Part shown: positions 1 through 64,000 of the stretch, piece by piece | How the letters are laid out: each line of letters opens with the position of its first letter | Numbering within the stretch: position 1 is the stretch's first letter | Virus record (IMG/VR): IMGVR_UViG_3300020411_000980 | Span: 1-64,000 of that record | Length of the DNA stretch: 64,000 bases | Reading direction: 5' to 3' (one strand) | Source of the DNA: a virus | Notes under the pieces: generated by a model | Database searches by the model: none | Seen by the model: the letters and a program-made list of their open reading frames with translations, nothing else | What the model was told of the DNA's origin: nothing | Translations under genes and position numbers: made by a program

Positions 1-3000
1 TAACCGAAACCAAACTCATTATTCTTAAGTTTCTTGATCTTACCAATAGATTTACCTTGTAAGAACACAGAAGCACCCGATCCTTCATCAGGAATCACAA
101 CATCTAATATTGCACCAGAACCTGCAAGTAGAGGTCCTAGGATACCTGGTATAGCATCTACATCAATAGAAGCAGTCTTATAACCTTTACCTGCTGAAGT
201 TAGAGTAACATCAGTGATAACACCTTCAAAGTCTCCGTCATCTTGAACAGTGATGTTACAAGTAGCACCTTCACCATCTCCATCAATAGGAACGTTATAG
301 TAAACACCATTTACGTACTCAGTACCACCATTTGTGATTCTAACCTTCTCAATTTCTCTGTTAGAAGCAATATCAGTAACAATTGGTAGTCTCTGATAGA
401 ATCCACCTGCATTTACAAGTTTGATATCAGATATTGGACCAATTGCCTTAACTGAGGTTGTTGAGTAAGAAGAACGAGCATTGCCAAATTCATTATTACC
501 AACAGGAGCATTTGTCTTTTCAGGTTCATTTAATAGTCTAAAGGCGAATTTTTTACCAGCATCGGTTACAGAAGTAACTCTGAATGTGCCATCATAAGGA
601 GATTTAATAACGTCAATGAAGGATCCTTCTCCAACTGGTGAATCTGCACCTGTTCTAGATGGGTCAAAGTAATATGAAATATTAGTAACATCCTCATTAA
701 TGACGAATTTAACCAACGGAGTTGGTGAATCATCATCAGTAAATCCAGGTGTACCCTCTCTAATAATGTTAATGAATGGATATTCCAGTTTATACTGGTT
801 ATCTCTAGAGAATGATAGGAAGTATCCAAGGTTAGATTCATCATCAAGGTCAAATATGTACTGATGACCTCTAACAAAGAGGAATTTAGGATGTTTTGCG
901 TAGATATTAACGTTAGATACTGAATTTCCACTACCAGCAAAGGTTGGATCCTGTACAGCAGTACCTCTCATACGGAATGAGAAGTCTCTTGAGTTAAAGA
1001 CCTCTTCTACGAAGAACGAACCATTATAGTCATTTGTAGCAAAGTTCTCTGTAAATATGATCTCATTTTCTACAAAATTGTGTCTACTAGAAGCAGAACA
1101 GTAAACAAGGTCAGTATTTACTAATGCACCACTAGGAATTACGTCCTTATTAAGTTGTGCAACCAAGGATATCTTCTTAACACCAGTCAAACCAGTGAAT
1201 GTTGCTATCTTACCAGTTTCATCAACAGTAAACTGAAGGTTGACAGCATCAGCGTCAATAGTATCTCCTTTAATAAATGATGAATCTTGATATATCTCTT
1301 CAATCTTAATAGTATAATCTTCTGGAGAGAATGGCTTCCAAGATGCAAAAGCACTCATTGTAGAACCATTATATGAAGTATCTGCAAGATCTATCTCATA
1401 TATGCCAGATGCAGAAAGATATGCCCAAGAAACAGCACCATCAGATACAATACCAGTTGTATGTGTAGGTGGAATAGTACCAGATGTACCAGGAGAGGTA
1501 CACTGATATAGCTTCTTATCGTTATAAACTATGTCTTCTGTAGCATATACAAAGTTAGTTGCCCAAATTGGATCGGTTTTTTGCTCTGTAAAGTTCCATT
1601 CAAGGTCATTTACATCATTAGCAGTTGATTTTAATAGTTTTGAAGTGTCAAAATTACCTGCAATCTTACCAATCTTGCAAGAATTGGTTCCAGATTCAAC
1701 AATTGTTCCATATGCAGATACAACATCGTTACCACCAATTACAGAATACTGTTGTAATATTGCTCCTTTAGTGAAAGTAGCGTCCTGATTGAAGTTAATT
1801 GTCTTAACAAGGTCAATTAGAGCATATTTTGCATCTCTAAAGTAGAATTTTGGTACAACAGTCGTTGTAAGAAGCAGTTTCTTACCACCAGGAGTCGGAA
1901 TAGTAGCAGTTCTATTACCAAAATTCTGATCTGTTGATGTTACCGTGAATATACCAGGTTGATGTGTAGAAACAACATCACCATAATCAAGAATTTGAAT
2001 ACCTGCAGGACCAAGAACCCAAGGATTCATTGCTACGTTCTGGGTATTAAACGTATAATTGCTCTCAGAGGCGATATTGAGAGTATGTCCTGTCTCAACA
2101 TCATTAAGATTAAAGGATCCTAATGCTGTCTTGTCTTTATCAACCTTATAAATGAATCCTTGTGCAATACTATTAGTACCAGTAACTAAAGCAGAAGTAA
2201 ATGTATCATCATACTTAGCAGTAGGTGAGACAACTAGGTTATCAATCCATCCAATCCAATTATTTGTTGCGTTAGGAGTTGAATTAGATCCAAGTGTTAC
2301 ATCTTTAAGGTTAATATCAACTGTTGTACTTGTAAGTACCTGTGTTTCAATACCATTAACATATACACGATACTTGTAATCACCAACACCTACACGATCT
2401 TTAACTAAAGCAACGTGAATAAACTCCTCGTTATTAAAGATTGCTAGGTAGTTTGCAGCAGTGGAGAATGTTGTAGTACCAGTTATATCAATCCAAGTCT
2501 TACCATAGTTGGGACTTGTCTGATCTGCATCAAGACCAGCTTTAACTGTATTACCTATAGCATCAGTTACAGTGAAGAATTCTGGTTTTGTGTTAGCAGC
2601 AGTATACTGAGCAGTTGAAAGTGCCCAAAATGCTTCTACAGTATAGCTTGTAGCAACATCTGATCCATAGAGCATCGTCATAGCATTAGATGCATCTAGT
2701 TTTACTGAAGAAGCACCATCATACTTCTTAGTATCATCAATTACAGCATTACCAGTTGCATACCACTGTTTGTTAGTTCCAGTAGCAAGAGTGTCATTAT
2801 ATGTGTCATCAGCAAGGTTATCAGCAGTATTCCAGTTAAATATCGCTAACTGATCTGCTTCTACCTTATTACCAACAACAATTGTGTCACCAGAACTGTC
2901 GTTAGATACAGCAATTGCTTTAAATCCAATACCATCAGTCTCACTTGCAGTTGAAGCAGTAATTACTGTACCTGTATTCCAACCAATTTTAAGAGTAGTG

Positions 3001-6000
3001 GATTCAACTTGATTAAATGCTCTTTCTACAGAACAAGATACATCAACATTACCAAAGATATCAAACTCTACACCACCATTATGAACAGCATTATAGGTTC
3101 CAGTAGGAACAAATATTCTACTTTGCTCAGCTTCTGTAAAGTCACCATCATCAAACTTGGTGTATAAAACACCATAATCCTTACCATTAGTATCTTCTGC
3201 TGTAGCAGTTACATATACAGCACCATATTCATCAATGGTGAATGTTGGGTTCTTAAACTTATAACTGGCATTAGTGATCTTTTTAGACCATACAACCTCA
3301 ATAGTTGCAGTATCATAATAAGTTTCACCAATTATGATGTCAGATGTATTATCAGGTTCAGATACACCACAGAATAGGAAGGTATCCTTAGATTTCCACT
3401 TAATTTGATGTAAATGCTCACTAACTTCTGCAGAAGCAATCTTACGCTTCTCCATCATAGATCCATCAAGATCTAATAATGCAACCCACATATCATCTGG
3501 TTGCAATGAGTTAGCATCGGTATAACCACCGATCATACATCTACCGTCTTGATCTAATGAAATGGTAGTTGCATAATCTCTTCTTGTAGCACCAGAGATA
3601 CCAGCAATATCACGTTGCCACTGAAGAATACCATCAGGGTTATTATTACCATCAAATCCTGAAGTATACTTAGCAACAATAATATCTGGGTTATGAGTAA
3701 TATTTGTGATGTTAGTAACTGTCTCACCAATTACGTAGATATTGTGAGGATTACTATTCTCAACATATAAAGACTTCCATCTTAGTGATTTTGCACCAGC
3801 AGGTACTGTAGGTACTAGAGTTCTCTGCCAAAGTAAGCGACCATCACTATTAAACTTAGCAAGAATACCACAAGTATCACCATCAGTAAGATTTCTTTCA
3901 GCTGCAACGTAGATAGTACGATCTTCAGCAACTTTAACGTCATTTATAGAAACAGTACCAGTTGCTTCTTTCAAGAATGATAAGAAGTAATTTGCCTTCT
4001 TATATCTCTGTGGATGTGATACACGAATCTTAGGTGGGTTATCTACGTCATATCCAGAACCAGAGTTGATTATATTTGCTTTTTTAACGGCACCTGCTTC
4101 GGTTCTTTCTAAAGTTAACTTGAAATCTTGTCCAATAGAAGAAATAAGTTCATATGTTGGAGGAAGTTCAGAAGAATAACCAACACCTTCCTGAGTAATG
4201 TTTAATTGCTCAACACCAGCAATAACCTTAACTTTAAGAGTTTTATTAGTGTCATCAAGAACAGGTGTACTCTTAACGATAATTTCATCATTAACACGTA
4301 ATTCGTGTTCTTCAGCAGTTGTAATCTGTCCGTAAGGTACGTCATTAGTCATATAAGACGAATAACCTGCTATATCAAGACCTTTAACTGAATTGACCTT
4401 AGCAGATGCACCAAATCCTTGTGTGTCTGTATTATCAAAATATAGTTTGTCACCAACCTTATAAGAAACACCTGGGTTCTCAACAACAAATCCATCAACC
4501 TGAGCATCCTCAAACTTGGTAGTAGTCTCAATATCAATATCCACCTCAGATCTTGTAGAGACTCTAGGGTAGTAATCAAATAATTGTAATACGGGTTCTT
4601 CAGCGATATTGATTGGTGTAGTATCTTCAAGGTTATTGATTACACCGTCTCTATTAGTATCTTCAATTTCAAAGATAAGTTCCTCACCAAGTTCAGTTAC
4701 AAGGATATCAGTGTCTTGGTTTGGTTGACGTTCAATATCAATATCAACATCTTCGTAAGGATCACGGAAACGAACAACATCATCAGGAATATTTGTCTGT
4801 ACAGCATCCTGACTGTAGTTCCACTCATCTGCCTTAGAATATAACTGAGGACCAGCAATATATGGGAATACTGGATTACCTGCATCAGATGCGTCAATTG
4901 AGATGAAGTATGCGTATACACCTTCAGGGAATTGAGGTGTCTTACAGAAACGACCATTATACTGGTCTAGATCACCATATTGGAAAGTATACTCAAAATC
5001 TTCGATAAATGAACCTGCAGGATAGTCACTTAGTAAAGGACCATCTGAACGAACTGGATTAGGGTTGGTTGCAGCGTCATATATGAGTACTGGCTTGATA
5101 CGGTAAGAAGATCTAATACGACGTATACCAGAAGACTGGTCAGTAGCATCTATGTAACCATAAGGACCATAAATGGGGTTACCATCAAATGCCCATCCGA
5201 GGATTGGTGAGTGTTGCCATCCTGTAGATAATTCTTGTAATTGTTGTGTTGCTTGGTTCTTAAAGACATTATCACCCAAAACATAACGCAACTGCTTAGG
5301 ATCTGATAAGTGTGCGTATTCACCACCATATTGAGTGTTATATCCTGCAAATACGTAACCACGTGCTGTATCGAAAGATTGACCTAACTCATCTTGTAGG
5401 TTTCTTGTCCACTCAAATACATTAGCGGTAAACTCTGCCATTTCACCAACTGCTTCTAACCTTACAGTTGTTAGACCAGTAGTGTATCCAATACCTCTGT
5501 TAATAACAGAAACACCAATAACCTTACCTCTATCCTCACCAACAGTACCAATAGTTGCTTTTGCAACAGCACCATAACCATCACCATTGATTACAATCTC
5601 AGGAGCAGTGGTATATCCCTTACCTGCAGCAATGATAGCAATAGAAACGATACGACCGTTAATAATAATTGGTTGTGCAACAGCACCTTCACCAGAATTC
5701 AGTTTAACATTAGGTGAAGAGGTATAAGCAGATCCTGAAGTATCTACACTTACAGATTGAATTGGACCTCTTACAGCAGCAGTTGCAACAGCACCACTAC
5801 CATTTCCACCTGAAATAGACACATCAGGTTGTGAGGTGTATCCTTGACCTGGGTTTTCAACCAGAACCTTAGAAACTACACCGTTAGTAATAACAGCGGT
5901 AGCAGTAGCACCGAATCCACCACCACCCACGATAGAAACAAGAGGACTAGAAGTATAACCACTACCTCCCGCAGATACATCAATTTCACTTAATTGTCCG

Positions 6001-9000
6001 TTAACAACAACACTTGCGGTAGCACCTGTACCGCCACCACCTGTAATTTCAATAAGAGGAGGGTTAGCAGCGTCATATCCTTTTCCAACATTAGTAATAT
6101 TAATTCCAGTTACACCACCATACTTAATTTTACTCTGTGACTTATAAGACCAAGCAGATACACCATTAACCCACGCACCAATAGGACCAAAGTTGGTATC
6201 TTCCCGTTTAGAGATCGTATTGATAACTCTAGGAATACGGATCAGTTTACGCTGGTTACCTGGAAGTAGTGCAGATCCTACAAAAGGACCAACTTCATAG
6301 TTTGGTATACCAGATGATGCAATGTATGAATACTGGTTATTAAAGAACGTATTCTGTACGTTTGTAGTAAAATCTCTAATTGCAATGCTAATTCCTTCTT
6401 CTGGAGACTTACCTTTGTTCAAGTCAACAGATAAGAGAATATTACCTTGAGGTGAAGCATCTGCGGGTGCAGGAATGTTATACTCAAAGATAAAATCACT
6501 AATACGTGATGTTACTAGGAACGTACCGTTGAACACAGTTGGGTTTGCACCGTAGATAGTAACAGTGTCACCAACAAGAAGACCGTGCTTATTAGAGCAA
6601 GTTACGGTTGCAGTCTGATTATTAAGACCACCAGGTACAACACCATCAACATTAATCAGTTTCTTGACGTTATATAACCAAGAAGTGATACGTTGATCCA
6701 CAGAAGTAGATCCAAGAGATGCAACGTTTAATTTGTCACCAGGTAGGTAGTATGAACCAGTATCTGTCAATACGGTGGATTTTGCGTCTGCAATACCCAA
6801 AACACGCATTTTGATCTCAGTAGGAAGACCACGATTAACATATACAAATATTTGTGAATGAATTACAGTACCTGCATCCCAATCTTCTACAACACCATTC
6901 TCAGAACGTGTACATTCGATGAACTGGTTAAGAGTCTTCTCCTTATACTGAACCTCCTCATCGTCATTAATAAGGATTGTACCGTTTCTTTCAGGCCAAC
7001 CAATAGTAGAGTCAACAGTAATAATGGATTCTGTAGTACTAAGTTCCTCAACCAATGTGGTTTTATAAGGAATTGTGAATGAACCTTGTAGAGTTTCCTC
7101 AGATATAGCAAGTTCATATACAGTTCCTACACCAGTATTGATAGCAATAACGTTCTCAATCAGTGCAGATGCGTCCTTAACGTTGATATCTACCTGATCT
7201 GCGTACTGAACTAGCTGTGCATCTAGTAAATTTGTAGGATCTCCACTTATAAGTTCCGCACGGAGAACTGTATCTACGTTCCAAGATGCAGCAGATGGCT
7301 TAATAACCTCATCTTTTGGATAAGATACGTCCACATTCTCTGAGAACAGCATCTTAAAGAGGTACTGTGTAGAGATCTTTGTACCTTTAGATGCGTAGAA
7401 ATCACTAATAGTTTTGATAATCTGCGGAGCATTTACCTTTTCATAGTCAATTTCCGCATTAGGAAGGTACTGGTTTACGTATCTTCTGTATAATTCCTTA
7501 GCAAAGAGTGTATCTAGGTTAGAAATAGTAGATCCAACCTCGTGAGAAGATTGAACTGTATCCGCTTCTTTAGAGTAAACTTGATTACCTTTCTGATCAA
7601 ATGAACTTACAGATGAAACACCACGCTTACAATTAACAAAAGCAGATGGTTGATATCCAGATCCACCATTATGGATGGTAAATCCAGTAATTTCACCAAA
7701 ACCAACGTCACAAGATGCTTCTGGAGCAGGAGGAGCAGCAATAAAGACTTTAGGAGGTTCTACATCAGAGTATCCACTTCCAAAACTTGTTATGTTGATA
7801 TCAGTGATCTCACCATTGAAAATGGTTGCAACAGCAGTAGCACCAGTTCCACCAATAGGTTGATCAGCAATATCCTTCCTATTATCAACAATATACACAG
7901 ATGGAGCATCAGTATAACCTGCACCACCAGTTAATAGTTCAATATTAGTTACTCTACCACCAGTTACACTTACATCGAGGATTTGAGCACCTACAGGATC
8001 GATAATCTTTGCCCTAGGTGTTGTTTCATATCCTTGTCCACCTGATACAACAGTAATTCCATCAACCTTACCATCAGCGTTAATAGTAGCAACAACATTA
8101 GCTGTAATAGCATTCTCACCAGTTGGAGGATCCAAATAGACTAATGGAGGTGTAGTGTAACCAGAACCAGAAGAAATAACACTTATAGACCCTTCTTGGA
8201 TAGATCCTGTGTGAAGTGTTGGTTGACTAATGGTTGCACCACCAGGATTAACAAAACTGATAGATGGAATCTTATCGTAACCACTTCCAGAACTGTCTAC
8301 AATGAGTTCTGAGACCCCTTCGATAGAATCACTAACAATTGCCCTAATTTGAGCAGTCTTGCCTTCAGGATCCACTGGAGGGTCAACTACAACGATTGGA
8401 GGGTTATTTGCAGAGTAACCTTGTCCTGAAAATAGTAATCTAGTGTCTTTAATACCATTTACTAATGCTTCAGCAGTAGCATTAGCTCCTGGACCTTTAG
8501 TAGACGCAATAGTAATCTTTGGAGCAAAACTTAAACGATATCCACTACCACCAGTCTTAACAATGACCTTATCTACAACACCTTGCTCAATATCCGCAAT
8601 AGCACTAGCACCAGCACCAAATTCAGGTGCTATCATCTCAATAGATCTAATATTGATCTGAGATCCTTGTGCAACGTCATTCTTAAAGATTAACTTATCT
8701 TCAAAGATAGTAAAATCTTCATAAGGACGCTTTTCTACTCTGTTTACAACAACTACTGATGAAACAGTTGATAATGGGGTATATGGAACGTTATTGTTAG
8801 TTAAACTAAACTCTTTAGCATCTGCAGTAACACTAATAGGGTCTATAGAACGTACTGGAATGCTTGTGTAACCAATAAGGTACCGAATAGTATTAATTGC
8901 ACCTGTAAGTTCTCCTGTAGGGGGAGCAGGGGGTGTCTGCAGACGTATCTTATCACCTTCGATAAAATAGTCGATATTTGGGAATAAAAACTCGTTATTT

Positions 9001-9503
9001 ACAACAACTAAGAGATGATCAGCAGTTTGGGGTGAAACTGGCTTACCTAAGAGTCTAAGATCAAATAAAGTCTGACTATTATCAAATTGTGAAGATATTG
9101 GTTCAAATTCTTGTATTTTACGATCAAATTCTGCCTTATTAACACCAGGAGTGAATACAATGTCAGGAGAATGAGTAACAGTCTCGTAATAGATTACCTC
9201 ATCATCAATTTGTATTGTACCGTCTTTCTCTAGGAAATAATTAACATTCTCAGCAATAATATCCTTTTGAGTAGGATCAACCTTCTCCAACACAGCAGAT
9301 TGTGAAGATAGGAAATTAGGATCAAACTCTCCAGAACCAATATCAGTATATCTTAAGATATTATTCAGTATGTCATACGGACGACCTGATTTCTCTTGAG
9401 ATCTGTAGTATTCTGAAAGAAGATTGACAAATTGTTCGTTATCTTCTCTGATGAATGCAGGTATCTGATCCTGCACCCTATTTGAGACGGTAATAGCCTT
9501 CAT
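1..9503 (-). CDS. Giant virion structural protein (C-terminus beyond window)
   Basis: The frame opens with ATG at 9501-9503 and is still open at the left edge, so at least 3167 residues are encoded and no stop is seen. Spot translation near the start, near 6000, near 3000 and at 1-60 stays in one frame. Reading N to C: a conserved cyanophage-type start (MKAITVSNRVQDQIPAF); long runs of a Gly-rich repeat of the form GxGYxxxPxVxIxGGxGxGA (about residues 280-620 and 1130-1315); a YHYH-like domain with the motif AFDGNPIYGPYG (about 1435-1470); propeller-like repeats with GRLLWQRTL-type strands (about 1850-2135); and a LamG/concanavalin-like domain (about 2215-2430). It lies directly downstream of gp6 and gp25, which fits a large fibre or baseplate-peripheral protein that may bind host glycans. 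The virion role is inferred; the domain names are from motif recognition. Confidence 0.85.
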   Translation of the reverse strand, partial: MKAITVSNRVQDQIPAFIREDNEQFVNLLSEYYRSQEKSGRPYDILNNILRYTDIGSGEFDPNFLSSQSAVLEKVDPTQKDIIAENVNYFLEKDGTIQIDDEVIYYETVTHSPDIVFTPGVNKAEFDRKIQEFEPISSQFDNSQTLFDLRLLGKPVSPQTADHLLVVVNNEFLFPNIDYFIEGDKIRLQTPPAPPTGELTGAINTIRYLIGYTSIPVRSIDPISVTADAKEFSLTNNNVPYTPLSTVSSVVVVNRVEKRPYEDFTIFEDKLIFKNDVAQGSQINIRSIEMIAPEFGAGASAIADIEQGVVDKVIVKTGGSGYRLSFAPKITIASTKGPGANATAEALVNGIKDTRLLFSGQGYSANNPPIVVVDPPVDPEGKTAQIRAIVSDSIEGVSELIVDSSGSGYDKIPSISFVNPGGATISQPTLHTGSIQEGSISVISSGSGYTTPPLVYLDPPTGENAITANVVATINADGKVDGITVVSGGQGYETTPRAKIIDPVGAQILDVSVTGGRVTNIELLTGGAGYTDAPSVYIVDNRKDIADQPIGGTGATAVATIFNGEITDINITSFGSGYSDVEPPKVFIAAPPAPEASCDVGFGEITGFTIHNGGSGYQPSAFVNCKRGVSSVSSFDQKGNQVYSKEADTVQSSHEVGSTISNLDTLFAKELYRRYVNQYLPNAEIDYEKVNAPQIIKTISDFYASKGTKISTQYLFKMLFSENVDVSYPKDEVIKPSAASWNVDTVLRAELISGDPTNLLDAQLVQYADQVDINVKDASALIENVIAINTGVGTVYELAISEETLQGSFTIPYKTTLVEELSTTESIITVDSTIGWPERNGTILINDDEEVQYKEKTLNQFIECTRSENGVVEDWDAGTVIHSQIFVYVNRGLPTEIKMRVLGIADAKSTVLTDTGSYYLPGDKLNVASLGSTSVDQRITSWLYNVKKLINVDGVVPGGLNNQTATVTCSNKHGLLVGDTVTIYGANPTVFNGTFLVTSRISDFIFEYNIPAPADASPQGNILLSVDLNKGKSPEEGISIAIRDFTTNVQNTFFNNQYSYIASSGIPNYEVGPFVGSALLPGNQRKLIRIPRVINTISKREDTNFGPIGAWVNGVSAWSYKSQSKIKYGGVTGINITNVGKGYDAANPPLIEITGGGGTGATASVVVNGQLSEIDVSAGGSGYTSSPLVSIVGGGGFGATATAVITNGVVSKVLVENPGQGYTSQPDVSISGGNGSGAVATAAVRGPIQSVSVDTSGSAYTSSPNVKLNSGEGAVAQPIIINGRIVSIAIIAAGKGYTTAPEIVINGDGYGAVAKATIGTVGEDRGKVIGVSVINRGIGYTTGLTTVRLEAVGEMAEFTANVFEWTRNLQDELGQSFDTARGYVFAGYNTQYGGEYAHLSDPKQLRYVLGDNVFKNQATQQLQELSTGWQHSPILGWAFDGNPIYGPYGYIDATDQSSGIRRIRSSYRIKPVLIYDAATNPNPVRSDGPLLSDYPAGSFIEDFEYTFQYGDLDQYNGRFCKTPQFPEGVYAYFISIDASDAGNPVFPYIAGPQLYSKADEWNYSQDAVQTNIPDDVVRFRDPYEDVDIDIERQPNQDTDILVTELGEELIFEIEDTNRDGVINNLEDTTPINIAEEPVLQLFDYYPRVSTRSEVDIDIETTTKFEDAQVDGFVVENPGVSYKVGDKLYFDNTDTQGFGASAKVNSVKGLDIAGYSSYMTNDVPYGQITTAEEHELRVNDEIIVKSTPVLDDTNKTLKVKVIAGVEQLNITQEGVGYSSELPPTYELISSIGQDFKLTLERTEAGAVKKANIINSGSGYDVDNPPKIRVSHPQRYKKANYFLSFLKEATGTVSINDVKVAEDRTIYVAAERNLTDGDTCGILAKFNSDGRLLWQRTLVPTVPAGAKSLRWKSLYVENSNPHNIYVIGETVTNITNITHNPDIIVAKYTSGFDGNNNPDGILQWQRDIAGISGATRRDYATTISLDQDGRCMIGGYTDANSLQPDDMWVALLDLDGSMMEKRKIASAEVSEHLHQIKWKSKDTFLFCGVSEPDNTSDIIIGETYYDTATIEVVWSKKITNASYKFKNPTFTIDEYGAVYVTATAEDTNGKDYGVLYTKFDDGDFTEAEQSRIFVPTGTYNAVHNGGVEFDIFGNVDVSCSVERAFNQVESTTLKIGWNTGTVITASTASETDGIGFKAIAVSNDSSGDTIVVGNKVEADQLAIFNWNTADNLADDTYNDTLATGTNKQWYATGNAVIDDTKKYDGASSVKLDASNAMTMLYGSDVATSYTVEAFWALSTAQYTAANTKPEFFTVTDAIGNTVKAGLDADQTSPNYGKTWIDITGTTTFSTAANYLAIFNNEEFIHVALVKDRVGVGDYKYRVYVNGIETQVLTSTTVDINLKDVTLGSNSTPNATNNWIGWIDNLVVSPTAKYDDTFTSALVTGTNSIAQGFIYKVDKDKTALGSFNLNDVETGHTLNIASESNYTFNTQNVAMNPWVLGPAGIQILDYGDVVSTHQPGIFTVTSTDQNFGNRTATIPTPGGKKLLLTTTVVPKFYFRDAKYALIDLVKTINFNQDATFTKGAILQQYSVIGGNDVVSAYGTIVESGTNSCKIGKIAGNFDTSKLLKSTANDVNDLEWNFTEQKTDPIWATNFVYATEDIVYNDKKLYQCTSPGTSGTIPPTHTTGIVSDGAVSWAYLSASGIYEIDLADTSYNGSTMSAFASWKPFSPEDYTIKIEEIYQDSSFIKGDTIDADAVNLQFTVDETGKIATFTGLTGVKKISLVAQLNKDVIPSGALVNTDLVYCSASSRHNFVENEIIFTENFATNDYNGSFFVEEVFNSRDFSFRMRGTAVQDPTFAGSGNSVSNVNIYAKHPKFLFVRGHQYIFDLDDESNLGYFLSFSRDNQYKLEYPFINIIREGTPGFTDDDSPTPLVKFVINEDVTNISYYFDPSRTGADSPVGEGSFIDVIKSPYDGTFRVTSVTDAGKKFAFRLLNEPEKTNAPVGNNEFGNARSSYSTTSVKAIGPISDIKLVNAGGFYQRLPIVTDIASNREIEKVRITNGGTEYVNGVYYNVPIDGDGEGATCNITVQDDGDFEGVITDVTLTSAGKGYKTASIDVDAIPGILGPLLAGSGAILDVVIPDEGSGASVFLQGKSIGKIKKLKNNEFGFG

Positions 9504-9530
9504 CTGCTGTTATTCTGCTATTTTATTGTC

Positions 9531-11615
9531 TTAGAAACAAGAATTAAATTCTGGAATCTCAAAGACTGTAGTTGGGTAATCAATAATATTTATTGAGGTT
9601 CCATCGAAGTTAATAGCGTTGAAATCGAACGGATCGAAGGTTGGAACGTTAGTTCCATCAATTGTGTAGTCGATGGTTTGTACAGTTGGGTTAAAGATCG
9701 TAGGATCTAGACCTGTACCAATGTTTATATTGCCAGAAGCAGGGATAACTGTAACAGGAACCCTGTTAGTACCATCAGGGGTACTTGCAATGTCAACAGG
9801 TCCAACACAGACCTGTCCACTCTTATAATCAACGGTTCCTACATTCTTTTTAAGAGTAACTTCAGTCTCATCGACTTTAGTTACCATAATTAGATTTCCG
9901 TAACCGTCATCTCTTATATTTACAGGCAATAGTGCTGAAGTATCATTCGTAAGTAAACTTGTTGATGATATTTGATTAGCATTAGCACCACCCTGTATAC
10001 TTAAAAGTCCCTCCGTATATCCTGTGGAATAGAAGGTACCTGTTTTCACTGAGGAATATTTTGGTACACAAGTCCCATCTCCAGCACCAGAGGAGTCTTT
10101 TGCTCCACCTGAAAGGTCATTGGGATTTGCGATTTCATTATTAAAGTCAATACACTGTGTAAATGTTTGACCAAAATTGAAGTTCTCAATGTTCATACCC
10201 AAAGACATATGGGTAATGTTGCCACTGATCGAAGGATCAGAGGAATCTATCATCGATTGATAAGCACTGAGGTCAATGCGACCATTGAATCTAGTAGATT
10301 CTGCTTGAGAATTGTATTGATCGACAGCTCCCAGAACTTTAGACGCAACCTCATTATTTGAGAGTGTAGTTTTATTACCGTCAAAGAACGCCCAAGTTTT
10401 TGGTCTAATGTATAAGGTAATTGGATCGACAATAACAGGTTCGATTGCTGCAATCGAGTATTTAAGCAGATTATTCTTGATTCTTTTTTTGGTTGTTGTA
10501 TTAAGTAGGGCACCTGATTTAGTTCTAATGGATATGTAGACTTTTCCGTAAATTGGTGGTGATAAACGTTCTCCACCGTAAGCAGTAACGGATTTTGCCT
10601 GTGGGTATACCTTTTTGGTAATAAATTCGTAATCAGATTCAGTTACTGCTCTGTTCTGACTGTTAAACGCCCTAGGAGCGTTGAATTTAATACTTAGGGT
10701 AGATTCTACGTCTTCACCATCTTGAGCACCGTCTATGGTCACAAGAGAGATGTTAGACGAAGATACGTGACGACCTTCTGAGTCTATCACACGACCGATG
10801 AAACTAAATTGCTTACATCCGTTAGCAGCAGTTCCTTCAGTACGTACATACTTTAATTTAATGACTTCACCTGCAATTAATTGACGACAGATAACTCCAT
10901 CACCAAAAACTACGTTATAACGTTGATCATCAGTCTCCTCAAGGAAATATCCACGAGTAGTACCATCAACATCAACAATATTCTGAACCAAATTATATGT
11001 ATCAATCTCTTCAGACTGTGCGTTGGGTGAAATAGAGACAGATAAAAGATCTGTATCCACCTGATCAGAAGGAATTAAGTAATCTCGCTTCTTAACATCA
11101 TCAACAGTGTACTGATACGTTAAAGTATTACCTTGATTGATAACTACCTTGCTAAAAGTAGCAATTCCAGTACTTTGATCAACTGTTGCTTGTAAAGCCG
11201 ATGGTAAAGTAAATGTATATCCTTGTCCACTTACAGCAGATACAAAAACATCACCAGCTTGTAAAGTTACTGTACCAGGATAGGTTGTACCAGATCCAAC
11301 AGTTTCTGTTTGTACAGCAAATCGCACACAAGCTTTTGGTGCTTTAACTGATCTAGGTGTGTAATTTAATTGCTTTGCAATCTTTACAACATTATCTCTA
11401 ATAGTTGCAGACTCAAGAAACGCCTCATTCATTGCCATATTAGCGTTGAATGCAGCGTAGTATGTGTTATATGATAAAACGTCAAGCAAATATGATGCAG
11501 CAGACCCGTCAAAATCATAATCTGTGAACTCATCTCTAGTTCTCAGGTATGATCTAATAGATTCACGTATCTCTGAAAAGTCTAAAGACGTTAAATTTGA
11601 TGGTATTGCTGCCAT
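9531..11615 (-). CDS. 6: Baseplate wedge subunit gp6
   Basis: The 694-residue protein matches the T4 gp6/phage J-like wedge family in size (T4 gp6 is about 660) and in its N-terminal region, which reads like the conserved start of cyanophage gp6 (FDGSAASYLLDVLSYNTYY, then an LNYTPRS motif near residue 85-90). In T4-like phages gp6 forms the continuous ring of the baseplate that holds the wedges together. It follows the gp25 gene with a 1-base overlap (TAATG type), so the two are translationally coupled, in the usual T4-like order 25-6. Confidence 0.92.
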   Translation of the reverse strand: MAAIPSNLTSLDFSEIRESIRSYLRTRDEFTDYDFDGSAASYLLDVLSYNTYYAAFNANMAMNEAFLESATIRDNVVKIAKQLNYTPRSVKAPKACVRFAVQTETVGSGTTYPGTVTLQAGDVFVSAVSGQGYTFTLPSALQATVDQSTGIATFSKVVINQGNTLTYQYTVDDVKKRDYLIPSDQVDTDLLSVSISPNAQSEEIDTYNLVQNIVDVDGTTRGYFLEETDDQRYNVVFGDGVICRQLIAGEVIKLKYVRTEGTAANGCKQFSFIGRVIDSEGRHVSSSNISLVTIDGAQDGEDVESTLSIKFNAPRAFNSQNRAVTESDYEFITKKVYPQAKSVTAYGGERLSPPIYGKVYISIRTKSGALLNTTTKKRIKNNLLKYSIAAIEPVIVDPITLYIRPKTWAFFDGNKTTLSNNEVASKVLGAVDQYNSQAESTRFNGRIDLSAYQSMIDSSDPSISGNITHMSLGMNIENFNFGQTFTQCIDFNNEIANPNDLSGGAKDSSGAGDGTCVPKYSSVKTGTFYSTGYTEGLLSIQGGANANQISSTSLLTNDTSALLPVNIRDDGYGNLIMVTKVDETEVTLKKNVGTVDYKSGQVCVGPVDIASTPDGTNRVPVTVIPASGNINIGTGLDPTIFNPTVQTIDYTIDGTNVPTFDPFDFNAINFDGTSINIIDYPTTVFEIPEFNSCF

Positions 11616-12022
11616 TATGTTCTCTCCAACAAGAAGTCTACAGTTTGGGTAAGAGTTTCACCGATAATAGTGTAATCAACCTCAACTTCAAGATTATTGG
11701 TATCATCTACCTCTAACCTAACTTCATTAACAACAACACGTGGTTCAAATCGTGCTACTACGTTTAAGATCTCTTCTTTCAATTCCTCAGACATAAAGAC
11801 ATCGAAATTCTCGAAAAGCATCTGACGTAACCTTGATCCCTTAGTTGGTTGGAAAGGTCTCTCTCCAAACCCAGTCAGGACAAGGTTTTTGATGGACTGC
11901 TTAATGGCGTTCTCATTCTTAACCACAGAAAAATCCTCAGTATTGGGGTTGTTTTTCATCCCTATACTGAGGTCACGGAACTGTCTTGAAAGGTTCCTTT
12001 CTGCTTTAAACCGATACGCCAT
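11615..12022 (-). CDS. 25: Baseplate wedge subunit gp25
   Basis: A 135-residue protein of the gp25/W family, also shared with type VI secretion (TssE). The conserved core is visible at residues 40-75, including a GERPFQPTKGSRLRQ-type stretch with the E and R residues typical of the gp25 fold. In the baseplate it joins the gp6 ring to the sheath. A late-promoter-like CTAAATAG lies about 27 bases upstream at 12049-12056. The ATG at 12020-12022 is the only good start. Confidence 0.93.
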   Translation of the reverse strand: MAYRFKAERNLSRQFRDLSIGMKNNPNTEDFSVVKNENAIKQSIKNLVLTGFGERPFQPTKGSRLRQMLFENFDVFMSEELKEEILNVVARFEPRVVVNEVRLEVDDTNNLEVEVDYTIIGETLTQTVDFLLERT

Positions 12023-12048
12023 TTGGCGGTATTATTGTCTTAATAAGT

Positions 12049-12056
12049 CTATTTAG
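12049..12056 (-). promoter_or_regulatory. Late promoter-like box upstream of gp25
   Basis: The minus strand reads CTAAATAG, a variant of the T4 late promoter TATAAATA. It lies just upstream of the gp25 start and abuts the stop of the preceding small gene. The same sequence precedes several other virion genes in this window. Confidence 0.5.
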
Positions 12057-12209
12057 TCACTTTCCTTGTCCTCGGTACTTCTTCTTCGCTTTATTGCGTG
12101 AAGATGCACTGTATTTTGTGTTCATACTAGACCCTTGACGAGTCTTTTTGGGTCTTGCTTCGACAAGGTTCGTAGAACCCCAAGCACCTGTTTTGGTTTT
12201 AACTGCCAT
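12057..12209 (-). CDS. Small basic conserved cyanophage protein
   Basis: A 50-residue ORF, start ATG at 12207-12209 and stop TGA at 12057-12059, found by reading the gap between gp25 and the PAAR-like gene. It begins MAVKTKTGAWGSTN and ends in a Lys/Arg-rich tail (KKKYRGQGK). No domain is recognised. The composition (about one third K/R, many S/T/G) suggests a nucleic-acid- or virion-associated protein. Position, spacing and resemblance to small cyanophage proteins support a real gene; its role is unknown. Confidence 0.7.
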   Translation of the reverse strand: MAVKTKTGAWGSTNLVEARPKKTRQGSSMNTKYSASSRNKAKKKYRGQGK

Positions 12210-12225
12210 AATACGTTTGCTGTTT

Positions 12226-12759
12226 CTATGATGCTAACACATTTGGACTGCCAAATGCAACCACTGATGAACAAGGCCAACTTTTACCTGGTTTTCCATA
12301 ACCAAGAGGATCCATAATACGTCCTATTGGGATCTTGAATGCTAGAACTTGCTTTGTAGTAGCATAAAGGAGTCTCCAGTGTCCTTTACCCATCATATCC
12401 TCAGTTGTAATAAGACTGCAAACAGTTGGTGTAGGAACAATACAAGTTGCTTTACCACAGGGACAAAGATAATTGATAATATTGGTTGTTGGCGATAAAT
12501 GTGGTATAAATTGATCACCAAAGATCATAATTGGTAAACCATTTACTAGAACCGTTGCCCTCTGAGGGTTTAGAGCAGTAAGTGGGGTAAGTGGCATAGG
12601 AGGCCACATACAAGTCTTCTCCTTAACAACTATAGGCAGTTGAATCGGTGGAGTACCGCAAGACTGTGTACTATGTATTGTTGAAGGAATAGGCACACCG
12701 TGCCCTGAACAGGGTAACCCATTATGGTGTGCAACTGGTCGTAAGAGTCCTAATGCCAT
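12226..12759 (-). CDS. PAAR-like virion (spike tip) protein
   Basis: This 177-residue protein is rich in Pro, Cys, His and Gly and resembles the PAAR-repeat proteins that cap contractile-tail spikes with a metal-bound cone. Visible features are a GHGVPIP stretch near residue 20, a NGLPIMIFGDQFIPH stretch near 75-90 and scattered Cys/His residues that could bind metal. It sits between a large structural gene (start overlaps that stop by 1 base) and gp25/gp6, consistent with a baseplate part. The PAAR assignment is from pattern only; the canonical Pro-Ala-Ala-Arg motif is not literally present. Confidence 0.6.
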   Translation of the reverse strand: MALGLLRPVAHHNGLPCSGHGVPIPSTIHSTQSCGTPPIQLPIVVKEKTCMWPPMPLTPLTALNPQRATVLVNGLPIMIFGDQFIPHLSPTTNIINYLCPCGKATCIVPTPTVCSLITTEDMMGKGHWRLLYATTKQVLAFKIPIGRIMDPLGYGKPGKSWPCSSVVAFGSPNVLAS

Positions 12760-15700
12760 TATTGATCTTGATTAGTTAAGTCACATTCATCAAAATAGGG
12801 GTTACCCCATCTCTTAATAGAATCTTCTAATAAGTTTGTCGCTCCAGGCAAATAGTTTGCCCAGTGCATTTTGCCATTCCACGGTCCTAATTCTATGTAT
12901 GGATTATCTTCTGAAGTTTTACCTGTATCAAATGCTACTGTAGAGTGCACAATGTTCTGTAGTGCAGCACATTGACCATATTCATTAAGGTTGCTGCTCT
13001 GTACCCACGTGGAGGGGTCAGAGAAAGGTTGTCCTGTACATATATCATCTGATGCCAATCCATTACCATTCTCATCATATCCACTATATACGTCCAAAAC
13101 ACCATCAGCAACAAAGTTATGCCAACAAAGATCTGGGAATTTGTTGTTAGTACAGCTATCTAACTGGATAGTATTGTATGTGTGAGTATATGTTTGACCG
13201 TTCATTGTGTCATATATGCTCACTGTACCACTTCCATACGCCGTATAGTTGTCAGGACCAACCCAAGTAGCGAGTTTCTCGAGCTCTGTCCCATAGAAAT
13301 CGAATGTAGTTTCATCACCAGCACTAGGAACGAACGTATAATTACCACCACCTGAACTAAAACAACGTCCTTTTACCGTAGAACCACGTGTACAAGAGTG
13401 AGATTTATCATTTGGACCAGCAGGGCGTGGTCTAGTGTAAGAAGGTTTGGGTAAAGACTCCAACCAATCTAAGAATCTCTGGTTAATTACCTCACCTTTT
13501 TGAGAAACATCACCTTCACACCACATTGATACACGTACTTGAGCGAATTCTTCCTTACTTCCGCAATATTTGTAAGGTAGATAACCATAAGTCTTCTCAT
13601 CACCGTACTGATCATACGCAACATATGGACAAGGTATGTCAAAGAAACGCCTAACTTGATAAAAATTGGTCTGAAATGTCTCTAAACACTCTCCTCCAAA
13701 CATTCCAGGCATTCCAGCAGCCATTTTACTCTCAACATACGCTGAATCTTCTATAGAATGTGATACAGCATCAGAAATAAACGCATCATTTTGTCCCCAA
13801 GTAGCATCAGCATTCAAAATTTGACTTGAATATTCTTTAGGATCCATATATGTGCTTAAATTTGTCCAATCTTTACCTACACCTGGGTTTAAACACTTCA
13901 CAGGTACTTGATCACAGAATTTTACCTTCTCATCAGCATTATAATCAGTCGCTTTAATGTATCCAGACACATAATCTGTCTGAATAGGTGTGTTAAATTG
14001 TTTAAATGACTCTTTAGCGTACCCTAATCCTTCACCCCAAGCGTCATTTGCTTCTTTATTTGGTATATTTTCACCTTCAGTATCAGATTCTAGTGATCTA
14101 GAGAGCTGATCTTCAATACCTTTAGCACCTTCACCCACATATGTGTCTGAACGAGTCTTTCTATCACGTTGTGCTACAGATATTTGTACTTCTTCGCCAG
14201 GTTGATAACCAGCACCTGGGTCAAGAATGGTTACTGTCTTGACACAACCTAATGCATCAATGGTAACTGTTGCTTCTGCTTGCTTAATAGTACCAGTATA
14301 ACCTGCTTCAGTGATGTATTTTTGGTTTTTTACGTTACCTGCAACGTTTGCAGCGTCATAACCTGCCATTTCAAAGTCATCATTAGTCTCATAACTGATT
14401 GCAATCTCTCCAGATACGTTATCTTCAAAGGTTTCTGGTATATGAGACGCAGTATCTGAGTATCCTTCTTGTCTTGCAAGGTCAGGAATAGAAATAACCA
14501 CCTGTGGATCGGTATAATCTCTACCACCATTGATAATTTCAATAGATCCTATCTGTCCTGCTTCATTAACTGTTGCTTCTAATATAGCCTCATCAAAGTC
14601 TCTTTTAGGTATCTTTGCTTCATTGTCAATTTCTACCTTATAATATGACAATTTCTTTGGAAATTCATATACTCCAAAGAATGCTGCTTTGTCTTTTATG
14701 CCATATCCAGCTAAAATTGAAGCAACTGCACCATTTGCAGAGTTAAATGTCTGTTGATATTGGAAAGTATTGCCATTTTGACCTGCTATAGGTTGTAATC
14801 TCATATAACCACATCTTAATTCATCACCAAAATACCTTACATTTTGAATCAACCACCCATTTATAGTCTCACCAATGGTATAGAACCCCTCTTCGTTCGT
14901 ATATCGGAAGAATATCATCAAATCATCGGTTCCTACAGCCCAAAATGACTCTTGAAGACCACTTCCAGCTGGTGCATCGACTGAAATATGTGTTTTTTGG
15001 GTTACCCACGCATCTTGACGCATCTCATAGTAATAAGAGTGGTAAGTTGTATGCGGGTCGTGAGGACAGTCAGCAGTAGACGGATTACAAGGTGCATCAG
15101 TAGTGATCAAATTGATGCCATATATGGGTCCAGAGAAGGGAAATACGGTATCATACAAATAATACACGAATTGACCCTCAAAAGCGTCGTGAAAACCCAA
15201 AAATCGGGGTAAAGCTGCCTTTACAGCACCATTTTTGCCATAATACCACTCAAAATTGCCTTTTTCATCGATTAATTCGGCATTATCGGGGTTTCCCCAA
15301 CCTAAAGTGCTTGCAGGGGGTGATTGTTCGTTATAATCTTGCTCTCCATAGCCTCCAGCTTCATCCCATTCGTACCAAGTTGACCTATTTACCTCTCCAG
15401 TATTGATAGGTTTGCCTGATTCAACAACCTGCTTTTTCTTACGTGGTGCATTTCTAGAGAACACATACCCTAATATGCCTTGATACTTGTAATCCTGATC
15501 TAGTGGTAACTTACAGTTAGGGACACCAGGAATGTCCATTTCTAGGTTGTACTCATTCGCTGGGTCTGTGGTATAGAAGTCATCAGGGTTATCTAACCTC
15601 TTATAATGATACAGAGGTATTAGTGACTCATTAGGATGTGTTACACCTGCAGAAACAGCAGCGGCTGATGAAGTCCAAATGTATCCTAGACTAGCAACTG

Positions 15701-16520
15701 AGTTACCTGGGTCATTAAGAATACTTGTAGTAAGAGAAGCATTACAATCACTACCACTTCCATCTTTAAAACAGATCTTAGTATTACCATCTTGTAAGGT
15801 AAACCCTGCAGCATTACCATTAGTAATAGTACAGTTGTATGTCTGACCACCTGTAATCGTAGCAGTCTGCGGAACTGCAGTACCAGTCCTTCCACTTTGG
15901 GTAAATGATATATCCAGACTAGGAATTGCATATGTTCCTAATGCAGTACCAGCAGTATTAGGATTATCGTTCCAACTAAAGTTAAATGTAATTGTAGCAG
16001 TACCTGTTCCTGTACAGACTAGATTACCACTTGCATCAAATGTTGCTGCTACTGTACTAGCACCACTAACTGTGGAGAAGTAACTATTAAAATTTACAGG
16101 GTCATATAATAAGAATAACTCCGAATTGCCACTATGACTTGACTCTGAAAGATAAAAAACCTCCCTCTTATTCCTAGGTTCTGCATTATAACGTCTAGGA
16201 TTAAAAGGAACGCTATCAGGTAGTTCTTTTAAGTAATGCCAAGTATGATCTACTCTCCTACAAGAGAACCATCTCCATATAGGTCTTCTTTCCGCATCGC
16301 AGTTAGCAACGCAAGTCTCAACCTGTGTTCCGATATAATAAACTTCATCCTTTCCAAACTCATAAGATCCAGGACCACTTCCTTCCACCTTAATCTGATA
16401 CCCACCAGGACCGAACTGGGCAAATGCTTGATGGTCTTCAGTTGTATATGAACGGGAGTATTCGTGTGAATCTACGGGATTCTGATAACTACGTCCTGTC
16501 TCTATCAGGTAAGCTGGCAT
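12759..16520 (-). CDS. Large virion structural protein with DUF5648-like module
   Basis: A 1253-residue protein. Residues 300-355 read as a DUF5648-type lectin-like repeat (LYHYKRL, DDFYTTDP, YKYQGILGYVFS), and residues 118-150 look like a diverged copy. An Ig-like insert follows at 150-280, rich in Gly, Thr and Asn. Near residues 650-780 there are repeats of the form IEIINGGRDYTDPQV and VTILDPGAGYQPG, the same GxGY repeat type as in the giant protein at 1-9503. This composition suits a tail-fibre or baseplate-decorating protein with carbohydrate-binding modules. A CTAAATAA late-promoter-like box lies at 16541-16548. Confidence 0.8.
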   Translation of the reverse strand: MPAYLIETGRSYQNPVDSHEYSRSYTTEDHQAFAQFGPGGYQIKVEGSGPGSYEFGKDEVYYIGTQVETCVANCDAERRPIWRWFSCRRVDHTWHYLKELPDSVPFNPRRYNAEPRNKREVFYLSESSHSGNSELFLLYDPVNFNSYFSTVSGASTVAATFDASGNLVCTGTGTATITFNFSWNDNPNTAGTALGTYAIPSLDISFTQSGRTGTAVPQTATITGGQTYNCTITNGNAAGFTLQDGNTKICFKDGSGSDCNASLTTSILNDPGNSVASLGYIWTSSAAAVSAGVTHPNESLIPLYHYKRLDNPDDFYTTDPANEYNLEMDIPGVPNCKLPLDQDYKYQGILGYVFSRNAPRKKKQVVESGKPINTGEVNRSTWYEWDEAGGYGEQDYNEQSPPASTLGWGNPDNAELIDEKGNFEWYYGKNGAVKAALPRFLGFHDAFEGQFVYYLYDTVFPFSGPIYGINLITTDAPCNPSTADCPHDPHTTYHSYYYEMRQDAWVTQKTHISVDAPAGSGLQESFWAVGTDDLMIFFRYTNEEGFYTIGETINGWLIQNVRYFGDELRCGYMRLQPIAGQNGNTFQYQQTFNSANGAVASILAGYGIKDKAAFFGVYEFPKKLSYYKVEIDNEAKIPKRDFDEAILEATVNEAGQIGSIEIINGGRDYTDPQVVISIPDLARQEGYSDTASHIPETFEDNVSGEIAISYETNDDFEMAGYDAANVAGNVKNQKYITEAGYTGTIKQAEATVTIDALGCVKTVTILDPGAGYQPGEEVQISVAQRDRKTRSDTYVGEGAKGIEDQLSRSLESDTEGENIPNKEANDAWGEGLGYAKESFKQFNTPIQTDYVSGYIKATDYNADEKVKFCDQVPVKCLNPGVGKDWTNLSTYMDPKEYSSQILNADATWGQNDAFISDAVSHSIEDSAYVESKMAAGMPGMFGGECLETFQTNFYQVRRFFDIPCPYVAYDQYGDEKTYGYLPYKYCGSKEEFAQVRVSMWCEGDVSQKGEVINQRFLDWLESLPKPSYTRPRPAGPNDKSHSCTRGSTVKGRCFSSGGGNYTFVPSAGDETTFDFYGTELEKLATWVGPDNYTAYGSGTVSIYDTMNGQTYTHTYNTIQLDSCTNNKFPDLCWHNFVADGVLDVYSGYDENGNGLASDDICTGQPFSDPSTWVQSSNLNEYGQCAALQNIVHSTVAFDTGKTSEDNPYIELGPWNGKMHWANYLPGATNLLEDSIKRWGNPYFDECDLTNQDQ

Positions 16521-16752
16521 TTAGGTAATGTACCTCCAACTTATTTAGTCGGTCATATAGATCGTCAAATACCTCTTTTAGGTTAGAATACTTGTCCTGA
16601 CCAGGTATCTTATACTGTATCATCTCTGCTCCACGCTTTAAAAACGCTTCGTGAGATTGAGTCTTACTGGCAAGAGTCTTGATGGATTCGGCAATCCTCT
16701 CAAACCTCCATTCCAACTCGGCTTCATACGATTCAAATTCAGGGATTTCCAT
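16489..16752 (-). CDS. Hypothetical acidic helical protein
   Basis: An 87-residue protein, not recognised. It is mostly charged and helical (AELEWRFERIAESIKTL near the start, DDLYDRLNKLEVHYL near the end), consistent with a short coiled coil. Its 3' end overlaps the start of the 1253-residue structural gene by 32 bases, so the pair is probably co-translated. The HNH gene ends 2 bases upstream of its start. Confidence 0.7.
   Translation of the reverse strand: MEIPEFESYEAELEWRFERIAESIKTLASKTQSHEAFLKRGAEMIQYKIPGQDKYSNLKEVFDDLYDRLNKLEVHYLNASLPDRDRT
16541..16548 (-). promoter_or_regulatory. Late promoter-like box (CTAAATAA)
   Basis: The minus strand reads CTAAATAA 21-28 bases upstream of the 1253-residue structural gene. 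It lies inside the 87-residue gene, as expected if the structural gene has its own late start in addition to read-through. Confidence 0.4.
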
Positions 16753-16754
16753 AA

Positions 16755-17312
16755 TTAACTTAATAGTGCTAAATCTGAGAAATCACGCTTGATACGTGGT
16801 TTCTTCAGTCTTTCTTGTTCTTCCTTAAACCATAGGTCTGCTTTACCGTCCCAATACGTATCATTGAATTTACGGTTAATGCGGTTAAGCTTCGTTCCTC
16901 TAGCTCGTAAGCATTTGGATATACTGTTAAAACCTACTCCAACCTCTTCTCTAATCTCTATCCATTTCTTTCCTTCATCGTACAACTTATAGATCATATC
17001 ACGTTTTTCATCAGCAAGTCTAGGTGCACCAGGTAATCTACCTTCTGCTCTTGCCTTTGCTTGACCTCTTTTAACACTTTCAGACCAAGCTTTGTCTCTT
17101 AATGAATATCTCAAACCGTGTACCCACTTATGATGTGGGACGCATACTGTAATCTGGTTATGAGGGTGGTTATCAATCCAGTCCCTGTCTATAGTAGAAC
17201 CTTCATACTCTTTACCGATCATATCATCGGCTAGTTTCGAATTTCTTTGTATAATATGGTGGTGATGTAGGTTCTCGGTGGTGCCACAGATGACACAGCG
17301 ATCCATTTGCAT
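16755..17312 (-). CDS. HNH endonuclease with helix-turn-helix tail
   Basis: A 185-residue protein with a zinc-type Cys pair (C6, C9), a His run at 16-19, Asn 52, then C57 and H60/H61, which together give the CxxC-HH-N-H layout of an HNH nuclease. Residues about 105-135 (MIYKLYDEGKKWIEI, VGFNSISKCLRARG) look like a helix-turn-helix that would recognise DNA. Free-standing HNH genes of this type are common in T4-like phages as homing endonucleases. Here it is inserted between virion and oxygenase genes. The start could also be the Met 2 codons later. Confidence 0.85.
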   Translation of the reverse strand: MQMDRCVICGTTENLHHHHIIQRNSKLADDMIGKEYEGSTIDRDWIDNHPHNQITVCVPHHKWVHGLRYSLRDKAWSESVKRGQAKARAEGRLPGAPRLADEKRDMIYKLYDEGKKWIEIREEVGVGFNSISKCLRARGTKLNRINRKFNDTYWDGKADLWFKEEQERLKKPRIKRDFSDLALLS

Positions 17313-17314
17313 TT

Positions 17315-17830
17315 TTAAAAATAGTTTAAGTTTATTACCAATCGTCTTTCGTCAGTCGAAGTCGTTCCGCAATGCATCGTAGACTCAGGAAAAATGACTA
17401 ACCTGTTCGCTACAGATTCTACTTTCGTACCATCTTCGAATAAGGAAAAACCATTGTTACTGTTTATATAGTAGATTGCAGTCTTTGATTCCCCTTTTTT
17501 GTCATCGTTTATATCATTATGCATTTCAAATTCACGGATCTCTTCCGCAACTGGTGTCATATTCGCCTTTACTCGTATAATTGCCCTCGGTTGAAGTTTA
17601 TTAACTATACCCAATATATGATCGTACTCAGGGGTCTGAGGAACCCCATTAGAGTACATTAAGTTAAACATATGCCAGTTGTACTTCTCCTTGGCTATTA
17701 AGTCAGGATCTATCATCTGAGCAATATGAGTTGTCTTTCGCCCATAGTACCACGGGAACGTATCAGATAAGAAAGCAGTCCTTAGATGATCATATTCATA
17801 CGGGTCTAAGAATCTATCAATAATTTCCAT
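17315..17830 (-). CDS. 2OG-Fe(II) dioxygenase
   Basis: A 171-residue protein of the Fe(II)/2-oxoglutarate oxygenase superfamily (prolyl-hydroxylase-like double-stranded beta helix). The facial triad reads H104-x-D106 and H153, with R162/R163 as the 2OG carboxylate-binding Arg, followed by VINLNYF. The IYYIN strand after the triad is also typical. The substrate is unknown; the short length shows a bare catalytic core. It lies 2 bases upstream of the HNH gene and is the first of nine such genes in the window. Confidence 0.85.
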   Translation of the reverse strand: MEIIDRFLDPYEYDHLRTAFLSDTFPWYYGRKTTHIAQMIDPDLIAKEKYNWHMFNLMYSNGVPQTPEYDHILGIVNKLQPRAIIRVKANMTPVAEEIREFEMHNDINDDKKGESKTAIYYINSNNGFSLFEDGTKVESVANRLVIFPESTMHCGTTSTDERRLVINLNYF

Positions 17831-17872
17831 AATGTTGCGTCGCTCGGCGGGGGAGGGGTTTTTAAGGGTTTA

Positions 17873-18073
17873 CTACTCTAAGAAATCGTCACCTGCTTCC
17901 AATTTCTCTCTTATACTTCTCCAAGTATTCTGTACTCTTTCAAGGGGTTTGCCACCACAGACCTCAGCCTTGTATAACAAACACCACTTGCCAGAGTTGC
18001 ATATTAACTGACGTTCTTCCTTAGTAAATGTAGCGGTCCACTCAGTCTGCTGTTCCGACTGGTTCGTGTCCAT
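17873..18073 (-). CDS. Small hypothetical protein
   Basis: A 66-residue ORF from ATG 18071-18073 (MDTNQSEQQTEW...). The in-frame upstream Met at 18148 would overlap the preceding gene much more, so the inner start is preferred. Not recognised. It has one Cys pair (CNSGKWC) and an acidic C-terminus. It overlaps the next upstream gene by 32 bases. Confidence 0.6.
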   Translation of the reverse strand: MDTNQSEQQTEWTATFTKEERQLICNSGKWCLLYKAEVCGGKPLERVQNTWRSIREKLEAGDDFLE

Positions 18074-18218
18074 AATGAGGTTGGGTGTGGTCGAGTTTTT
18101 TGAGAATGCTGTTGCAAGTCTCGTATTTCGAATGTTTGAAAGGACCAATGTGATTCATTTGATAATACCTAACAGCATCATAACACAATTTTTCCTCTTG
18201 TAAAGTAAAATCATTCAT
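18042..18218 (-). CDS. Small hypothetical protein
   Basis: A 58-residue ORF starting MNDFTLQEEKLCYDAVRYY at ATG 18216-18218. This start overlaps the stop of the AbrB-like gene by 8 bases, whereas the longer in-frame start at 18248 would reach well inside it. No domain is recognised. Confidence 0.6.
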   Translation of the reverse strand: MNDFTLQEEKLCYDAVRYYQMNHIGPFKHSKYETCNSILKKLDHTQPHYGHEPVGTAD

Positions 18219-18375
18219 TGTTAGTCTTCTCCAAAAGAATTGTTTCATTATCTACACTATATTCTACCTCATCGCCTGCCATTAAGTCAGCTTCTGCGAA
18301 TATTTCATCAGGTAGAATAACATACAGTTCCCCTGTATGGTCATCCTCAAGGATTTTAGTTGTGAACCTATGCAT
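18211..18375 (-). CDS. Small AbrB-like protein
   Basis: A 54-residue ORF (ATG 18373-18375, TGA 18211-18213) read directly from the minus strand. The pattern GELYVILPDEIFAEADL followed by GDEVEYSVDN and ETILLEK resembles the swapped-hairpin AbrB/MazE DNA-binding fold, in which an LP-x-x-hydrophobic strand leads into a GD-x-V turn. It starts inside the 3' end of the NlpC/P60 gene (8-base overlap). A transcription-regulator role is possible but inferred only from this short pattern. Confidence 0.6.
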   Translation of the reverse strand: MHRFTTKILEDDHTGELYVILPDEIFAEADLMAGDEVEYSVDNETILLEKTNNE

Positions 18376-18784
18376 CTTTTCTTATTACATACAGTGTCTT
18401 CGGTATATAGGACTGAACTGACTCTATCTTTGAGACATCAAATGCTAGATGGTGTAACAGATATCCTTCTCCGAGATATACTGCACAGTGATTGAGACGT
18501 TTATCTAATTTCATCACCAATATATCAAACTTCTTCAGATCGTCTGTGTCGAATACTTCTCCCATTTCTGAAGTCTTCAGTACAGACCATCCCTCTGCCT
18601 CCCACAGGTCTCTGAGGAACTCTTTGGCGGTGAAACTGTAGTCTTCTTTGCAGGTGTGGTAACCTATGTCCTTCCCCATATCATAAAGAAGGGTGAAGCA
18701 ACCTCCACCCCTCGTACGGGACCACTCTCTACCGATATAATGGTAGTACTGGTCTTCTAATTTCTTTTTAACCTTTTTGGTCAT
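18368..18784 (-). CDS. NlpC/P60-family cysteine peptidase
   Basis: A 138-residue protein with the layout of the phage NlpC/P60 cell-wall peptidases (the lambda K type): catalytic Cys 29 in GGGCFTLLYD, His 99 in the LNHCAVYLGEGYLLHH segment, and a further polar residue at H111/H112. These enzymes cut peptide links in peptidoglycan and often sit in tail tips or act in lysis. The N-terminus is Lys-rich with no signal peptide. It is the first gene after a 223-base intergenic stretch, so it probably heads an operon running to about 17.3 kb. Confidence 0.8.
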   Translation of the reverse strand: MTKKVKKKLEDQYYHYIGREWSRTRGGGCFTLLYDMGKDIGYHTCKEDYSFTAKEFLRDLWEAEGWSVLKTSEMGEVFDTDDLKKFDILVMKLDKRLNHCAVYLGEGYLLHHLAFDVSKIESVQSYIPKTLYVIRKDA

Positions 18785-19007
18785 TTTTTTCCTGCGGAAT
18801 TTTTTACATATCTAGGTACCATTTTAACGAATTTCAATAATATGCCTGTCCCTATACTTTTGTAGGTTACACTTTATCAAAAAATTAATATAGAGTTCTT
18901 ATCACATAGTGGTGCTAATTGCAAGCGAATTGTTAACAATTAGTAACGCTACGGGTTTGTGTTAATTAAGTGTTGACATTTGTCTCACTATGTGTTAGAT
19001 AGTGACG
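18785..19007. other. Intergenic stretch with promoter-like boxes and short repeats
   Basis: No ORF is supported here. On the minus strand a TTGATA-N18-TATAGG box pair lies upstream of the NlpC/P60 gene. On the plus strand TTGACA (18973-18978) is 17 bases from TAGATA (18996-19001). The core ACGCTACGRGTT occurs twice (near 18946 and near 19004). A 20-21-base sequence at 18954-18974 recurs with one indel at 19501-19520. It is the regulatory interval between two minus-strand gene groups. Confidence 0.5.
18973..19001 (+). promoter_or_regulatory. Possible plus-strand sigma-70 promoter
   Basis: TTGACA at 18973-18978, a 17-base spacer and TAGATA at 18996-19001. The -35 is a perfect consensus; the -10 is weak. 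It would transcribe antisense to the 80-residue gene. It shares the upstream GTGTTGACA with the stronger plus-strand promoter at 19594. Confidence 0.35.
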
Positions 19008-19250
19008 CTACGAGTTGTTAATACTTTCCTCCTCATATTGCACGTCATAACATAAACCTTCCGCAATGAAATAATCGCATAATTGTTGATACTGAAGCAA
19101 CTCGTTATTTAGTCCACAATCTATTAAGAACTGTGCGAGGTCTATTTGTTCATCAGGTGGCAAATTACCCTCGTCTAATAGATCCAAATAGATCGCATAT
19201 TTACTGGGAATGTGTATAGTCAATATCCAAATCTCCGTGGGAACTATCAC
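19008..19250 (-). CDS. Small conserved cyanophage protein
   Basis: Up to 80 residues. The conserved-looking part begins at about residue 15 (SKYAIYLDLLDEGNLPPDEQ) and resembles small cyanophage proteins with a KYxxYxxLLDxG start. The listed ATG overlaps the upstream gene by 50 bases; a shorter version from a non-ATG start near 19205 is possible because that gene stops there. No function is known. Confidence 0.6.
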   Translation of the reverse strand: MIVPTEIWILTIHIPSKYAIYLDLLDEGNLPPDEQIDLAQFLIDCGLNNELLQYQQLCDYFIAEGLCYDVQYEEESINNS

Positions 19251-19344
19251 TAACCTCGACCAGATTAGCGTCTAAAGTATCATTTTTATCGACCATTTTG
19301 TCGATCCATTCTTTACTATTAAACGGTTTAATTTCTTTGTCCAT
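19201..19344 (-). CDS. Small acidic hypothetical protein
   Basis: A 47-residue ORF starting MDKEIKPFNSKEWIDKMVDK at ATG 19342-19344. The start lies inside the 3' end of the preceding 52-residue gene, a typical overlap here. Asp/Glu-rich C-terminal half. Not recognised. Confidence 0.5.
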   Translation of the reverse strand: MDKEIKPFNSKEWIDKMVDKNDTLDANLVEVSDSSHGDLDIDYTHSQ

Positions 19345-19486
19345 TTGTGTTAGTTTCCTGGAATGATTGTGAATTGGATTGTTTATAATCAAGTGCTTTA
19401 TTTTGCCTTGATTTGTTTCTCTTTTCTCTCAAACTTTTGGGTCTATTTGATACATACGTGTCGTTACGTTTGTAAGTCCTTCCCAT
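19328..19486 (-). CDS. Small basic conserved cyanophage protein
   Basis: A 52-residue ORF (ATG 19484-19486, TAA 19328-19330) found by reading the gap. It begins MGRTYKRND and has a Lys/Arg-rich RPKSLREKRNKSR segment, like a family of very small proteins in T4-like cyanophages. It is the first gene after the strong minus-strand promoter at 19530-19558, so it is likely expressed early. Role unknown. Confidence 0.7.
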   Translation of the reverse strand: MGRTYKRNDTYVSNRPKSLREKRNKSRQNKALDYKQSNSQSFQETNTNGQRN

Positions 19487-19529
19487 TGGAAATTAAAGCG
19501 AGTTTGTGTTAATTAGTGTTCATACGGTT

Positions 19530-19558
19530 AGTATAAACGAATTGTGGAAAATTGTCAA
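19530..19558 (-). promoter_or_regulatory. Strong sigma-70 promoter (minus strand)
   Basis: The minus strand reads TTGACA (19558-19553), exactly 17 bases of spacer, then TATACT (19535-19530). The -35 is perfect and the -10 is one base from consensus. It points to the small genes at 19486 and below. A DnaA-box-like TTTTCCACA lies within the spacer, so DnaA binding would block it. Confidence 0.75.
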
Positions 19559-19561
19559 TGG

Positions 19562-19574
19562 TTTGTGTCACAAA
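19562..19574. promoter_or_regulatory. Operator-like palindrome between divergent promoters
   Basis: TTTGTG-T-CACAAA is a perfect 6-base inverted repeat around one central base, lying between the two outward-facing -35 boxes. That is where a repressor controlling both promoters would bind. No regulator is identified. Confidence 0.45.
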
Positions 19575-19593
19575 TATGTGTGTCCCCTATGTG

Positions 19594-19622
19594 TTGACAA
19601 CTGTTCCGTTCTTATATATACT
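19594..19622 (+). promoter_or_regulatory. Strong sigma-70 promoter (plus strand)
   Basis: TTGACA at 19594-19599, a 17-base spacer and TATACT at 19617-19622. It points rightward although no plus-strand gene follows. The transcript would begin near 19629 and run toward a T7 run near 19690, then antisense to the NUMOD4/HNH-like gene. It may make a short non-coding or primer RNA. Confidence 0.65.
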
Positions 19623-19760
19623 CCTAACTCTGCTATTCCTCGTGGGGTTTATAACATTTAAGAGCATCAATATAAAACACTAAAGTATGTTTTTTTAACC
19701 ATTTATTTAATCCACAAAATATTACTTAGTTGTGGAAATCCTGTGGAAAAGTAATACAAA

Positions 19761-20090
19761 CTATACCCATTTTAAGTTATTACTATTGTCGTTTAATTTG
19801 TCTTTGTCAATGTGAATAACGTTCTGCAAATTAGTTCCGCCTGGATGATAAGCAAGAGCACATAATCGTGCACAACGTCTAACAACTGTCTTACCATTTT
19901 GTCTTAAAGTAACACGTCTATATCCATTTTCGTTTAAATGTATCTTTAATTTCTTCCATTTTCCCCACTTAGTTGAATATATCTGTCCTTCGTTAGATAC
20001 AAAATAGTCCTCGTAATTAGGGATAGGTTTGTATAAAATACCAGCATCATCTTGATAGGTATTGTCATCAATTTTTTTAAAGGGATTCAT
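19761..20090 (-). CDS. NUMOD4/HNH-type homing endonuclease-like protein
   Basis: A 109-residue protein. The N-terminal half (IPNYEDYFVSNEGQIYSTK) is a NUMOD4 DNA-binding motif. The C-terminal half resembles the HNH_3 nuclease (GYRRVTLRQNGKT, then HIDKDKLNDNSNNLKWV). In the usual motif the segment before LAxAYHP starts with a conserved His (xHRLV); here it reads RCARLC, so that His is missing, and the protein stops right after LKWV. It may be a shortened or inactive homing nuclease, or one used only for DNA binding. Confidence 0.7.
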   Translation of the reverse strand: MNPFKKIDDNTYQDDAGILYKPIPNYEDYFVSNEGQIYSTKWGKWKKLKIHLNENGYRRVTLRQNGKTVVRRCARLCALAYHPGGTNLQNVIHIDKDKLNDNSNNLKWV

Positions 20091-20113
20091 AGCATTAAAT
20101 GATAATTAAGGGG

Positions 20114-20770
20114 TCAAAGTCCTACGTTAAATGTTAAACTAATACGGTTACCTTCGTTGTTTTGTTGATACCCTCGCACCATATTTGACGGATATAAACA
20201 TAAACAACCCTCTGTAATTGGTACTGTTCCATCTAACATATTAAAAGGGGTAATTTGTGTTTGATTGTATTGAATAACTGGGTAATGAGTTGATGTTACA
20301 TTGCGTTTAAATTGCAAAGGCGAATGTAAATTAACATCCCAATTTACAAAATAAGTTGCACTATAAAGGCAATTACTTTGTTCGTGTGGTGCATACATTC
20401 CTCCCTTATTTGTCAATTCTAAAGTATCATCAATTATATTAGGATTGTCTCCTAGATCATAACATAGTGCTTTAGAGTTAATATCAACAACTGCTTCAAT
20501 TATATCCTCCTTAAGTGTTACAAACTGTTCTAGGTTAAGTAAACCTAATTGACCTAATTGTAGCACTCCTGAGTTAATATCTTTCCTGGAACTGTTTGTG
20601 ACATCTTCAGGGGATAATTTACTGATATAATCTAAAATAGTTGCTTTATGTTGTTGATGATTAGTAAGGGATTTTACCCCTACTGGTGTCATAAACATAC
20701 CATAAACTGTAGTGGCATTCTTATCACTTATGGTTGAAAGATCGTCCGATAAAATGTTAGGATCAGTCAT
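20114..20770 (-). CDS. 2OG-oxygenase-like protein with altered active site
   Basis: A 218-residue protein from Met at 20768-20770. The longer in-frame start at 20821 would run through a terminator hairpin and is rejected. The C-terminal half has the layout of the TIGR02466 type of putative 2OG-Fe(II) oxygenases: HEQSNCLYSATYFVNW, then EGCLCLYPSNMVRGYQQNNEG, then NRISLTFNVGL. The usual first-metal-site HxH reads HEQ, and the distal His after LYPS is replaced (MVRG). The Arg of NRISLTF is kept. It may have lost Fe binding or uses other ligands. Confidence 0.6.
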   Translation of the reverse strand: MTDPNILSDDLSTISDKNATTVYGMFMTPVGVKSLTNHQQHKATILDYISKLSPEDVTNSSRKDINSGVLQLGQLGLLNLEQFVTLKEDIIEAVVDINSKALCYDLGDNPNIIDDTLELTNKGGMYAPHEQSNCLYSATYFVNWDVNLHSPLQFKRNVTSTHYPVIQYNQTQITPFNMLDGTVPITEGCLCLYPSNMVRGYQQNNEGNRISLTFNVGL

Positions 20771-20792
20771 AAATTGAGTATGCGTTAATAAT

Positions 20793-20819
20793 AAAAAAGA
20801 GGGGTGTTTTATACCCCTC
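20793..20819 (-). terminator. Rho-independent terminator
   Basis: The minus strand reads GAGGGGT, a 7-base loop and ACCCCTC, followed by T6. It ends transcription of the small-gene group to the right and lies just upstream of the 218-residue gene. Confidence 0.85.
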
Positions 20820-20845
20820 ATTATATATCATAGTTTACAACCCTG

Positions 20846-20962
20846 TCAACGTTTGTTAGACTTAACCCGATCATTTATTAAGAAGTAATACTTAATAATT
20901 GGGGTAGGATTGCAAAGTTGCTTGTAAGTCTCTTCAGTCATTTTGTAATTAGTTTGTGACAT
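20846..20962 (-). CDS. Very small hypothetical protein
   Basis: A 38-residue ORF, ATG 20960-20962, stop TGA 20846-20848, starting MSQTNYKMTEETYKQL. It shares the MSQT start with the next gene. No domain. Confidence 0.5.
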   Translation of the reverse strand: MSQTNYKMTEETYKQLCNPTPIIKYYFLINDRVKSNKR

Positions 20963-20974
20963 TTTGGTTAGTGA

Positions 20975-21118
20975 TTAGTCAATGATAATGTTAGTGACAA
21001 TTTCAAATACTTCAGGTTGAGTATTATTTTGTCTTGCATATGCTTCGAGGAAAATGTCAGTAACTGTTTCAAGTTCCTCATCCGTGAAAGCATCATATAG
21101 ATCAAAAGTCTGTGACAT
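20975..21118 (-). CDS. Very small acidic hypothetical protein
   Basis: A 47-residue ORF, ATG 21116-21118, stop TAA 20975-20977 (MSQTFDLYDAFTDEELETV...). Its start overlaps the stop of the 105-residue gene by one base (TAATG), which supports coupled translation. Not recognised. Confidence 0.6.
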   Translation of the reverse strand: MSQTFDLYDAFTDEELETVTDIFLEAYARQNNTQPEVFEIVTNIIID

Positions 21119-21435
21119 TAGATTGCCACCTCGTAACCTGAAATGAAATCCTCAGATCCATTGCGTGTAGATACGAACCACTCCCAATTCTTTTGAAATA
21201 CGGATGTGCCATAAGCAAATTCGTAGCAAAGAGCGTTTAGACGTGATTTCGTGGTGTTTGACTGCCAACCGCCATCAAATAGTGTAACAACTGACTGAGA
21301 GATTTTACCGATTAGATTAGAATGAAGATAAACAAGAGCATCATTTTCAGGTGTGATTTCAACCCTAGTGTTACCTGATTGCCAGTTAACTCTGTTTCTT
21401 GCTGCTCTGTTCATTGCTGCTTCAATCTTTCTCAT
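21118..21435 (-). CDS. Conserved cyanophage hypothetical protein
   Basis: A 105-residue protein with a recognisable core (NWQSGNTRVE, then FDGGWQSNTTKSRLNAL) that resembles a protein common in T4-like cyanophages. No catalytic motif is visible. It lies immediately after a terminator followed by a TATAAT box, so it probably starts its own transcript. Confidence 0.7.
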   Translation of the reverse strand: MRKIEAAMNRAARNRVNWQSGNTRVEITPENDALVYLHSNLIGKISQSVVTLFDGGWQSNTTKSRLNALCYEFAYGTSVFQKNWEWFVSTRNGSEDFISGYEVAI

Positions 21436-21474
21436 AATGTTGAATCCTTGTTTGTTACTCTCTTATTATAAAGG

Positions 21475-21498
21475 AAAAACCCCTCGTTGAGAGGGGTT
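21475..21498 (-). terminator. Rho-independent terminator
   Basis: The minus strand has AACCCCTC, a 5-base loop and GAGGGGTT, then TTT. It terminates the 36-residue gene and is followed within a few bases by TATAAT, which may start the next transcript. Confidence 0.8.
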
Positions 21499-21518
21499 AG
21501 TGTGCACTAATTCAACTG

Positions 21519-21629
21519 TCACCCTACTGGGTAGAGTTCATCAAGTAACGCTAGAATGTCGTTACCTGTATCACATTCATTAAACAATTCAAGTAAATAA
21601 GGGTTGTTTTCAAGAATTGATTCAGTCAT
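21519..21629 (-). CDS. Very small acidic hypothetical protein
   Basis: A 36-residue ORF, ATG 21627-21629, stop TGA 21519-21521, starting MTESILENNPYLLELF and ending LLDELYPVG. It resembles short cyanophage proteins and ends just before the terminator at 21475-21498. Confidence 0.55.
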   Translation of the reverse strand: MTESILENNPYLLELFNECDTGNDILALLDELYPVG

Positions 21630-21715
21630 TTTAAAGATGCAAGTTTACATTTAGTGGACTTACATATAGAGATCGGTATATTGACCTCACCTAATGCCAC
21701 TCTGTTAAATGTTAA

Positions 21716-21928
21716 TTAGTCCTCAAACATACTCTCTAAATGTTCTAAAAACATCCAACTATAGTTACCGTCCTCTGGGTCAATTCCGTCCACTAAGTAT
21801 TCTAAACATAGTGCTTCTGCATTGCGTGGGTTATTATTATCAACGTGTACTTTCATACGATTGTAATAAGTTTCAGCAATGAGATCAATGGATTGTTCTC
21901 TCTCTGGGTTTAACTTTTGAGTGCTCAT
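21716..21928 (-). CDS. Small hypothetical protein
   Basis: A 70-residue acidic protein (DGIDPEDGNYSWMFLEHLESMFED at the C-terminal part). Its start overlaps the stop of the nuclease-like gene by 4 bases. Not recognised. Confidence 0.65.
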   Translation of the reverse strand: MSTQKLNPEREQSIDLIAETYYNRMKVHVDNNNPRNAEALCLEYLVDGIDPEDGNYSWMFLEHLESMFED

Positions 21929-22443
21929 AATACTTTAGTACCAAATTGTTGGATGAGTTTGTTAGAAATAGTGTACCCAAGTCTGGGGTCTTTCTTATTA
22001 CCAACTGTCTTAAATTGTCTCTCTAGGTTATCAATTAAGATGCGTAATACGTCATCAGCATTCATAACCCAAATCTCAACTACCTTGCCTAAATGATAAC
22101 GTGCAAAGTAATGTTTGTGATACTTTCCTATCTTATCTTCCTGGAGATACTTAACCTGATCCTCCCAAGTGTTTTGTACACTTATGCCGTTATATGTTGC
22201 TGTGAGTTTCTTACCAATAGTTGACTTATATTCAACTGGTAAGTTATTCTCATCATAGGCATCTGCACCTGATAAAGTATCACTAACTCGGTGCCCAAGT
22301 ATGCTCGCTAAATGTATCTCTCTGCTGCGTGCATAACTGAAAGGATCTCCCCAGTTATTTTCCTCGCAAAGTTGATACATTGCTTCGAACAGTTGTTGAT
22401 ACTTTGCTTCGGGTGATTGCATCTTCTCAATAATAACATTCAT
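21925..22443 (-). CDS. PD-(D/E)XK-type nuclease (restriction-like)
   Basis: A 172-residue protein with a PD-(D/E)XK signature: D61 in SGADAYD, then E71-Y-K73 in PVEYKST, spaced as in type II restriction enzymes. The region before it (YARSREIHLASILGHRVSDT) gives the usual helix. The C-terminal part is mixed and not assigned. It lies 2.3 kb from a DNA methyltransferase in the same orientation, so a restriction-modification or host-DNA-degrading role is possible but not shown. It overlaps the 79-residue gene by one base. Confidence 0.7.
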   Translation of the reverse strand: MNVIIEKMQSPEAKYQQLFEAMYQLCEENNWGDPFSYARSREIHLASILGHRVSDTLSGADAYDENNLPVEYKSTIGKKLTATYNGISVQNTWEDQVKYLQEDKIGKYHKHYFARYHLGKVVEIWVMNADDVLRILIDNLERQFKTVGNKKDPRLGYTISNKLIQQFGTKVL

Positions 22444-22682
22444 TAGAACATCACCTCATTGAATTGGATAGGGTCATCAAGTAGCATATCAACTGCATTT
22501 GAGACCATAAGACGGATTTGTCTAAATGTGTCAATCTTGATGCTATCTCTGTCAAAGTTGTCACATAGGTCAATTACTTGGTTGACTGTGTTGGATATTT
22601 CTTTGACTGAGATAGAATCACCTCTGTCATATCCTGAGAAATTGTTTCTTACAACTGTTGGGACTGCATCAAATAAATTCAT
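22443..22682 (-). CDS. Small hypothetical protein
   Basis: A 79-residue protein (NLFDAVPTVVRNNFSGYDRG near the start), not recognised. It has a good ribosome site (AGGAG) 5 bases before the ATG. Its leader is the structured element at 22704-22816, so its expression may depend on that RNA. Confidence 0.65.
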   Translation of the reverse strand: MNLFDAVPTVVRNNFSGYDRGDSISVKEISNTVNQVIDLCDNFDRDSIKIDTFRQIRLMVSNAVDMLLDDPIQFNEVMF

Positions 22683-22703
22683 TTAAACTCCTGTGAAATT
22701 AAA

Positions 22704-22816
22704 GTGTGGGAATGACCTAGTAATTCCGTGCTTTCTCTTCTTAGAAGCAGTTCACGGATCTTTAGACCTAGATCTTCGTATCCACGTTAGTGGTGGAATC
22801 GAACCACCCCCCACAT
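22704..22816 (-). ncRNA. Structured RNA candidate with tRNA T-arm-like hairpin
   Basis: In the 152-base gap between two genes the minus strand folds as a closed multi-branch unit. The outer helix TGTGGG (22815-22810) pairs with CCCACA (22710-22705). The first hairpin, GGTGG-TTCGATT-CCACC (22808-22792), has the sequence of a tRNA T-arm. A short GGAT/ATCC helix follows, then CCGTG (22757-22753) pairs with CACGG (22730-22726) around an inner CTTCT/AGAAG. GACCTAG occurs twice as a direct repeat. It is not a normal tRNA: the T-arm is at the 5' side and no acceptor partner is found. It may be a cis-regulatory leader or a tRNA-like remnant. Confidence 0.55.
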
Positions 22817-22834
22817 TTATTAATATACTCGATT

Positions 22835-22987
22835 TTAGGGTTGAATGGGGTTTTGGTGTGTCAGTTCTTCAAGTGTCCTGTTCCTATCTTCCCAAGTGTC
22901 AACCATTGTGCTATTAAGTACATTGATGAGTATGTTAGCACCCATCAGGATACAAAAGCAACCAAATACAAATCTAATCACGTTCAT
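22835..22987 (-). CDS. Small membrane protein
   Basis: A 50-residue ORF, ATG 22985-22987, TAA 22835-22837. It begins MNVIRFVFGCFCILMGANIL, one hydrophobic helix, followed by a polar tail (EDRNRTLEELTHQNP). The start overlaps the end of the preceding small membrane gene. Resembles short cyanophage proteins; role unknown. Confidence 0.65.
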   Translation of the reverse strand: MNVIRFVFGCFCILMGANILINVLNSTMVDTWEDRNRTLEELTHQNPIQP

Positions 22988-23078
22988 TAATCCTCCAATA
23001 GTCTAAGTTTGTTGCAATGGCAACACCACACACATAAAGAGCGTATGCACCTCCAACAATAACAAATATTTCAACCAT
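22974..23078 (-). CDS. Very small single-span membrane protein
   Basis: A 34-residue ORF from ATG 23076-23078 (MVEIFVIVGGAYALYVCGVA), almost all one transmembrane helix. The longer in-frame start at 23159 is rejected because the inner ATG gives the usual 8-base overlap with the upstream gene. Two tiny membrane proteins in a row suggest a host-membrane target. Confidence 0.55.
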   Translation of the reverse strand: MVEIFVIVGGAYALYVCGVAIATNLDYWRINERD

Positions 23079-23280
23079 TGTCAATTTCCTCCTTAATGTT
23101 GATTTGAAATGAAAATTTGTCGTGGTCATCAAATAGACCACAATTTGCAATAGTATCAAATATAATTTCTGATACTACTCTTAAATCCTCTGGTAGTAGG
23201 TTACCATTGAGATTAATGGTTCCGTCATCATTGTAATTAATCTCACCATTAAATCCATCTGGCATTAAATCGTCTCTCAT
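23071..23280 (-). CDS. Small acidic hypothetical protein
   Basis: A 69-residue protein rich in Asp/Asn (GEINYNDDGTINLNGNL), with possible beta-hairpin character. Its stop overlaps the next start by 8 bases. Not recognised. Confidence 0.6.
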   Translation of the reverse strand: MRDDLMPDGFNGEINYNDDGTINLNGNLLPEDLRVVSEIIFDTIANCGLFDDHDKFSFQINIKEEIDNG

Positions 23281-23284
23281 AAGT

Positions 23285-23416
23285 TTAGTCCATTAATTTT
23301 TCAAAGAATGTTTCGATCTCTTTTGGTAGATCATCAATCATACCAGTATCTCTTAAGAGATCATATAATTTAATGAGTTGATATTGCTCATCAAATGTTA
23401 TTTCAAATTTGTTCAT
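23285..23416 (-). CDS. Very small hypothetical protein
   Basis: A 43-residue ORF, ATG 23414-23416, TAA 23285-23287, starting MNKFEITFDEQYQLIKLY. Acidic and helical. Its start overlaps the stop of the 66-residue gene by 1 base. Confidence 0.6.
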   Translation of the reverse strand: MNKFEITFDEQYQLIKLYDLLRDTGMIDDLPKEIETFFEKLMD

Positions 23417-23616
23417 TAATATTCCTCCTTAGCATAAAATGGGGTTAACTTCTCAACTTCTAGGTTATAACCTAGCACCTTAGCATTAACTTCATTTTCA
23501 TCAAGTAAATGATTATTAGAGTTTAAATATGCTTGAATTTCTTCACATAAATGAAGAGGATTTACTCCCTCTGAATCACATTCAATGCGAACTGAAAAGT
23601 TTAAAATCATTGGCAT
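23416..23616 (-). CDS. Small hypothetical protein
   Basis: A 66-residue protein (MPMILNFSVRIECDSEG...). A start at Met 3 is also possible. It overlaps the 60-residue gene by 10 bases. Not recognised. Confidence 0.6.
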   Translation of the reverse strand: MPMILNFSVRIECDSEGVNPLHLCEEIQAYLNSNNHLLDENEVNAKVLGYNLEVEKLTPFYAKEEY

Positions 23617-23789
23617 AACTCCTCAAAACGTCTTTGTGCTTCATTAGCAATTTCAGGTAAATAACCTAGATCAGAATTCTGATCGAGTGCATCTAACTGA
23701 TCGAATGTTAGATTATGCTCCTTAGCGTAGTCAATCCACGCTTCATCATAGCAAGTTTCTAGTAGTGTCTCGTGATGTAAAACTGACAT
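23607..23789 (-). CDS. Small hypothetical protein
   Basis: A 60-residue acidic helical protein (EAWIDYAKEHNLTFDQLDAL). One-base overlap with the stop of the 52-residue gene. Not recognised. Confidence 0.6.
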   Translation of the reverse strand: MSVLHHETLLETCYDEAWIDYAKEHNLTFDQLDALDQNSDLGYLPEIANEAQRRFEELCQ

Positions 23790-23947
23790 TAGTTGTTGAC
23801 CTCCTTAGCGTCAAGTACTGCATCCCATAGGGAATCGAATTCAGTTGAGTCCTCGCAATGCTCTTGCAAGTCTAGATCAGCGATTGAAGAGAATAGATCC
23901 ACAAGTAGTGAATGCTGCTGATCGGAAAGTGTGATTGTTTTGTTCAT
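23789..23947 (-). CDS. Small hypothetical protein
   Basis: A 52-residue ORF, ATG 23945-23947, TAA 23789-23791. It begins MNKTITLSDQQHSLLVDLF, similar in style to the 43-residue protein at 23285-23416 (both MNK, short acidic helical). Possibly related small early proteins. Confidence 0.6.
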   Translation of the reverse strand: MNKTITLSDQQHSLLVDLFSSIADLDLQEHCEDSTEFDSLWDAVLDAKEVNN

Positions 23948-23956
23948 ATTCTTATA

Positions 23957-24247
23957 TTACACGAAATTTGGTAGGTTTGGTGATTTAGTAGACACTTTAC
24001 GAACTGGTTCTTCTGTGATCCATCCACCTTGCTTTATTGCTCTTGACTCTATTACAATGTTACGCACACGCTCTCTGTCAAGTGAATCACCATCACCCCA
24101 CTCAATATCGGATGATGCACATAGGTCAAGATACTTGAGAGTTGCAAGTGCTAACTCTTCCTCTGTTAGTTTATCGATAGGATAGAGTCCATCAACGTCA
24201 TTGTAGAATGACATACAGTAATCAATAAATTCAGCGAAGTTGTTCAT
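23957..24247 (-). CDS. Hypothetical protein
   Basis: A 96-residue protein (MNNFAEFIDYCMSFYNDVDG...), acidic N-terminal two thirds and a basic tail. Not recognised. First gene after the terminator at 24279-24303; GATAAT-like boxes lie between them. Confidence 0.65.
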   Translation of the reverse strand: MNNFAEFIDYCMSFYNDVDGLYPIDKLTEEELALATLKYLDLCASSDIEWGDGDSLDRERVRNIVIESRAIKQGGWITEEPVRKVSTKSPNLPNFV

Positions 24248-24278
24248 AAAATTCCTTAACTATTATCATATTACATTA

Positions 24279-24303
24279 AAAAACCCCTACTGAGTAGGGG
24301 TTG
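24279..24303 (-). terminator. Rho-independent terminator
   Basis: The minus strand has AACCCCTAC, a 3-base loop and GTAGGGGTT, then TTTT. It closes the transcript carrying the 110-residue basic protein gene. Confidence 0.85.
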
Positions 24304-24324
24304 TGTGTCAGTAATTCAAGTGGT

Positions 24325-24657
24325 CTAGTTGAATGCTCTGTTGTATGAATTCTTGCAATAATCAATAACTTGTAGAGATTGCTTTGCAAGATACTCATAA
24401 CCAACTTTGAGATCCTTGCCTAACTCGTTGATCTCATACTGATGAATTGACCAACGTGCTTTGATGTCCTGAATGTACTGATCTCTGGAAATCAACTCAA
24501 CTTGTGGACGTGACACTTGTGGAATTGCAACTACCTTATTTAGTTTAGGTGTTGCTGCCTTAGTCCTCTTTGTGACAGTCTTTGAAGCGGTTGTTGCTTT
24601 GCGTCTTGCTCTCTTGCGTGGTGTTGTGGTCGCTTGAGTAGCAGTTGCAGTTGGCAT
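24325..24657 (-). CDS. Basic, histone-tail-like conserved protein
   Basis: A 110-residue protein. Residues 1-40 are Ala/Thr/Lys/Arg-rich and unstructured (RKRARRKATTASKTVTKR), like a histone H1 tail and likely to bind nucleic acid. Residues 55-110 form a helical domain with ELISRDQYIQDIKARWSIHQYEI, a pattern seen in T4-like cyanophages. It is followed directly by a terminator. The function is unknown; DNA or RNA binding is inferred from charge. Confidence 0.7.
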   Translation of the reverse strand: MPTATATQATTTPRKRARRKATTASKTVTKRTKAATPKLNKVVAIPQVSRPQVELISRDQYIQDIKARWSIHQYEINELGKDLKVGYEYLAKQSLQVIDYCKNSYNRAFN

Positions 24658-24723
24658 AGAGATCTAAAATCGTGTGAACTCCCTAATTATAATGACTTAT
24701 GAGTCAAATGGGTGTAAATGTGT

Positions 24724-25638
24724 TCAGTTTATCAACTGGTACAGTCCTAATCGCTTCTGAACTAGGTTAGAATAGTCATTGTGTAACTCACATCCGATAT
24801 AGTAACGTCCGAGATCCTTTGCCACCATTGCAGTTGTGCCTGATCCCATAAATGGATCAAGAATTATGTCATTTTGTGAAGATCCTGCTTTAATACAAGG
24901 TTCTATCAAATCAGGTGGGAAAGTAGCGAAGTGAGCACCTTTATAAGGTTTGGACGTGACTGACCACACACTTCTCTTATTCTTTTTAGGATATGATTTA
25001 GTCAATCCTGAATGTGGTTGTAGTCCAGTTCCTTTATTGTGATACTTGCCATTGCTGCGGTCTCTGGTTCCCCAGTCCTTAGCAGGTTCTTTGATTGCTT
25101 CATTATCATAGTAATATCTCTTATTCTTTGATAATAAAAAGATATACTCGTGAGATTTGGTGCATCTATCCTTAACTGATTCGGGCATAGGGTTAGGTTT
25201 ATGCCAAATAATATCTTGACGTAGGAACCATCCATCATCCCTTAAAGCGAATGCTAACATCCAAGGGATGCCAATTAAATCTTTGGATTTTAAATTGTCA
25301 AACTTATTACCTCTGACTGGTGTGAACTGTGGTAGATCCTGATTAGTCTTAGATACTGATTGCTTAGGATAATTACCATCTGACCTATAATTATAATATG
25401 TGTCACCTATGTTCACCCATAGTGTACCATCATCCGTGAGCACATCACGAACTAACCTGAATACTTCAACTAATTGTTTAATGTACTCTTCAGGTGATTG
25501 CTCTAGACCAATTTGATTGTCCTCATCACCATAGTTCCTTAAACCATAATAAGGCGGTGATGTTACACACATCCTCGCCTTACTATCAATTTGTTTGAGA
25601 GTCTCACGACAATCTCCATATAATATGGTATCTTTCAT
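24724..25638 (-). CDS. DNA methyltransferase (N4-C or N6-A, beta class)
   Basis: A 304-residue protein. The catalytic motif TSPPY is at residues 26-30 and the AdoMet-binding motif ILDPFMGSGTT is near the C-terminus (about 260-272), so the motif order is that of beta-class methyltransferases. It transfers a methyl group from AdoMet to an exocyclic amino group in DNA, probably protecting phage DNA or marking it for expression. The target site is unknown. A PD-(D/E)XK nuclease lies 2.3 kb downstream in the same orientation. Confidence 0.9.
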   Translation of the reverse strand: MKDTILYGDCRETLKQIDSKARMCVTSPPYYGLRNYGDEDNQIGLEQSPEEYIKQLVEVFRLVRDVLTDDGTLWVNIGDTYYNYRSDGNYPKQSVSKTNQDLPQFTPVRGNKFDNLKSKDLIGIPWMLAFALRDDGWFLRQDIIWHKPNPMPESVKDRCTKSHEYIFLLSKNKRYYYDNEAIKEPAKDWGTRDRSNGKYHNKGTGLQPHSGLTKSYPKKNKRSVWSVTSKPYKGAHFATFPPDLIEPCIKAGSSQNDIILDPFMGSGTTAMVAKDLGRYYIGCELHNDYSNLVQKRLGLYQLIN

Positions 25639-25639
25639 A

Positions 25640-25759
25640 TTATTCTTTTAGGTTGCCTTCTTCATCATACCACTCATCAGTCACATTTTCAAGTTCAACA
25701 CCTGTGCCGATCTTTAATGTGTCTCGTGCTATGAGTTCTTTGTATTCTTCAATGGTCAT
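25640..25759 (-). CDS. Very small acidic hypothetical protein
   Basis: A 39-residue ORF, ATG 25757-25759, TAA 25640-25642 (MTIEEYKELIARDTLKIG...EEGNLKE). It overlaps the stop of the preceding gene by 1 base and ends just before the methyltransferase start. Not recognised. Confidence 0.55.
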   Translation of the reverse strand: MTIEEYKELIARDTLKIGTGVELENVTDEWYDEEGNLKE

Positions 25760-25935
25760 TACTCTCCGTGCTCCGCTACGAGATCCCACACCTTACCATA
25801 TTGCTCTAACCAATTCTCTTGATACTTTGTTAGAGTAATTTGATAGTTGTGACGTAGGTCATCTGCTGACTGGAATGGTAAACCATTGTTTGAACAGAAG
25901 TTGTTCAAGACTGTTGTCAAAAACTGTAAAGTCAT
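25759..25935 (-). CDS. Small conserved cyanophage protein
   Basis: A 58-residue ORF, ATG 25933-25935, TAA 25759-25761, starting MTLQFLTTVLNNFCSNNG. This start matches a small protein family of T4-like cyanophages. It is the first gene behind the structured leader at 25958-26019, and so is the most direct candidate for control by that RNA. Confidence 0.65.
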   Translation of the reverse strand: MTLQFLTTVLNNFCSNNGLPFQSADDLRHNYQITLTKYQENWLEQYGKVWDLVAEHGE

Positions 25936-25957
25936 CAAATCTCCAATAAATGTTTGG

Positions 25958-26019
25958 TATGGAAGAGGTTCGAATTAAAGAGCATTTTCCTCTGGGGTCG
26001 CTCACCCTTGCCTTCCATA
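25958..26019 (-). ncRNA. Structured 5'-leader RNA with pseudoknot
   Basis: On the minus strand TATGGAAG (26019-26012) pairs perfectly with CTTCCATA (25965-25958), closing a 62-base element. Inside, GGGT-GAGCG-ACCC forms a hairpin (26007-25995). Its loop GAGC is complementary to GCTC at 25983-25980, giving a pseudoknot. A further GAGG/CCTC helix is possible (25992-25989 with 25968-25965). A TATAAT box at 26030-26025 places the start of transcription at the first base of the outer helix, so the fold is the 5' end of the mRNA. This looks like a riboswitch, protein-binding leader or stability element. Marine-phage motifs such as manA or wcaG RNA are candidates but were not compared. Confidence 0.65.
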
Positions 26020-26024
26020 TATTC

Positions 26025-26030
26025 ATTATA
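26025..26030 (-). promoter_or_regulatory. -10 box TATAAT upstream of the structured leader
   Basis: A perfect TATAAT on the minus strand a few bases after the terminator at 26034-26068 and about 6 bases before the structured RNA. No good -35 is seen, which allows for an activator-dependent middle-type promoter. Confidence 0.5.
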
Positions 26031-26033
26031 CAC

Positions 26034-26068
26034 AAAAAAACTGCCTAACAACCTAATGTTAGACAGTT
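26034..26068 (-). terminator. Rho-independent terminator
   Basis: The minus strand has AACTGTCTAACA, a 6-base loop and TGTTAGGCAGTT, then T5. It is a 12-base-pair stem with one G-U pair. It closes the single-gene unit at 26093-26512. Confidence 0.9.
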
Positions 26069-26092
26069 TAATGACTGGCACATATTATGTTA

Positions 26093-26512
26093 TTATCCCC
26101 ATCCAAATTGGTTAACTTTATCAAAGAATGCTGCACGATATGTGTCACCTAATGAATTGGCATCCACATAGGGGTCACTTGTTGACTTTCTTACATATCC
26201 TTCATTGTCACCACTCGTGCCTTCTATTATTCCCCATACTTTAGTATGTCCACCTCTATCAACTGGTGCTGTTGCTTTGATGACTACATCATCACCACTT
26301 GATGCATCTTCTTTAGTAAATGTCCAAGTGACACTAGCGTCATCCGCTTCGATCTTTGCTTTCTTATTTGTAAAGCGATATTCTGCTGCTCCCTGTTGAG
26401 CACTAACTCTTGCAATGCTATCATTTACTGCTTTGAGTCTATATGCCTTAGCATTCGCTGATAGTTGTGCAAGTAATAAATCTGCCCAATTATTTACTTG
26501 AGTAGTTGCCAT
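26093..26512 (-). CDS. Hypothetical protein, likely late-expressed
   Basis: A 139-residue protein (VNNWADLLLAQLSANAKAYRLKAVN near the start; Ala/Asp/Lys-rich, ending FFDKVNQFGWG). Not recognised. It has an exact T4-type late promoter TATAAATA at 26544-26551 and its own terminator, in contrast to its early-type neighbours. This suggests a virion or virion-associated role, such as an internal or decoration protein. Confidence 0.65.
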   Translation of the reverse strand: MATTQVNNWADLLLAQLSANAKAYRLKAVNDSIARVSAQQGAAEYRFTNKKAKIEADDASVTWTFTKEDASSGDDVVIKATAPVDRGGHTKVWGIIEGTSGDNEGYVRKSTSDPYVDANSLGDTYRAAFFDKVNQFGWG

Positions 26513-26542
26513 TGTTAAATCCTAATTAATACTGTGCCTGAT

Positions 26543-27775
26543 TTATTTATACGATAGAGGAAGTGGTGGTATCCCTTTAACAAATATGTCATCTACTACT
26601 CTTTGCAATCTTGCTAGTGTTGCTTTGCTGCTCATAGGTACACAAACATAACCAGTTGACTTGCGATAGAACTGTACTTGACCAGATTGTATTTTATTTG
26701 AGTTAATATTTGCCTTATCTTGTGGATCCATCCTTATAACTCTACCTATTGTCTGTGCCATTTCTATGAGATTCAACTGTCTCAACATAATACTGTGAGT
26801 CAATCCACTAACTGAGATGCCTTCAGATAGTATAGAGTAATGAAATACGATAAACTTCTTATCATCATCAGTTCCCCACTCATTTAATGTGTCCATAAAC
26901 TGTGTCCTTGATACTTTCTTATCGTTAACGTATGCACCAAACTTACTAGTGACGTGTAACACATCATAACCACGATCTTTCAACTCTTGTAATAGTGGTG
27001 TTCTACCTAGCATTGCCTGAAGAACCTTAGAAGATCCAATACTGACAACCACTTTAGGGGTCAATTCACTATCATCAATCTCATCAAGTAGGTCTAGTGT
27101 TGCATCAACATCAAACTCGTGAGCATTCTGTCTAGTCCTTGTTCCATTAACATCAAATGGTACTATAGTTGGTGGAATAATTGAACCATTGTCAATCAAT
27201 TCACTAGCAGTAACGTTTTCAATTACCTCACCATAAATGCTAGGTATGTTCATACCTATGAAATTAGATCTAGTTCCATACTTAGGTGTTGCTGTGAAAT
27301 AATAGTCCTTAGTTAATTCTCTCTGACTAAACTCCTGAACAGCAGGAAAAAATGATTTAGTTGTGCTATTATGTGCTTCATCATAATATACTACATCAAC
27401 ATCATCCAATACACATACCTTATGAAGAGAATGGTATGTTGTAAAGATTAGTATATTATTTGTATTGTTATCTACCCACTCTTGAATAACTTTAGGGTCA
27501 GTAGTATTCTTATACTCATTCTTACCACTATGGACGTGTAACACATCAGCATCAATCAATGATGTGAACTCAGTACATAGTTGTTGTGCCAATAGAATAC
27601 GAGGTGCAACTACAACTATAGTCTGTGGTACTGGACTCTCTTCAAAATGCTTGATAGCGTGCTGTATCATTATCATTGTCTTACCACCACCAGTAGGCAC
27701 AATGATCTGTCCTTTATCATTGTCACCCATTGCTGCGAGTGCTCTTTCTTGGTGTGGTCTTAGTGTGATACTCAA
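26543..27775 (-). CDS. SF2 DNA/RNA helicase (UvsW-like)
   Basis: A 410-residue protein with the superfamily 2 motifs in order: PTGGGKT (residues 27-33, ATP binding), YYDEAHN (DEAH box), FTATP (motif III), and IGRVIRMD (motif VI). The layout fits the UvsW/DEAD-like helicases of T4-like phages that unwind branched DNA and R-loops to switch from origin- to recombination-dependent replication. It is shorter than T4 UvsW (about 500). The assignment to helicase is firm; the UvsW name is a guess. Confidence 0.85.
   Translation of the reverse strand: MSITLRPHQERALAAMGDNDKGQIIVPTGGGKTMIMIQHAIKHFEESPVPQTIVVVAPRILLAQQLCTEFTSLIDADVLHVHSGKNEYKNTTDPKVIQEWVDNNTNNILIFTTYHSLHKVCVLDDVDVVYYDEAHNSTTKSFFPAVQEFSQRELTKDYYFTATPKYGTRSNFIGMNIPSIYGEVIENVTASELIDNGSIIPPTIVPFDVNGTRTRQNAHEFDVDATLDLLDEIDDSELTPKVVVSIGSSKVLQAMLGRTPLLQELKDRGYDVLHVTSKFGAYVNDKKVSRTQFMDTLNEWGTDDDKKFIVFHYSILSEGISVSGLTHSIMLRQLNLIEMAQTIGRVIRMDPQDKANINSNKIQSGQVQFYRKSTGYVCVPMSSKATLARLQRVVDDIFVKGIPPLPLSYK
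26544..26551 (-). promoter_or_regulatory. T4-type late promoter TATAAATA
   Basis: An exact TATAAATA on the minus strand, 32 bases upstream of the 139-residue gene and overlapping the last codons of the helicase gene. Confidence 0.7.
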
Positions 27776-27839
27776 ATGCCTTGCTTAACTGTATTAATCA
27801 TACAGGCAAACAAGGCAAAATGCTAGTGGTGTGTGGCAG

Positions 27840-28064
27840 TTAGACGTGTGTCACACGCTCTTGGTAGAATATGCTCCCACCATATCCGATCATCTTGTGT
27901 AACCACTCATCACAATTACTGTCTTTCATAAACATTTCGGTAATGGACTCCTTACCATTGTTTGTAGTCCATACACGTTCATAAGTATGGTGGTGTTGAT
28001 TGTACTCATAACCATCAGTCAATAATTGTTCAATGAAATTGAGATCATCATCTGTTACGGTCAT
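27840..28064 (-). CDS. Small hypothetical protein
   Basis: A 74-residue protein (DDDLNFIEQLLTDGYEYNQHHHT), acidic with a His/Tyr-rich middle. It overlaps the next upstream gene by 17 bases. Not recognised. Confidence 0.6.
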   Translation of the reverse strand: MTVTDDDLNFIEQLLTDGYEYNQHHHTYERVWTTNNGKESITEMFMKDSNCDEWLHKMIGYGGSIFYQERVTHV

Positions 28065-28332
28065 AATCGTAGTAATGCTTAGAGTGTTTGTAGGGTTGTG
28101 GTCTCTTCCATAACCCTGACTTGCTATCCATTATAGCATCTCTTTGTACCTCTGTTCCTCTAGTCTGATTATCATAACAATCAAAGTCGAGTGCATCAAG
28201 ATCTTTACCAACTCGTGTTTCAGATCTGAGATATACTTCTCTGAGTTCATCTGATTTAAGCATTGTATTAATTCTTTTGAGTTGTTCTAACTCATTTTCA
28301 AGGTTGCGAATAACCTTATCGAGATTTGTCAT
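28048..28332 (-). CDS. Coiled-coil hypothetical protein
   Basis: 94 residues from ATG 28330-28332 (MTNLDKVIRNLENELEQLKR). The Met 14 codons upstream would lie inside the preceding gene. An N-terminal heptad pattern is followed by an aromatic, basic tail (YKHSKHYYDYDRNR). Not recognised. Confidence 0.6.
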   Translation of the reverse strand: MTNLDKVIRNLENELEQLKRINTMLKSDELREVYLRSETRVGKDLDALDFDCYDNQTRGTEVQRDAIMDSKSGLWKRPQPYKHSKHYYDYDRNR

Positions 28333-28489
28333 AATCTTCTCTGGCAAGTTGAATGAATGTTTCGATTTGTTCATCTGTTGCTTGACCTAACCAACTCCAA
28401 TGTGGGTCGTTAGGATCATATTCAAGTGATACTTTACCATTGTCATCAACGACAACCTTGAGTGAATCACCTGCTTTCATATCAGTCAT
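28316..28489 (-). CDS. Small acidic hypothetical protein
   Basis: A 57-residue ORF, ATG 28487-28489, TAA 28316-28318, starting MTDMKAGDSLKVVVDDNG. Overlaps both neighbours by a few bases. No domain recognised. Confidence 0.6.
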   Translation of the reverse strand: MTDMKAGDSLKVVVDDNGKVSLEYDPNDPHWSWLGQATDEQIETFIQLAREDYDKSR

Positions 28490-28701
28490 ACTACCTCATC
28501 AAACCTCCAATGTGGGTCATCCTTACCATCTGACCAAAACCAAAAGTCGTGATTGTGATTAGATGATAAGAATGTCCTACCATCTGATCTACGTTCTTCA
28601 ATGGTTGCCATATTATTACTGTTCATTGCTTCAACAAACTGTAACTTAGCACGATCACTAATTGGTCTTACCTTCGCCAATTTCCTCAATGGTGACATCA
28701 T
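28486..28701 (-). CDS. Small hypothetical protein
   Basis: 71 residues from ATG 28699-28701 (MMSPLRKLAKVRPISDRAKL), chosen over the longer in-frame start at 28779 because that would overlap the upstream gene by about 120 bases. Aromatic C-terminus (HDFWFWSDGKDDPHWRFDEVV). Not recognised. Confidence 0.55.
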   Translation of the reverse strand: MMSPLRKLAKVRPISDRAKLQFVEAMNSNNMATIEERRSDGRTFLSSNHNHDFWFWSDGKDDPHWRFDEVV

Positions 28702-28909
28702 CAACCTCCTGTCTAATAGTGTTATAAATGTCAGAGTATTTAACTCCGTGAAGATTCTCACTTGCATATTGTAATTCAAGTGGGAAGTGTTGTAAAGCAG
28801 TTAATAATGCTTCTGCTTCATTCTTCGGTAGGTTAAGGTTAACCCAAGGTATAATAACCTTACCATCAAACTCACTTTGTGTTGCGTTTGGATTCGCTTT
28901 AATCATCAT
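28658..28909 (-). CDS. Hypothetical protein
   Basis: An 83-residue acidic protein (EFDGKVIIPWVNLNLPKNEAEAL). The start overlaps the preceding stop by 4 bases (ATGA). Not recognised. Confidence 0.6.
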   Translation of the reverse strand: MMIKANPNATQSEFDGKVIIPWVNLNLPKNEAEALLTALQHFPLELQYASENLHGVKYSDIYNTIRQEVDDVTIEEIGEGKTN

Positions 28910-29235
28910 CTTTCTTCAATAGGTGGTAGTAGGTCATTTCCTGGATGTTCAACTATCTTTCCGTGATAGTTTCTGACATTGCGAGGGAATAGACTTTCAT
29001 CTATCTCAATGTCCAACCAGTCGCTATTGTATATTAGCACATTACAGAACTTTTTACCGTGCATTGCATCAGGATCGTCCGTCTCGTGAGTACACATTGT
29101 AATATAATCATCACATACAAATGATATGTAACCAGATTCACCTTTAAATTTGATGTAGTTACCTAGTTCAAGTGACTTAAGAATGTTTCTCATTTCGAGT
29201 TGGATAGCGTTGGCGAGGAAAAGATTAATAGACAT
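28906..29235 (-). CDS. Hypothetical protein
   Basis: A 109-residue protein with a mostly beta centre (YIKFKGESGYISFVCDDYITM) and Pro-rich tail. Not recognised. It is spaced 6 bases from the gene upstream. Confidence 0.6.
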   Translation of the reverse strand: MSINLFLANAIQLEMRNILKSLELGNYIKFKGESGYISFVCDDYITMCTHETDDPDAMHGKKFCNVLIYNSDWLDIEIDESLFPRNVRNYHGKIVEHPGNDLLPPIEER

Positions 29236-29241
29236 ATTATT

Positions 29242-29433
29242 TTATGTCTCAACGTACTTAAGATATAATAAGTCAGTTATTTCCTCTACAGTATGCAGTA
29301 ACTCGTGTAGTTGTTTATCATTTATTCTATGTTCACTATGTGATTGATATGTCTTAGATATAAACATACCAAGTGACTTACGCAAGATGTCTTTGCTCTC
29401 GCTATTTAATATTTGAGATCTGATTCCTAACAT
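29242..29433 (-). CDS. Small helical hypothetical protein
   Basis: 63 residues from ATG 29431-29433, which forms a TGATG overlap with the stop of the oxygenase gene; a GTG one codon earlier is also possible. Helical and Leu/Lys-rich. Not recognised. Confidence 0.55.
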   Translation of the reverse strand: MLGIRSQILNSESKDILRKSLGMFISKTYQSHSEHRINDKQLHELLHTVEEITDLLYLKYVET

Positions 29434-30101
29434 CACAGTAAAGGGATAAGAGAGAATTGGTCGTCTGGTAAATCACCTCTTGTTTCAATGTCAAATCCTA
29501 GGGTAATTCTGTTACCTTCGTACTCTTCATTAACACATACTTTATGCATTCGTTCCCAACCTGGTCCGAAATAAATGTTACCAACTTCATTATTTATTTC
29601 ATATAAAGGTCCCCGCTGATCTCTAAATTTTGTTATGCTATTCTTTGGATCAATACTTACATATCCGTGGTAATCAAACTTATGATCGTGCCAGTTTAAT
29701 ACTTCATTTGGTTTGTGCATATTAACCCAACATTGCATCCATAATGGTTCATCAGTTCCTAACGTTGTTCTAACTACTGTCCTTATATCTTGTAGCAATA
29801 ACCAAAATAATGGTGATGGTGCAGTTAATGAGAATAGATTATAGAACCGATAACCAGAATAGTTAGTGTCCATATTATCCAACTGCTCCCTATCTAACTT
29901 TAAATCCTCTCTGTCAAATAGTTCTGGCAATGCACCTAGAGTCAACCCCTCTTGTCTTAATGAACTATCAAGACCAGTGAATGTCTCTTTAAATAATCTA
30001 TAACCACGTCCTAATTGACGTAGCATTTCCTCTTGCTCGTGTTCTACAACTGGTGATCTATACAGTACCCAGTCCTCACCCTCCTTAATTTTGTACGTCA
30101 T
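29433..30101 (-). CDS. 2OG-Fe(II) dioxygenase
   Basis: A 222-residue protein whose C-terminal half is a double-stranded beta helix. Candidate metal ligands are H138 and H140 (NWHDHKF) and H186 (ERMHKV), with R198 in NRITLGFD for 2OG. The HxH first site and PNEVLNWHDH layout resemble the TIGR02466 group. Residues 1-100 form an extra N-terminal domain of unknown role. It is the last gene, in transcription order, of the oxygenase/halogenase island and overlaps the next oxygenase by 17 bases. Confidence 0.78.
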   Translation of the reverse strand: MTYKIKEGEDWVLYRSPVVEHEQEEMLRQLGRGYRLFKETFTGLDSSLRQEGLTLGALPELFDREDLKLDREQLDNMDTNYSGYRFYNLFSLTAPSPLFWLLLQDIRTVVRTTLGTDEPLWMQCWVNMHKPNEVLNWHDHKFDYHGYVSIDPKNSITKFRDQRGPLYEINNEVGNIYFGPGWERMHKVCVNEEYEGNRITLGFDIETRGDLPDDQFSLIPLL

Positions 30102-30756
30102 TTGGATTGTATGCTAAACGTGGATCTTTCGGCATTGCATCTGCCAAATTGATGTTAACAACAGGTCGCCAAGTACCTACTGGTGTTGTTGATGAGTGAA
30201 ATAGATCACCCTTGAATGCCACTGCTCTACCCTTCTTAGGTGATACTCGTGTCATTTCTGTGAATTTGTCCTGTTTGACTAACTCAACATATTGTTGGGG
30301 ATCTTGTGTCCTCTCGTTATAGATGATAGTGTCACCATTTGAATTATCAATATAATATACCACGTTCCAAGAGTTTTGTACATAACTGTCAACGTGTGGT
30401 AACTGAATGATGTTAGAGCACCAAGCAGGTACGTGGTTAACTCTCATCCTAAGCAATGCTTCTGCCTTTAACTTATCTCTGAACTGTAATGCTAGAGGCA
30501 TAAATGCGTTGCATAATGTTGATAACTCACCTTGCTCACACTCAAATAGATAATGGAATGCACAATATCCATTGCGAGGATCACCTAAAAATAGATCACT
30601 AATTGCATTGTCCTTAATCATCCATTTGAGATCAGGGTTCTTAATACAATCTATTAACCAATTCTGATATACTGGTGGGATTATATCATCAAAGACAATA
30701 ACGTCTTTCATATTATTGAATTGTGTCTTAAATGGTGACTGTACTGTAAACTTCAT
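30085..30756 (-). CDS. 2OG-Fe(II) dioxygenase (P4H-like)
   Basis: A 223-residue protein. The triad is H121-x-D123 (LPHVDS) and H187 (LFHSSTTP), with R197 in WRPVVNINL. The YYIDNSNGDTIIYNE strand pair between them matches prolyl-4-hydroxylase-like enzymes. The start at 30756 lies 1 base after the preceding stop; Met 16 is an alternative. Substrate unknown. Confidence 0.82.
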   Translation of the reverse strand: MKFTVQSPFKTQFNNMKDVIVFDDIIPPVYQNWLIDCIKNPDLKWMIKDNAISDLFLGDPRNGYCAFHYLFECEQGELSTLCNAFMPLALQFRDKLKAEALLRMRVNHVPAWCSNIIQLPHVDSYVQNSWNVVYYIDNSNGDTIIYNERTQDPQQYVELVKQDKFTEMTRVSPKKGRAVAFKGDLFHSSTTPVGTWRPVVNINLADAMPKDPRLAYNPNDVQN

Positions 30757-30757
30757 A

Positions 30758-31435
30758 TTATGTGTAGTAAGGTGATGAGTTAATCATTGCTTGTTCTTCT
30801 TTAATGAAGTCTGCTGCTGACTCCCAAGGCATTGATAACATTGGTCGTCCATCATATTTGTTCTTAGCATATTTTCCATTTGCATCAACATAAGATACAA
30901 ATGCTTGTATCTGTAACTCACCTGTGTACTTGGGTCTCCAGTGGAAATCTTTATGTCCTCTGAATATACATATATCTCCTTGATTCATATAAACTTGATG
31001 TGATTTGCCATCCATTTCTAAGTACAAGGGCCAATCAACTTCATCCCTTGTTATACACACATTAGCAACCCATTCACCACTTGTTCTATCTCTATGTCTT
31101 ACTAAATTAGTTCCCTTAACATATACTCTAGCATAACTAAATGTTTGATGTAATTGTATATCTAACACCTGTTCAATCTGTGGTTGTATGTGTTGTCCCA
31201 TTGCTTCAAAACATACTGGTGAATACATTGCAAATGCACCTGGCATTATAGGATCAGATGTGGGTCCAGAATACTGTGTTTCAACCACATTCTTAATCAT
31301 CATATATTCTATCTTTAATTGTTCACAAGTCTCTATTGATAGACCATCACGAATGACATATAATTTGCCATCAGCAATAGTATCAACCTTCAAATCTTGC
31401 TTCATATGACTGGTAGTCATTAATTCCTCTCCCAA
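30758..31435 (-). CDS. 2OG-Fe(II) dioxygenase
   Basis: Up to 225 residues. The triad candidates are H114-x-D116 (VRHRDRTSGEW) and H161 or H165 (GHKDFHWR). The segment NVCITRDEVDWPLYLEMDG between them is the usual core strand region. Met 6 or Met 11 are alternative starts because the upstream gene ends at 31383. Substrate unknown. Confidence 0.8.
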   Translation of the reverse strand: MGEELMTTSHMKQDLKVDTIADGKLYVIRDGLSIETCEQLKIEYMMIKNVVETQYSGPTSDPIMPGAFAMYSPVCFEAMGQHIQPQIEQVLDIQLHQTFSYARVYVKGTNLVRHRDRTSGEWVANVCITRDEVDWPLYLEMDGKSHQVYMNQGDICIFRGHKDFHWRPKYTGELQIQAFVSYVDANGKYAKNKYDGRPMLSMPWESAADFIKEEQAMINSSPYYT

Positions 31436-32045
31436 AGAATACTAGAGTTAGTCTTGCATCATCAGATGTAGAACCATAGAAATTCTGTCCTCCGTGATAC
31501 TTTCTTCCATCAAATATTATAGCACGATTGTAACGTGCTTGTACCTTGATAGATTCAATAAAATATGAATTACACTCCTCCTTATACTTATCAAAGTTAG
31601 CAATCTCTTCAGTACCTTGTGCTTCCATTGCCTTATGAAACTCCTCTTCATATCCTTGCATTTCAGCACCAGCAGGTACATCATATATTGTTGTTCCACT
31701 ATCCTCAGTCATATCTGGATTAAGATAGATAACACCACCAATTCCTAAATGGTCGTCATCTGTGTGTATCCATCCACTACCACATTCACCTGTACTAATA
31801 TGAAATGCTGCGTCTGCTATCTCAAATGCACGATAACTTGGTAAGTATTTAATTATCTTTCTACATATAATCTCGTGAAAAACAGGATCTAAATCTTGTA
31901 TGAGTTTAGTTCTCTTACCTGGCCAATACCCTCTGTTTGGATGTTCAGTACAAGGATAATATTCAAGTGATTGTGCATACTTTCGCACTAAACTTGGTGT
32001 CTCAAAGAATCTATCAATAATAGTTGTTGGTACTATTTCTGCCAT
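31383..32045 (-). CDS. 2OG-Fe(II) dioxygenase
   Basis: A 220-residue protein with a clear triad: H94-x-D96 (GWIHTDDD), H184 (RKYHGGQNFYG) and R198 in RLTLVFF. GGVIYLNP follows the first metal site. A helical insert at about 125-165 separates the two metal-site halves, as in phytanoyl- or asparaginyl-type enzymes. It overlaps its neighbours at both ends. Confidence 0.83.
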   Translation of the reverse strand: MAEIVPTTIIDRFFETPSLVRKYAQSLEYYPCTEHPNRGYWPGKRTKLIQDLDPVFHEIICRKIIKYLPSYRAFEIADAAFHISTGECGSGWIHTDDDHLGIGGVIYLNPDMTEDSGTTIYDVPAGAEMQGYEEEFHKAMEAQGTEEIANFDKYKEECNSYFIESIKVQARYNRAIIFDGRKYHGGQNFYGSTSDDARLTLVFFGRGINDYQSYEARFEG

Positions 32046-32728
32046 AATCTAAAAGGACATTTAGTCGTGTTAAAAATAAGATTGTGTGTGATACGAGGGA
32101 ATAGATTCTTAGTATCTACTCTCTTTTGTGCATCACGTAATTGCTTACTTGTTGGTGTAGATTTAACCATATCATATTTTTGATTATGGTTATGTTCTTG
32201 ATAAAATGCTATACGATATATAGGATCTCCTCTTCTAATTATAATAGGTTTAGACTCATCTATAAAGTTAATAGCAAATCCAATAGGACGTGACCAATCA
32301 GATAAATTCCACCATCCTTCTACTATCTTAAAATTATTACTAGCACATTGTTTCTGTTCTACCCATACATTCTTAGCACTTGTCCACATTAAGAAGATAG
32401 GTATATGTATTTGAAACGTTTGATCTACTTCCCAATTTGGTGGTGGTTGTATTATTTGATGAAACAGATCACCTAAGTTAGACTCAAGATACTGCTCCTT
32501 TCTATTCATTCTTAATTCAATATGTTTAGGTGCCCGTATCACAAACTCCCGTTTGGTTTTATGCTGCCAAGCAGGACAAGAATGATATATTGTTTTGCTA
32601 GGATCAAATGTATCATAATATCTCTCAGGTTCAAACCCAACACCATCTAAGGTCAATGATGAGTCTAGTGCTCTATCAAGTGACCAGTCTGGTGATTCAT
32701 ATTGTAGATAGTTTATTTGAATGGGCAT
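32033..32728 (-). CDS. DUF6065-like protein A
   Basis: A 231-residue protein, paralogue of the next gene (32713-33402). Shared landmarks are a start of the form INYxQYE, SLTLDGVGFEP/SLSIDGVGIEP, a CPAxxHKTxRE segment, APKxIxL, WTxxKNxWVE, a W-W/F-NLSxWxRPI segment, and IIxRGDPxYxIxF. The RGDP/AGTP-type turn, with a preceding Trp-rich core, also links both to the C-terminal region of the protein at 35941-36744. No catalytic residues can be named. The DUF6065 label is my pattern-based suggestion. Confidence 0.6.
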   Translation of the reverse strand: MPIQINYLQYESPDWSLDRALDSSLTLDGVGFEPERYYDTFDPSKTIYHSCPAWQHKTKREFVIRAPKHIELRMNRKEQYLESNLGDLFHQIIQPPPNWEVDQTFQIHIPIFLMWTSAKNVWVEQKQCASNNFKIVEGWWNLSDWSRPIGFAINFIDESKPIIIRRGDPIYRIAFYQEHNHNQKYDMVKSTPTSKQLRDAQKRVDTKNLFPRITHNLIFNTTKCPFRLWQK

Positions 32729-33402
32729 TGTTTAAACATAAGAGTCTTTGCTAAATTGCTGATGAATCCTTTCACCCTCACTCTCTTATTCATTTGAATC
32801 AATAGATCTTTAGGTGGCATTGCCTTCACAAATTTAAACTCTTGATTGAGATTACTCTCTTCAATGAAATTTATTTTATATAATGGATCACCACGCTTAA
32901 TGATAACAGGTTTAGTATTGTCAACAATATTCAATCCAAATGATATAGGACGTGTCCAAGATGATAGATTGAACCATCCTTGAACTACTGTGAAATTATT
33001 ATTAAGTGAAGTGAGTGGATGATCTTTAACCTCTACCCATATATTTTTATTCTTTGTCCAACATATCAACATAGGCATACACACCTGTAATGTTGTTATT
33101 GGTGCTCTCTTATTTTGTACCTGTACTGTTCTGTTTAACTCTTGAGCATTTAACTGCTTACATATTATTTGAGAATTATCATTGTCAATCTCTAGTGTGA
33201 TATCTTTAGGTGCATATACTATCCACTCTCGTGATGTCTTATGAGTAAATGCAGGACAATCTAAGTATGGTGTCGTCTTAGGCATTGTATCCAAAGTTTT
33301 CCTTGGTTCAATACCAACACCATCTATTGATAGAGGTGAATCTAGTATGTCTGTGACATTCTCAGCACCTTCATATTGATAGTAGTTAATCAGAACAGAC
33401 AT
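32713..33402 (-). CDS. DUF6065-like protein B
   Basis: A 229-residue paralogue of the gene directly downstream, clearly similar over its whole length (see 32033-32728), so the two arose by tandem duplication and have since diverged. It overlaps its upstream oxygenase neighbour by 17 bases. Position inside the oxygenase/halogenase island suggests a partner or substrate-binding role; this is inference. Confidence 0.6.
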   Translation of the reverse strand: MSVLINYYQYEGAENVTDILDSPLSIDGVGIEPRKTLDTMPKTTPYLDCPAFTHKTSREWIVYAPKDITLEIDNDNSQIICKQLNAQELNRTVQVQNKRAPITTLQVCMPMLICWTKNKNIWVEVKDHPLTSLNNNFTVVQGWFNLSSWTRPISFGLNIVDNTKPVIIKRGDPLYKINFIEESNLNQEFKFVKAMPPKDLLIQMNKRVRVKGFISNLAKTLMFKQCPFK

Positions 33403-33904
33403 AGTTAAAATTAATCACAATTCTATTTGTAGCATAGGTGGGTGAACTCGATGCGTGCATCCTTAAACCATCAAAAATAATGAGTTTATTCTTCTCAGGT
33501 TTAACCTTATCTGTGATAGTACCATTTTCATCAAAGAATATGGTCTCACCATCAGAATCATTCACATAATATAGTGCTGTAGTGTGTGGTATATCAAAAT
33601 CCACGTGTGGTCTATTATAACCTGTCTTAGTACTTAAAAGCAACCCTCCCTTAATCCTGAGTAGTTTGTGATCCTTTGGTACAAAGTGTAAGAGCATAGG
33701 ATATACAAAATCTAAACACTCTGATTCTACTCCTTCCATCTCATCAAAGAATAGATGTGCAAATCCTGGTGTACCTCGTTTGTGTGGACCTTCATTAGCA
33801 TATGTTATATCATCTAAAAAATGCCAGTTGAATTTATATGAACTCATCATCTTATGAATTCTGTTTGCATATAATTCTGGAAGCAAATTGTTAATGACCT
33901 TCAT
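33386..33904 (-). CDS. 2OG-Fe(II) dioxygenase (P4H-like)
   Basis: A 172-residue catalytic core: H100-x-D102 (RPHVDFD), H150 (LRMHASSSP) and R161 (NRIVINFNY). It reads like the 171-residue enzyme at 17315-17830 (similar length and C-terminal VINxNY), so the two are probably related copies. Substrate unknown. Confidence 0.85.
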   Translation of the reverse strand: MKVINNLLPELYANRIHKMMSSYKFNWHFLDDITYANEGPHKRGTPGFAHLFFDEMEGVESECLDFVYPMLLHFVPKDHKLLRIKGGLLLSTKTGYNRPHVDFDIPHTTALYYVNDSDGETIFFDENGTITDKVKPEKNKLIIFDGLRMHASSSPTYATNRIVINFNYVCSD

Positions 33905-34505
33905 AATTGATTGATAATACTACACGATCTTCATCAGTATTATTTGGTTGTGTTGCGTGCTTCAACCAACCAGGAAATACTAATATGTCATTTGTGTGAA
34001 CTGGTATCTCTCTCCAGAGATTTTGTTCTGGTACCTGTGGAGAACCAAAGCGATGATACTCTAATGGATCTCTAATTAAAAAGTTCCCTGATCCTCGTGG
34101 TGCCTTGAGATAACAAGACAATACCATAGGACAGGGACTGTGTAAATGTTCTGTTGTTATTCCACCACGCTTGTGGATATTGATCCAAGACTCACGTGGT
34201 GTGATGTGACAATTAAAATAACCCCAGTGATCCCAAATTGGAATTAACTGTTTGTGAATAATATAGAAGAACTTTTGTAAACACTCCCAATTATGGGGTG
34301 CATAAGATTCTAGTGATGCTGACGCTGTACTAAATGCGTTGTTGCTCTCTAGTTCTGAATTAGTTCTAACTGTATCTAATAATGATCCTACATCATATTG
34401 TAGTGAACCACCGTGTTCATACTCAAAATCATAGTTGAGTCTCCAAACATAATTTGGAATATACTCAACTGGTTTAGGATCTTCTGGGGTTATTATTAAA
34501 CTCAT
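33891..34505 (-). CDS. 2OG-Fe(II) oxygenase (TIGR02466-like)
   Basis: A 204-residue protein with the TIGR02466 layout: ESWINIHKRGG, then H120-x-H122 (TEHLHSPCPM), VLSCYLKAPRGSG, H183 (PGWLKHATQPN) and R194 in DRVVLSINYEG. All metal-site residues are present, unlike the diverged relative at 20114-20770. It overlaps the oxygenase downstream by 14 bases. Confidence 0.83.
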   Translation of the reverse strand: MSLIITPEDPKPVEYIPNYVWRLNYDFEYEHGGSLQYDVGSLLDTVRTNSELESNNAFSTASASLESYAPHNWECLQKFFYIIHKQLIPIWDHWGYFNCHITPRESWINIHKRGGITTEHLHSPCPMVLSCYLKAPRGSGNFLIRDPLEYHRFGSPQVPEQNLWREIPVHTNDILVFPGWLKHATQPNNTDEDRVVLSINYEGH

Positions 34506-34644
34506 CCACTTTCTCCTTTAACTGCTTGATTCTTTTAGCAGATTCTTCTCTAACCTTTCTGGATAGACGTTTAAGGGTTGGTGGATGAGTTTCATAATTT
34601 ATCCAATTAGACCAGAAATTTGTGTCATTACTCTTCTTTGACAT
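34474..34644 (-). CDS. Small basic helical protein
   Basis: 56 residues from ATG 34642-34644 (MSKKSNDTNFWSNWINYE). Lys/Arg-rich helix (RKVREESAKRIKQLKEKVDEF). The start lies inside the end of the heme oxygenase gene, so it is translated with it. Not recognised. Confidence 0.6.
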   Translation of the reverse strand: MSKKSNDTNFWSNWINYETHPPTLKRLSRKVREESAKRIKQLKEKVDEFNNNPRRS

Positions 34645-35206
34645 TAGCGTAAGGTAGCATCTCCTTGAATGTACTTGTAGCAAACTTGTAAGCAACTCTT
34701 ACTTCGTCTGCCATTGAATCGTCTAGTTTAGCACGAATGAGACCCTTTAGTTTCTCTGGGTTAGCGAACTCATACATTGCTGAAGAACCTGGTACTTTCT
34801 TAGCAAGCATTTGTCCACCCATCAGATCACCCATATGTCTGGTATAGACGTGTGCCATCAATCTTTTTTGTCTACTCTCTGAACTAGGATCTTTCTCGAT
34901 CTGTTCAATGTACTTAGTAAACTCTTTAGTTGTTTCTAAAGTTGGTGGGATCTCACCTTCATTACCATAGTCACCCCATAGTTCTTGAAAGTCTTTAACT
35001 AAACCAGGATATCTATTGATATCTTCTAGTCCATTTAATACTTCATTCCTTGATGCTGCATCTTCTAACACATCATACTGTTGGATCTGATTGTATAAGA
35101 ATATAGCATATGATTTTGGATGTAATTTACCTCCAAACATCATACCAACAAAGGGTTGTTCCTCTGCTCTTTTGTGGTGTTCCCACGTTGCTTCTTTAAG
35201 TGACAT
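34628..35206 (-). CDS. ho1: Heme oxygenase (biliverdin-forming)
   Basis: A 192-residue protein of the HO-1 family. The N-terminus LKEATWEHHKRAEE holds the heme-ligand His (H11), and the distal helix is seen in MGDLMGGQMLAKK. It opens heme to biliverdin IX-alpha, CO and iron, the first step of bilin pigment synthesis, and needs ferredoxin from the host. It is slightly shorter than most HO-1 proteins (about 235) at the C-terminus. Cyanophages carry ho1 to feed phycobilin synthesis or to free iron. The iron-release option is notable here because six Fe(II) enzymes lie downstream. Confidence 0.92.
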   Translation of the reverse strand: MSLKEATWEHHKRAEEQPFVGMMFGGKLHPKSYAIFLYNQIQQYDVLEDAASRNEVLNGLEDINRYPGLVKDFQELWGDYGNEGEIPPTLETTKEFTKYIEQIEKDPSSESRQKRLMAHVYTRHMGDLMGGQMLAKKVPGSSAMYEFANPEKLKGLIRAKLDDSMADEVRVAYKFATSTFKEMLPYANVKEE

Positions 35207-35208
35207 AA

Positions 35209-35472
35209 TTAATCTTTAAGGTCAGGTAATTTCTTTTCTACCCAGTGCTCCGTGTTATCTATACCAGCAGCAGTGACATATCTCATAATATGCTCATCAA
35301 TCTGATGATAGACTGGGTGTAGATCTAAATCCATATTAATATCGTGTGCTATCTGTGATATCTGATCTGCTGAGAAGCAATGATCAGGATGTAATAGATC
35401 ACAACAAGGGATACGCTTCTCAATTAATTCATTGAGGTTGATACGTATCTCATAATCTCTGTAGACTGGCAT
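35209..35472 (-). CDS. Small conserved hypothetical protein
   Basis: An 87-residue protein with several Cys/His (PCCDLLHPDHCFSADQ near residue 22-37) that might bind metal, and an acidic C-terminus. Not recognised. It is 2 bases upstream of the heme oxygenase gene. Confidence 0.65.
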   Translation of the reverse strand: MPVYRDYEIRINLNELIEKRIPCCDLLHPDHCFSADQISQIAHDINMDLDLHPVYHQIDEHIMRYVTAAGIDNTEHWVEKKLPDLKD

Positions 35473-35474
35473 AA

Positions 35475-35639
35475 TTAATAACTTGGTTCTAAGTCTGAGT
35501 GTTCAGGTTCATTGACCTCGGAAAATGTTATGTCATCCCAATAGGAATGATATAACCTACCCCATATAACTTTAAATTCGTCATCATCAAGGTCTTTGAA
35601 TAGACAGCGATCTTTAAGATATATGTGGTATGTTGACAT
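35475..35639 (-). CDS. Small conserved cyanophage protein
   Basis: A 54-residue ORF, ATG 35637-35639, TAA 35475-35477, starting MSTYHIYLKDRCLFKDLDDD. The start and the VIWGRLYHSY core are typical of a small protein common in T4-like cyanophages. Function unknown. Confidence 0.7.
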   Translation of the reverse strand: MSTYHIYLKDRCLFKDLDDDEFKVIWGRLYHSYWDDITFSEVNEPEHSDLEPSY

Positions 35640-35944
35640 TAGTCCTCCGTGCGTTGTCCTATGGTTTCTATATTATCATCCTCCTCGGTAGCGAGTTCGA
35701 ATGATGGCATATTAACTTCTCCGTCGTCTCCCATTATATCACGCTTTACCATAAACAGTGCATCGATAGCACCTTCAAGTCTTGATCTCTGACTATATGC
35801 TTCAGATCTCTTCTGAAAATCAACAGTAGTCACACCATAAGGATTTAGTTTCTTGTTACTAAATTCCTCATCTAGTTCTTCTATCAATTTAGTTTGTTCT
35901 TCCTTTTGTAAGTGGAAGTTTTGTATCAGTTCATCAATAGTCAT
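35639..35944 (-). CDS. Coiled-coil hypothetical protein
   Basis: A 101-residue acidic protein with a long N-terminal heptad helix (HLQKEEQTKLIEELDEEF) and an acidic tail. Not recognised. 1-4 base overlaps with both neighbours. Confidence 0.65.
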   Translation of the reverse strand: MTIDELIQNFHLQKEEQTKLIEELDEEFSNKKLNPYGVTTVDFQKRSEAYSQRSRLEGAIDALFMVKRDIMGDDGEVNMPSFELATEEDDNIETIGQRTED

Positions 35945-36744
35945 CTTTTAATTCCGTCAGAGTGATAGTTAATTGCTCTCATTGCTCTTGCTATTTTTCT
36001 AGTAACAGTATCTTCAGTTGAATACTCTGCTGCTAGTGAATAGTTGAATGAGTTTTCTAAGTCCCAGTCCTTTTGTTCAGCAGGTTCTTGAACAAAATCA
36101 TACCAATCCTTTTCTATATGCTCACGTAGAACAGGTACAAACTGTGCTAGTGGTGTCCCTGCTTTAACAAGGACTCCTTCTTCTCCTGTGTCAAGGACTT
36201 TCCAGAAGAGTTGGACGTTGACTTGCATAGCGAATCTTGGATCATACATTCCAGCAACTGCTTCGAATCTAGTTTCATTGTTGTAATACACTGGGAGTTG
36301 CAAAAATACAATGTCATCACTAGCTCGTACCCTCCAAGGTGTTTCAAGTTTTATTACGTGAGCAAGAGTGTCCTTTGGGAACCCTGACTCTTTATCTTCC
36401 AATAAAGGAACTGTTTGATCAGGTGGATGATCTCCAATAAAATTGGAGTGTCTCATAAAATTGGTTACCTGTTCATATCTATAAGAGATACCATCACCTT
36501 GAGTGAATATCCTGAAATCCATAGGTGAGGTTACCACCCAACCCATACGTGTGATCTGTTTCAGACCAGGACAGTTGGCAACATTTTGTGTGCCCATAAA
36601 TGGGCATCTTCTACCCTTATGATCTTTATCCTTCCATTGTCTTTTAATGGATGATGCAGGTATCAGTGGATAGTTCTCTGCTAGACCAGGTTCAAGTGAG
36701 AAGAATCTAATCCAAGGTTTCTTCTTACGGAAGATATTCCACAT
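35941..36744 (-). CDS. DUF6065-like protein C (halogenase-linked)
   Basis: A 267-residue protein from ATG 36742-36744 (MWNIFRKKKPWIRFFSLEPG). This start overlaps the halogenase stop by 20 bases; longer in-frame starts reach 100 bases into that gene. The FFSLEPGLAENYPLIPAS opening, the CPFMGTQNVANCPGLK Cys-containing segment and the VKAGTPLAQFVPVLREH region match the DUF6065 pattern as I know it. Proteins A and B share the C-terminal turn. Adjacent to halogenase 1, so it may act with it, for instance as a binding or delivery partner. Confidence 0.65.
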   Translation of the reverse strand: MWNIFRKKKPWIRFFSLEPGLAENYPLIPASSIKRQWKDKDHKGRRCPFMGTQNVANCPGLKQITRMGWVVTSPMDFRIFTQGDGISYRYEQVTNFMRHSNFIGDHPPDQTVPLLEDKESGFPKDTLAHVIKLETPWRVRASDDIVFLQLPVYYNNETRFEAVAGMYDPRFAMQVNVQLFWKVLDTGEEGVLVKAGTPLAQFVPVLREHIEKDWYDFVQEPAEQKDWDLENSFNYSLAAEYSTEDTVTRKIARAMRAINYHSDGIKR

Positions 36745-38407
36745 TGTCTTCCCCATAAATGTTTTCAAGTAAGTAATCATAATGAGTAGGACAATCATCC
36801 GACTCAACGAACTTCTTAACGTTAGCAATATATTCTTCTCTTGTCACCTTACTGACTCCTATTGCGTGCTCGTTCTCTTCACTACCCATTAGATATCTTG
36901 TACCTAATTGTAATCCGTGACCTGCAGCAATATAGTTCATACCGTGCATATTAGCATTCAATGGTTCAGCGTGATCTAATATAGATCCCATCCTTTCAAA
37001 GTTATCATTAACCTTGATATTACCACTGTGCATAGTTTCAATATCCATATAATCATTACGTTGTGTACACCACTTCCAGTATGGATTGTCAGTTCTCATT
37101 GATAATGCATAGTGCATAGCAACAAACTTAGCAAATCCAATTACTTCACGTTGTGCACAATAATTATACCATTGTCTCTCTATATTTGTGACGTATCCCT
37201 TTCTTCTATTGAGTATGTCAACCAGTCTAAGGATACTCTCGTGTGTAGTTAATAGTCCTGTTGATTCTAATGGTTCTACAAATCCATATGATAGACCAAT
37301 AGCAAGACAATTAAGTTCCCACGCTTTCTGCCTATAACCGTGCTTTATATCAATAGAGGATACCTCATACTCATCAGGTTGTAGACCAAACTTAAGTTCA
37401 ATCCAGTTTCGGAACTCTTGCTCTGTCTCGTGTTCCATTGCAAAACGTGATGACCAAGCATAACCAACACCAATACGATCCCATAATGGAATAGTCCACA
37501 TCCAACCATTCTCTGCTGCTGTGCAGTCAGTCACATTATGCATCATTTCCTTACGTTGTTCTATATCAAGATAAGGTAAACGTGCAAAGAATGCTTTATC
37601 ATTTGCAAGTATATCTTTGAATGATTCGAATGATACATTCATCAATCCTTCAATGAGTGCACCTTTAAATCCAGTACAGTCAATGAATAGATCTCCTGTT
37701 ACTCCTACTTGCTTTTTATCTGCGTCTAGTCTTACACCCAACTGATTAATCTGTCTGTTAGATGCAGCAGGAGATCCACCACGTTTAACATCCTTAATCA
37801 TTCCACGTACTTCACCAAGTACGTGTGTAAACCTGTTCTTCTCTGCCCAAGGATAACATACTCTATCTCTTAGGAACTCACCAAACTTCTCAGCATCTAA
37901 ATGATATGCTGTATCTGTCTTGAAGTTATAGTTATCCCAGTCCATATATCCTTCTGGAGTCTGAGCACTATTCCACTGTTTATTATTTGCTACAAGTGTA
38001 TCATTCTCAGGATTATAATACTGAGAGAATGACTTGTTGTCTGGATTATATTCTTCTGGATGTCTCTTCTGTAAGTCAAACCAATCTTCAATACCATTAG
38101 CAGTGTTATCTAACTTATACTTACCAAATGGATATTGAAAGGTCGTCCCTTTCTCTCTAAAATCTGTGAACTGAATACTATTCTTATAGGTTGCATTACA
38201 ATACTCCATCCAGTCTTTATCTTCAAGACCAAGAGCATCAAGATACTTATTGAAATGACCTAAAGTAGATTCACCAACCCCAATAGGTTTATGCTTTGTA
38301 CTCTCCACGAGTACAACATTAACCCAAGGGCATAGTTTCAACAAGGCAGCACAGGTCATCCAACCAGATGATCCACCACCCACAATTACAACGTTATTGA
38401 CCTGCAT
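36725..38407 (-). CDS. Flavin-dependent tryptophan-halogenase-like protein 1
   Basis: A 560-residue protein of the PrnA/RebH family. Residues 10-18 form the FAD-binding GGGSSGWMT. The halogenase Lys is K75 (ATYKNSIQF), the WxWxIP motif is at 302-307, FIDCTGF at 241-247, and the FVEPLEST motif holds the second catalytic acid (E381). All needed residues are present, so it should be active, taking reduced FAD from a separate reductase, which is not in this window. It would chlorinate or brominate an aromatic substrate (free or bound Trp, or another indole). The next gene upstream is a second halogenase. Confidence 0.9.
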   Translation of the reverse strand: MQVNNVVIVGGGSSGWMTCAALLKLCPWVNVVLVESTKHKPIGVGESTLGHFNKYLDALGLEDKDWMEYCNATYKNSIQFTDFREKGTTFQYPFGKYKLDNTANGIEDWFDLQKRHPEEYNPDNKSFSQYYNPENDTLVANNKQWNSAQTPEGYMDWDNYNFKTDTAYHLDAEKFGEFLRDRVCYPWAEKNRFTHVLGEVRGMIKDVKRGGSPAASNRQINQLGVRLDADKKQVGVTGDLFIDCTGFKGALIEGLMNVSFESFKDILANDKAFFARLPYLDIEQRKEMMHNVTDCTAAENGWMWTIPLWDRIGVGYAWSSRFAMEHETEQEFRNWIELKFGLQPDEYEVSSIDIKHGYRQKAWELNCLAIGLSYGFVEPLESTGLLTTHESILRLVDILNRRKGYVTNIERQWYNYCAQREVIGFAKFVAMHYALSMRTDNPYWKWCTQRNDYMDIETMHSGNIKVNDNFERMGSILDHAEPLNANMHGMNYIAAGHGLQLGTRYLMGSEENEHAIGVSKVTREEYIANVKKFVESDDCPTHYDYLLENIYGEDNVEYLP

Positions 38408-38410
38408 AAT

Positions 38411-39910
38411 CTAATTGATACCGTCAGTATTATATAGGACATCATTATAATAGTCAATCGGTCTTGGCATAAAAGCAGCGATCTCCTTTCCTTCAGTGAT
38501 TCTCTTCTCTACAGCAGCATCTAAGATAGGTAGGAAGTCACCACCAAACTCTCGATCATAATGTGCTTCCATATCCATAACTTCCTTCCTACCAATAATA
38601 GTATAACCTAGACCTGCCATCACAAACTGCATACCAATAAACAAATCATTTAATGTTGTTGGTACATCACGACAGTCAATATTATTTAATGTGTGGAATG
38701 GTACTGAAGTTGCAGCATCCCAATATGGTGTGTCGTCTTTGTATGCTGCTGTGAAATGATGTACGACAAAATCTCTGAATGTCATAAACTTGACGTGACA
38801 CGCTGCATTGAACCAGTCACGTTGTAATCCTGATATAGTATTTCTCTTAGGATCAGCAAACTGTATGAAATTAAATAAGAACTCGTGTACTGAGAACAGA
38901 CCACCTGATTCTAATGGTTCAATGAAACCAGCAGATAGTCCGATTGCTATTGTATTACCCACCCATATCTTTTCTCTCATACCTGTTGGCCAACGTAGGT
39001 ATCTAAAATCTTCATCAGGTGCATCAGGGCAACCTAAATGTGCCTTAAACTCCTTTAGTGCAAAGGCTTTATCCTGAAACTTTGAACTGAAATTATAACC
39101 TGTCCCAATACGAGACCAAGTTGGTACAGTCCAGACCCAACCACTTGACAGTGCAGTGACACGTGTGTAGCTCGTAAGTTCCCGTTCTTTATCAACATAC
39201 TCCCGTCTTGTGCACCACGTACTGTCATTGAGTAACACGTCTCTCCAGTCGTCCCAGGGCACTCCCAGGCGGTTCATCAAAATTGCTCTGAATCCTGTGC
39301 AGTCTATGAATAGGTCAGCAGTTACCTCTCTACCATCATCAAGAGTTAGTTTTGTTATATTATCTCCCTCCGTGTCAATCGTATCTACTGTCTCTCTAAT
39401 ATAATTTAAACCACGTGGGATACAAAATCTATCCTTTAGATACTTAGCAAACTTAGTAGCATCAATATGATAACCAACTAACGTGTCTATGTGTGGTGTA
39501 TATAATTTTCCCTGTTCAGATACTACAGCAGCATTAGAGAATACATTCTGAAATGTTGTATTAGATGGTTGTCTATGGTACTTCCAAATATAATAGTCTA
39601 AGGGTGGAATATTAGTATCATAAGAACCAAAAGGGTACTGCCACGGTTGGTCAGTACCCCAATTTTCAAATCGAATGCTGTTCTTATATGTTGCGTCACA
39701 CGCTGGCATCCACTCTTTATCTTCGAGTTCCAGATACCTAATGAATGTATTAAAATGCTGTGTTGTAGATTCCCCTACCCCTATAGTTCCGACTAGAGGA
39801 GACTCTATCAACGTAATATTTTTAGTGCCCTCAAAATGTTTAAGTAGCACTGATGCTGTCATCCACCCTGCACTGCCACCTCCGACAATACAGATGTTAT
39901 TAAATTTCAT
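38411..39910 (-). CDS. Flavin-dependent tryptophan-halogenase-like protein 2
   Basis: A 499-residue paralogue of halogenase 1, with GGGSAGWMT (10-18), K76 in ATYKNSIRF, WVWTVP (258-263), FIDCTGF (201-207) and FIEPLESG (E334). It is 61 residues shorter than halogenase 1. Both copies retain the catalytic residues, so they probably act on different positions or substrates rather than being redundant. The stop and the next start are separated by 3 bases. Confidence 0.9.
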   Translation of the reverse strand: MKFNNICIVGGGSAGWMTASVLLKHFEGTKNITLIESPLVGTIGVGESTTQHFNTFIRYLELEDKEWMPACDATYKNSIRFENWGTDQPWQYPFGSYDTNIPPLDYYIWKYHRQPSNTTFQNVFSNAAVVSEQGKLYTPHIDTLVGYHIDATKFAKYLKDRFCIPRGLNYIRETVDTIDTEGDNITKLTLDDGREVTADLFIDCTGFRAILMNRLGVPWDDWRDVLLNDSTWCTRREYVDKERELTSYTRVTALSSGWVWTVPTWSRIGTGYNFSSKFQDKAFALKEFKAHLGCPDAPDEDFRYLRWPTGMREKIWVGNTIAIGLSAGFIEPLESGGLFSVHEFLFNFIQFADPKRNTISGLQRDWFNAACHVKFMTFRDFVVHHFTAAYKDDTPYWDAATSVPFHTLNNIDCRDVPTTLNDLFIGMQFVMAGLGYTIIGRKEVMDMEAHYDREFGGDFLPILDAAVEKRITEGKEIAAFMPRPIDYYNDVLYNTDGIN

Positions 39911-39916
39911 AATGAG

Positions 39917-40441
39917 TTAGGTAGGTGGTTCTACGTATGCTCCACCCCAATTTGAATAGCGTTCCCAACAAGGATTCTCTTGTGTTGAGATCTTACAAGG
40001 TCTATCAACAGACGGTTCAACAGCATCTGACATAAACTCAGAGATTTCCTCTTCTGTCATAGCTGGATCCATTGGTTCCTCTACGTCAGATGGTCTTTGA
40101 GTATTCTCTTTAACTGTCTTAACGTGATTATACCACAAAGCATCAGCCGCTGCTAGATCTTTACCTGCTGCGATGTCTTTGTATAGCATATCTAATTGCT
40201 GACCAATTTCACCATATGCAACTCTACGAGTTGTAGCAGGATCAGCGTATGTATCTACACGCTTAACCCATATCATATCATTGGCAGATGGTGACCATTC
40301 TAGTGTCCAAGTGTTTGTTATGTCATCAGGTGCATTGACCCACATCTGAGAACAACCACGACCTAAGAATAGTGTGTATTCTTCACCAGGATCTACTACG
40401 TCTGCCACGTATCCATTGAAATCCATTAATGCTTTCTTCAT
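39917..40441 (-). CDS. Tail-fibre assembly/structural-like protein
   Basis: A 174-residue protein. The stretch RRVAYGEIGQQLDMLYKDIAAG with the following AADALWYNHVKTVKEN is a recognisable helical motif near the end of many phage fibre-related proteins. The N-terminal half has beta character (EYTLFLGRGC, WTLEWSP). It follows the glycine-rich adhesin gene and is followed by halogenase 2, so it may be the boundary of the virion block. Chaperone versus structural role cannot be told. Confidence 0.6.
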   Translation of the reverse strand: MKKALMDFNGYVADVVDPGEEYTLFLGRGCSQMWVNAPDDITNTWTLEWSPSANDMIWVKRVDTYADPATTRRVAYGEIGQQLDMLYKDIAAGKDLAAADALWYNHVKTVKENTQRPSDVEEPMDPAMTEEEISEFMSDAVEPSVDRPCKISTQENPCWERYSNWGGAYVEPPT

Positions 40442-40450
40442 TGGTGACCC

Positions 40451-41251
40451 CTATTTGTAGTTAATAACAGTAATAACACCATACTTACCGTTTGAACCAC
40501 GGAAAGAACCAAAGTGTCCACCAGATCCACCACTACCATAAGCAGAGTGATCTTGGTGATTATGTGAGAAGTTACCTCCATTTGGCCAACCAGCAGCAAC
40601 TGATCCTCCAAAGTGAGATGGTCCTCCAGTTCCACCACCGTGAGCAGCGTGGGACTGTCCACCACCACCCCAGATGTTCAAGTCTCCACCAGAACCATTA
40701 CGTCCTAGTCCACCTGAGTGAGAGTTGTTACGTGCAGCACCGTGTCCACCACCAGCAGATAGATATGGTCCAAAGGATGATGATCCTCCGTCTCCACCAC
40801 GGTTGAAGTACCAAGTACCTCCACCTCCTCCACCAACTGAAATACCAACTGAGGAAATGTTGGCAACAGACATTACTCGTTCTGAATATCCACCAGCACC
40901 ACCAGACTCACCGTGTCCAGCACCTCCTCCTCCACCGCCATTACAGCGTACGTGGATGTATTTAACACCTGATGGACGGTTCCAAGTTCCCCCTCCTGTC
41001 CATACTTGCATATTATAAATGTTTTCGGAACTTACTGATGTCCAAGACATAGAAGAACCATTGTTAGTTAGAAACTTTCCAGACTGTCCAGAGACACTAG
41101 GTACGATCTGACCAGACGAACCTGACATAGTTCCGTTCACGGTCAAATTACTGCAGGTTAAAGTTCCGTTCGCAGTAATATTACCAGACGCTAGGGTAAA
41201 TCCACCGATGCCTGACAGGTCTCTAATAGATGCAACTTTAAGTGTACTCAT
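40451..41251 (-). CDS. Glycine-rich tail-fibre adhesin 1
   Basis: A 266-residue protein. The N-terminal 60 residues are beta-repeat fibre sequence (GNITANGTLTCSNLTVNGT), followed by a WTGGGTWNRPSGVKYIHVRC segment, and the rest is poly-Gly with Ser, Asn and His (GGGGGGAGHGESGGAGG). Such Gly-rich domains form polyglycine-II sandwiches in phage adhesins (e.g. gp38 of S16), where they touch the receptor. An exact TATAAATA late promoter is at 41278-41285. Confidence 0.75.
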   Translation of the reverse strand: MSTLKVASIRDLSGIGGFTLASGNITANGTLTCSNLTVNGTMSGSSGQIVPSVSGQSGKFLTNNGSSMSWTSVSSENIYNMQVWTGGGTWNRPSGVKYIHVRCNGGGGGGAGHGESGGAGGYSERVMSVANISSVGISVGGGGGGTWYFNRGGDGGSSSFGPYLSAGGGHGAARNNSHSGGLGRNGSGGDLNIWGGGGQSHAAHGGGTGGPSHFGGSVAAGWPNGGNFSHNHQDHSAYGSGGSGGHFGSFRGSNGKYGVITVINYK

Positions 41252-41277
41252 TTTACCTGTTTAGTTTTCCTCAAATC

Positions 41278-41285
41278 TATTTATA
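41278..41285 (-). promoter_or_regulatory. T4-type late promoter TATAAATA
   Basis: An exact TATAAATA on the minus strand 27-34 bases upstream of glycine-rich adhesin 1. Confidence 0.7.
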
Positions 41286-41288
41286 TGT

Positions 41289-41852
41289 TTATGGAGTTGG
41301 TGGAGTTGGTCTAACCTCACCTGGTTCCAGGTATGGTTGATCTCTCTCCCACTGCTCATCATCAGGGTAATAACCTGGATGATAGTGTACTTTATTGGCA
41401 GGATAATCTCTTCTAGAAGACTCATCCTCCCAAGATTTTACTTGAAATGTCTCTTTAAACTTTAAAGTGACACCATCTTCCTTAACATAAGCCTGTACTA
41501 TGTAGTCAGTATCAGGATCAAGTCTAGGGAATGATAAATTCTCGAACCAAGGACAATCTGTACAGATGATTTGATCATACTTCATCTCATACAATGGTGT
41601 TTCATTTCCTTTGCTGATACACACATACATCTCTAGGTCTTTGAAGTGAAGTTTATATTCTCCATTCTTTCTGACACTCAACTTAACGTTAGGGTCATAA
41701 GATTTTAGTGTCTGAAATCCTGAAGATTCTACAGTCTTCTTAGCAACATCAAATACTACTGTTGCTTCATTATACTCAACTGCCTGAACTTCTTCATCAG
41801 CTGGTCTTGGATCATTAGGATCCACTATTCTTGGGTTAGTTACTCTGTCCAT
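41289..41852 (-). CDS. Hypothetical virion-region protein
   Basis: A 187-residue acidic protein with a Pro-rich C-terminus (YLEPGEVRPTPPTP). It has a central beta-rich part with CPW/CTD Cys (IICTDCPWFENLSF). Not recognised. It lies between two glycine-rich fibre genes, so it is probably a fibre-linked component. Confidence 0.6.
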   Translation of the reverse strand: MDRVTNPRIVDPNDPRPADEEVQAVEYNEATVVFDVAKKTVESSGFQTLKSYDPNVKLSVRKNGEYKLHFKDLEMYVCISKGNETPLYEMKYDQIICTDCPWFENLSFPRLDPDTDYIVQAYVKEDGVTLKFKETFQVKSWEDESSRRDYPANKVHYHPGYYPDDEQWERDQPYLEPGEVRPTPPTP

Positions 41853-41854
41853 AA

Positions 41855-42829
41855 TTACAATTCATAACATACGGTAATGTTTCCTGTTCCACCATTATAT
41901 TGTCCTGCACCGTTTCTTGCCCAATGTCCCCAGTTTCCACCGTTTCCATAGTTACCAGACCAGGTTTGGGTTTCGTCAGCATAGTTAGAACCTGACCAAT
42001 TGTTTCCTCCACCTCCTCCTGCTGCTCCATTACAGTCACAGCCTGGGTTTCCTCCACAATTACCTGCGTTCCAACCGCCTCCACCACCGCCTCCTCCAGA
42101 GGCATCGTTACCTGGTCTTCCACACTCATCTCCATTAGTATCTCCATTAGCACCGTGATTTCCACCCTGTGCACCACACTGTCCGTTTTCTCCTCTCTGG
42201 TTACCTGCTCCTCCTCGACCAGCACCACTACATCCTTCACGTCCACCGCCCCCGCCACCACCTGCTGCAACCAACAGGATATTGCCCTGAGACAAGTTAA
42301 CACCCCAAGGTGAGAAGAACATACTTGCTGCTCCACCACCTCCACCTCCAGCAGAGCATCCTCTACAAGAAGCGTGAGTACCACGACCACCAGATCCATA
42401 ACCAGATCCGTTATTACCATTACCACCGCCACCCCAACATCCGAAGCAACCTCCTCCGTTAGAGCCACCACCTCCGACATATGCTCGGAAACGAGCTGCA
42501 TCTACCCATCCATCTTGTAAGATGAGTCGTGCATAGGCAGCACCACCTGATCCACCGTGTGCACCACCTTGTCCACCATTTCCACCAGCAGCACCCCAAG
42601 CCCAAACCCAAATATAGTTACCTTTACCTGTTCTTATATAAAGACTATTATCTCCACTACCCTGAAACCTGTGACATCTTAGTTGTCTACCATCCTGTGA
42701 TGTATTAAATACTGATCCATTATCGTCAGCAGTCACCTTCTCCAATCCACCACCACCTCCAGGTCCTCTGGATGATAGTGAATGACTAAAGTTATTTAAT
42801 AACCCTGAATAACCAATTTGTGTTGACAT
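41855..42829 (-). CDS. Glycine-rich tail-fibre adhesin 2
   Basis: A 324-residue protein. After about 95 residues with ordinary composition (RLILQDGWVDAARFRAYVG), almost everything is Gly/Asn/Cys (GGGGNGNNGSGYGSGGRG, GGGGGGGGREGCSGAGRGG). The many Cys residues suggest cross-links between loops. The Gly pattern resembles adhesin 1, so the two are likely alternative or paired receptor-binding tips. Confidence 0.75.
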   Translation of the reverse strand: MSTQIGYSGLLNNFSHSLSSRGPGGGGGLEKVTADDNGSVFNTSQDGRQLRCHRFQGSGDNSLYIRTGKGNYIWVWAWGAAGGNGGQGGAHGGSGGAAYARLILQDGWVDAARFRAYVGGGGSNGGGCFGCWGGGGNGNNGSGYGSGGRGTHASCRGCSAGGGGGGAASMFFSPWGVNLSQGNILLVAAGGGGGGGREGCSGAGRGGAGNQRGENGQCGAQGGNHGANGDTNGDECGRPGNDASGGGGGGGGWNAGNCGGNPGCDCNGAAGGGGGNNWSGSNYADETQTWSGNYGNGGNWGHWARNGAGQYNGGTGNITVCYEL

Positions 42830-42831
42830 AA

Positions 42832-43686
42832 TTATGCGTAATTAGATCCAGACCCAAATACAGTGAATGCGTGTTGAGAAGTATTAGGTGTATGTACCAG
42901 AGCAAATGATACAACTATCCACTTCTCATCGTGTGATGGTGCGTTACCACCTATCCATTGTATGTTAGTACTCTGTCCATTGATGTTTATGGATGAGGGA
43001 ATTCCTGACCCTCCTGTTTCATATATAGCAACCGTAATACCATATCCGTGTGCACCATCAGTAGGAACATTGTTTAAAGATAATGTCCAGTTACCTCCAC
43101 CGTTCTTATTTACCCAAATAGAGTTACCATTATTATAGTCGTGAGTTATACTTCCACTTGTTGTATAGAAGTAGATACGCTCTGAAGTTTCTTCAAAGTG
43201 TAACCTACCAGTTGAAGTAATATGTTGTGATTCAATATCAACAAAGTGAGCATATGACAGGTCGTCGTCTCCAAGTAATGTCCAAGATGCGTTGTTTTCA
43301 ATAGTAACTGTCCATCCTGAAGCAATTTCTACAGGACCAGCAGTAAAACCGTTTGTAAATTCTACACCACCGTTCGCTATAGGACCAATGGTTATATTTT
43401 CTTGTATTGTTGTACCGTTCGTTCTAATTATACTTCCTTCACCAAGAGCAGGACCACCTCCACCAACGTCTGTCCAACCTGGGTTACCTTGGTTAGCATC
43501 TTGTTTGTATATCTGTGCCATATCTTCGGTGCTGTTATACACCAAAGTACCAAAAGCAGGAGTACCTAAAGCAGTAACTTGTGCTTGGTTCAGATTTGGT
43601 AAATTAAGTTGTTCGGTAATGCTCCACGCTTCAACTAAACCTCTAGTTGTTGCTTGAATATTATTACCATTAATCTGGGTAGACAT
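42832..43686 (-). CDS. Tail-fibre-like protein
   Basis: A 284-residue protein starting MSTQINGNNIQATTRGL, with a LGTPAFGTLVYNSTEDMAQI segment and IEIASGWTVTI-like beta strands. These are typical of T4-like cyanophage fibre tails and collar fibres. A CTAAATAG box (43715-43722) lies upstream. It starts the fibre/adhesin gene group. Confidence 0.7.
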   Translation of the reverse strand: MSTQINGNNIQATTRGLVEAWSITEQLNLPNLNQAQVTALGTPAFGTLVYNSTEDMAQIYKQDANQGNPGWTDVGGGGPALGEGSIIRTNGTTIQENITIGPIANGGVEFTNGFTAGPVEIASGWTVTIENNASWTLLGDDDLSYAHFVDIESQHITSTGRLHFEETSERIYFYTTSGSITHDYNNGNSIWVNKNGGGNWTLSLNNVPTDGAHGYGITVAIYETGGSGIPSSININGQSTNIQWIGGNAPSHDEKWIVVSFALVHTPNTSQHAFTVFGSGSNYA

Positions 43687-43714
43687 ACTAGACTAACCTC
43701 CCCCTCTTTGTTAA

Positions 43715-43722
43715 CTATTTAG
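43715..43722 (-). promoter_or_regulatory. Late promoter-like box (CTAAATAG)
   Basis: The minus strand reads CTAAATAG 29-36 bases upstream of the 284-residue fibre gene, overlapping the end of the 1191-residue gene. Confidence 0.45.
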
Positions 43723-46700
43723 ATAACCATCTCTCTTATATGGATCACCGACCCTGTAGCAGGTGGGGTCGAAATACTAAAGTCAACTGCGTTACCTGAT
43801 ACCTGATAATCAACACCAGGAATCTGACAAACACCATTATTGAACACCATCACTGAATATGATGTGTGTCCAGGAGAAATAGCGAATCCAGTAGTGGATC
43901 CGTTTCCATTATATACAACCCCGTTGTTATTGTTAGCAATACCCGTTGCAAGAGTATATTTATCTTGACAACCATATGTACCAGTAACATCTAGGTTACC
44001 ATTAATATAAGTGTTACCTGCAATCTTCATCCTATTGGATGCGTCAGGTGCCATACCAATACCATAATTTGTTACACCAGAGAATCTACGTGCAGTAATA
44101 GGTGTAGTATCGGTTAGACCGAACTTATACCATATACCTGTCTCGTAAATCCAACCTAATGAATCACCAGCTTGCCAGTCAATGTTATAGATAATATCGC
44201 CATCATTAAATGCTAATGTCGAATCAATATCTGGTAGACCTGTTCCATCATCTTCTGCTAGGAAGCTCTGCTTTAGTACAGTTCCATCATCGTTGGCATA
44301 CGTCAATTTTATTGTCTGAATATTTTCCTGAGCAGTGATTCTCTTCTGGAAAGTCACTGGACCTGAGAATACAGATTCAAGTTGGTTAGATGCACCACCA
44401 ATTACAGTTAGTTTATCAGTAAGAACAACCTCAGAGAATGTCTGAATGGTAGTTCCTTCCTCACCAACAACATTTAACTGTGCAATATCTTCGTTGGTGA
44501 TCTGACCAGTAATCGGGTTAATAACCTGGTTACCAACATATAGTTCACCATCACTGTTAACACCAGAGTAGTAAGCAACACCTGCTGCTTCCTTCAATGA
44601 CTGTGACAGTCTAACCTGTGTTGGTGATAGAACCTCAACCTGTGTAGATGGGAATGCAGTACTGTAGTTACCTGGACCAAAACCAAGGTATTCAAACGTA
44701 TGACCTGATGCTCTAAGGATAGAGTATCTTCGTAACTCAATCAGCAATGGAGCAACAGAGTTGTCAGCGTTTAGTTTGAGTGGAATCTTTCTTTCTTCCT
44801 CATCACCTAAACGTGCAGTAACAACAACAGCATTCAATGTATTAGAAGTAGTGTTATATCCTAAGTTGTTCTCCTGTTCTAATAGGAAGAACTGTGCAGT
44901 CTCCTTACTAATTGATAGTTTAGTATCTTCATTAGGTTGTGGTTGTGCACCGTCAGTTGTGGTAACCTTACCAAGAATATCATTATCAGCAACAGAAACG
45001 GCAGGTGCTGGGTCAGCAACTGGGTTATCTCTGTCAAATGTAGGATAAATGTCTACAGCATACTGTGAGAATGCAAAGTCATCAAAGTTTGATGTTGCAG
45101 GAGATACTGAAGCATTAAGAATTGAGAGGTAATAGATACCGTCAGCAACACCACGTTCAAATGTCTGGAATGTTTCTACTTCATAGATGTAGTATGTCTT
45201 ATCATATGAAGGTGAGTTAGTCTCTGAAGATCTAGGTTGTAATACGAAACCAGTAATGGGTTCTCTAGGAATCGGGAACGCATCCTTGTCCAGTACGTAT
45301 CTAAATCTGTAGATTCTATCTTTAAGGTCTCTTGCATCAGGTATTCTTCTAATGAATGAAGTAGGAGTAAATCCTAGGTTCTGATATTGTGAGTTAGCAA
45401 TAAGAGTTGTATAGATGTCATTATTAGTAGAATCAACTTGTAGATACCAGTTTGACTGGTTAGTATCATACTTGATAGGTGACTCATCTGAACCAGGTAA
45501 TGAACCTGTAACGTCAGGTCCTGATGGATCAATCTTTGCAGTATGAGTTGTTGGTTGCTGTGCACCTGAAGCAATCAACAGTACATTGATTTGGTCAGGA
45601 GTTGTTGGACCATCCTTACGGGCACCAACTGTATAACCCTGAATCTTACTTGGTGGTCTAGCATCCTCATTGGTATAACCATAGAGATATAACTTAGTTG
45701 GGTCTGCTGCTGCTCTTATCTTAGCAATATCAAATGTTACCCAGTTAATAGAGATTTCAGGAATATCACTAATTGCTTTAGGTGGAATTATATGTGTTAA
45801 TTGACCTGCTTTATCTTTCGTGAATGACGCTGCTTTAAAGCCTTTAGATCTGAGAGAAGTGTTACCAAAGTTTGAGTTCGAGTTGGTAATCGAGAGGTCT
45901 CCTCCTGAGTCAGAGAAGAAATGATCTCCGAATCCGACAGCGAACACCGAGACGACCTGGATGAATGCGTCGTTACTTGCGTAGATGTGTCTATGTCTCC
46001 AACCTTTACGGTATTTACATAGCCCGTTAATGTGTGCACCAGATCCTGAAGCTTGTGCTTCATAGTTTCCAGTTGACGGGTTGTATAGTACGAATGCTCT
46101 GTCATCTTTCTGTAGCGATATGCCAGTGAACTGAGCAACAACCATTGATTTGAAACCAGTTGCTTCAGCACCATCTGCGTGCATACCATTGATACCCCAA
46201 ACTGATCTTAGAGAACAGTTAAAGACATATGGTGAAGCTGAGTCAACTGTATCAATCTCAACTTTAACCAGTACGTTAGATCCTATAGCATTACCACTTG
46301 GTTCTGCTGACATCTGATACGTAAACTGGTTACCTTGTGCTGACGTGACAAGGAACGAACCATTATACAAATTGGAGTCGGTCTCAGTTGGTCCTGTTAC
46401 ACCACTCAAGTTAACAGCAACACCAACAGAGAATCCGTGGTTAATTGGGTTATCTTGAATGTCAACAGTAAATGCAGTTGCAGTCTGACCATTTCTGATG
46501 ATTTGAGATACTCGGAATTCATCAGAGATCGGACCAACAATCCTGTTTTCTTCGACTCTTGCCTGTAATTGGTCTTGAGCGATAGTACCAGAAGTATCAG
46601 GAATAGTTGCGTATGCCTTAGATATCTTCTGATAGTATAATTCTAGATCGTCATTATTAGCGTACTCAAAGCAAGTAATTTTGTGATGAGAGAAGTTAGG

Positions 46701-47294
46701 AGCAATAGTATCTACAACGTCAGGACGGTAGTAAACTCCATTGTTGTCACCATCAAAAAATGACTGTTGCCAGAAATAGCAACCACCAGTTAACCTAAAG
46801 ATGGCAGTAGGATCAGGTTCATTACTTGAGGTAATACCTAGTGATGCTTGTAAAGTTGGATATGGTACGTACTTCGGAATGATCTTAGTTCTTCTAAGGT
46901 CAGATCCTACAACAGAACAACCTCTGGGAACAATAATTCCACCACGAGTTGAATTGAATTTGTATAGGATATTGTTAGGAGAAGTAAGATCAAAGTTAGT
47001 ATTTTCATCAAACGGTGTGATCTCAGAATATAAGTTTGTGCCTGGTCTGTTATCTAGAACATATTCAGAGGGATATAGGTAAATACTAAATGCGTCAAAT
47101 TCGTCATTACTTAGACCAACACGATAAGAGAATCTAGCCACTTCAAGAAATGCCCTTTGCAACGTCTTGAATGGTCTTAATGCCGAGTTACCTCGGTTAT
47201 CATATGCATCTGATGCGTCAAAGTCGTCGGGGTTGACGTATATAATACGTCCAGTCCTCGACGTGATAATATTCTTTAGACGGGTTAGTGCCAT
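43719..47294 (-). CDS. Large virion structural (fibre-like) protein
   Basis: A 1191-residue protein. The N-terminus (LKNIITSRTGRIIYVNPDDFD, then NSALRPFKTLQRAFLEVARFSY) closely resembles a family of large virion proteins common in T4-like cyanophages. Residues 360-480 look like a beta-helix (WGINGMHADG, ITNSNSNFGNTSL). The C-terminal 100 residues (VTGTYGCQDKYTL) read like a fibre tail. It is likely part of the proximal tail fibre or baseplate. A TTATTTAG-type box lies 21-28 bases upstream. Confidence 0.75.
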   Translation of the reverse strand: MALTRLKNIITSRTGRIIYVNPDDFDASDAYDNRGNSALRPFKTLQRAFLEVARFSYRVGLSNDEFDAFSIYLYPSEYVLDNRPGTNLYSEITPFDENTNFDLTSPNNILYKFNSTRGGIIVPRGCSVVGSDLRRTKIIPKYVPYPTLQASLGITSSNEPDPTAIFRLTGGCYFWQQSFFDGDNNGVYYRPDVVDTIAPNFSHHKITCFEYANNDDLELYYQKISKAYATIPDTSGTIAQDQLQARVEENRIVGPISDEFRVSQIIRNGQTATAFTVDIQDNPINHGFSVGVAVNLSGVTGPTETDSNLYNGSFLVTSAQGNQFTYQMSAEPSGNAIGSNVLVKVEIDTVDSASPYVFNCSLRSVWGINGMHADGAEATGFKSMVVAQFTGISLQKDDRAFVLYNPSTGNYEAQASGSGAHINGLCKYRKGWRHRHIYASNDAFIQVVSVFAVGFGDHFFSDSGGDLSITNSNSNFGNTSLRSKGFKAASFTKDKAGQLTHIIPPKAISDIPEISINWVTFDIAKIRAAADPTKLYLYGYTNEDARPPSKIQGYTVGARKDGPTTPDQINVLLIASGAQQPTTHTAKIDPSGPDVTGSLPGSDESPIKYDTNQSNWYLQVDSTNNDIYTTLIANSQYQNLGFTPTSFIRRIPDARDLKDRIYRFRYVLDKDAFPIPREPITGFVLQPRSSETNSPSYDKTYYIYEVETFQTFERGVADGIYYLSILNASVSPATSNFDDFAFSQYAVDIYPTFDRDNPVADPAPAVSVADNDILGKVTTTDGAQPQPNEDTKLSISKETAQFFLLEQENNLGYNTTSNTLNAVVVTARLGDEEERKIPLKLNADNSVAPLLIELRRYSILRASGHTFEYLGFGPGNYSTAFPSTQVEVLSPTQVRLSQSLKEAAGVAYYSGVNSDGELYVGNQVINPITGQITNEDIAQLNVVGEEGTTIQTFSEVVLTDKLTVIGGASNQLESVFSGPVTFQKRITAQENIQTIKLTYANDDGTVLKQSFLAEDDGTGLPDIDSTLAFNDGDIIYNIDWQAGDSLGWIYETGIWYKFGLTDTTPITARRFSGVTNYGIGMAPDASNRMKIAGNTYINGNLDVTGTYGCQDKYTLATGIANNNNGVVYNGNGSTTGFAISPGHTSYSVMVFNNGVCQIPGVDYQVSGNAVDFSISTPPATGSVIHIREMVI

Positions 47295-47314
47295 TTACTC
47301 TGATCCTCTTATGT

Positions 47315-47322
47315 TTATTTAG
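47315..47322 (-). promoter_or_regulatory. Late promoter-like box (CTAAATAA)
   Basis: The minus strand reads CTAAATAA upstream of the 1191-residue structural gene. Confidence 0.4.
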
Positions 47323-47335
47323 TTGTCATCAGGGA

Positions 47336-49231
47336 TTAAGCTCCACCGCCAGCTGATCCTGTTGTTTGATTGTACTGTTGTGCTTCCCAATCAGATACAT
47401 TGTTCTCGAATCCATTGACTTGGAACGATAAATTAGCTGAAGAAGCATAAACAATAAGGTGTGAATTAGGTCCAACTACTAGACCTTTATGCTCATTAGT
47501 ACTATTTGCACTAATAGCAACATCATAATAAATATAATCTTTTGTTTCAAGATCAGTTGCAGCAGTTACGCTAGAGACAGTTGCATTTGCTCTATCAGCA
47601 CCCTGCCCACGTGGTGTATCCACAAAGACATCAGATCCTGCAAATGCTGCAGATCCAGTTCCAAGTGTCACATATAGATCAGATCCTGACCAAGCAGAGA
47701 CCCAACCATACTTACCACCAGTTACAGTACCAACTGTTTGTGTAGCAGTACCAATAGTGAATGTATCACCAGTCACCCAAGTACCATCTACATCATAAAG
47801 ATAAAGTTCAGTAAACTGAGGATCAGTAACGATGTCAATACCACTTGAATACTGTGTATCAGGTGCTGCTGATGCTGTACCTTCAGCATAGTAATACAGA
47901 GGATCGGGTGTGTTAACTGTTGGAATAATTTCAATCGTTCCGTCAGTACCTGCAGTACCTGCTTTAGTTACACCAGTTGTATATTCAGTACCAGCAGTAG
48001 GTGTAGCACCTGTACCCTCCTGAGTATCAGAGAATCTTAATGGTAAACCTGTATTAGATGAGTCGGACTGATCAAAGAGATAGGTACGATCAACATCCAT
48101 AGTAAATTGAGATGGAACTGTCTCACGTCCAGCAACAGTACCCCAAGTAAACTGAGTTGTATATACTGCACTTGAAGTAGCAGTAAACTGAGTAGTAGCA
48201 GTTGCGTTTGTAGTACCACCAGTTAATGTTTCAGCAGTATCGAACCACTCAACCAATGCCTGTTGACCCTGTACCATAGGAGTAACAGTAGATCCATCAT
48301 TATGTGCTGCATCAGTTGTACCCCATACACCACGTGTGACTGTTACGTCATTACCAGTAACACCAGTAGCAAGCATAACTTCGTTACCAACTCTGATGTG
48401 AGTACCAGTAACTATAGTAGTACCATCAGTAACAGTTAGAGTTGTGTCTCCAGCAGCAAACTGACCACCTTCGTTAATAGTAGTTGTTGTACCAGAATCT
48501 GTGTAAAGTGAAACCAGTTGCCCTGATTGATGTGCTGCTGCAGTAGTTCCAAATTGTGCACGTGTGACAGCCACGTTAGCACCACCTGTAGTACCTGAAT
48601 AGAAAGTAGCAGCACCTGCTAGTATGATCTCAGCATTATATCCAGTAATACCATCTGATAATACAAAGTATGCAGGATTACCTTGTAGAGCCCCCGCATC
48701 TACAAATTTCAGCGATGTAGCACCTGAAGCAATATCAGCAACTTCTATGTTTAATGACGTTCCTAATCCCCTAAAGGTAGCAGTTAAACCAGAAGTTCCA
48801 CCAGTAAGTGTCTCTCCACCTTGGAAAGTACCAGTAACTGAGTTTGTATCAATCTGTAGACTTGTACACTTCTTAACTTTTACATAGTTCGTGATAGTTG
48901 CAGTCTCAACAACAGTATCAAGCACATAAGCACTCTTTGCTAAATCGGCTGAACCTATTAAAAGACCTGGTGTAGCGTCTTGTCTACTAATACCAGGATT
49001 TATTTCCATCTTATAAGTTGAAATTGGATTACCACGTCTAAATGCATACGTATTGGCATCCATCGTTAATTTCTGTGTGTAGTCTTTATGACCGACACGA
49101 TATGTTGCAGCACTATTTCCTCTTTCTGCGACAGTCAATACTGAAGATGCAGTATGTGACGATGAAGTAGAATAAAGGACTGATGCTGTGGTTGCTGCGG
49201 GGGATAGTGCAGCTAAGATTCCTGCTGTCAT
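47336..49231 (-). CDS. Virion structural protein, Thr/Gly-rich
   Basis: A 631-residue protein with many short beta repeats. A repeat with the form VAVTRAQFGTTAAAHQSGQ / VTVTRGVWGTTDAAHNDGS occurs at least twice (about residues 220-310). The opening MTAGILAALSPAATTASVLY and the YRVGHKDYTQKLTMDANTY segment are typical of cyanophage fibre or baseplate-decoration proteins. No enzyme motif. Confidence 0.72.
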   Translation of the reverse strand: MTAGILAALSPAATTASVLYSTSSSHTASSVLTVAERGNSAATYRVGHKDYTQKLTMDANTYAFRRGNPISTYKMEINPGISRQDATPGLLIGSADLAKSAYVLDTVVETATITNYVKVKKCTSLQIDTNSVTGTFQGGETLTGGTSGLTATFRGLGTSLNIEVADIASGATSLKFVDAGALQGNPAYFVLSDGITGYNAEIILAGAATFYSGTTGGANVAVTRAQFGTTAAAHQSGQLVSLYTDSGTTTTINEGGQFAAGDTTLTVTDGTTIVTGTHIRVGNEVMLATGVTGNDVTVTRGVWGTTDAAHNDGSTVTPMVQGQQALVEWFDTAETLTGGTTNATATTQFTATSSAVYTTQFTWGTVAGRETVPSQFTMDVDRTYLFDQSDSSNTGLPLRFSDTQEGTGATPTAGTEYTTGVTKAGTAGTDGTIEIIPTVNTPDPLYYYAEGTASAAPDTQYSSGIDIVTDPQFTELYLYDVDGTWVTGDTFTIGTATQTVGTVTGGKYGWVSAWSGSDLYVTLGTGSAAFAGSDVFVDTPRGQGADRANATVSSVTAATDLETKDYIYYDVAISANSTNEHKGLVVGPNSHLIVYASSANLSFQVNGFENNVSDWEAQQYNQTTGSAGGGA

Positions 49232-49235
49232 TGTT

Positions 49236-50561
49236 TTACCAGAGTCCTACGAAGTGATTTTGAAGTCTTAGTCTGCCACCAAAGTCAGGAGCAGAAATTG
49301 GTCCACCAAAGCTAACACCTAGTGTTCCAACGTTTTCAGTAGATAACAGAGTAGCGTCTGCATCTGGGAACTTAATTGATCTCGTTCCTGTTATATTATC
49401 TATGACCAATCTAACTTGGTTTTGGTCATTAGTAGCATCAATAAGGACAAAATCTTTTGCAGATTTTGCTTCAAGTACCTGAGTTGCTTTTGTAGTTACA
49501 ACTATATTATTATCCGCAATAGGAACATTAAGGTTCGCACTTGGGAATTCATAACGAAGTATTGTAGCACCAGACTGATTACTTAAATCAAACTGAATAC
49601 GCTTACTAATATCAGTACCATCAGCGAACCGAGGATCAGCGTAATCTTTGTTAGTAAATGTCTGTGTAGCTCCAGTACCTGCAACTGTTAATGATTGATC
49701 AGGCCAAGTAACTATACGATCAGACGTTACGTCAGGTGAAACAAATGTAACCTGTGGTGTTGGGTTATTAGGATCACCAGACTCAATATTAGATATCGAA
49801 GGATTGATAAGGTTTTTATTACTAATATTTTGTTCAGTAATAGTATCAATCAGTGTTGACTGTGATGCTGAAGTACCATAATCAGGAAGTCTGTAAATGT
49901 GGGTTACAGGTGCTTCCCACGAGTCAGTTTCAAACAATGCTATCTTACCAGCATTAGATGAACCAACAATCTGTAGGTTACCATCCTGAATGATGATAGT
50001 CTTATTACTAATAGTCTGTGCGGTATCGTTACCTAACAGAGTTGTAGATGTAAAACTACCTGTACTTGGTAAAGCGAACGATCTAATTCCAGCTCCAGTT
50101 GATACACCAGAGATTTCAAACTTTGCTTTCTTATCAGGGTTCTGATCGTCAGCAAGGAAGAAGTTTGTATCCTGGAATTCTGCAGGACCATTTACAAGGA
50201 ACTTACCAGAACCCTGTGGTCTCATATCAATGTTTACATTGGATGACGTTGTGTCACCTGCAATGAATCTAATCGTAGCAGAACCATCAGCATTATCTTG
50301 CTTCTTATAGTACATACTTGATGTACCGAAAGCAAGACCTAGCTCGTTATATGCGTCTTGATAGAGTCCTGTGTCCCTATCCAAGTCAAAGCATAATCCT
50401 GGCTGTGATTGACTTCCTGCACCAACTCCTTTAAAGATCTGATTAATCTTTGCCTTACGGTTAGGAATCAGTGGATCGGAAATAACAACAGGAAGAACTG
50501 CTTCTCCTGTTAACACACCATCTGCTAGAGTGTCTAATTGTGAAATTCTTTTGGTTCCCAC
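49236..50561 (-). CDS. Virion structural (fibre-like) protein
   Basis: A 441-residue protein: MGTKRISQLDTLADGVLTGE start, then LCFDLDRDTGLYQDAYNELG, a motif of large phage tail-spike heads. Low-complexity beta strands follow (FTSTTLLGNDTAQTISNKTI occurs again as TQTFTNKDYAD-type). The start is preceded by an exact TATAAATA late promoter (50590-50597). It is the first gene of the left-running fibre block. Confidence 0.72.
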   Translation of the reverse strand: MGTKRISQLDTLADGVLTGEAVLPVVISDPLIPNRKAKINQIFKGVGAGSQSQPGLCFDLDRDTGLYQDAYNELGLAFGTSSMYYKKQDNADGSATIRFIAGDTTSSNVNIDMRPQGSGKFLVNGPAEFQDTNFFLADDQNPDKKAKFEISGVSTGAGIRSFALPSTGSFTSTTLLGNDTAQTISNKTIIIQDGNLQIVGSSNAGKIALFETDSWEAPVTHIYRLPDYGTSASQSTLIDTITEQNISNKNLINPSISNIESGDPNNPTPQVTFVSPDVTSDRIVTWPDQSLTVAGTGATQTFTNKDYADPRFADGTDISKRIQFDLSNQSGATILRYEFPSANLNVPIADNNIVVTTKATQVLEAKSAKDFVLIDATNDQNQVRLVIDNITGTRSIKFPDADATLLSTENVGTLGVSFGGPISAPDFGGRLRLQNHFVGLW

Positions 50562-50589
50562 TAACTCTATTCGCTATTACGTACAGTTT

Positions 50590-50597
50590 TATTTATA
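50590..50597 (-). promoter_or_regulatory. T4-type late promoter TATAAATA
   Basis: An exact TATAAATA on the minus strand 29-36 bases upstream of the 441-residue structural gene. Confidence 0.7.
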
Positions 50598-50615
50598 ACT
50601 CTATCAAAGGCGGGT

Positions 50616-50870
50616 TTAATAAGGAACCTCACCTTCACACTGAGCTGACATCTCAAACAATATTGGATGACATTCTTCCATAATTAAATATTGTGATATG
50701 TGATAGAGATCCTCCATTGTATATTTGGTTTTCTCTTCACATTCTTCAATTAATTCAAACGAGGGATTGTCAATTTCATCAAAAGTAAATGGCATACCCA
50801 TAATAAAGTACATCAATACAATACCGTGGTTATGCAGCATTCTTTCGTCTGAGGTTATCTTGTATCGCAT
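50616..50870 (-). CDS. Small hypothetical protein
   Basis: An 84-residue protein (HNHGIVLMYFIMGMPFTFDEID at residues 13-34, Met-rich), not recognised. It overlaps the CpeT-like gene by 16 bases. Confidence 0.6.
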   Translation of the reverse strand: MRYKITSDERMLHNHGIVLMYFIMGMPFTFDEIDNPSFELIEECEEKTKYTMEDLYHISQYLIMEECHPILFEMSAQCEGEVPY

Positions 50871-51295
50871 TGTTCAAATACAAACGGTCCTTTGTTAGAT
50901 CCCCAAAGTAAATTTCCATCCTTATCCCAACCTCTATCATCAGTAGCAAAAACTCCTGACTTATCAAGAGTTGCTTTAGTCTTAACAGTATAACCTTTAG
51001 GATGCTTCCAATCTGGATCAGTCTTTCCTACCCATCCATTATTATTTGCAGTCCATATAGTATCTGCTGCATCATTCGTCTCTAATATAATAGTATTATC
51101 ACGTTCGTAGACTTTGTGTTCTCTCTGTCTATAAGGTTCGTGGGGATTGTAATCATACCACTGTTTAGTTTTTAGAACACCGTCATCGTAATACCATTCA
51201 TAATGCACATATGCAAATGATGTTGGACTAGATTGAGCTTGTCTAAGATTGTGCCAGTGTCTAACTAGCACGTCAAGAAATTCATCGATCTGCAT
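50855..51295 (-). CDS. cpeT: CpeT-like bilin lyase, copy 1
   Basis: A 146-residue CpeT/CpcT-family protein: FLDVLVRHWHNLRQAQ start, FAYVHYEWYY, the PYRQREHKVYE motif, and the RGWDKDGNLLWGSNKGPFVFEQ ending that marks the family. In hosts these proteins attach bilins to phycoerythrin or phycocyanin; in cyanophages they are thought to help keep the antenna working during infection. It follows copy 2 with a 1-base overlap. Confidence 0.8.
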   Translation of the reverse strand: MQIDEFLDVLVRHWHNLRQAQSSPTSFAYVHYEWYYDDGVLKTKQWYDYNPHEPYRQREHKVYERDNTIILETNDAADTIWTANNNGWVGKTDPDWKHPKGYTVKTKATLDKSGVFATDDRGWDKDGNLLWGSNKGPFVFEQCDTR

Positions 51296-51735
51296 TATGT
51301 ATGTTTAAAAACGAAAGGACCAGGAATTTTACCCCATAATACATTACCATCTTTATCTGTACCTTTATCAAATGATGTGTAGGTAGCAGAATCTAATGTG
51401 ATAATAGTTTCTATAAGTATACCATTTTCATTGTATGTGTTAGGTGGCACCTTCCCAATAAAACCGTGACCTGTCTCATCTAATTTAAAGATGAGGTGCA
51501 GGCCACTTTCGTTGATATTTAATTTTATATGATCATCCTGGATATCCAGTCGATGAGTTCTCTCACGATATACATAACCATTCCAATCATACCATTGTCT
51601 ACTATGTAAATGAGCACCTTCTACCCACCAATCATAATGCACGTGTGCAAATTGATTAGGCCACTGCTGTGCTTGTTGTAGGTTATCCCACTTATGACAC
51701 AGGTATTCTAGGAATCTAGCACTAGAGATTGCCAC
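51295..51735 (-). CDS. cpeT: CpeT-like bilin lyase, copy 2
   Basis: Also 146 residues, with the same landmarks in diverged form (FLEYLCHKWDNLQQAQ, FAHVHYDWW, VYRERTHRLD, KGTDKDGNVLWGKIPGPFVF). The pair is an old tandem duplication: same length and landmark spacing, but many substitutions. The RQR part of copy 1 is RER here, so the two may bind different bilin sites or differ in activity. Confidence 0.75.
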   Translation of the reverse strand: MAISSARFLEYLCHKWDNLQQAQQWPNQFAHVHYDWWVEGAHLHSRQWYDWNGYVYRERTHRLDIQDDHIKLNINESGLHLIFKLDETGHGFIGKVPPNTYNENGILIETIITLDSATYTSFDKGTDKDGNVLWGKIPGPFVFKHT

Positions 51736-52012
51736 GAGATCTAATTTCCTTAACTGCTTCCATAGTCTCTTGTTGAGCGAAACTCGCTACATCTGATTGA
51801 CTTGGAAGTCCACCAACTCCTGGCATTGGTGGTGGTCCTTGATGATATCCTTCTAGTTCTTTATCTGCAAAATTTTGTGTAACAGAATTAGCAACAGGTG
51901 AAATAATCACGTTACCTTCAGGACACTCTACTACAAATGGTGTCCCTCTTGATGCTAATTTCAAAGTGAAACCAATGTTTTCAATGGCTTCTTCATAAGT
52001 TAATCGATTCAT
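51722..52012 (-). CDS. Hypothetical protein
   Basis: A 96-residue protein with a Pro/Gly-rich middle (YHQGPPPMPGVGGLPSQ). It overlaps the CpeT-like copy 2 by 14 bases. Not recognised. Confidence 0.6.
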   Translation of the reverse strand: MNRLTYEEAIENIGFTLKLASRGTPFVVECPEGNVIISPVANSVTQNFADKELEGYHQGPPPMPGVGGLPSQSDVASFAQQETMEAVKEIRSRGNL

Positions 52013-52257
52013 TTGTTAACAAAACAACGTTGGTCTTCAGGTACAGTCTCGCAAATAGTTGCAATGACTTCTTGAAATCCTTCAGCACCTTCCTCATTCC
52101 ACTTGAACCTTATCTTTTCAATATTTCCATCAGATGACTGAAGGGAAACAGAGCGTTGTGGAACATTAATCCACACATAATCTAACCAAAGTTCTTGCGT
52201 GTCCATAAGAAGATCGAAGTACTCAAAGAGTATATAGTTGATTTCTTCGGAGTCCAT
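52009..52257 (-). CDS. Hypothetical protein
   Basis: 82 residues from ATG 52255-52257 (MDSEEINYILFEYFDLLMD). This start overlaps the stop of the preceding gene by 1 base (TAATG); the longer in-frame start at 52335 would lie inside that gene. Not recognised. Confidence 0.6.
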   Translation of the reverse strand: MDSEEINYILFEYFDLLMDTQELWLDYVWINVPQRSVSLQSSDGNIEKIRFKWNEEGAEGFQEVIATICETVPEDQRCFVNK

Positions 52258-52409
52258 TAGGAGGGGAATGCAGTAAAGTGCTTTAAACCAGTACGTGCTT
52301 CTGCACGTATAATAGCTTCTTGCATAGTTAAGCAATCTGTAACAATTTCAACAAGTGGAACTGAAGACTGGGGTCTTCTAAGTTTGACTGTGTACTGTCT
52401 TCTGCTCAT
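52257..52409 (-). CDS. Small basic hypothetical protein
   Basis: 50 residues from ATG 52407-52409 (MSRRQYTVKLRRPQSSVPL). The start 63 bases upstream is in-frame but lies in the structured intergenic region. It is the first gene after that region. Confidence 0.6.
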   Translation of the reverse strand: MSRRQYTVKLRRPQSSVPLVEIVTDCLTMQEAIIRAEARTGLKHFTAFPS

Positions 52410-52430
52410 AATAGCCTCGTGAAAAAAGAA

Positions 52431-52538
52431 GGAGGGAGGTTGGATTCCTGTATACCAACAAGAGATGGGCATTTCTACAGTTTAGAAATCATCTCTGCCT
52501 ACGACCCGACTGGTAAGTCGATTCTCCTCTCGGAGCAG
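52431..52538 (-). ncRNA. Cloverleaf-like structured RNA candidate
   Basis: In the 222-base gap between two genes, five helices can be read on the minus strand. GGAG (52527-52524) can pair with CTCC near the 3' side. CGACT-TACC-AGTCG is at 52520-52507. AGAGATG/CATCTCT (52496-52490 with 52467-52461) continues into ATTTCTA/TAGAAAT (52489-52483 with 52477-52471), a 14-base-pair arm with a 3-base bulge. GTTGG/CCAAC is at 52459-52439. GGAG can also pair with the CTCC just upstream (52535-52532) around a GAGA tetraloop, so the element could switch. It is not a normal tRNA (no 7-base anticodon loop with U33). Either strand could be the active one. Confidence 0.5.
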
Positions 52539-52631
52539 CACCACCTGTGTCGTATCACCTTAACCAGCTATATGCCAGTAAGTTTATTCAGTCACTCCCA
52601 ATGTGCTGATCAGGCACAAATATATTATATA

Positions 52632-55052
52632 CTAATTCAGCAAAACTGGCAAGCCATAGAATTGAGCAGGTCCACCACCACATCCTGCAGCGAATACACC
52701 TGTGTTTACGTTATATACTGCGACACCGTTTTCAACCTGATTCATTATCGCACCACCCTTGGCAGTATTGAATTCTCCGATACCACCTGCCTTTGTGTTT
52801 ACAAGAGTTAAGCGACCACCCATCTTACCGTTAACCACATCAATGATTCCACCAGGAACGTCACATTCACAAATGTTAATCTGTGCTGCTGGCATCATAA
52901 TCGGAGCAGCACCAGTACCATTGATTGAAATGGTTGGTCCTTTAACAAGGTTAACCACACCTGTGATAGCAGGGATGGGGTTCATCATACCAACATTCTT
53001 AAAGTGAACGTTGTTAATAAATTCTGTCTTCCAAGCACACTCATTAATGATCTCACCAGATATGGAGTTCATTAGTGAAGATGCTTTGTTAGAAATTGTA
53101 GAAGCGTTACAAGAGAACTCATTAAGGGCATTAAACGTGATATTAGGAGCCTGTATTTTGTAATCTCCTTCATAACTCACATCGTAGTCAGATGCATAAG
53201 TTGTTGCTGCTTTAGATTGCTTTGTACCATCCTTACCAACACCCTGTGACACGTTTAGGTTGTGTGTTCCACCAACTTCTATGTTGAAATCACCCATAAC
53301 CTTAAGAGTATAGTCACCCTCAATAGTTAAAGTCTTATTTCCTTTAACATTGGTACATTCATCACGTCCAACAATCTTTGTATCATTACCTGGTTGGTTC
53401 CTGTGTTGATTACCATCAGCAGTAGCAATAGTAGTCTGACCACCACTATGCTTAACAATGGTCTTTTCTTTACCAGGTGTATTGTCCTGAATAATAGAAG
53501 AACCGTTAAGGAATGTTTGGGCTTGAACCTTGTAAGGGTTAATGCCTTCCATTAATTGTGAGAAATAATCTCCTTTAGTGGTGTAATTACCTTCACCAGC
53601 TAAATCACTTGCTCCTCCTATCTCAATTTCTTGCTGCAAGAATTCTGGTACGGTTTCACACGTACTCGTACCTAACAGTGGCAGCCAGAACTTTTGTTTA
53701 GGTGCTTTATGACCCCTTCCACAGTCCTTGTTACCGAACAACATTTTCAATAGTCCGATGATGATGCTGATCAAGGAAGACCAGTTCATCTTTGAGAAGT
53801 CGAAAGAGAATAATGACTTAAGTTTGGATACCATACTCAAACCACCTTTTGCAACGTTAATTGCAGCCATTACCTTCTGACCCATAGCAGCAACCTTACC
53901 TACTGCTCCTTGTACCTTTGAAAGTACACCGTTAACTGTGTCATTTACCTTAGTGGCAAGACCACCGACAACTTTGTCAACTACATTACCTGCGATATCA
54001 TTAGCAAAACTGGTGATATCTCCTAGAGCACCACTAATCGCTCCTAAAATATAATTTGCTTCGAAGTTGCAAAATAAACTTGTAATGAATGTAGCGAGTT
54101 TCATTAACTGAGTTATTATGCCAAGTGGTATCACATTTGTTAACGCACCGAGTAGGCTACTAACCATACTCTCTATTCCTTGTGCTAGTACGTTCTTCAA
54201 TGAGCTCATAATACCACTAATTGCATTAGACACTGATGTCTTAATGCCATCAAGAGAAGTTTGGATCTGTTTGTTACTAATCTTTCCTCCACTAATGATA
54301 GAGATTAAATCTCCACCACTTCCTCTTGCTATGGAACCTGACAACTGACCGAATTCGTTAAGCATTCTCTTAAGATCTTGCTCGAATCCTATACCTGCTG
54401 GTCCGCTGAGTCCATCCCCGACTGCAAACGCATCTGCAGGGATTTTTATTGGGTTCGTATAAACGTTACCTGGTGCTCGAACTTCTGCTATTGAAATGAC
54501 ACCACGGGACTTTTCTTCTCCTCCGTGCTCATCTCCTGCTTGTTCTCCACCAACAACATTAAAGGGTGATCCTCCGTGAACTACCTCACCTTGTAAAGAC
54601 TTAGCCTGAGGTGGCATCTCTTCTTCTGGTAAAGCCTTCTTAGGATCAGCAACAACTGTAGCTCCTGTCTCTGCTTCTGTACTTGCTGCTCCATCTTTAC
54701 TGTTGTTCTTGAAACCACGAAGTGATCCCATAACAACTGGTAGTTGTGCTTCCTCTCCATCAAGGAAGAACCCTAATACCTGAGCACCGACCTGAAGTTC
54801 ACACTTCGTCCCAGAGTTTTTTATACCTGCCTGATCAGTAGGCAGCATAGTAACCGCCCAAGGTAAATCCTCAGTCGGCATATCTTTAGTATAGGCAACA
54901 TTACCAGCACCAGTATACCAACCTATAATACGTACCTTAGTACGTCCTAGATTCTGAGGATCCTCGATGTCTTCGACTTCACCGACCCACCAAGTGAATC
55001 CGTCACGTCCCATTACATCTGATTTTCCTATAGCGTCAAGTGTTGCTGGCAT
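52632..55052 (-). CDS. 5: Baseplate hub gp5-like spike protein (no lysozyme domain)
   Basis: An 806-residue protein. Residues 1-115 form an OB-fold like that of T4 gp5 (WWVGEVEDIEDPQNLGRTKVRI, LGFFLDGEEAQLPVVMGSL). The C-terminal third has the tandem short repeats of the spike beta-helix (SGGQTTIATADGNQ, GNKTLTIEGDYTLKVMGDFN). Residues 230-440 are a helical and Ile/Val-rich insert. No lysozyme active site is seen between the two; a peptidoglycan peptidase may instead be provided by the M23-containing protein at 59805-62045. Confidence 0.82.
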   Translation of the reverse strand: MPATLDAIGKSDVMGRDGFTWWVGEVEDIEDPQNLGRTKVRIIGWYTGAGNVAYTKDMPTEDLPWAVTMLPTDQAGIKNSGTKCELQVGAQVLGFFLDGEEAQLPVVMGSLRGFKNNSKDGAASTEAETGATVVADPKKALPEEEMPPQAKSLQGEVVHGGSPFNVVGGEQAGDEHGGEEKSRGVISIAEVRAPGNVYTNPIKIPADAFAVGDGLSGPAGIGFEQDLKRMLNEFGQLSGSIARGSGGDLISIISGGKISNKQIQTSLDGIKTSVSNAISGIMSSLKNVLAQGIESMVSSLLGALTNVIPLGIITQLMKLATFITSLFCNFEANYILGAISGALGDITSFANDIAGNVVDKVVGGLATKVNDTVNGVLSKVQGAVGKVAAMGQKVMAAINVAKGGLSMVSKLKSLFSFDFSKMNWSSLISIIIGLLKMLFGNKDCGRGHKAPKQKFWLPLLGTSTCETVPEFLQQEIEIGGASDLAGEGNYTTKGDYFSQLMEGINPYKVQAQTFLNGSSIIQDNTPGKEKTIVKHSGGQTTIATADGNQHRNQPGNDTKIVGRDECTNVKGNKTLTIEGDYTLKVMGDFNIEVGGTHNLNVSQGVGKDGTKQSKAATTYASDYDVSYEGDYKIQAPNITFNALNEFSCNASTISNKASSLMNSISGEIINECAWKTEFINNVHFKNVGMMNPIPAITGVVNLVKGPTISINGTGAAPIMMPAAQINICECDVPGGIIDVVNGKMGGRLTLVNTKAGGIGEFNTAKGGAIMNQVENGVAVYNVNTGVFAAGCGGGPAQFYGLPVLLN

Positions 55053-55055
55053 TGT

Positions 55056-55619
55056 TTAAGCGTATGATACCCATCCTGTTACTATATATTTATCTTCTTT
55101 AGGTGCAGGTATTCCGTGGTGTACGTGAGTCCAGTCTGCTGGCCAGATCATAGTCAGTCCTTTCTTAGGTTCTAACTCTAGATCTTGGTGTACAAAGTTA
55201 GTACCACCACCCTCTTCAATGTCATTAAGATAGGTCATCCAGACTAGATGTCTGAAGGAACTTGTCTTATTAGACCCTACACGTTCAGTATGAGGTTGAG
55301 AGAAACAAGCACCAGGAATATAATGCTGTATATTAAATGGTTCGATTACCTCTAAGTCTGCCATCGAAGCCCAAGGATACTGTTCGATGTATAGAGATAT
55401 TCCACCTTGAACTGCATCAAGATATTTGACAATACGTGGATCCTTTAACCACGATGGTACTGCCATATCTGTAGATTGTTTGATTATCTTATCAACTCCT
55501 TGACTTGTCTCACCTGGTACCTTTTCAAGATAGTCACAAGTGTTATAAAAATCTAAAACCCCATCGCATATCTCAGGTTCAATAGTTCCACCTGCGATGA
55601 ATGATTGTACAGCAGTCAT
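55056..55619 (-). CDS. 2OG-Fe(II) dioxygenase (virion-region cyanophage type)
   Basis: A 187-residue protein with H110-x-E112 (QPHTERVG), H167/H168 (HVHHG) and K177 in EDKYIVTGWVSY in place of the usual Arg. RHLVWMTYLND and GLTMIWPADWTHVHHG are the landmarks of an oxygenase family frequent in T4-like cyanophages. It differs in sequence style from the island enzymes and is located next to gp5, so it may modify a virion protein or a cell-surface molecule. Confidence 0.82.
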   Translation of the reverse strand: MTAVQSFIAGGTIEPEICDGVLDFYNTCDYLEKVPGETSQGVDKIIKQSTDMAVPSWLKDPRIVKYLDAVQGGISLYIEQYPWASMADLEVIEPFNIQHYIPGACFSQPHTERVGSNKTSSFRHLVWMTYLNDIEEGGGTNFVHQDLELEPKKGLTMIWPADWTHVHHGIPAPKEDKYIVTGWVSYA

Positions 55620-55622
55620 AAT

Positions 55623-55796
55623 TTAATTGTTCCAGTGACGAATTACCCCTGCTGTAATAAAGCAGTTAGTTATAAAATATGTAGCAAAGATGAGAGTCCT
55701 CATAATTGCTACAGTATTGTCGTATCGTTTAGTTGTCTCATCACTAAAAGAACCCAGAGTATACTTCCAGATTCTCCATAATCTTTTAATCGTCAT
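55623..55796 (-). CDS. Small membrane protein
   Basis: A 57-residue ORF, ATG 55794-55796, TAA 55623-55625. MTIKRLWRIWKYTLGSFSDE, then one hydrophobic helix (MRTLIFATYFITNCFIT). It resembles a small protein conserved in T4-like cyanophages next to CP12. It overlaps the CP12 gene by 11 bases. Confidence 0.7.
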   Translation of the reverse strand: MTIKRLWRIWKYTLGSFSDETTKRYDNTVAIMRTLIFATYFITNCFITAGVIRHWNN

Positions 55797-56013
55797 ACAC
55801 TAGGCATTCTGGCTCATCTGGATGTTGGTCGCAAAATAATTCGATAGCGTTAGGATCGTGATGATCTCCTGCTTCAATCTCTTTCTTATGATGCTCATAA
55901 TAGTCTTCGAGATCGTGTAGCTCTTCTTTGTAGTGTCTGCGAGCTGCAGGATTTGTTTGTGGATCATCAAGAATGTCCTTATCCTTTTGGATGTGTTGTT
56001 CTATGCTTTCCAT
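55786..56013 (-). CDS. cp12: CP12-like Calvin-cycle regulator
   Basis: A 75-residue protein with the CP12 C-terminal module: C61 and C70 in ELFCDQHPDEPECLVYDD, the redox Cys pair. CP12 binds GAPDH and phosphoribulokinase and shuts down the Calvin cycle, which in infected cells sends NADPH and carbon to the pentose-phosphate path for nucleotide synthesis. The N-terminal part (IEQHIQKDKDILDDP) resembles cyanophage CP12 more than the plant type. Confidence 0.85.
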   Translation of the reverse strand: MESIEQHIQKDKDILDDPQTNPAARRHYKEELHDLEDYYEHHKKEIEAGDHHDPNAIELFCDQHPDEPECLVYDD

Positions 56014-56019
56014 AATAGT

Positions 56020-57729
56020 TTAAGTAGGAGTAGTAATACTGTCCTTAGATAGGTTCAATAAAGTTGTAACCCCTTCTGGATTATACTTGTGTGTTAACCC
56101 AGTAATCAGGTATCTACCTGAATAAACGGGATCTAAAACTGTGCGTTCTTCCTCCTTAGTTGAAGCAGGTATAACGCACTCTAGTTGTTGACCTACTGCT
56201 AATGCTACATTACCTGGTATAGTAATGTCAAGAGTAATTGCTTTAAGTAACTGCCAACGACTGAAACTGTATGCAGATGCCCATATTGTATCGAAGTCCA
56301 TATTGCCAGCACCACCAGTAGAATCCTGTTGGTTCTGAGCGTTCTTCATACCAGGAAGAGCACGTATTTTAGTACGTGTTGGTCTCTTTTCATCAAAGTA
56401 TATAGGTTTAACCTTTGGAAATGGGAACTGATCGTTCAATATACCACCTGCTTTGTTTGCCATTCCAAACACATTGTTCAGTCCCATATGTAGTGGTGGT
56501 TGTATAGAACCAGACGCTCCGTGTGCTTTTACTGTAGTGTTTGTTTTCAGTCCTTTTGTATCTGAAGAAGATACTAAACCTGCGTTTAGTTTACCCTGAA
56601 CATACGTGGAAGAGGACGTAGTAGTTGTTGTGGTGTTCCCACTAGTAGTGGTAGTTGTTGTGGTTGCAGCTGCAGCTTCACTTCTTGCGTCTATTTCTTT
56701 TACTTCTGCTTCATATTCAGCATATCTTTTTTTATCATCATCATCCCAGTTATCTTGATATTGCAGCATTGTTTCCATATAACCATCAAGTTCAACCAAT
56801 CTCGAAGCATCTTTGACTGAAGCAGTATCTACAAGAGAAGAGTCACCATCACCTGATGCAGGTAAATTGCCACTGGTTATTGCAGGTAACTTAAGTCCTA
56901 ATACTGTATTACTATAGGTACCTGACCTCATCTTCTCCAAATGATTTGCTCTATCTGGGAAGTTCATACTTTCAATCTTATAAGCATTAAAATCTGACTC
57001 ACCGACGTTTGCCTGTTCATAGGTATACTTGGCTGGATTAGCAGCAGTAGGATTTCTATCCGAACACAACCAATCTATAGTATGAAAATAATATCCATCT
57101 CTATTCTCAAAGAACAAGTAACCAGCAGTATTAGTTACTGAACTGACAATTTTATCTGAGATATATCCAATACAATCATATGGTCTCCAAGTCGGTGCTA
57201 AGAATCTGAAGTTCCCCTTCGAGGGTTCGTAGGAATAGTTCTTACCAGAGGACTTCAATTTTTCTTTAACACACCAGTCAACGTGTGCTGATCCGATGTC
57301 ATCCTTAAACGACTTGAAGACTTTATTGGTTTCATTATTGATAGTCTCAGGTGACACAGTATAAATGACGTAGAGTTGTGCACGTTCAGACTTAGTAATC
57401 TCACCAATTTTAAATATTCTCTGCATTATCTCTAGTTCTACACCAGGAGCAGAGTCAGTTTCTATTGTTATTTGAATAAATTCATTACCAGTCATACTAC
57501 TGATAAGGTCAATAGTATCAAACATAGCAATCTCCATCCTAACCGATGGTGAATCTATGGACTCAATATAATTAAATCCAGAACAAAGTTTCCTGAAATC
57601 AACAAGAGAATGTTCTCCAAGAGGTTCAATCTGGTCAACTTTTTGATCAGGATTAGAGTCGTCCTTAGTTATAAGATTAAATTTTGTTATCTTATAACCT
57701 TTGGGTTGAATCGGTAGATTATCGGTCAT
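56020..57729 (-). CDS. Tail hub/structural protein (gp27-like candidate)
   Basis: A 569-residue protein, starting MTDNLPIQPKGYKITKFNLI. The N-terminal 220 residues have hub-like beta character (SVRMEIAMFDTIDLISSM, EYFHTIDWLC). A Thr/Ser-rich linker follows (near residue 365-380), then a second folded part that ends VTHKYNPEGVTTLLNLSKD, like the outer domain of gpD/gp27 hubs. Position next to the tape-measure-like genes and CP12/gp5 supports a hub role. The gp27 label is tentative. Confidence 0.55.
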   Translation of the reverse strand: MTDNLPIQPKGYKITKFNLITKDDSNPDQKVDQIEPLGEHSLVDFRKLCSGFNYIESIDSPSVRMEIAMFDTIDLISSMTGNEFIQITIETDSAPGVELEIMQRIFKIGEITKSERAQLYVIYTVSPETINNETNKVFKSFKDDIGSAHVDWCVKEKLKSSGKNYSYEPSKGNFRFLAPTWRPYDCIGYISDKIVSSVTNTAGYLFFENRDGYYFHTIDWLCSDRNPTAANPAKYTYEQANVGESDFNAYKIESMNFPDRANHLEKMRSGTYSNTVLGLKLPAITSGNLPASGDGDSSLVDTASVKDASRLVELDGYMETMLQYQDNWDDDDKKRYAEYEAEVKEIDARSEAAAATTTTTTTSGNTTTTTTSSSTYVQGKLNAGLVSSSDTKGLKTNTTVKAHGASGSIQPPLHMGLNNVFGMANKAGGILNDQFPFPKVKPIYFDEKRPTRTKIRALPGMKNAQNQQDSTGGAGNMDFDTIWASAYSFSRWQLLKAITLDITIPGNVALAVGQQLECVIPASTKEEERTVLDPVYSGRYLITGLTHKYNPEGVTTLLNLSKDSITTPT

Positions 57730-59804
57730 AAGAAGTTACTTACTGGATTATTAGACTCAGCGTTTCTACCGAATCTACTTACTAAGAACTGTGCTGCAGG
57801 ATTACGTTTAGCTTCTGTAACGATAGGTATCTCATCAACATCAGAAGGAACTTCAGTTGAAGGTAATGCAATTGCTTCTGCAATCATTGACTGCATTTGT
57901 TGTCCTAGATTACCCTGCTGTGTCTCAGCTGCAATAGACTTAACTTTACCAAGCATATCATTTAGATTCTGTCCAACATTATTCTTTTGAGCTTCAATCG
58001 CCTTTAACATTATTTTAGAATCAGACTCTGTTCCATCTAAGTCAAAGTGAATATTATTTGTTACTGGAGATTGTATCATTCCAGATTGTATCAACCTCCT
58101 CATAAATGCAGAATCAGACTCCTGTGCAATACCACCCATACTGAATTCAGGTAGCTCAAGTACTGGAGATGTAACAAGTTTATTAATATTAACCTTACCA
58201 CCTTCAGAGAATCCAGGAGGAACCTTGTATCCAAATGCCTTTGCTTGAACTGCTTGTCTCTTAGTTAAACTAGGATCCTTACGAGTGTGTGGTGTATCAA
58301 AAGGTATAACAAATCCACCTGCTGATCTCTGTGCAACGTACTCTAGTCCGTGACCAATGAAATCAACACCTTTACCAGTCAAACTAACAGGGTAACCAGA
58401 CATCGGACCATCTATCCAACCACCTTTACTTTTCTTAGGTAGGAATCCACCCTTAGAGAAGTTCTCAAGTTGATTAATTTTCTCCAGTTGATCTTTCTGA
58501 GTAAAACCAGCACCTACCCCTTCTTTAGGACCATAGTGAACATAGGATTCATCTCTTGGTGCATTGCCAATAGTTGTATATGTTTCATCAGTTGATCCCT
58601 CTTGTTCGATGTCTTTAGGTACCAGTTTAAGTAAACCTGTCAGACCTTTAAGTAATAGAATCAGAGGACCAAAGACAACTGTACCTAAGACCTTCATTAT
58701 CTTTTCAATCATAGGCATATGTTCCTTAAGTTTATCAACTATCTTCTGCATTACAGGACCAAGTGCTTCAAATACCTCTGATACTGCTTGTTTTAATGGT
58801 TCCATAAGTTTCTCGAACCATTCCATAATTACATCAAAGACCTCTTTAATTCCTTTAAAGAAGTCCTCAGCAATAGGACCAAGGAACTTACCAACGTTCT
58901 CACCTATAAATCCACCGAGAGCAGCACCAATAATACCACCAATAGGTCCTAAGAATTTCTCACCAATAGTACTACCAACCATTGATCCAGTAGTACTACC
59001 TACACCACCACCAATAGCAGCAGCATTTCTATCCTCTTCTGGGATTGTTTCATCATTCTTAATTCTATTATAAGCTTCTAATCCTTGTCCAGTCGCCAAT
59101 GCCATTCGACCAACGACAGTTCCACCTAGGAATTTACCTAGGTTCATAATACCGCCACCGACCATCGAGAAGATGCCAGTAATACTGCTAATAAAACCTG
59201 CAGGATTTGCTAAGAATGCGAGTCCAGCTAAAGCACCACTTAAACCAGCGATACCTTGCAATCGCTCCATAATAGTCTTATCTTCACCAAACGTCTTGTC
59301 CCAATTCTCTGTAATCCAATTCTTTAGCTTAGTAAATGTAGATACAAGCATATCCCAGAATTCTTTAATTTTTGTAAAAGTATCCTCTAATCGTTTTCTA
59401 TTAGCAGGATCACTAATCCAATCAAGAGCCTTGTACATTATAAGACCCTTGAAGAACTTCATAAAATTCCCTAAGAATCCTAATCCTCCTCCAACCATCT
59501 TTGCTACTATATTATCATCACCACTACCTTTTTCATCTCCTTCTAACTTCTTCTCTCTAGCACTATCAGATGCTAATGCAGCAGCTCTCTTTGCTCTTGC
59601 TGCTTGTGCCTTATTCTGATTCTTAACTTCTTTTATTGCTACAGCAATACTATTAACTGTAGCACCTAGGGAATTGATAGCAGTTATAGTTGTAGAAAAA
59701 CTGGTACCTGCTATCGTTTTATTTCCAATAGAAACTTTGGAACTCTTCCCTGTCTTATCGGGTGGAGTTACGTACTTAAAAAATCGTATCTTTGCTTCTG
59801 CCAT
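57726..59804 (-). CDS. Tape-measure/hub-like protein (paralogue of next gene)
   Basis: A 692-residue protein with the plan of a tail-tape or hub component: helical N-terminal part (VAIKEVKNQNKAQAARAKRA), a YKALDWISDPANRK segment, hydrophobic/glycine membrane-like helices (GPIGGIIGAALGGFIGENVGKFLG) and a disordered C-terminus. The neighbouring gene shares ALDWLSNP, LGGFIGD and the GPI-rich core, so they are tandem paralogues. This copy lacks the M23 domain. It overlaps the hub-like gene by 4 bases. Confidence 0.65.
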   Translation of the reverse strand: MAEAKIRFFKYVTPPDKTGKSSKVSIGNKTIAGTSFSTTITAINSLGATVNSIAVAIKEVKNQNKAQAARAKRAAALASDSAREKKLEGDEKGSGDDNIVAKMVGGGLGFLGNFMKFFKGLIMYKALDWISDPANRKRLEDTFTKIKEFWDMLVSTFTKLKNWITENWDKTFGEDKTIMERLQGIAGLSGALAGLAFLANPAGFISSITGIFSMVGGGIMNLGKFLGGTVVGRMALATGQGLEAYNRIKNDETIPEEDRNAAAIGGGVGSTTGSMVGSTIGEKFLGPIGGIIGAALGGFIGENVGKFLGPIAEDFFKGIKEVFDVIMEWFEKLMEPLKQAVSEVFEALGPVMQKIVDKLKEHMPMIEKIMKVLGTVVFGPLILLLKGLTGLLKLVPKDIEQEGSTDETYTTIGNAPRDESYVHYGPKEGVGAGFTQKDQLEKINQLENFSKGGFLPKKSKGGWIDGPMSGYPVSLTGKGVDFIGHGLEYVAQRSAGGFVIPFDTPHTRKDPSLTKRQAVQAKAFGYKVPPGFSEGGKVNINKLVTSPVLELPEFSMGGIAQESDSAFMRRLIQSGMIQSPVTNNIHFDLDGTESDSKIMLKAIEAQKNNVGQNLNDMLGKVKSIAAETQQGNLGQQMQSMIAEAIALPSTEVPSDVDEIPIVTEAKRNPAAQFLVSRFGRNAESNNPVSNFL

Positions 59805-62045
59805 TTAGTTTATGCTCGGAGATGCGTGTTTAGTAACATTAACAACATTAGTTTGCTTAGTCTTAACGACCTCCTTAACCATTGGTTGAACAATGAATTG
59901 AGTATTGGTCACAGAACCTCTCCATTGTTGGGATGCTTCTGTTAGAGACCTCTCTATCAATTCATTATTTATCCCACCTCCTTGTCCTCCGTCAGATGGT
60001 GTAATCTCAGCAACAGGTTCTACTACACCTGTAAATGGTGACTCCTTACCATACTTACTTAAAGGATTGATCCTACTTAGAGGATTATCTTTTGGTCTAC
60101 CAACATCATCAGGATTAGTTGATGTTTCCCAATGTAAATGAGGACCAGTAGAGGTACCAGTATTACCTGTATAACCTAGTATTGCTCCTGCTTGGAATTT
60201 ATCACCTGCTTTAAATGGTGACATCTCTTTCATATGAGCATATAACTGACCTAGACCATCACTAGATGTCCAAGCAATATAGTTACCAAATCCCTTATCA
60301 AATCCTACCTGTTGTACTGTACCTGCTAAGAACGCTTTAAGTTCTTCACCAATTTCTGTAGCAATATCTACACCCATATGCATACCAGGTGAGAGTGCCA
60401 TTTGGCGGTCTTTCATTGCTTCCGAAGTTACAATGTGACCGCCTGTGACTCCCCCATTGGTACTGTCCATAGCACTATTAGCAAGAGCAAGTTGCTCAGC
60501 TTTCTTCTCTGCAGCCAACTCTTTTTCACGTTCCCATCTCTCCTTTGCTTTAATGACCTTTTTCTTCCTTTCAGAGAGTTCCTTCTCCAAATCAGCATAG
60601 TGTTCCTTTTCAAATTTGATACGTTCTCCTATAGTATACCTCCAATTCCAAGGTTTGTAACTATCTTTTCCTTCACCTTCTTCATCTCTTTTTTGTATCA
60701 ATTCTCCAAGTTTCTTCTTGGAGTCTTCCATAGCTCTCTCAGTCTTTTTAACATCCCTCTCTCTATCTCTAAATTCTTGACCTGCTTTATCAACATCAGA
60801 TGTATATAAACCAGTAAAATCAATCCTAGCACTCAGATCTTGGCTACCTTCAACGAAATCAGCTATAGCTCTAGCACCATTCTTAATAATCCATACCAAT
60901 CCTTCAAATGCTATTTTTGCACCTGCACCCAAGAACTTAGCAATCCCTGCTATAGCTGACCCAGCTATTGGTGCCAAGAACTCTCCAATTTGCTTCATTA
61001 CTGGTAGAAATTCATTGAAGAAATCCATCACAGGTCCAGTAATTGGTTCTATGAATGCCTTCATAGCTGGGAACCATACATCAACAAAGTAATCTTTAAT
61101 GGGACCAAAGACAGGTCTCATTGCTTCACCAAGGAATGCACCAATCTTATCTCCTATAAAACCACCAAGCATACTGCCCACTATAGGAGCAAATGGTCCT
61201 AATATGGGTGTTAACAGTGCAGTCAATCCCATAGATGTGACAGTAGCACCAATACCTGCACCAATAGCAACGTCCGCATCATCACCTGCTGCTAATCTAG
61301 TGGTTGTTGATACAACACCAGCAGTTAGTGACATTGCCATTGGGTTGGTGACAAAGTTCTTTGCCATCTGACCAGGTTTTACATTTGCACCAACCTTTTT
61401 AAGTGCATCTCCTACCTTAGTAAGACCTGGTCCAAGAAACTTACTTAACTTCTGAAAGTCTCCAAGTAATTTCCAAGGTTTAAGTATCCTATCTGCTACA
61501 AATAATGCTGCTAAACCACCAAGTATCTTAAGAGCACCCATTACTGGACTCTTCTCACTAAATGCTTCTAAGATCCAAGTAACACCTTTAGAGAATACCT
61601 TCCAGAATGTACCTAACCATTTACCTATAACAGTAAGTGTATTACCTATAAACTCCTTATTATCTGGATTAGACAGCCAGTCTAGAGCAAAATATCCTAT
61701 AAGCTTTTCTGCTAACCATTTGAATGGTTCTAATAACTTGGTTATCCAAGTACCTACTTTCTTATCTGAATTACCAGACTCTTTCTGAGCTTTAGTTTGT
61801 ACCTTCTTTTGTACTCTTTTCTCTAGTTTATCTTCCCTTGATTTATCCCGTGATAGCGTCTTCTTCCTTTTATTATCTTGAATAGTATCAAGCTTATCTT
61901 CATACATTCCCACGATCATATTGCCAATATCCTCCACCACAAATCCTAAACGATTCATTTGTGTGGTCATCGAAGCTACAGGATCTGTTCTAATATCTCC
62001 CTTAATCTTCGATGGTAGGAATTTTCTGATCTTTATCTTTGCCAT
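59805..62045 (-). CDS. Tape-measure/hub-like protein with M23 peptidase domain
   Basis: A 746-residue protein. Residues 1-120 are a basic coiled coil (KLEKRVQKKVQTKAQKE), 120-430 carry the same YFALDWLSNPDN and GFIGDKIGAFLG segments as its paralogue, and 540-660 is a LytM/M23 zinc peptidase with H556-x3-D560 (HMGVD), H604 (YAHM) and H636-x-H638 (PHLHWE). The domain cuts peptide cross-links in peptidoglycan, which would let the tail tip pass the cell wall. It starts with a 1-base overlap of the gp51-like ORF. Confidence 0.75.
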   Translation of the reverse strand: MAKIKIRKFLPSKIKGDIRTDPVASMTTQMNRLGFVVEDIGNMIVGMYEDKLDTIQDNKRKKTLSRDKSREDKLEKRVQKKVQTKAQKESGNSDKKVGTWITKLLEPFKWLAEKLIGYFALDWLSNPDNKEFIGNTLTVIGKWLGTFWKVFSKGVTWILEAFSEKSPVMGALKILGGLAALFVADRILKPWKLLGDFQKLSKFLGPGLTKVGDALKKVGANVKPGQMAKNFVTNPMAMSLTAGVVSTTTRLAAGDDADVAIGAGIGATVTSMGLTALLTPILGPFAPIVGSMLGGFIGDKIGAFLGEAMRPVFGPIKDYFVDVWFPAMKAFIEPITGPVMDFFNEFLPVMKQIGEFLAPIAGSAIAGIAKFLGAGAKIAFEGLVWIIKNGARAIADFVEGSQDLSARIDFTGLYTSDVDKAGQEFRDRERDVKKTERAMEDSKKKLGELIQKRDEEGEGKDSYKPWNWRYTIGERIKFEKEHYADLEKELSERKKKVIKAKERWEREKELAAEKKAEQLALANSAMDSTNGGVTGGHIVTSEAMKDRQMALSPGMHMGVDIATEIGEELKAFLAGTVQQVGFDKGFGNYIAWTSSDGLGQLYAHMKEMSPFKAGDKFQAGAILGYTGNTGTSTGPHLHWETSTNPDDVGRPKDNPLSRINPLSKYGKESPFTGVVEPVAEITPSDGGQGGGINNELIERSLTEASQQWRGSVTNTQFIVQPMVKEVVKTKQTNVVNVTKHASPSIN

Positions 62046-62209
62046 TAAAGCGATGGGCTCATTTGACCTTGCCTTTGTCTAGCTTCCTCTTCTCTCAGGT
62101 ACCGAAGTAGCATATTAACGTATACATCCCTTTCCCACGGCATCATATTCTCAATTTCAGTTAAACTCCACTTATGATGCTGGACCATAGCGAAGTTTAC
62201 TTCATACAT
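62045..62209 (-). CDS. gp51-like small ORF, probable frameshift extension of gp26
   Basis: A 54-residue ORF, ATG 62207-62209 (an ATG 2 codons earlier is in frame), TAA 62045-62047. It begins MYEVNFAMVQHHKWSLTEIENMMPWE and overlaps the next start. It has no clear ribosome site. Its frame is open back through the end of gp26, so it is more likely read as a gp26-gp51 fusion by a -1 frameshift at 62242-62248. In T4 gene 51 follows gene 26 and is a baseplate-hub assembly factor. Confidence 0.65.
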   Translation of the reverse strand: MYEVNFAMVQHHKWSLTEIENMMPWERDVYVNMLLRYLREEEARQRQGQMSPSL

Positions 62210-62235
62210 ATTCATCAACGAGTCGTGGGCTAGGG

Positions 62236-62940
62236 CTACGCGAAAAAACTTGCTAGACCCTCCAGTTTAACTGTACTAGTTACTTCAGTTTTAGGATTGA
62301 AGACTTCAATGTCTTTCGACAATTTAGGCATAGTTTCGAAGAACTGCTGCACGTTAGCAAATTGTTGTGAGTTCATATCCTCAAAGAACGCAACTAATTC
62401 TGCCTTCTTGTAGTCTTTTGCTTCGTGTAGTTCTTCACCATCAGCGATTGATTCAGTACAATCTGCTGCTAGTTTAAATACATCATCAATACCAGGATTA
62501 TCAACCAAATTATTCTTAACGAATACATCCAATGAAGGATATTTCATCGTTAAAGTGATTTCATCAGTAAGTTTGATAATATTGGTGTGTTCTTTTGGAA
62601 TTTGTACTTCTACTTCATCCAAATTAACTTCAACATCGACCTGTGTTTCATTGTCATCAGGACAAGTGAGTTTAAATTCACTTACTTCTCCAACAGATTT
62701 ACCTCTGATCTTCAAGAACAAATATTCAATCTCAAAAGTAGCTAAATTAGCAGCATTTTTGACATTAGTACAAGATTTGATAATCTCCTTAACGGCTTTT
62801 ATCATTTCTTTCTGATTTTGAGTCTCCATCGCAAGATAAAGAAGTTTCTCCTCTTTAACTAAAAATGGACGATAGGTCACTTTAAGACCACGAGGCAACA
62901 CGCATTCATAATCTGGAATGCTCAGCTTGGGTAAAGGCAT
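62236..62940 (-). CDS. 26: Baseplate hub subunit gp26
   Basis: A 234-residue protein of the T4 gp26 family: ECVLPRGLKVTYRPFLVKEEKLLYLA at the start is the family's mark, and the length is similar to T4 gp26 (208). In T4 it helps build the central hub. The last codons read AGT TTT TTC GCG TAG: T TTT TTC at 62248-62242 is a canonical -1 slippery heptamer just before the stop, with the gp51-like frame in the -1 register. A CTAAATAG box (62969-62976) lies 29-36 bases upstream. Confidence 0.88.
   Translation of the reverse strand: MPLPKLSIPDYECVLPRGLKVTYRPFLVKEEKLLYLAMETQNQKEMIKAVKEIIKSCTNVKNAANLATFEIEYLFLKIRGKSVGEVSEFKLTCPDDNETQVDVEVNLDEVEVQIPKEHTNIIKLTDEITLTMKYPSLDVFVKNNLVDNPGIDDVFKLAADCTESIADGEELHEAKDYKKAELVAFFEDMNSQQFANVQQFFETMPKLSKDIEVFNPKTEVTSTVKLEGLASFFA
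62242..62248 (-). promoter_or_regulatory. Candidate -1 ribosomal frameshift site (T TTT TTC)
   Basis: In the gp26 frame the sequence T-TTT-TTC ends 4 bases before the TAG stop. Shifting back 1 base gives a continuous reading from gp26 to the end of the gp51-like ORF without a stop. The same pattern serves lambda G/GT-type tail chaperone genes, which also sit just before the tape-measure gene. Confidence 0.65.
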
Positions 62941-62968
62941 TTTGTAAGGGTATTACACTTCAGTATAT

Positions 62969-62976
62969 CTATTTAG
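62969..62976 (-). promoter_or_regulatory. Late promoter-like box (CTAAATAG)
   Basis: The minus strand reads CTAAATAG 29-36 bases upstream of gp26, in the short gap after the 245-residue gene. Confidence 0.5.
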
Positions 62977-62977
62977 C

Positions 62978-63715
62978 CTATATTCCGTACTGTGTTTGCT
63001 CAGCTGCAGGAGCATTCCATTCTAATCCCAACTTCTTAGCAATAGATGCTGACTCACTAACAACGTGATCTGTAGTCCAATCCTTATTACGTTGTACCTT
63101 CGTTGTAAATCTATATCTCTCAAACTTAAATGCAACAGGCAGTGTCAATATACCACTATTCTCGTTACCAAAATCTAATGTACCCATATTATATGGATAT
63201 ACGCCACTAAAACACCATACACCAACTGCTTTATTCAACCTACCATAGTAATCAATACCTTCCTTTCTAGTTCTGGATAGTAAGTTAGAACCACGTTCCC
63301 ACTTCCTTACCCATACTTCAGTAACATAATCATCATAGAAACCAACTCTATTCTCAGAATCAGGTGCCATAGCATTCATCCACTTCTCATAGAAGTTTCT
63401 ATGCCACTGATCTTTGGTTACCATAAAAGATATATTTAATTCATTCGCTGTTTGTCCCGTAGCATAAGTCCTAGTAATACCAAAATTACGTACCTCACCC
63501 GTTGTAACGTTACGTGATGGGACTGTCACGTTACTCGCAAAGTAATTCAATGCATCACAATAATCTGCTGGGTTAAATTCCCAGCCTGGAATACGCCCGA
63601 ATATTGGTGGAACTCCAAAATCAATGGAGTACAGATTACCTAAAGCAGGTTCCTTAGCTCCAGTTCCTACTAAATCCTTGAAGCGAGTAAATGAATTTTG
63701 GTGACGATGTGGCAT
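62978..63715 (-). CDS. Baseplate tail-tube protein (gp48/gp54-like)
   Basis: A 245-residue protein with tail-tube character: a SNVTVPSRNVTTGEVRNFGI segment near residue 80, NELNISFMVTKDQWHRNFYEKWMNA near 115, and YYGRLNKAVGVWCFSGVYPYN near 175. This is the layout of the T4 tube-initiator and cap proteins gp48 and gp54. Which of the two cannot be decided. It overlaps the next upstream gene by 1 base. Confidence 0.6.
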   Translation of the reverse strand: MPHRHQNSFTRFKDLVGTGAKEPALGNLYSIDFGVPPIFGRIPGWEFNPADYCDALNYFASNVTVPSRNVTTGEVRNFGITRTYATGQTANELNISFMVTKDQWHRNFYEKWMNAMAPDSENRVGFYDDYVTEVWVRKWERGSNLLSRTRKEGIDYYGRLNKAVGVWCFSGVYPYNMGTLDFGNENSGILTLPVAFKFERYRFTTKVQRNKDWTTDHVVSESASIAKKLGLEWNAPAAEQTQYGI

Positions 63716-63999
63716 TAGAATATAATTCTAGTCGGGATGTCGATATTTCTTCCGTTGACTGTAACAACGAATTGTTCAGAGGGAATCAATCCTATATCAT
63801 CCCATTCCGATTCTGGAACTCTGTAAAAAGGACTTTGTACATTACTCCTCAAGTATTTATGGAATGTCTGAGGTGGGTGATTTACATCAAAACCTGCTCT
63901 TCTAGCAGCTGGTTGTAAATAATGGACATTTGAACCCCAAAAGTGATTCGCACTTTCTCCAGTAACATATACTAATGGGTATTTATCCCACTTTGGCAT
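63715..63999 (-). CDS. Virion-associated protein, C-terminal part (cut by window)
   Basis: The reading frame is open to the right edge. The 94-residue piece (PLVYVTGESANHFWGSNVHYLQPAARRAGF...) matches the end of a larger protein family of T4-like phages with a PLVxxxxxxxxxFxGxNxHYLxP motif and HKYLRS. The ATG at 63997-63999 lies at PKWDKYPLVY and is likely internal rather than the true start, which would be outside. No name assigned. Confidence 0.6.
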   Translation of the reverse strand: MPKWDKYPLVYVTGESANHFWGSNVHYLQPAARRAGFDVNHPPQTFHKYLRSNVQSPFYRVPESEWDDIGLIPSEQFVVTVNGRNIDIPTRIIF

Positions 64000-64000
64000 C

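Follow-up and report, generated by a model that had tools for sequence, protein, structure and literature searches.

What is the function of a 274-base gap (19487-19760) that separates two small ORFs of a T4-like cyanophage, one of 52 aa (19328-19486) and one of 109 aa (19761-20090)? A preliminary description of the window, by which we mean the whole stretch of DNA analysed (bases 1-64,000 of a virus record that is 102,352 bases long), had read this gap as an origin-like switch made up of divergent promoters, an operator palindrome, DnaA boxes and AT-rich DNA. The tblastn and blastn matches of the window were cyanomyoviruses, and the Kyanoviridae-specific PF23790 (Kyano_Gp96) was located at 21121-21435. 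Sequence comparisons of the gap, whose features are listed in Table 1, indicate that it is a conserved cis-acting element of the Kyanoviridae (T4-like cyanophages). We found no description of these sites in the open-licence literature searched.

Table 1 Features of the gap and of the adjoining 52-aa gene in the window.
Feature	Position	Strand	Basis or remark
DnaA box 1, exact TTTTCCACA	19742-19750	-	motif search; at -264 relative to the start codon of the 52-aa gene
DnaA box 2, ATTTCCACA, 1 mismatch	19731-19739	-	11 bp from box 1
DnaA-box-like TAATCCACA, 2 mismatches, inverted	19708-19716	+	read from the sequence
DnaA box, exact TTTTCCACA, within the minus-strand promoter spacer	19543-19551	-	few clades only
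Promoter TTGACA-N17-TATACT of the 52-aa gene	19530-19558 (reads 19558->19530)	-	pattern search
Promoter TTGACA-N17-TATACT, directed into the AT-rich core and boxes	19594-19622	+	pattern search
Palindrome TTTGTGTCACAAA	19562-19574		closest relatives only
Putative DNA unwinding element	19669-19728		least stable 60-mer of the 64-kb window; overlaps the AT-rich core
Conserved core, AT-rich block up to the reverse -35	19592-19709 (approximate limits)		alignment A1, model R1
52-aa gene (MGRTYKRN...), phrog_1464, function unknown	19328-19486	-	family match

The two outward-facing promoters, the two exact TTTTCCACA sites, the two near matches and the AT-rich DNA of the preliminary description were all located in the gap. 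The exact motif occurs twice in the 102,352-base record, both times in the gap (1.3 expected by base composition), all three copies of TTTCCACA in the 64-kb window are in the gap, and the only two matches to TTGACA-N17-TATANT in the 102-kb record are the divergent pair itself. Equally good boxes scattered elsewhere, which that description had named as an observation against it, were not present in the record. The six nearest relatives (L007-L012) have box 1 at the identical site, and its 11-bp pitch with box 2 is shared with other phage clades and with cyanobacterial genomes. The position of the inverted near match is occupied by TTATCCACA in L013 and L014 and by exact inverted boxes in other clades. 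The palindrome is perfect and does lie between the promoters, but it was seen solely in the window and the same six closest relatives, its middle base being A or T, so that the proposed operator role finds no support beyond them; the palindrome falls outside the wider conserved element. The bases between both -35 hexamers (19575-19593; gene sense CAACACATAGGGGACACA...ACAAAcC) show conservation that extends well past the hexamers, both in several clades and in S-WAM1. At 18896-18997, downstream of the next small gene, the promoter-side sequence is partly repeated (TTTGTGTTAATTA...TTGACA), and a 25-nt inverted repeat was also observed.

To compare the region among relatives, we searched with the 52-aa ORF and used the best 80 of 139 IMG/VR loci, together with the window and three isolates. 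Removal of near-duplicates (more than 60% of upstream 12-mers in common) and of loci with short upstream sequence left 46 loci, including the window and the three isolates, and 40 of them had at least 290 bp upstream. A common layout was observed upstream of the gene despite very different sequence, and the arrangement that had been described for the window is kept across both the IMG/VR loci and the cultured isolates. The 46 loci contained 97 exact boxes in the 26.2 kb from -400 to +200 of the ATG versus 10 in the other 324 kb, while 200 anagrams of the motif gave a mean of 0.53 and a maximum of 7 in the same places. At least one upstream box was found in 35 of the 40 loci with full upstream sequence, two or more in 27 and none in five, and 20 of the 40 also had a box no more than 200 nt past the ATG. 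In 17 of 28 cyanophage records, all exact copies lie within 1 kb of the gene, as read off the match coordinates. Spacings of 11, 12, 21 and 23 bp between boxes recurred among loci, and many relatives contain a second box cluster about 350 bp from the first. The observed cluster is far from chance; chance or composition as its cause was excluded by anagram, reversed-motif, shuffle and random-place controls. The orientation of the boxes relative to the core is mixed among loci and isolates, and a rule that boxes always point toward the core was rejected, being broken by L022, S-ShM2, Syn9, S-PM2 and S-H38.

The promoters are conserved as well. The pattern TTGACN-N16-18-TANNNT was found in the forward direction, that of the 52-aa gene, in 29 of the 40 dereplicated loci and in the reverse direction in 35, compared with a mean of 1.6 for each at random places in the same loci, and promoter-like hexamer pairs in both directions were found in 24 loci versus 0.29 at random places. 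The site had been suggested to link phage replication or early transcription to host DnaA levels. A box within the forward promoter spacer was found only in the window, L007-L014, L025, L026 and L028, and direct control of the promoter by DnaA would therefore be a local variant at most. Together with the boxes flanking two well conserved divergent promoters, and with the known action of DnaA as a transcription factor, as described in PMC8203912, the spacer box would fit a switch in which DnaA represses or activates early genes according to the host DnaA level, without any origin. We consider such a switch unlikely. In most clades the boxes border the least stable DNA, at a distance of 130-190 bp from the forward promoter, or else lie some 100 nt into the gene; no conserved ORF was seen in the reverse transcript among the loci; and promoter control by itself leaves the conserved low-stability block unexplained. 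Nor does the reverse transcript have a conserved fold, since RNAalifold returned 0 pairs on either strand for 31 sequences, which ruled out a structured RNA from the reverse promoter; Rfam gave no match at the element.

Comparisons of 20 cultured cyanomyoviruses showed that the element, consisting of boxes, AT-rich core and divergent promoters, recurs in isolates. Ten of the 20 (S-SZBM1, S-WAM1, S-ShM2, S-H38, S-PM2, Syn9, S-SM2, Syn19, S-SSM5 and P-SSM7) have two or more exact boxes no farther than 300 bp from the core, and 27 of the 81 boxes over the 20 genomes were within this distance, with 0.24 expected. In S-SSM5, the only two boxes of the entire 176 kb lie at the core, 31 bp apart. The divergent promoters of S-ShM2 are flanked by two box pairs even though this genome has the small gene at another place; in both S-ShM2 and S-H38, 8-16 kb separate the element from the relative of the 52-aa gene, and the gene is therefore not a fixed companion of the element. 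The five control phages (T4, RB49, KVP40, P-SSP7 and Syn5) contained 0-5 copies of TTWTCCACA each, never clustered. In the deposited annotation of S-PM2 (L340), tRNA-Asn and tRNA-Leu are placed over the DnaA-box cluster at 19177-19333, and these calls merit a check.

A written forecast for four isolates, in which Syn19 and S-SSM5 were to carry the cluster and P-SSM7 and P-RSM4 were not, was right in three cases and failed for P-SSM7, a phage from Prochlorococcus that carries a cluster. The cluster was present in 9 of 13 phages of Synechococcus versus 1 of 7 of Prochlorococcus (one-sided Fisher test, 0.029, with phylogeny uncontrolled and with host labels taken partly from phage names). A rule that boxes occur only in Synechococcus phages is broken by P-SSM7, and because the forecast failed there, the link with host genus is only a tendency. 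The P-SSM7 genome (NC_015290) contains a second exact DnaA-box pair at 46602-46631, about 600 bp past the first pair.

The motif itself is that of the host. TTTTCCACA is described as the cyanobacterial DnaA box in in-vitro binding work in Cyanothece (PMC4674748) and in an account of the S. elongatus origin, for which 11 copies are given (PMC3480399). We found pairs of TTTTCCACA at 11-12 bp pitch in 70 of 97 cyanobacterial genomes and in none with the reversed control. Among genomes of 1.6-1.9 Mb, the size of those of Prochlorococcus, one of six contained such a pair, and Prochlorococcus is said to have no DnaA box near dnaA (PMC4674748).

Further evidence comes from boxes inside the small gene, where the second box group covers codons 34-44 in many relatives. 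The in-gene box is read as TTT TCC ACA (Phe-Ser-Thr), and the reverse box spans Val-Glu-Lys. Among 52 distinct gene sequences, all 21 Phe-Ser-Thr triplets were encoded by TTTTCCACA versus 2 of 15 in other long frames taken as background, TCC accounting for roughly 10% of the Ser codons of these loci, and all seven xVEK stretches contained TGTGGAAAA; these counts are inflated by relatedness, but the boxes occupy several codon positions and are found on either strand. Since Phe-Ser-Thr is always TTTTCCACA in this gene, the DNA itself, rather than the protein, is constrained, which suggests that predicted binding sites for a host-type protein are kept under selection within a phage gene. The boxes are very probably real DnaA sites under selection. 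Such exact host consensus, clustered and retained even within coding sequence, would also be expected of a decoy that titrates host DnaA as phage copies rise and halts new rounds of host chromosome replication. A decoy seems quite unlikely, because the boxes are few per genome, neither spread nor amplified, and are linked to the same low-stability core and promoters, and a decoy needs no fixed geometry.

For the core, we used a sequence-only model (R1) built from 31 sequences of alignment A1, seven of them from isolates. Of 16 isolates scanned with it, 15 gave a core match at E<=1, a convincing one in only some of them. S-RSM4 and S-H38, neither of them used in the model, matched at E 3e-9 and E 2e-8; P-SSM2, S-SM2 and S-SSM7 matched at E 4e-4 to 5e-3; matches in P-SSM4, S-SKS1 and P-HM1 were weak or unconvincing; and S-CRM01 was the one of the 16 scanned with no core match. 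Four further genomes, added once the model was complete, all matched it at E<1e-9. Scanning for the core as a hand-typed pattern with one mismatch allowed gave no useful matches. The least stable 60-mer of the window begins some 40 nt beyond the point near 19629 at which the plus transcript is expected to start, and the mean stability profile over 35 loci peaks at -218. With 40-mers, the element ranked in the least stable top 0.5% in all five sequences compared (the window, Syn9, S-PM2, S-WAM1 and S-ShM2); with 100-mers it was less extreme, at 8.8% in S-PM2 and about 2% in Syn9 and S-ShM2. The boxes adjoin the putative unwinding element.

The core outlives the boxes in several lineages. P-TIM40, P-RSM6, P-RSM4 and S-RSM4 keep the core with no exact boxes at it, and L042, L056, L060 and L066 keep both the core and the 52-aa gene family with no exact upstream DnaA box, and these retained cores would fit an origin consisting of promoter and AT-rich core alone, of the R-loop type known from T4, at which TTTTCCACA binds some other protein, for example a phage-encoded one. 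We know of no phage initiator that would account for the TTTTCCACA sites, and this alternative appears very unlikely given that the motif and its 11-12 bp pitch are identical to those in cyanobacterial genomes. Because some relatives keep the core without boxes, DnaA is neither universal nor needed everywhere; under the DnaA-recruiting reading, box-less lineages with the core would rely on the promoter and R-loop route alone.

What had been called origin-like held as to anatomy, that is, clustered boxes, the least stable DNA and an early-type promoter reading into it; DnaA binding and a replication start at this site are what such an anatomy would predict. We regard it as fairly probable, though well short of assured, that the element is an early replication origin recruiting host DnaA, in which boxes were added to a T4-type promoter and unwinding element. 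After infection, RNA polymerase of the host sigma-70 type would fire from both outward promoters, which are evident in the sequence. The plus transcript would enter the least stable DNA about 40 nt from its start, remain hybridised as an R-loop and prime the leading strand, as at T4 oriF. Host DnaA would bind the TTTTCCACA sites clustered at the distal edge of the unwinding element, as well as the second cluster that many relatives have about 350 bp off, so that the DNA is opened or held open and the replisome can load; the identity of the motif, its clustering and its selection are observed for this step, and the binding is predicted from them. T4 later shifts to recombination-dependent replication, which would presumably take over in cyanophages as well. 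GC skew does not decide the case: Syn9, S-PM2, S-WAM1 and S-ShM2 have no clean turning point at the site, and the skew falls gradually beyond about 40-45 kb in Syn9, S-WAM1 and S-ShM2. Points against the origin reading are the loci and isolates that have no boxes, the mixed orientation and low number of the boxes, and their presence in P-SSM7 despite the stated lack of a DnaA box near dnaA in its host genus.

If an origin of this kind operates, phage DNA synthesis would be tied to the DnaA supply of the host, and thereby to its growth state and to light, so that in abundant ocean phototrophs the replication of phages would depend on host DnaA; lineages that lost the boxes would have escaped this control, and the T4 superfamily would include a DnaA-using origin. 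That a single DnaA-licensed origin imitating the host oriC serves to start replication in many T4-like cyanophages seems to us an evenly balanced possibility. The comparisons provide base-exact candidate origin sites in ten cultured phages, Syn9, S-PM2, Syn19 and S-SSM5 among them (at 52.6 kb of the Syn9 record, 19.25 kb of that of S-PM2 and 49.3 kb of that of S-SSM5), and the box-less phages serve as natural comparisons, as do L042, L056, L060 and L066 for the use of DnaA.

Gene-context analysis showed that the neighbours of the element are a 2OG oxygenase gene, an ORF with NUMOD4 and HNH and the phrog_1464 gene, and that a dnaN or dnaA neighbourhood is absent. The element is a phage element and not an oriC captured with its genes. 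The NUMOD4/HNH endonuclease ORF (the 109-aa ORF, 19761-20090) adjoins the box cluster in the window, and since the 2OG oxygenase gene adjoins the cluster in other relatives, a homing-type gene may have inserted by the putative origin. Just upstream of the 2OG oxygenase gene, a perfect minus-strand TTGACA-N18-TATAAT promoter (20849-20820) and terminator-like hairpins were observed. Elsewhere in the window, a strong match to the manA RNA motif (RF01745) was found at 52429-52619, and the apparent lack of ORFs at 3-9503 is explained by one minus-strand frame, 3167 aa or longer, that spans the region and runs off the window.

Like the cyanobacterial oriC, the phage element has the box TTTTCCACA, a pitch of 11-12 bp and boxes adjoining AT-rich unstable DNA, and its clustered species-type boxes are rare elsewhere in the replicon, as is characteristic of DnaA origins. 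It differs from the cyanobacterial oriC, which lies beside dnaN, in having no dnaN, in its divergent early-type promoters and small phage genes, and in its fewer boxes, usually two or three versus the 11 quoted for S. elongatus.

The T4 origins oriF and oriG combine, in about 100 bp, a promoter with a downstream AT-rich unwinding element and R-loop priming, and oriE has an early promoter that does not need MotA (both PMC3016281). Cyanomyoviruses are reported to lack motA in PMC2984593, in which a single theta origin is predicted for Syn9 and the replication mode of other cyanomyoviruses is given as unknown. Like oriF and oriG of this related phage group (Straboviridae), the cyanophage element has a promoter (19594-19622, plus) reading into AT-rich unwinding DNA (19669-19728), a layout conserved among loci. 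Unlike T4 and RB49, which have no box cluster, it has host DnaA boxes beside the unwinding element; the T4 review contains no mention of DnaA (PMC3016281).

Like the origin region of lambda, an unrelated phage, the element combines promoters with host DnaA boxes. Lambda encodes its own initiator O with iterons, and iteron-type repeats were not seen in the window element. In lambda, DnaA boxes are described near the origin, at pO, together with DnaA-stimulated transcription (PMC3985674). It is because of the layout resembling T4 oriF and oriG, the boxes at its edge and this precedent from lambda that we read the element as a probable early origin.

Follow-up and report, generated by a model that had tools for sequence, protein, structure and literature searches.

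VirX1 of Synechococcus phage Syn10 (PDB 6qgm) is a biochemically characterised flavin-dependent halogenase (FDH), a broad-scope iodinase with a large open active site that accepts small aromatics in vitro (PMC8407142). It has been studied as an isolated biocatalyst, and neither its natural substrate nor its operon is addressed in the reviews consulted. Antibiotic protection and DNA repair have been suggested for the corresponding region of Synechococcus phage Syn9 (genome of Weigele et al. 2007), and host metabolism, DNA repair and antibiotic chemistry also figure among the published readings (PMC3037559, PMC9964418, PMC9602691). In cyanophage Pam3, receptor binding has been ascribed tentatively to the Gly-rich tip of the fibre gp24 (PDB 7ypx), which depends on a trimeric chaperone, gp25 (PMC9608196). 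In the literature searched, we found no paper treating the halogenase and 2-oxoglutarate (2OG) oxygenase cassette of these phages as a unit and no description of a dedicated viral fibre-modification system of halogenases and 2OG hydroxylases, and searches on phage fibre hydroxylation and on TonB-receptor/SapC/FDH clusters returned nothing relevant.

The window analysed here, 64,000 nucleotides of viral DNA (IMG/VR record IMGVR_UViG_3300020411_000980), encodes at 29433-39910 two FDHs, six 2OG-oxygenase-type proteins, three DUF6065-like proteins and one heme oxygenase, each gene lying where the earlier note had placed it. All are on the minus strand, as is every other window feature described below, and they form one near gap-free operon with intergenic spacings of -53 to +6 nt and two exceptions, each holding a small ORF. 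The true unit is larger, and also includes gp40 (39917-40441) and the upstream Gly-rich fibre genes. Its upstream anchor is a large tail fibre protein (43719..47294; 50-82% identity to cyanophage tail fibre proteins), the homologue of Syn9 gp34, which carries the annotation tail fiber protein. Next come a fibre-region protein homologous to Syn9 gp35 (42832..43686; phrog_29506, a weak tail fibre match), a Cys-containing fibre protein homologous to Syn9 gp36 and recognised by its Gly-rich composition (41855..42829; 33% G), a small accessory gene, u17, found in a subset of relatives (41289..41852), and the Gly-rich fibre protein homologous to Syn9 gp38 (40451..41251), which directly precedes gp40.

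The same operon can be recognised in cultured phages. Syn9 gp40-gp54 likewise begins with gp40, two FDHs, gp43 (Dc) and gp44, followed by 2OG genes; it differs from the window in carrying neither the heme oxygenase nor the two shorter DUF6065-like copies, and in having a JmjC_2 gene, gp49. The Syn10 VirX1 gene has the same neighbours on both sides as the halogenase at 36725-38407. In all, the cassette is present in similar order in Syn9, Syn10 and some seven further lineages of cultured cyanophages. The earlier note knew of no such combined phage system; that statement has to be withdrawn, given that the operon is deposited for Syn9 and Syn10 and that VirX1 has been characterised (PMC8407142). 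Pelagibacter phage Mosig has a comparable operon with a Gly_rich_2 fibre, a 136-aa protein, a 2OG battery and a heme oxygenase before the neck genes, but no FDH and no DUF6065-like gene, and there a bilin reductase adjoins the heme oxygenase.

Both halogenases are complete, as had been proposed from the sequence (PF04820, E 8e-101 for the Syn9 gp41-type enzyme at 38411..39910 and 5e-86 for that at 36725..38407). The TYK lysine (K75) and the EPLE(S) glutamates are invariant in an alignment of 12 phage FDHs, and the protein at 36725-38407 has the invariant GGG..GWM, TYK (K75) and EPLE (E378/E381) motifs. Its residues 2-553 align to VirX1 residues 3-529 (6qgm, E 3e-138), with 43.5% identity to the Syn10 enzyme over 96% of the query. 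On this near full-length homology and these motifs we assign it as a VirX1-type flavin-dependent halogenase, orthologous to Syn9 gp42 and Syn10 CPUG_00131. The tryptophan halogenases PrnA and RebH belong to the same superfamily and share the FAD and catalytic motifs with the cassette FDHs, but unlike VirX1 they do not align to 36725-38407 over nearly its full length. Local alignments to free-Trp halogenases mostly end at residues 445-454 of 560 and 397-438 of 499 in the two window FDHs, and the free-Trp-binding C-terminal region of PrnA and RebH presumably lies beyond these points.

Six 2OG oxygenases had been claimed, and for five of them family or profile evidence agrees. The facial triad and Arg are essentially invariant in the family alignments of four: the H-x-H type proteins at 29433..30101 (PF13759-like; phrog_81, E 7e-9; H138-x-H140...H186...R198) and 33891..34505 (PF13759, E 1.6e-13; H120-x-H122...H183...R194), and those at 30085..30756 (PF13640-like; H121/D123...H187...R197) and 33386..33904 (PF13640, E 9e-7; H100/D102...H150...R161), the last two being related to each other (hhalign E 1e-83). 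In the DUF6445 protein at 31383..32045 (PF20043, E 1.4e-12), H94/D96...H184 is about 90% conserved. The sixth, at 30758..31435 (phrog_2954, with the PHROG name “ferrochelatase”), has no significant Pfam, PDB-profile or hhalign match to other 2OG families, and is a probable 2OG-type oxygenase by virtue of its motif, H114/D116...H165, which is invariant in its family. Related cassettes add a JmjC_2 gene, as in Syn9. The JmjC_2 family includes ribosomal-protein hydroxylases, and we counted its presence in favour of protein modification.

The DUF6065-like proteins comprise Dc (35941..36750), the homologue of Syn9 gp43, and a second (32713..33402; phrog_17480, phrog_7084, E 4e-5) and third copy (32033..32728; phrog_17480), the third being homologous to Dc (hhalign 90%, E 1.6e-6). 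None of the window copies matches PF19541 at E<=10. The designation is right at the level of remote homology: 7 of 52 relatives match PF19541 (best 7e-7), and a true DUF6065 protein matches the Dc profile at 1e-8. The AF2 model of Dc (pLDDT 90.1) has dUTPases as all of its top 50 Foldseek matches, with a probability of 1.00 at the top; two Dc relatives match PF00692 (best 8e-6); and G167/D170 and AGTPL, resembling dUTPase motifs III and IV, are conserved as judged by eye. On this evidence the family has the dUTPase fold, an assignment made here for the first time. A bacterial origin of Dc was rejected, as the only matches among genome contigs are a fragment from a Prochlorococcus single cell and a contig labelled “Nonlabens” whose DNA is that of a P-TIM40-like phage; bacterial neighbourhoods were also set aside as a hint to function, the one Bacteroidota-group DUF6065 locus lying beside NADH-quinone oxidoreductase genes and not FDH. 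A small conserved protein, s11, the homologue of Syn9 gp44 (35639..35944), nearly always follows Dc in relatives, and is itself followed in the window by a small lineage-specific gene, s10 (35209..35472).

The heme oxygenase (34628..35206) matches PF01126 at E 2e-19, has the GDL.GGQ signature and is 39% identical to that of pelagiphage Mosig. Its presence in the cassette is confined to phages closely related to this one, and we newly identify it as a lineage-specific insertion. A bilin reductase is encoded at 78158-78733 of the same genome, so that ordinary bilin synthesis explains the heme oxygenase, and the idea that it supplies iron to the cassette was demoted on both grounds.

The Gly-rich protein at 40451..41251 (27% Gly, with a sub-threshold match to PF21722) has as the best Foldseek match of its AF2 model (pLDDT 87.4) the Pam3 fibre 7ypx (E 2e-8, probability 1.00). 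Going by the model, it shares its fold with the receptor-binding fibre of Pam3, which had not been recognised before. Conserved aromatic residues are W90, Y148 and Y163, and several His are also conserved. The Gly-rich proteins show no Trp enrichment (1.23 versus 1.83 per 100 residues), which counts against the fibre as substrate, and Trp enrichment was rejected as evidence for a Trp target. The gp40-type protein (39917..40441) has no match in the PDB by sequence or profile, no consistent match in Pfam and no detectable sequence similarity to Pam3 gp25; its size and its position between the Gly-rich fibre and the FDH match those of gp25, and by this analogy it is a putative fibre chaperone. 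Pam3 thus resembles the cassette in having a Gly-rich fibre of matching fold and then a chaperone-size gene, but differs in that no modifying enzymes are described for it (PMC9608196).

Across IMG/VR contigs the recurring order is tail fibre, Gly-rich fibre, gp40, FDH, DUF6065-like gene and 2OG battery. The FDH directly follows gp40 in every fibre-anchored contig that reaches gp40 (42 of 42), and of the 60 FDH-anchored loci that extend far enough upstream, 47 have a Gly-rich fibre gene within 5 kb. In a set of 50,697 phage records, gp40 and the Gly-rich fibre family occur in the same 20, all with an FDH. This order is kept across about 150 contigs whose proteins have diverged to 35-45% identity, which rules out chance. 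Where the Gly-rich fibre is missing, as in the variants L154, L162, L163 and Sf-CH11, the cassette still lies beside tail fibre genes. The earlier note had proposed a joint pathway, against which rare co-occurrence in other phages would have spoken. The genes co-occur widely, and their conserved co-occurrence upholds one co-inherited unit, but the heme oxygenase, which the note had made an integral part, has to be taken out of it.

A T4-type late promoter core, ATAAATA (motif taken from PMC2984593), lies at 41278..41284, 27 nt 5' of the Gly-rich fibre start. In relatives the core is mostly 24-37 nt before the gene start, and is found upstream of 53% of tail fibre genes, 39% of last Gly-rich fibre genes, 44% of gp40 genes and 28 of 103 first FDH genes, against a background of 0.018 per 100 nt. 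It was not found before O8, O4, O2, O3 or O1 in relatives; that T4-type late promoters stand before the fibre, gp40 and first FDH genes but almost never before DUF6065 or 2OG genes is a new observation. Late co-transcription is also compatible with a target on the host surface or in metabolism, and in this respect counts against a fibre substrate.

On balance, we judge it slightly more probable than not that the cassette is a late-expressed system that modifies the receptor-binding fibre of the virion in a T4-like cyanophage. Among the substrates considered in the earlier note (a virion protein, a surface glycan or peptide, or a host metabolite), the context points to a virion protein, and specifically to the Gly-rich receptor-binding fibre, behind which the cassette sits and with which, together with the probable chaperone gp40, it would be co-transcribed. 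With reduced flavin and halide supplied by the host cell, the VirX1-type halogenases would add halogens to aromatic side chains exposed on the fibre (Trp, Tyr or His), and the 2OG oxygenases would hydroxylate others of its residues, either while the chaperone still holds the new fibre or after assembly. The DUF6065-like protein, whose dUTPase-type fold is usually trimeric, may be an accessory or binding subunit, and the modification could adjust how stable the fibre tip is or which hosts it recognises. That halogenases, several 2OG hydroxylases and the dUTPase-fold partner act jointly on the Gly-rich tip, giving a halogenated, hydroxylated adhesin, is a more tentative proposal, on which we lean slightly towards doubt. 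Several FDHs found elsewhere count against a fibre substrate: of the 13 FDH contigs that have no Gly-rich fibre close by, 12 have none on the entire contig and one has a weak partial match, and FDHs lie beside psbD/psbA genes in S-MbCM6, beside sbcC in S-B64 and, in Campylobacter phage CP21, close to the genes for portal and sheath.

The FDHs in psbA/psbD regions fit auxiliary metabolism, in which the FDH makes a halogenated small molecule (antibiotic-like or a halogenated indole) and the task of the 2OG enzymes is to drain 2-oxoglutarate, to repair DNA or to redirect the metabolism of the host, as in the published readings (PMC3037559, PMC9964418, PMC9602691) and in keeping with the small aromatics taken by VirX1. 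We consider this unlikely, since the cassette shows no pyrrolnitrin-type partner genes, has late promoters and goes with a single type of fibre, and draining 2OG needs no six to nine different enzymes in fixed order. The fibre linkage and late promoters would equally suit enzymes that act late on envelope glycans, lipopolysaccharide or outer-membrane proteins of the host, for instance so that fewer progeny are lost on debris or superinfection is blocked; their place beside fibre genes would then reflect co-evolution with receptor choice, and the co-variation with fibre type (an FDH in all records with the Gly-rich fibre and gp40) would also be accounted for. The enzymes look cytoplasmic, however, with no secretion signal noticed by eye, the 2OG and reduced flavin for the reactions come from the cytoplasm, and a probable chaperone gene stands between fibre and FDH, and we therefore hold a host-surface target to be quite unlikely. 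Gene-insertion hotspots do exist in T4-like cyanophages (PMC2984593), and a hotspot behind the fibre genes, loaded with diverse oxygenases that share no substrate, would agree with enzyme numbers that lie between 3 and 9 for most relatives and fall to none in six contigs, and with the clear insertion of the heme oxygenase. Such a position effect is in our view very improbable, as a hotspot would not keep a single gene order at so low a protein identity, nor does it explain the exact co-occurrence of fibre, gp40 and FDH.

The halogenases and many 2OG oxygenases of cyanophages have been without explanation since 2007, and a fibre-modification kit, if that is what they are, would account for why marine cyanophages carry them. 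The dUTPase fold would give a fold to DUF6065, a family of unknown function. VirX1 is valued as an iodinating biocatalyst, and the link described here ties such halogenases, together with 2OG oxygenases, to the receptor-binding fibre. If modification of the fibre is true, it would amount to viral protein chemistry of a new kind. The cassette would then offer enzymes for halogenating folded proteins, and viruses abundant in the ocean might control their host range at one further level.

Positions 29433-39910 belong to an operon on the minus strand of a T4-like cyanophage. The full virus record is 102,352 bases long, and the window covers its bases 1-64000; beyond the window, at 81834-82727, lies a photosystem gene of the psbA/psbD type. 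In transcription order, the unit consists of a large tail fibre gene (43719-47294), a gp35-like gene (42832-43686), a Gly-rich fibre gene (41855-42829), the small accessory gene u17 (41289-41852), the last Gly-rich fibre gene (40451-41251), gp40 (39917-40441), two flavin-dependent halogenases, FDH1 (38411-39910) and FDH2 (36725-38407), and the DUF6065-like gene Dc (35941-36750), all on the minus strand. These are followed by the small genes s11 and s10, heme oxygenase, two Fe(II)/2-oxoglutarate oxygenase (2OG) genes, two further DUF6065-like genes, a DUF6445-type 2OG gene, a probable 2OG gene and two more 2OG genes. Spacing within the cassette is -53 to +6 nt, i.e. the genes overlap or abut, with the exception of two larger gaps, each of which holds a short minus-strand ORF (35473-35637 and about 34474-34644, about 54 and 56 codons).

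The earlier note had placed the halogenase, DUF6065-like and 2OG genes in one pathway, and their co-occurrence across phages holds: in 80 Dc-anchored IMG/VR loci, the preceding labelled gene is an FDH in all 80 (74 under a strict distance limit), and a 2OG gene lies within 2.5 kb downstream in 79. When contigs were fetched by tail fibre alone (n=68), 42 reach gp40, and FDH is next in 42/42. Conversely, when FDH was the anchor, a Gly-rich fibre gene was found no more than 5 kb away in 47 of the 60 loci with enough upstream sequence, and gp40 in 46. The Gly-rich fibre family and gp40 are each found in the same 20 of 50,697 phage records, about nine lineages, all with FDH. Against a background in which some 54 of some 475 Kyanoviridae-like records have an FDH (both counts approximate), 20/20 has a p near 3e-21 if records are counted and near 3e-9 if lineages are; as records are non-independent, these values are indicative only. 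We regard the cassette as a genuine unit that is conserved and probably functional, and are nearly certain of the module and its fibre linkage. Five compared contigs (L139, L154, L162, L163 and L165) carry two to four tandem DUF6065-like genes, with up to four FDHs per contig; the Gly-rich fibre is missing from the last four, and in L154, L162 and L163 the cassette adjoins other tail fibre genes. On NZ_RMVE01000006.1 (L237, 188235 bases, “Nonlabens xiamenensis”) there is a cyanophage locus resembling that of P-TIM40, with FDH and Dc sequences that are apparently identical; it looks like phage DNA misfiled within a bacterial genome.

Among cultured phages, Syn9 and Syn10 have the same order as the window, gp40 - FDH - VirX1 - gp43 - gp44 - 2OG genes, immediately after the tail fibre genes. 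Variants occur in S-CREM1, S-RIM44, P-TIM40, Sf-FR1, S-WAM1 and P-RSM6; in S-RIM44 and Sf-FR1 the unit is flanked by the fibre genes on one side and by gp13, a neck gene, on the other. FDH2 is the orthologue of VirX1: it is 43.5% identical to Syn10 CPUG_00131, the translated N-terminus of which agrees with the VirX1 chain. FDH1 and FDH2 each match PF04820 over ~400 positions and retain the FAD motif, lysine and glutamates. The metal triad and arginine are complete in essentially all relatives of four 2OG proteins, and in about 90% for the DUF6445-type protein. The protein at 30758 has an H-x-D and distal His that are invariant among relatives and is a probable 2OG oxygenase by sequence, although no profile method tried linked it to the 2OG superfamily. 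In PHROG and GenBank, 2OG families (29433-33904 and relatives) go under “DNA endonuclease V”, “minor coat protein” and “ferrochelatase”, which look like misannotations. The structural model of Dc (pLDDT 90) has a dUTPase fold, its best 50 PDB matches all being dUTPases; seven relatives match PF19541 and two PF00692, and the shorter DUF6065-like copies are homologous to Dc by profile comparison.

Cyanophages are known to use the T4-type late promoter NATAAATA (PMC2984593). Its core, mostly 24-37 nt upstream, precedes the tail fibre gene in 53% of cases, the last Gly-rich fibre gene in 39%, gp40 in 44% and the first FDH in 28/103, against a background rate of 0.018 per 100 nt. It is rare before Dc (2/111) and the 2OG gene O7 (6/81, mostly off-position), and was not found before the 2OG genes O8, O4, O2, O3 and O1 in the relatives scanned. 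On this motif evidence, the simplest reading is that the cassette enzymes form the end of a late structural transcript. In the window, a core lies 27 nt ahead of the Gly-rich fibre gene 40451-41251 (site 41278). ATAAATA has 11 sites in the window, 10 on the minus (gene) strand, three of them (41278, 50590 and 55087) about 27-35 nt ahead of structural-region genes.

The model of the 40451-41251 protein (pLDDT 87) has as its top structural match the fibre of cyanophage Pam3 (E 2e-8, prob 1.00), followed by the Bxb1 tail tip. The Pam3 fibre, gp24, is proposed to bind the receptor through its Gly-rich tip and requires the trimeric, 162-residue chaperone gp25, which keeps the tip covered until maturation (PMC9608196). 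The 174-residue gp40 (relatives 135-231) occupies the corresponding place and from size and position is a putative fibre chaperone, although sequence comparison found no supporting match. In the P-TIM40 type (L237:2076-3665), the 40451-type protein has an additional C-terminal domain of about 260 residues with no Pfam match. The 41855-42829 protein, which has many Cys pairs, plus Trp, may be a further substrate of the cassette enzymes.

Heme oxygenase, which the earlier note included in the pathway, is in the cassette only among close relatives of the window phage. Its nearest cultured relative is in the SAR11 pelagiphage Mosig, where it likewise comes after genes for a Gly-rich fibre and 2OG enzymes but has a bilin reductase as its partner; in L242 (Mosig, 2128-9234), Gly-rich fibre, a small gene, a 2OG battery, heme oxygenase and bilin reductase form one operon ahead of neck genes. 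Most other relatives are also paired with bilin reductase, and the window phage encodes one at 78158-78733. The simpler reading is that heme oxygenase serves bilin synthesis.

As to the shared substrate, the FDH2 matches in the structural database include 5uao, the MibH structure, and the flavoprotein QhpG is a weak match. MibH and QhpG are FDH-fold enzymes with peptide substrates, and are precedents for action on peptides. Four published accounts (PMC3037559, PMC9964418, PMC9602691, PMC10452541) assign the FDH to PrnA-like antibiotic or host metabolism, and see in the 2OG enzymes a role in 2OG regulation, in DNA repair or in reprogramming of the host. Modification of the virion fibre is favoured over these readings by the cassette's position, its inheritance together with one fibre type, its late promoters and the open VirX1 active site (PMC8407142). 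Some phage FDHs lie far from fibre genes and count against fibre modification, as does the lack of Trp enrichment in the Gly-rich proteins. On balance, we consider it modestly probable that the virion fibre is the substrate of the cassette enzymes. While the gene families and deposited genomes are already known, the module itself has been unrecognised, and it has a testable role.
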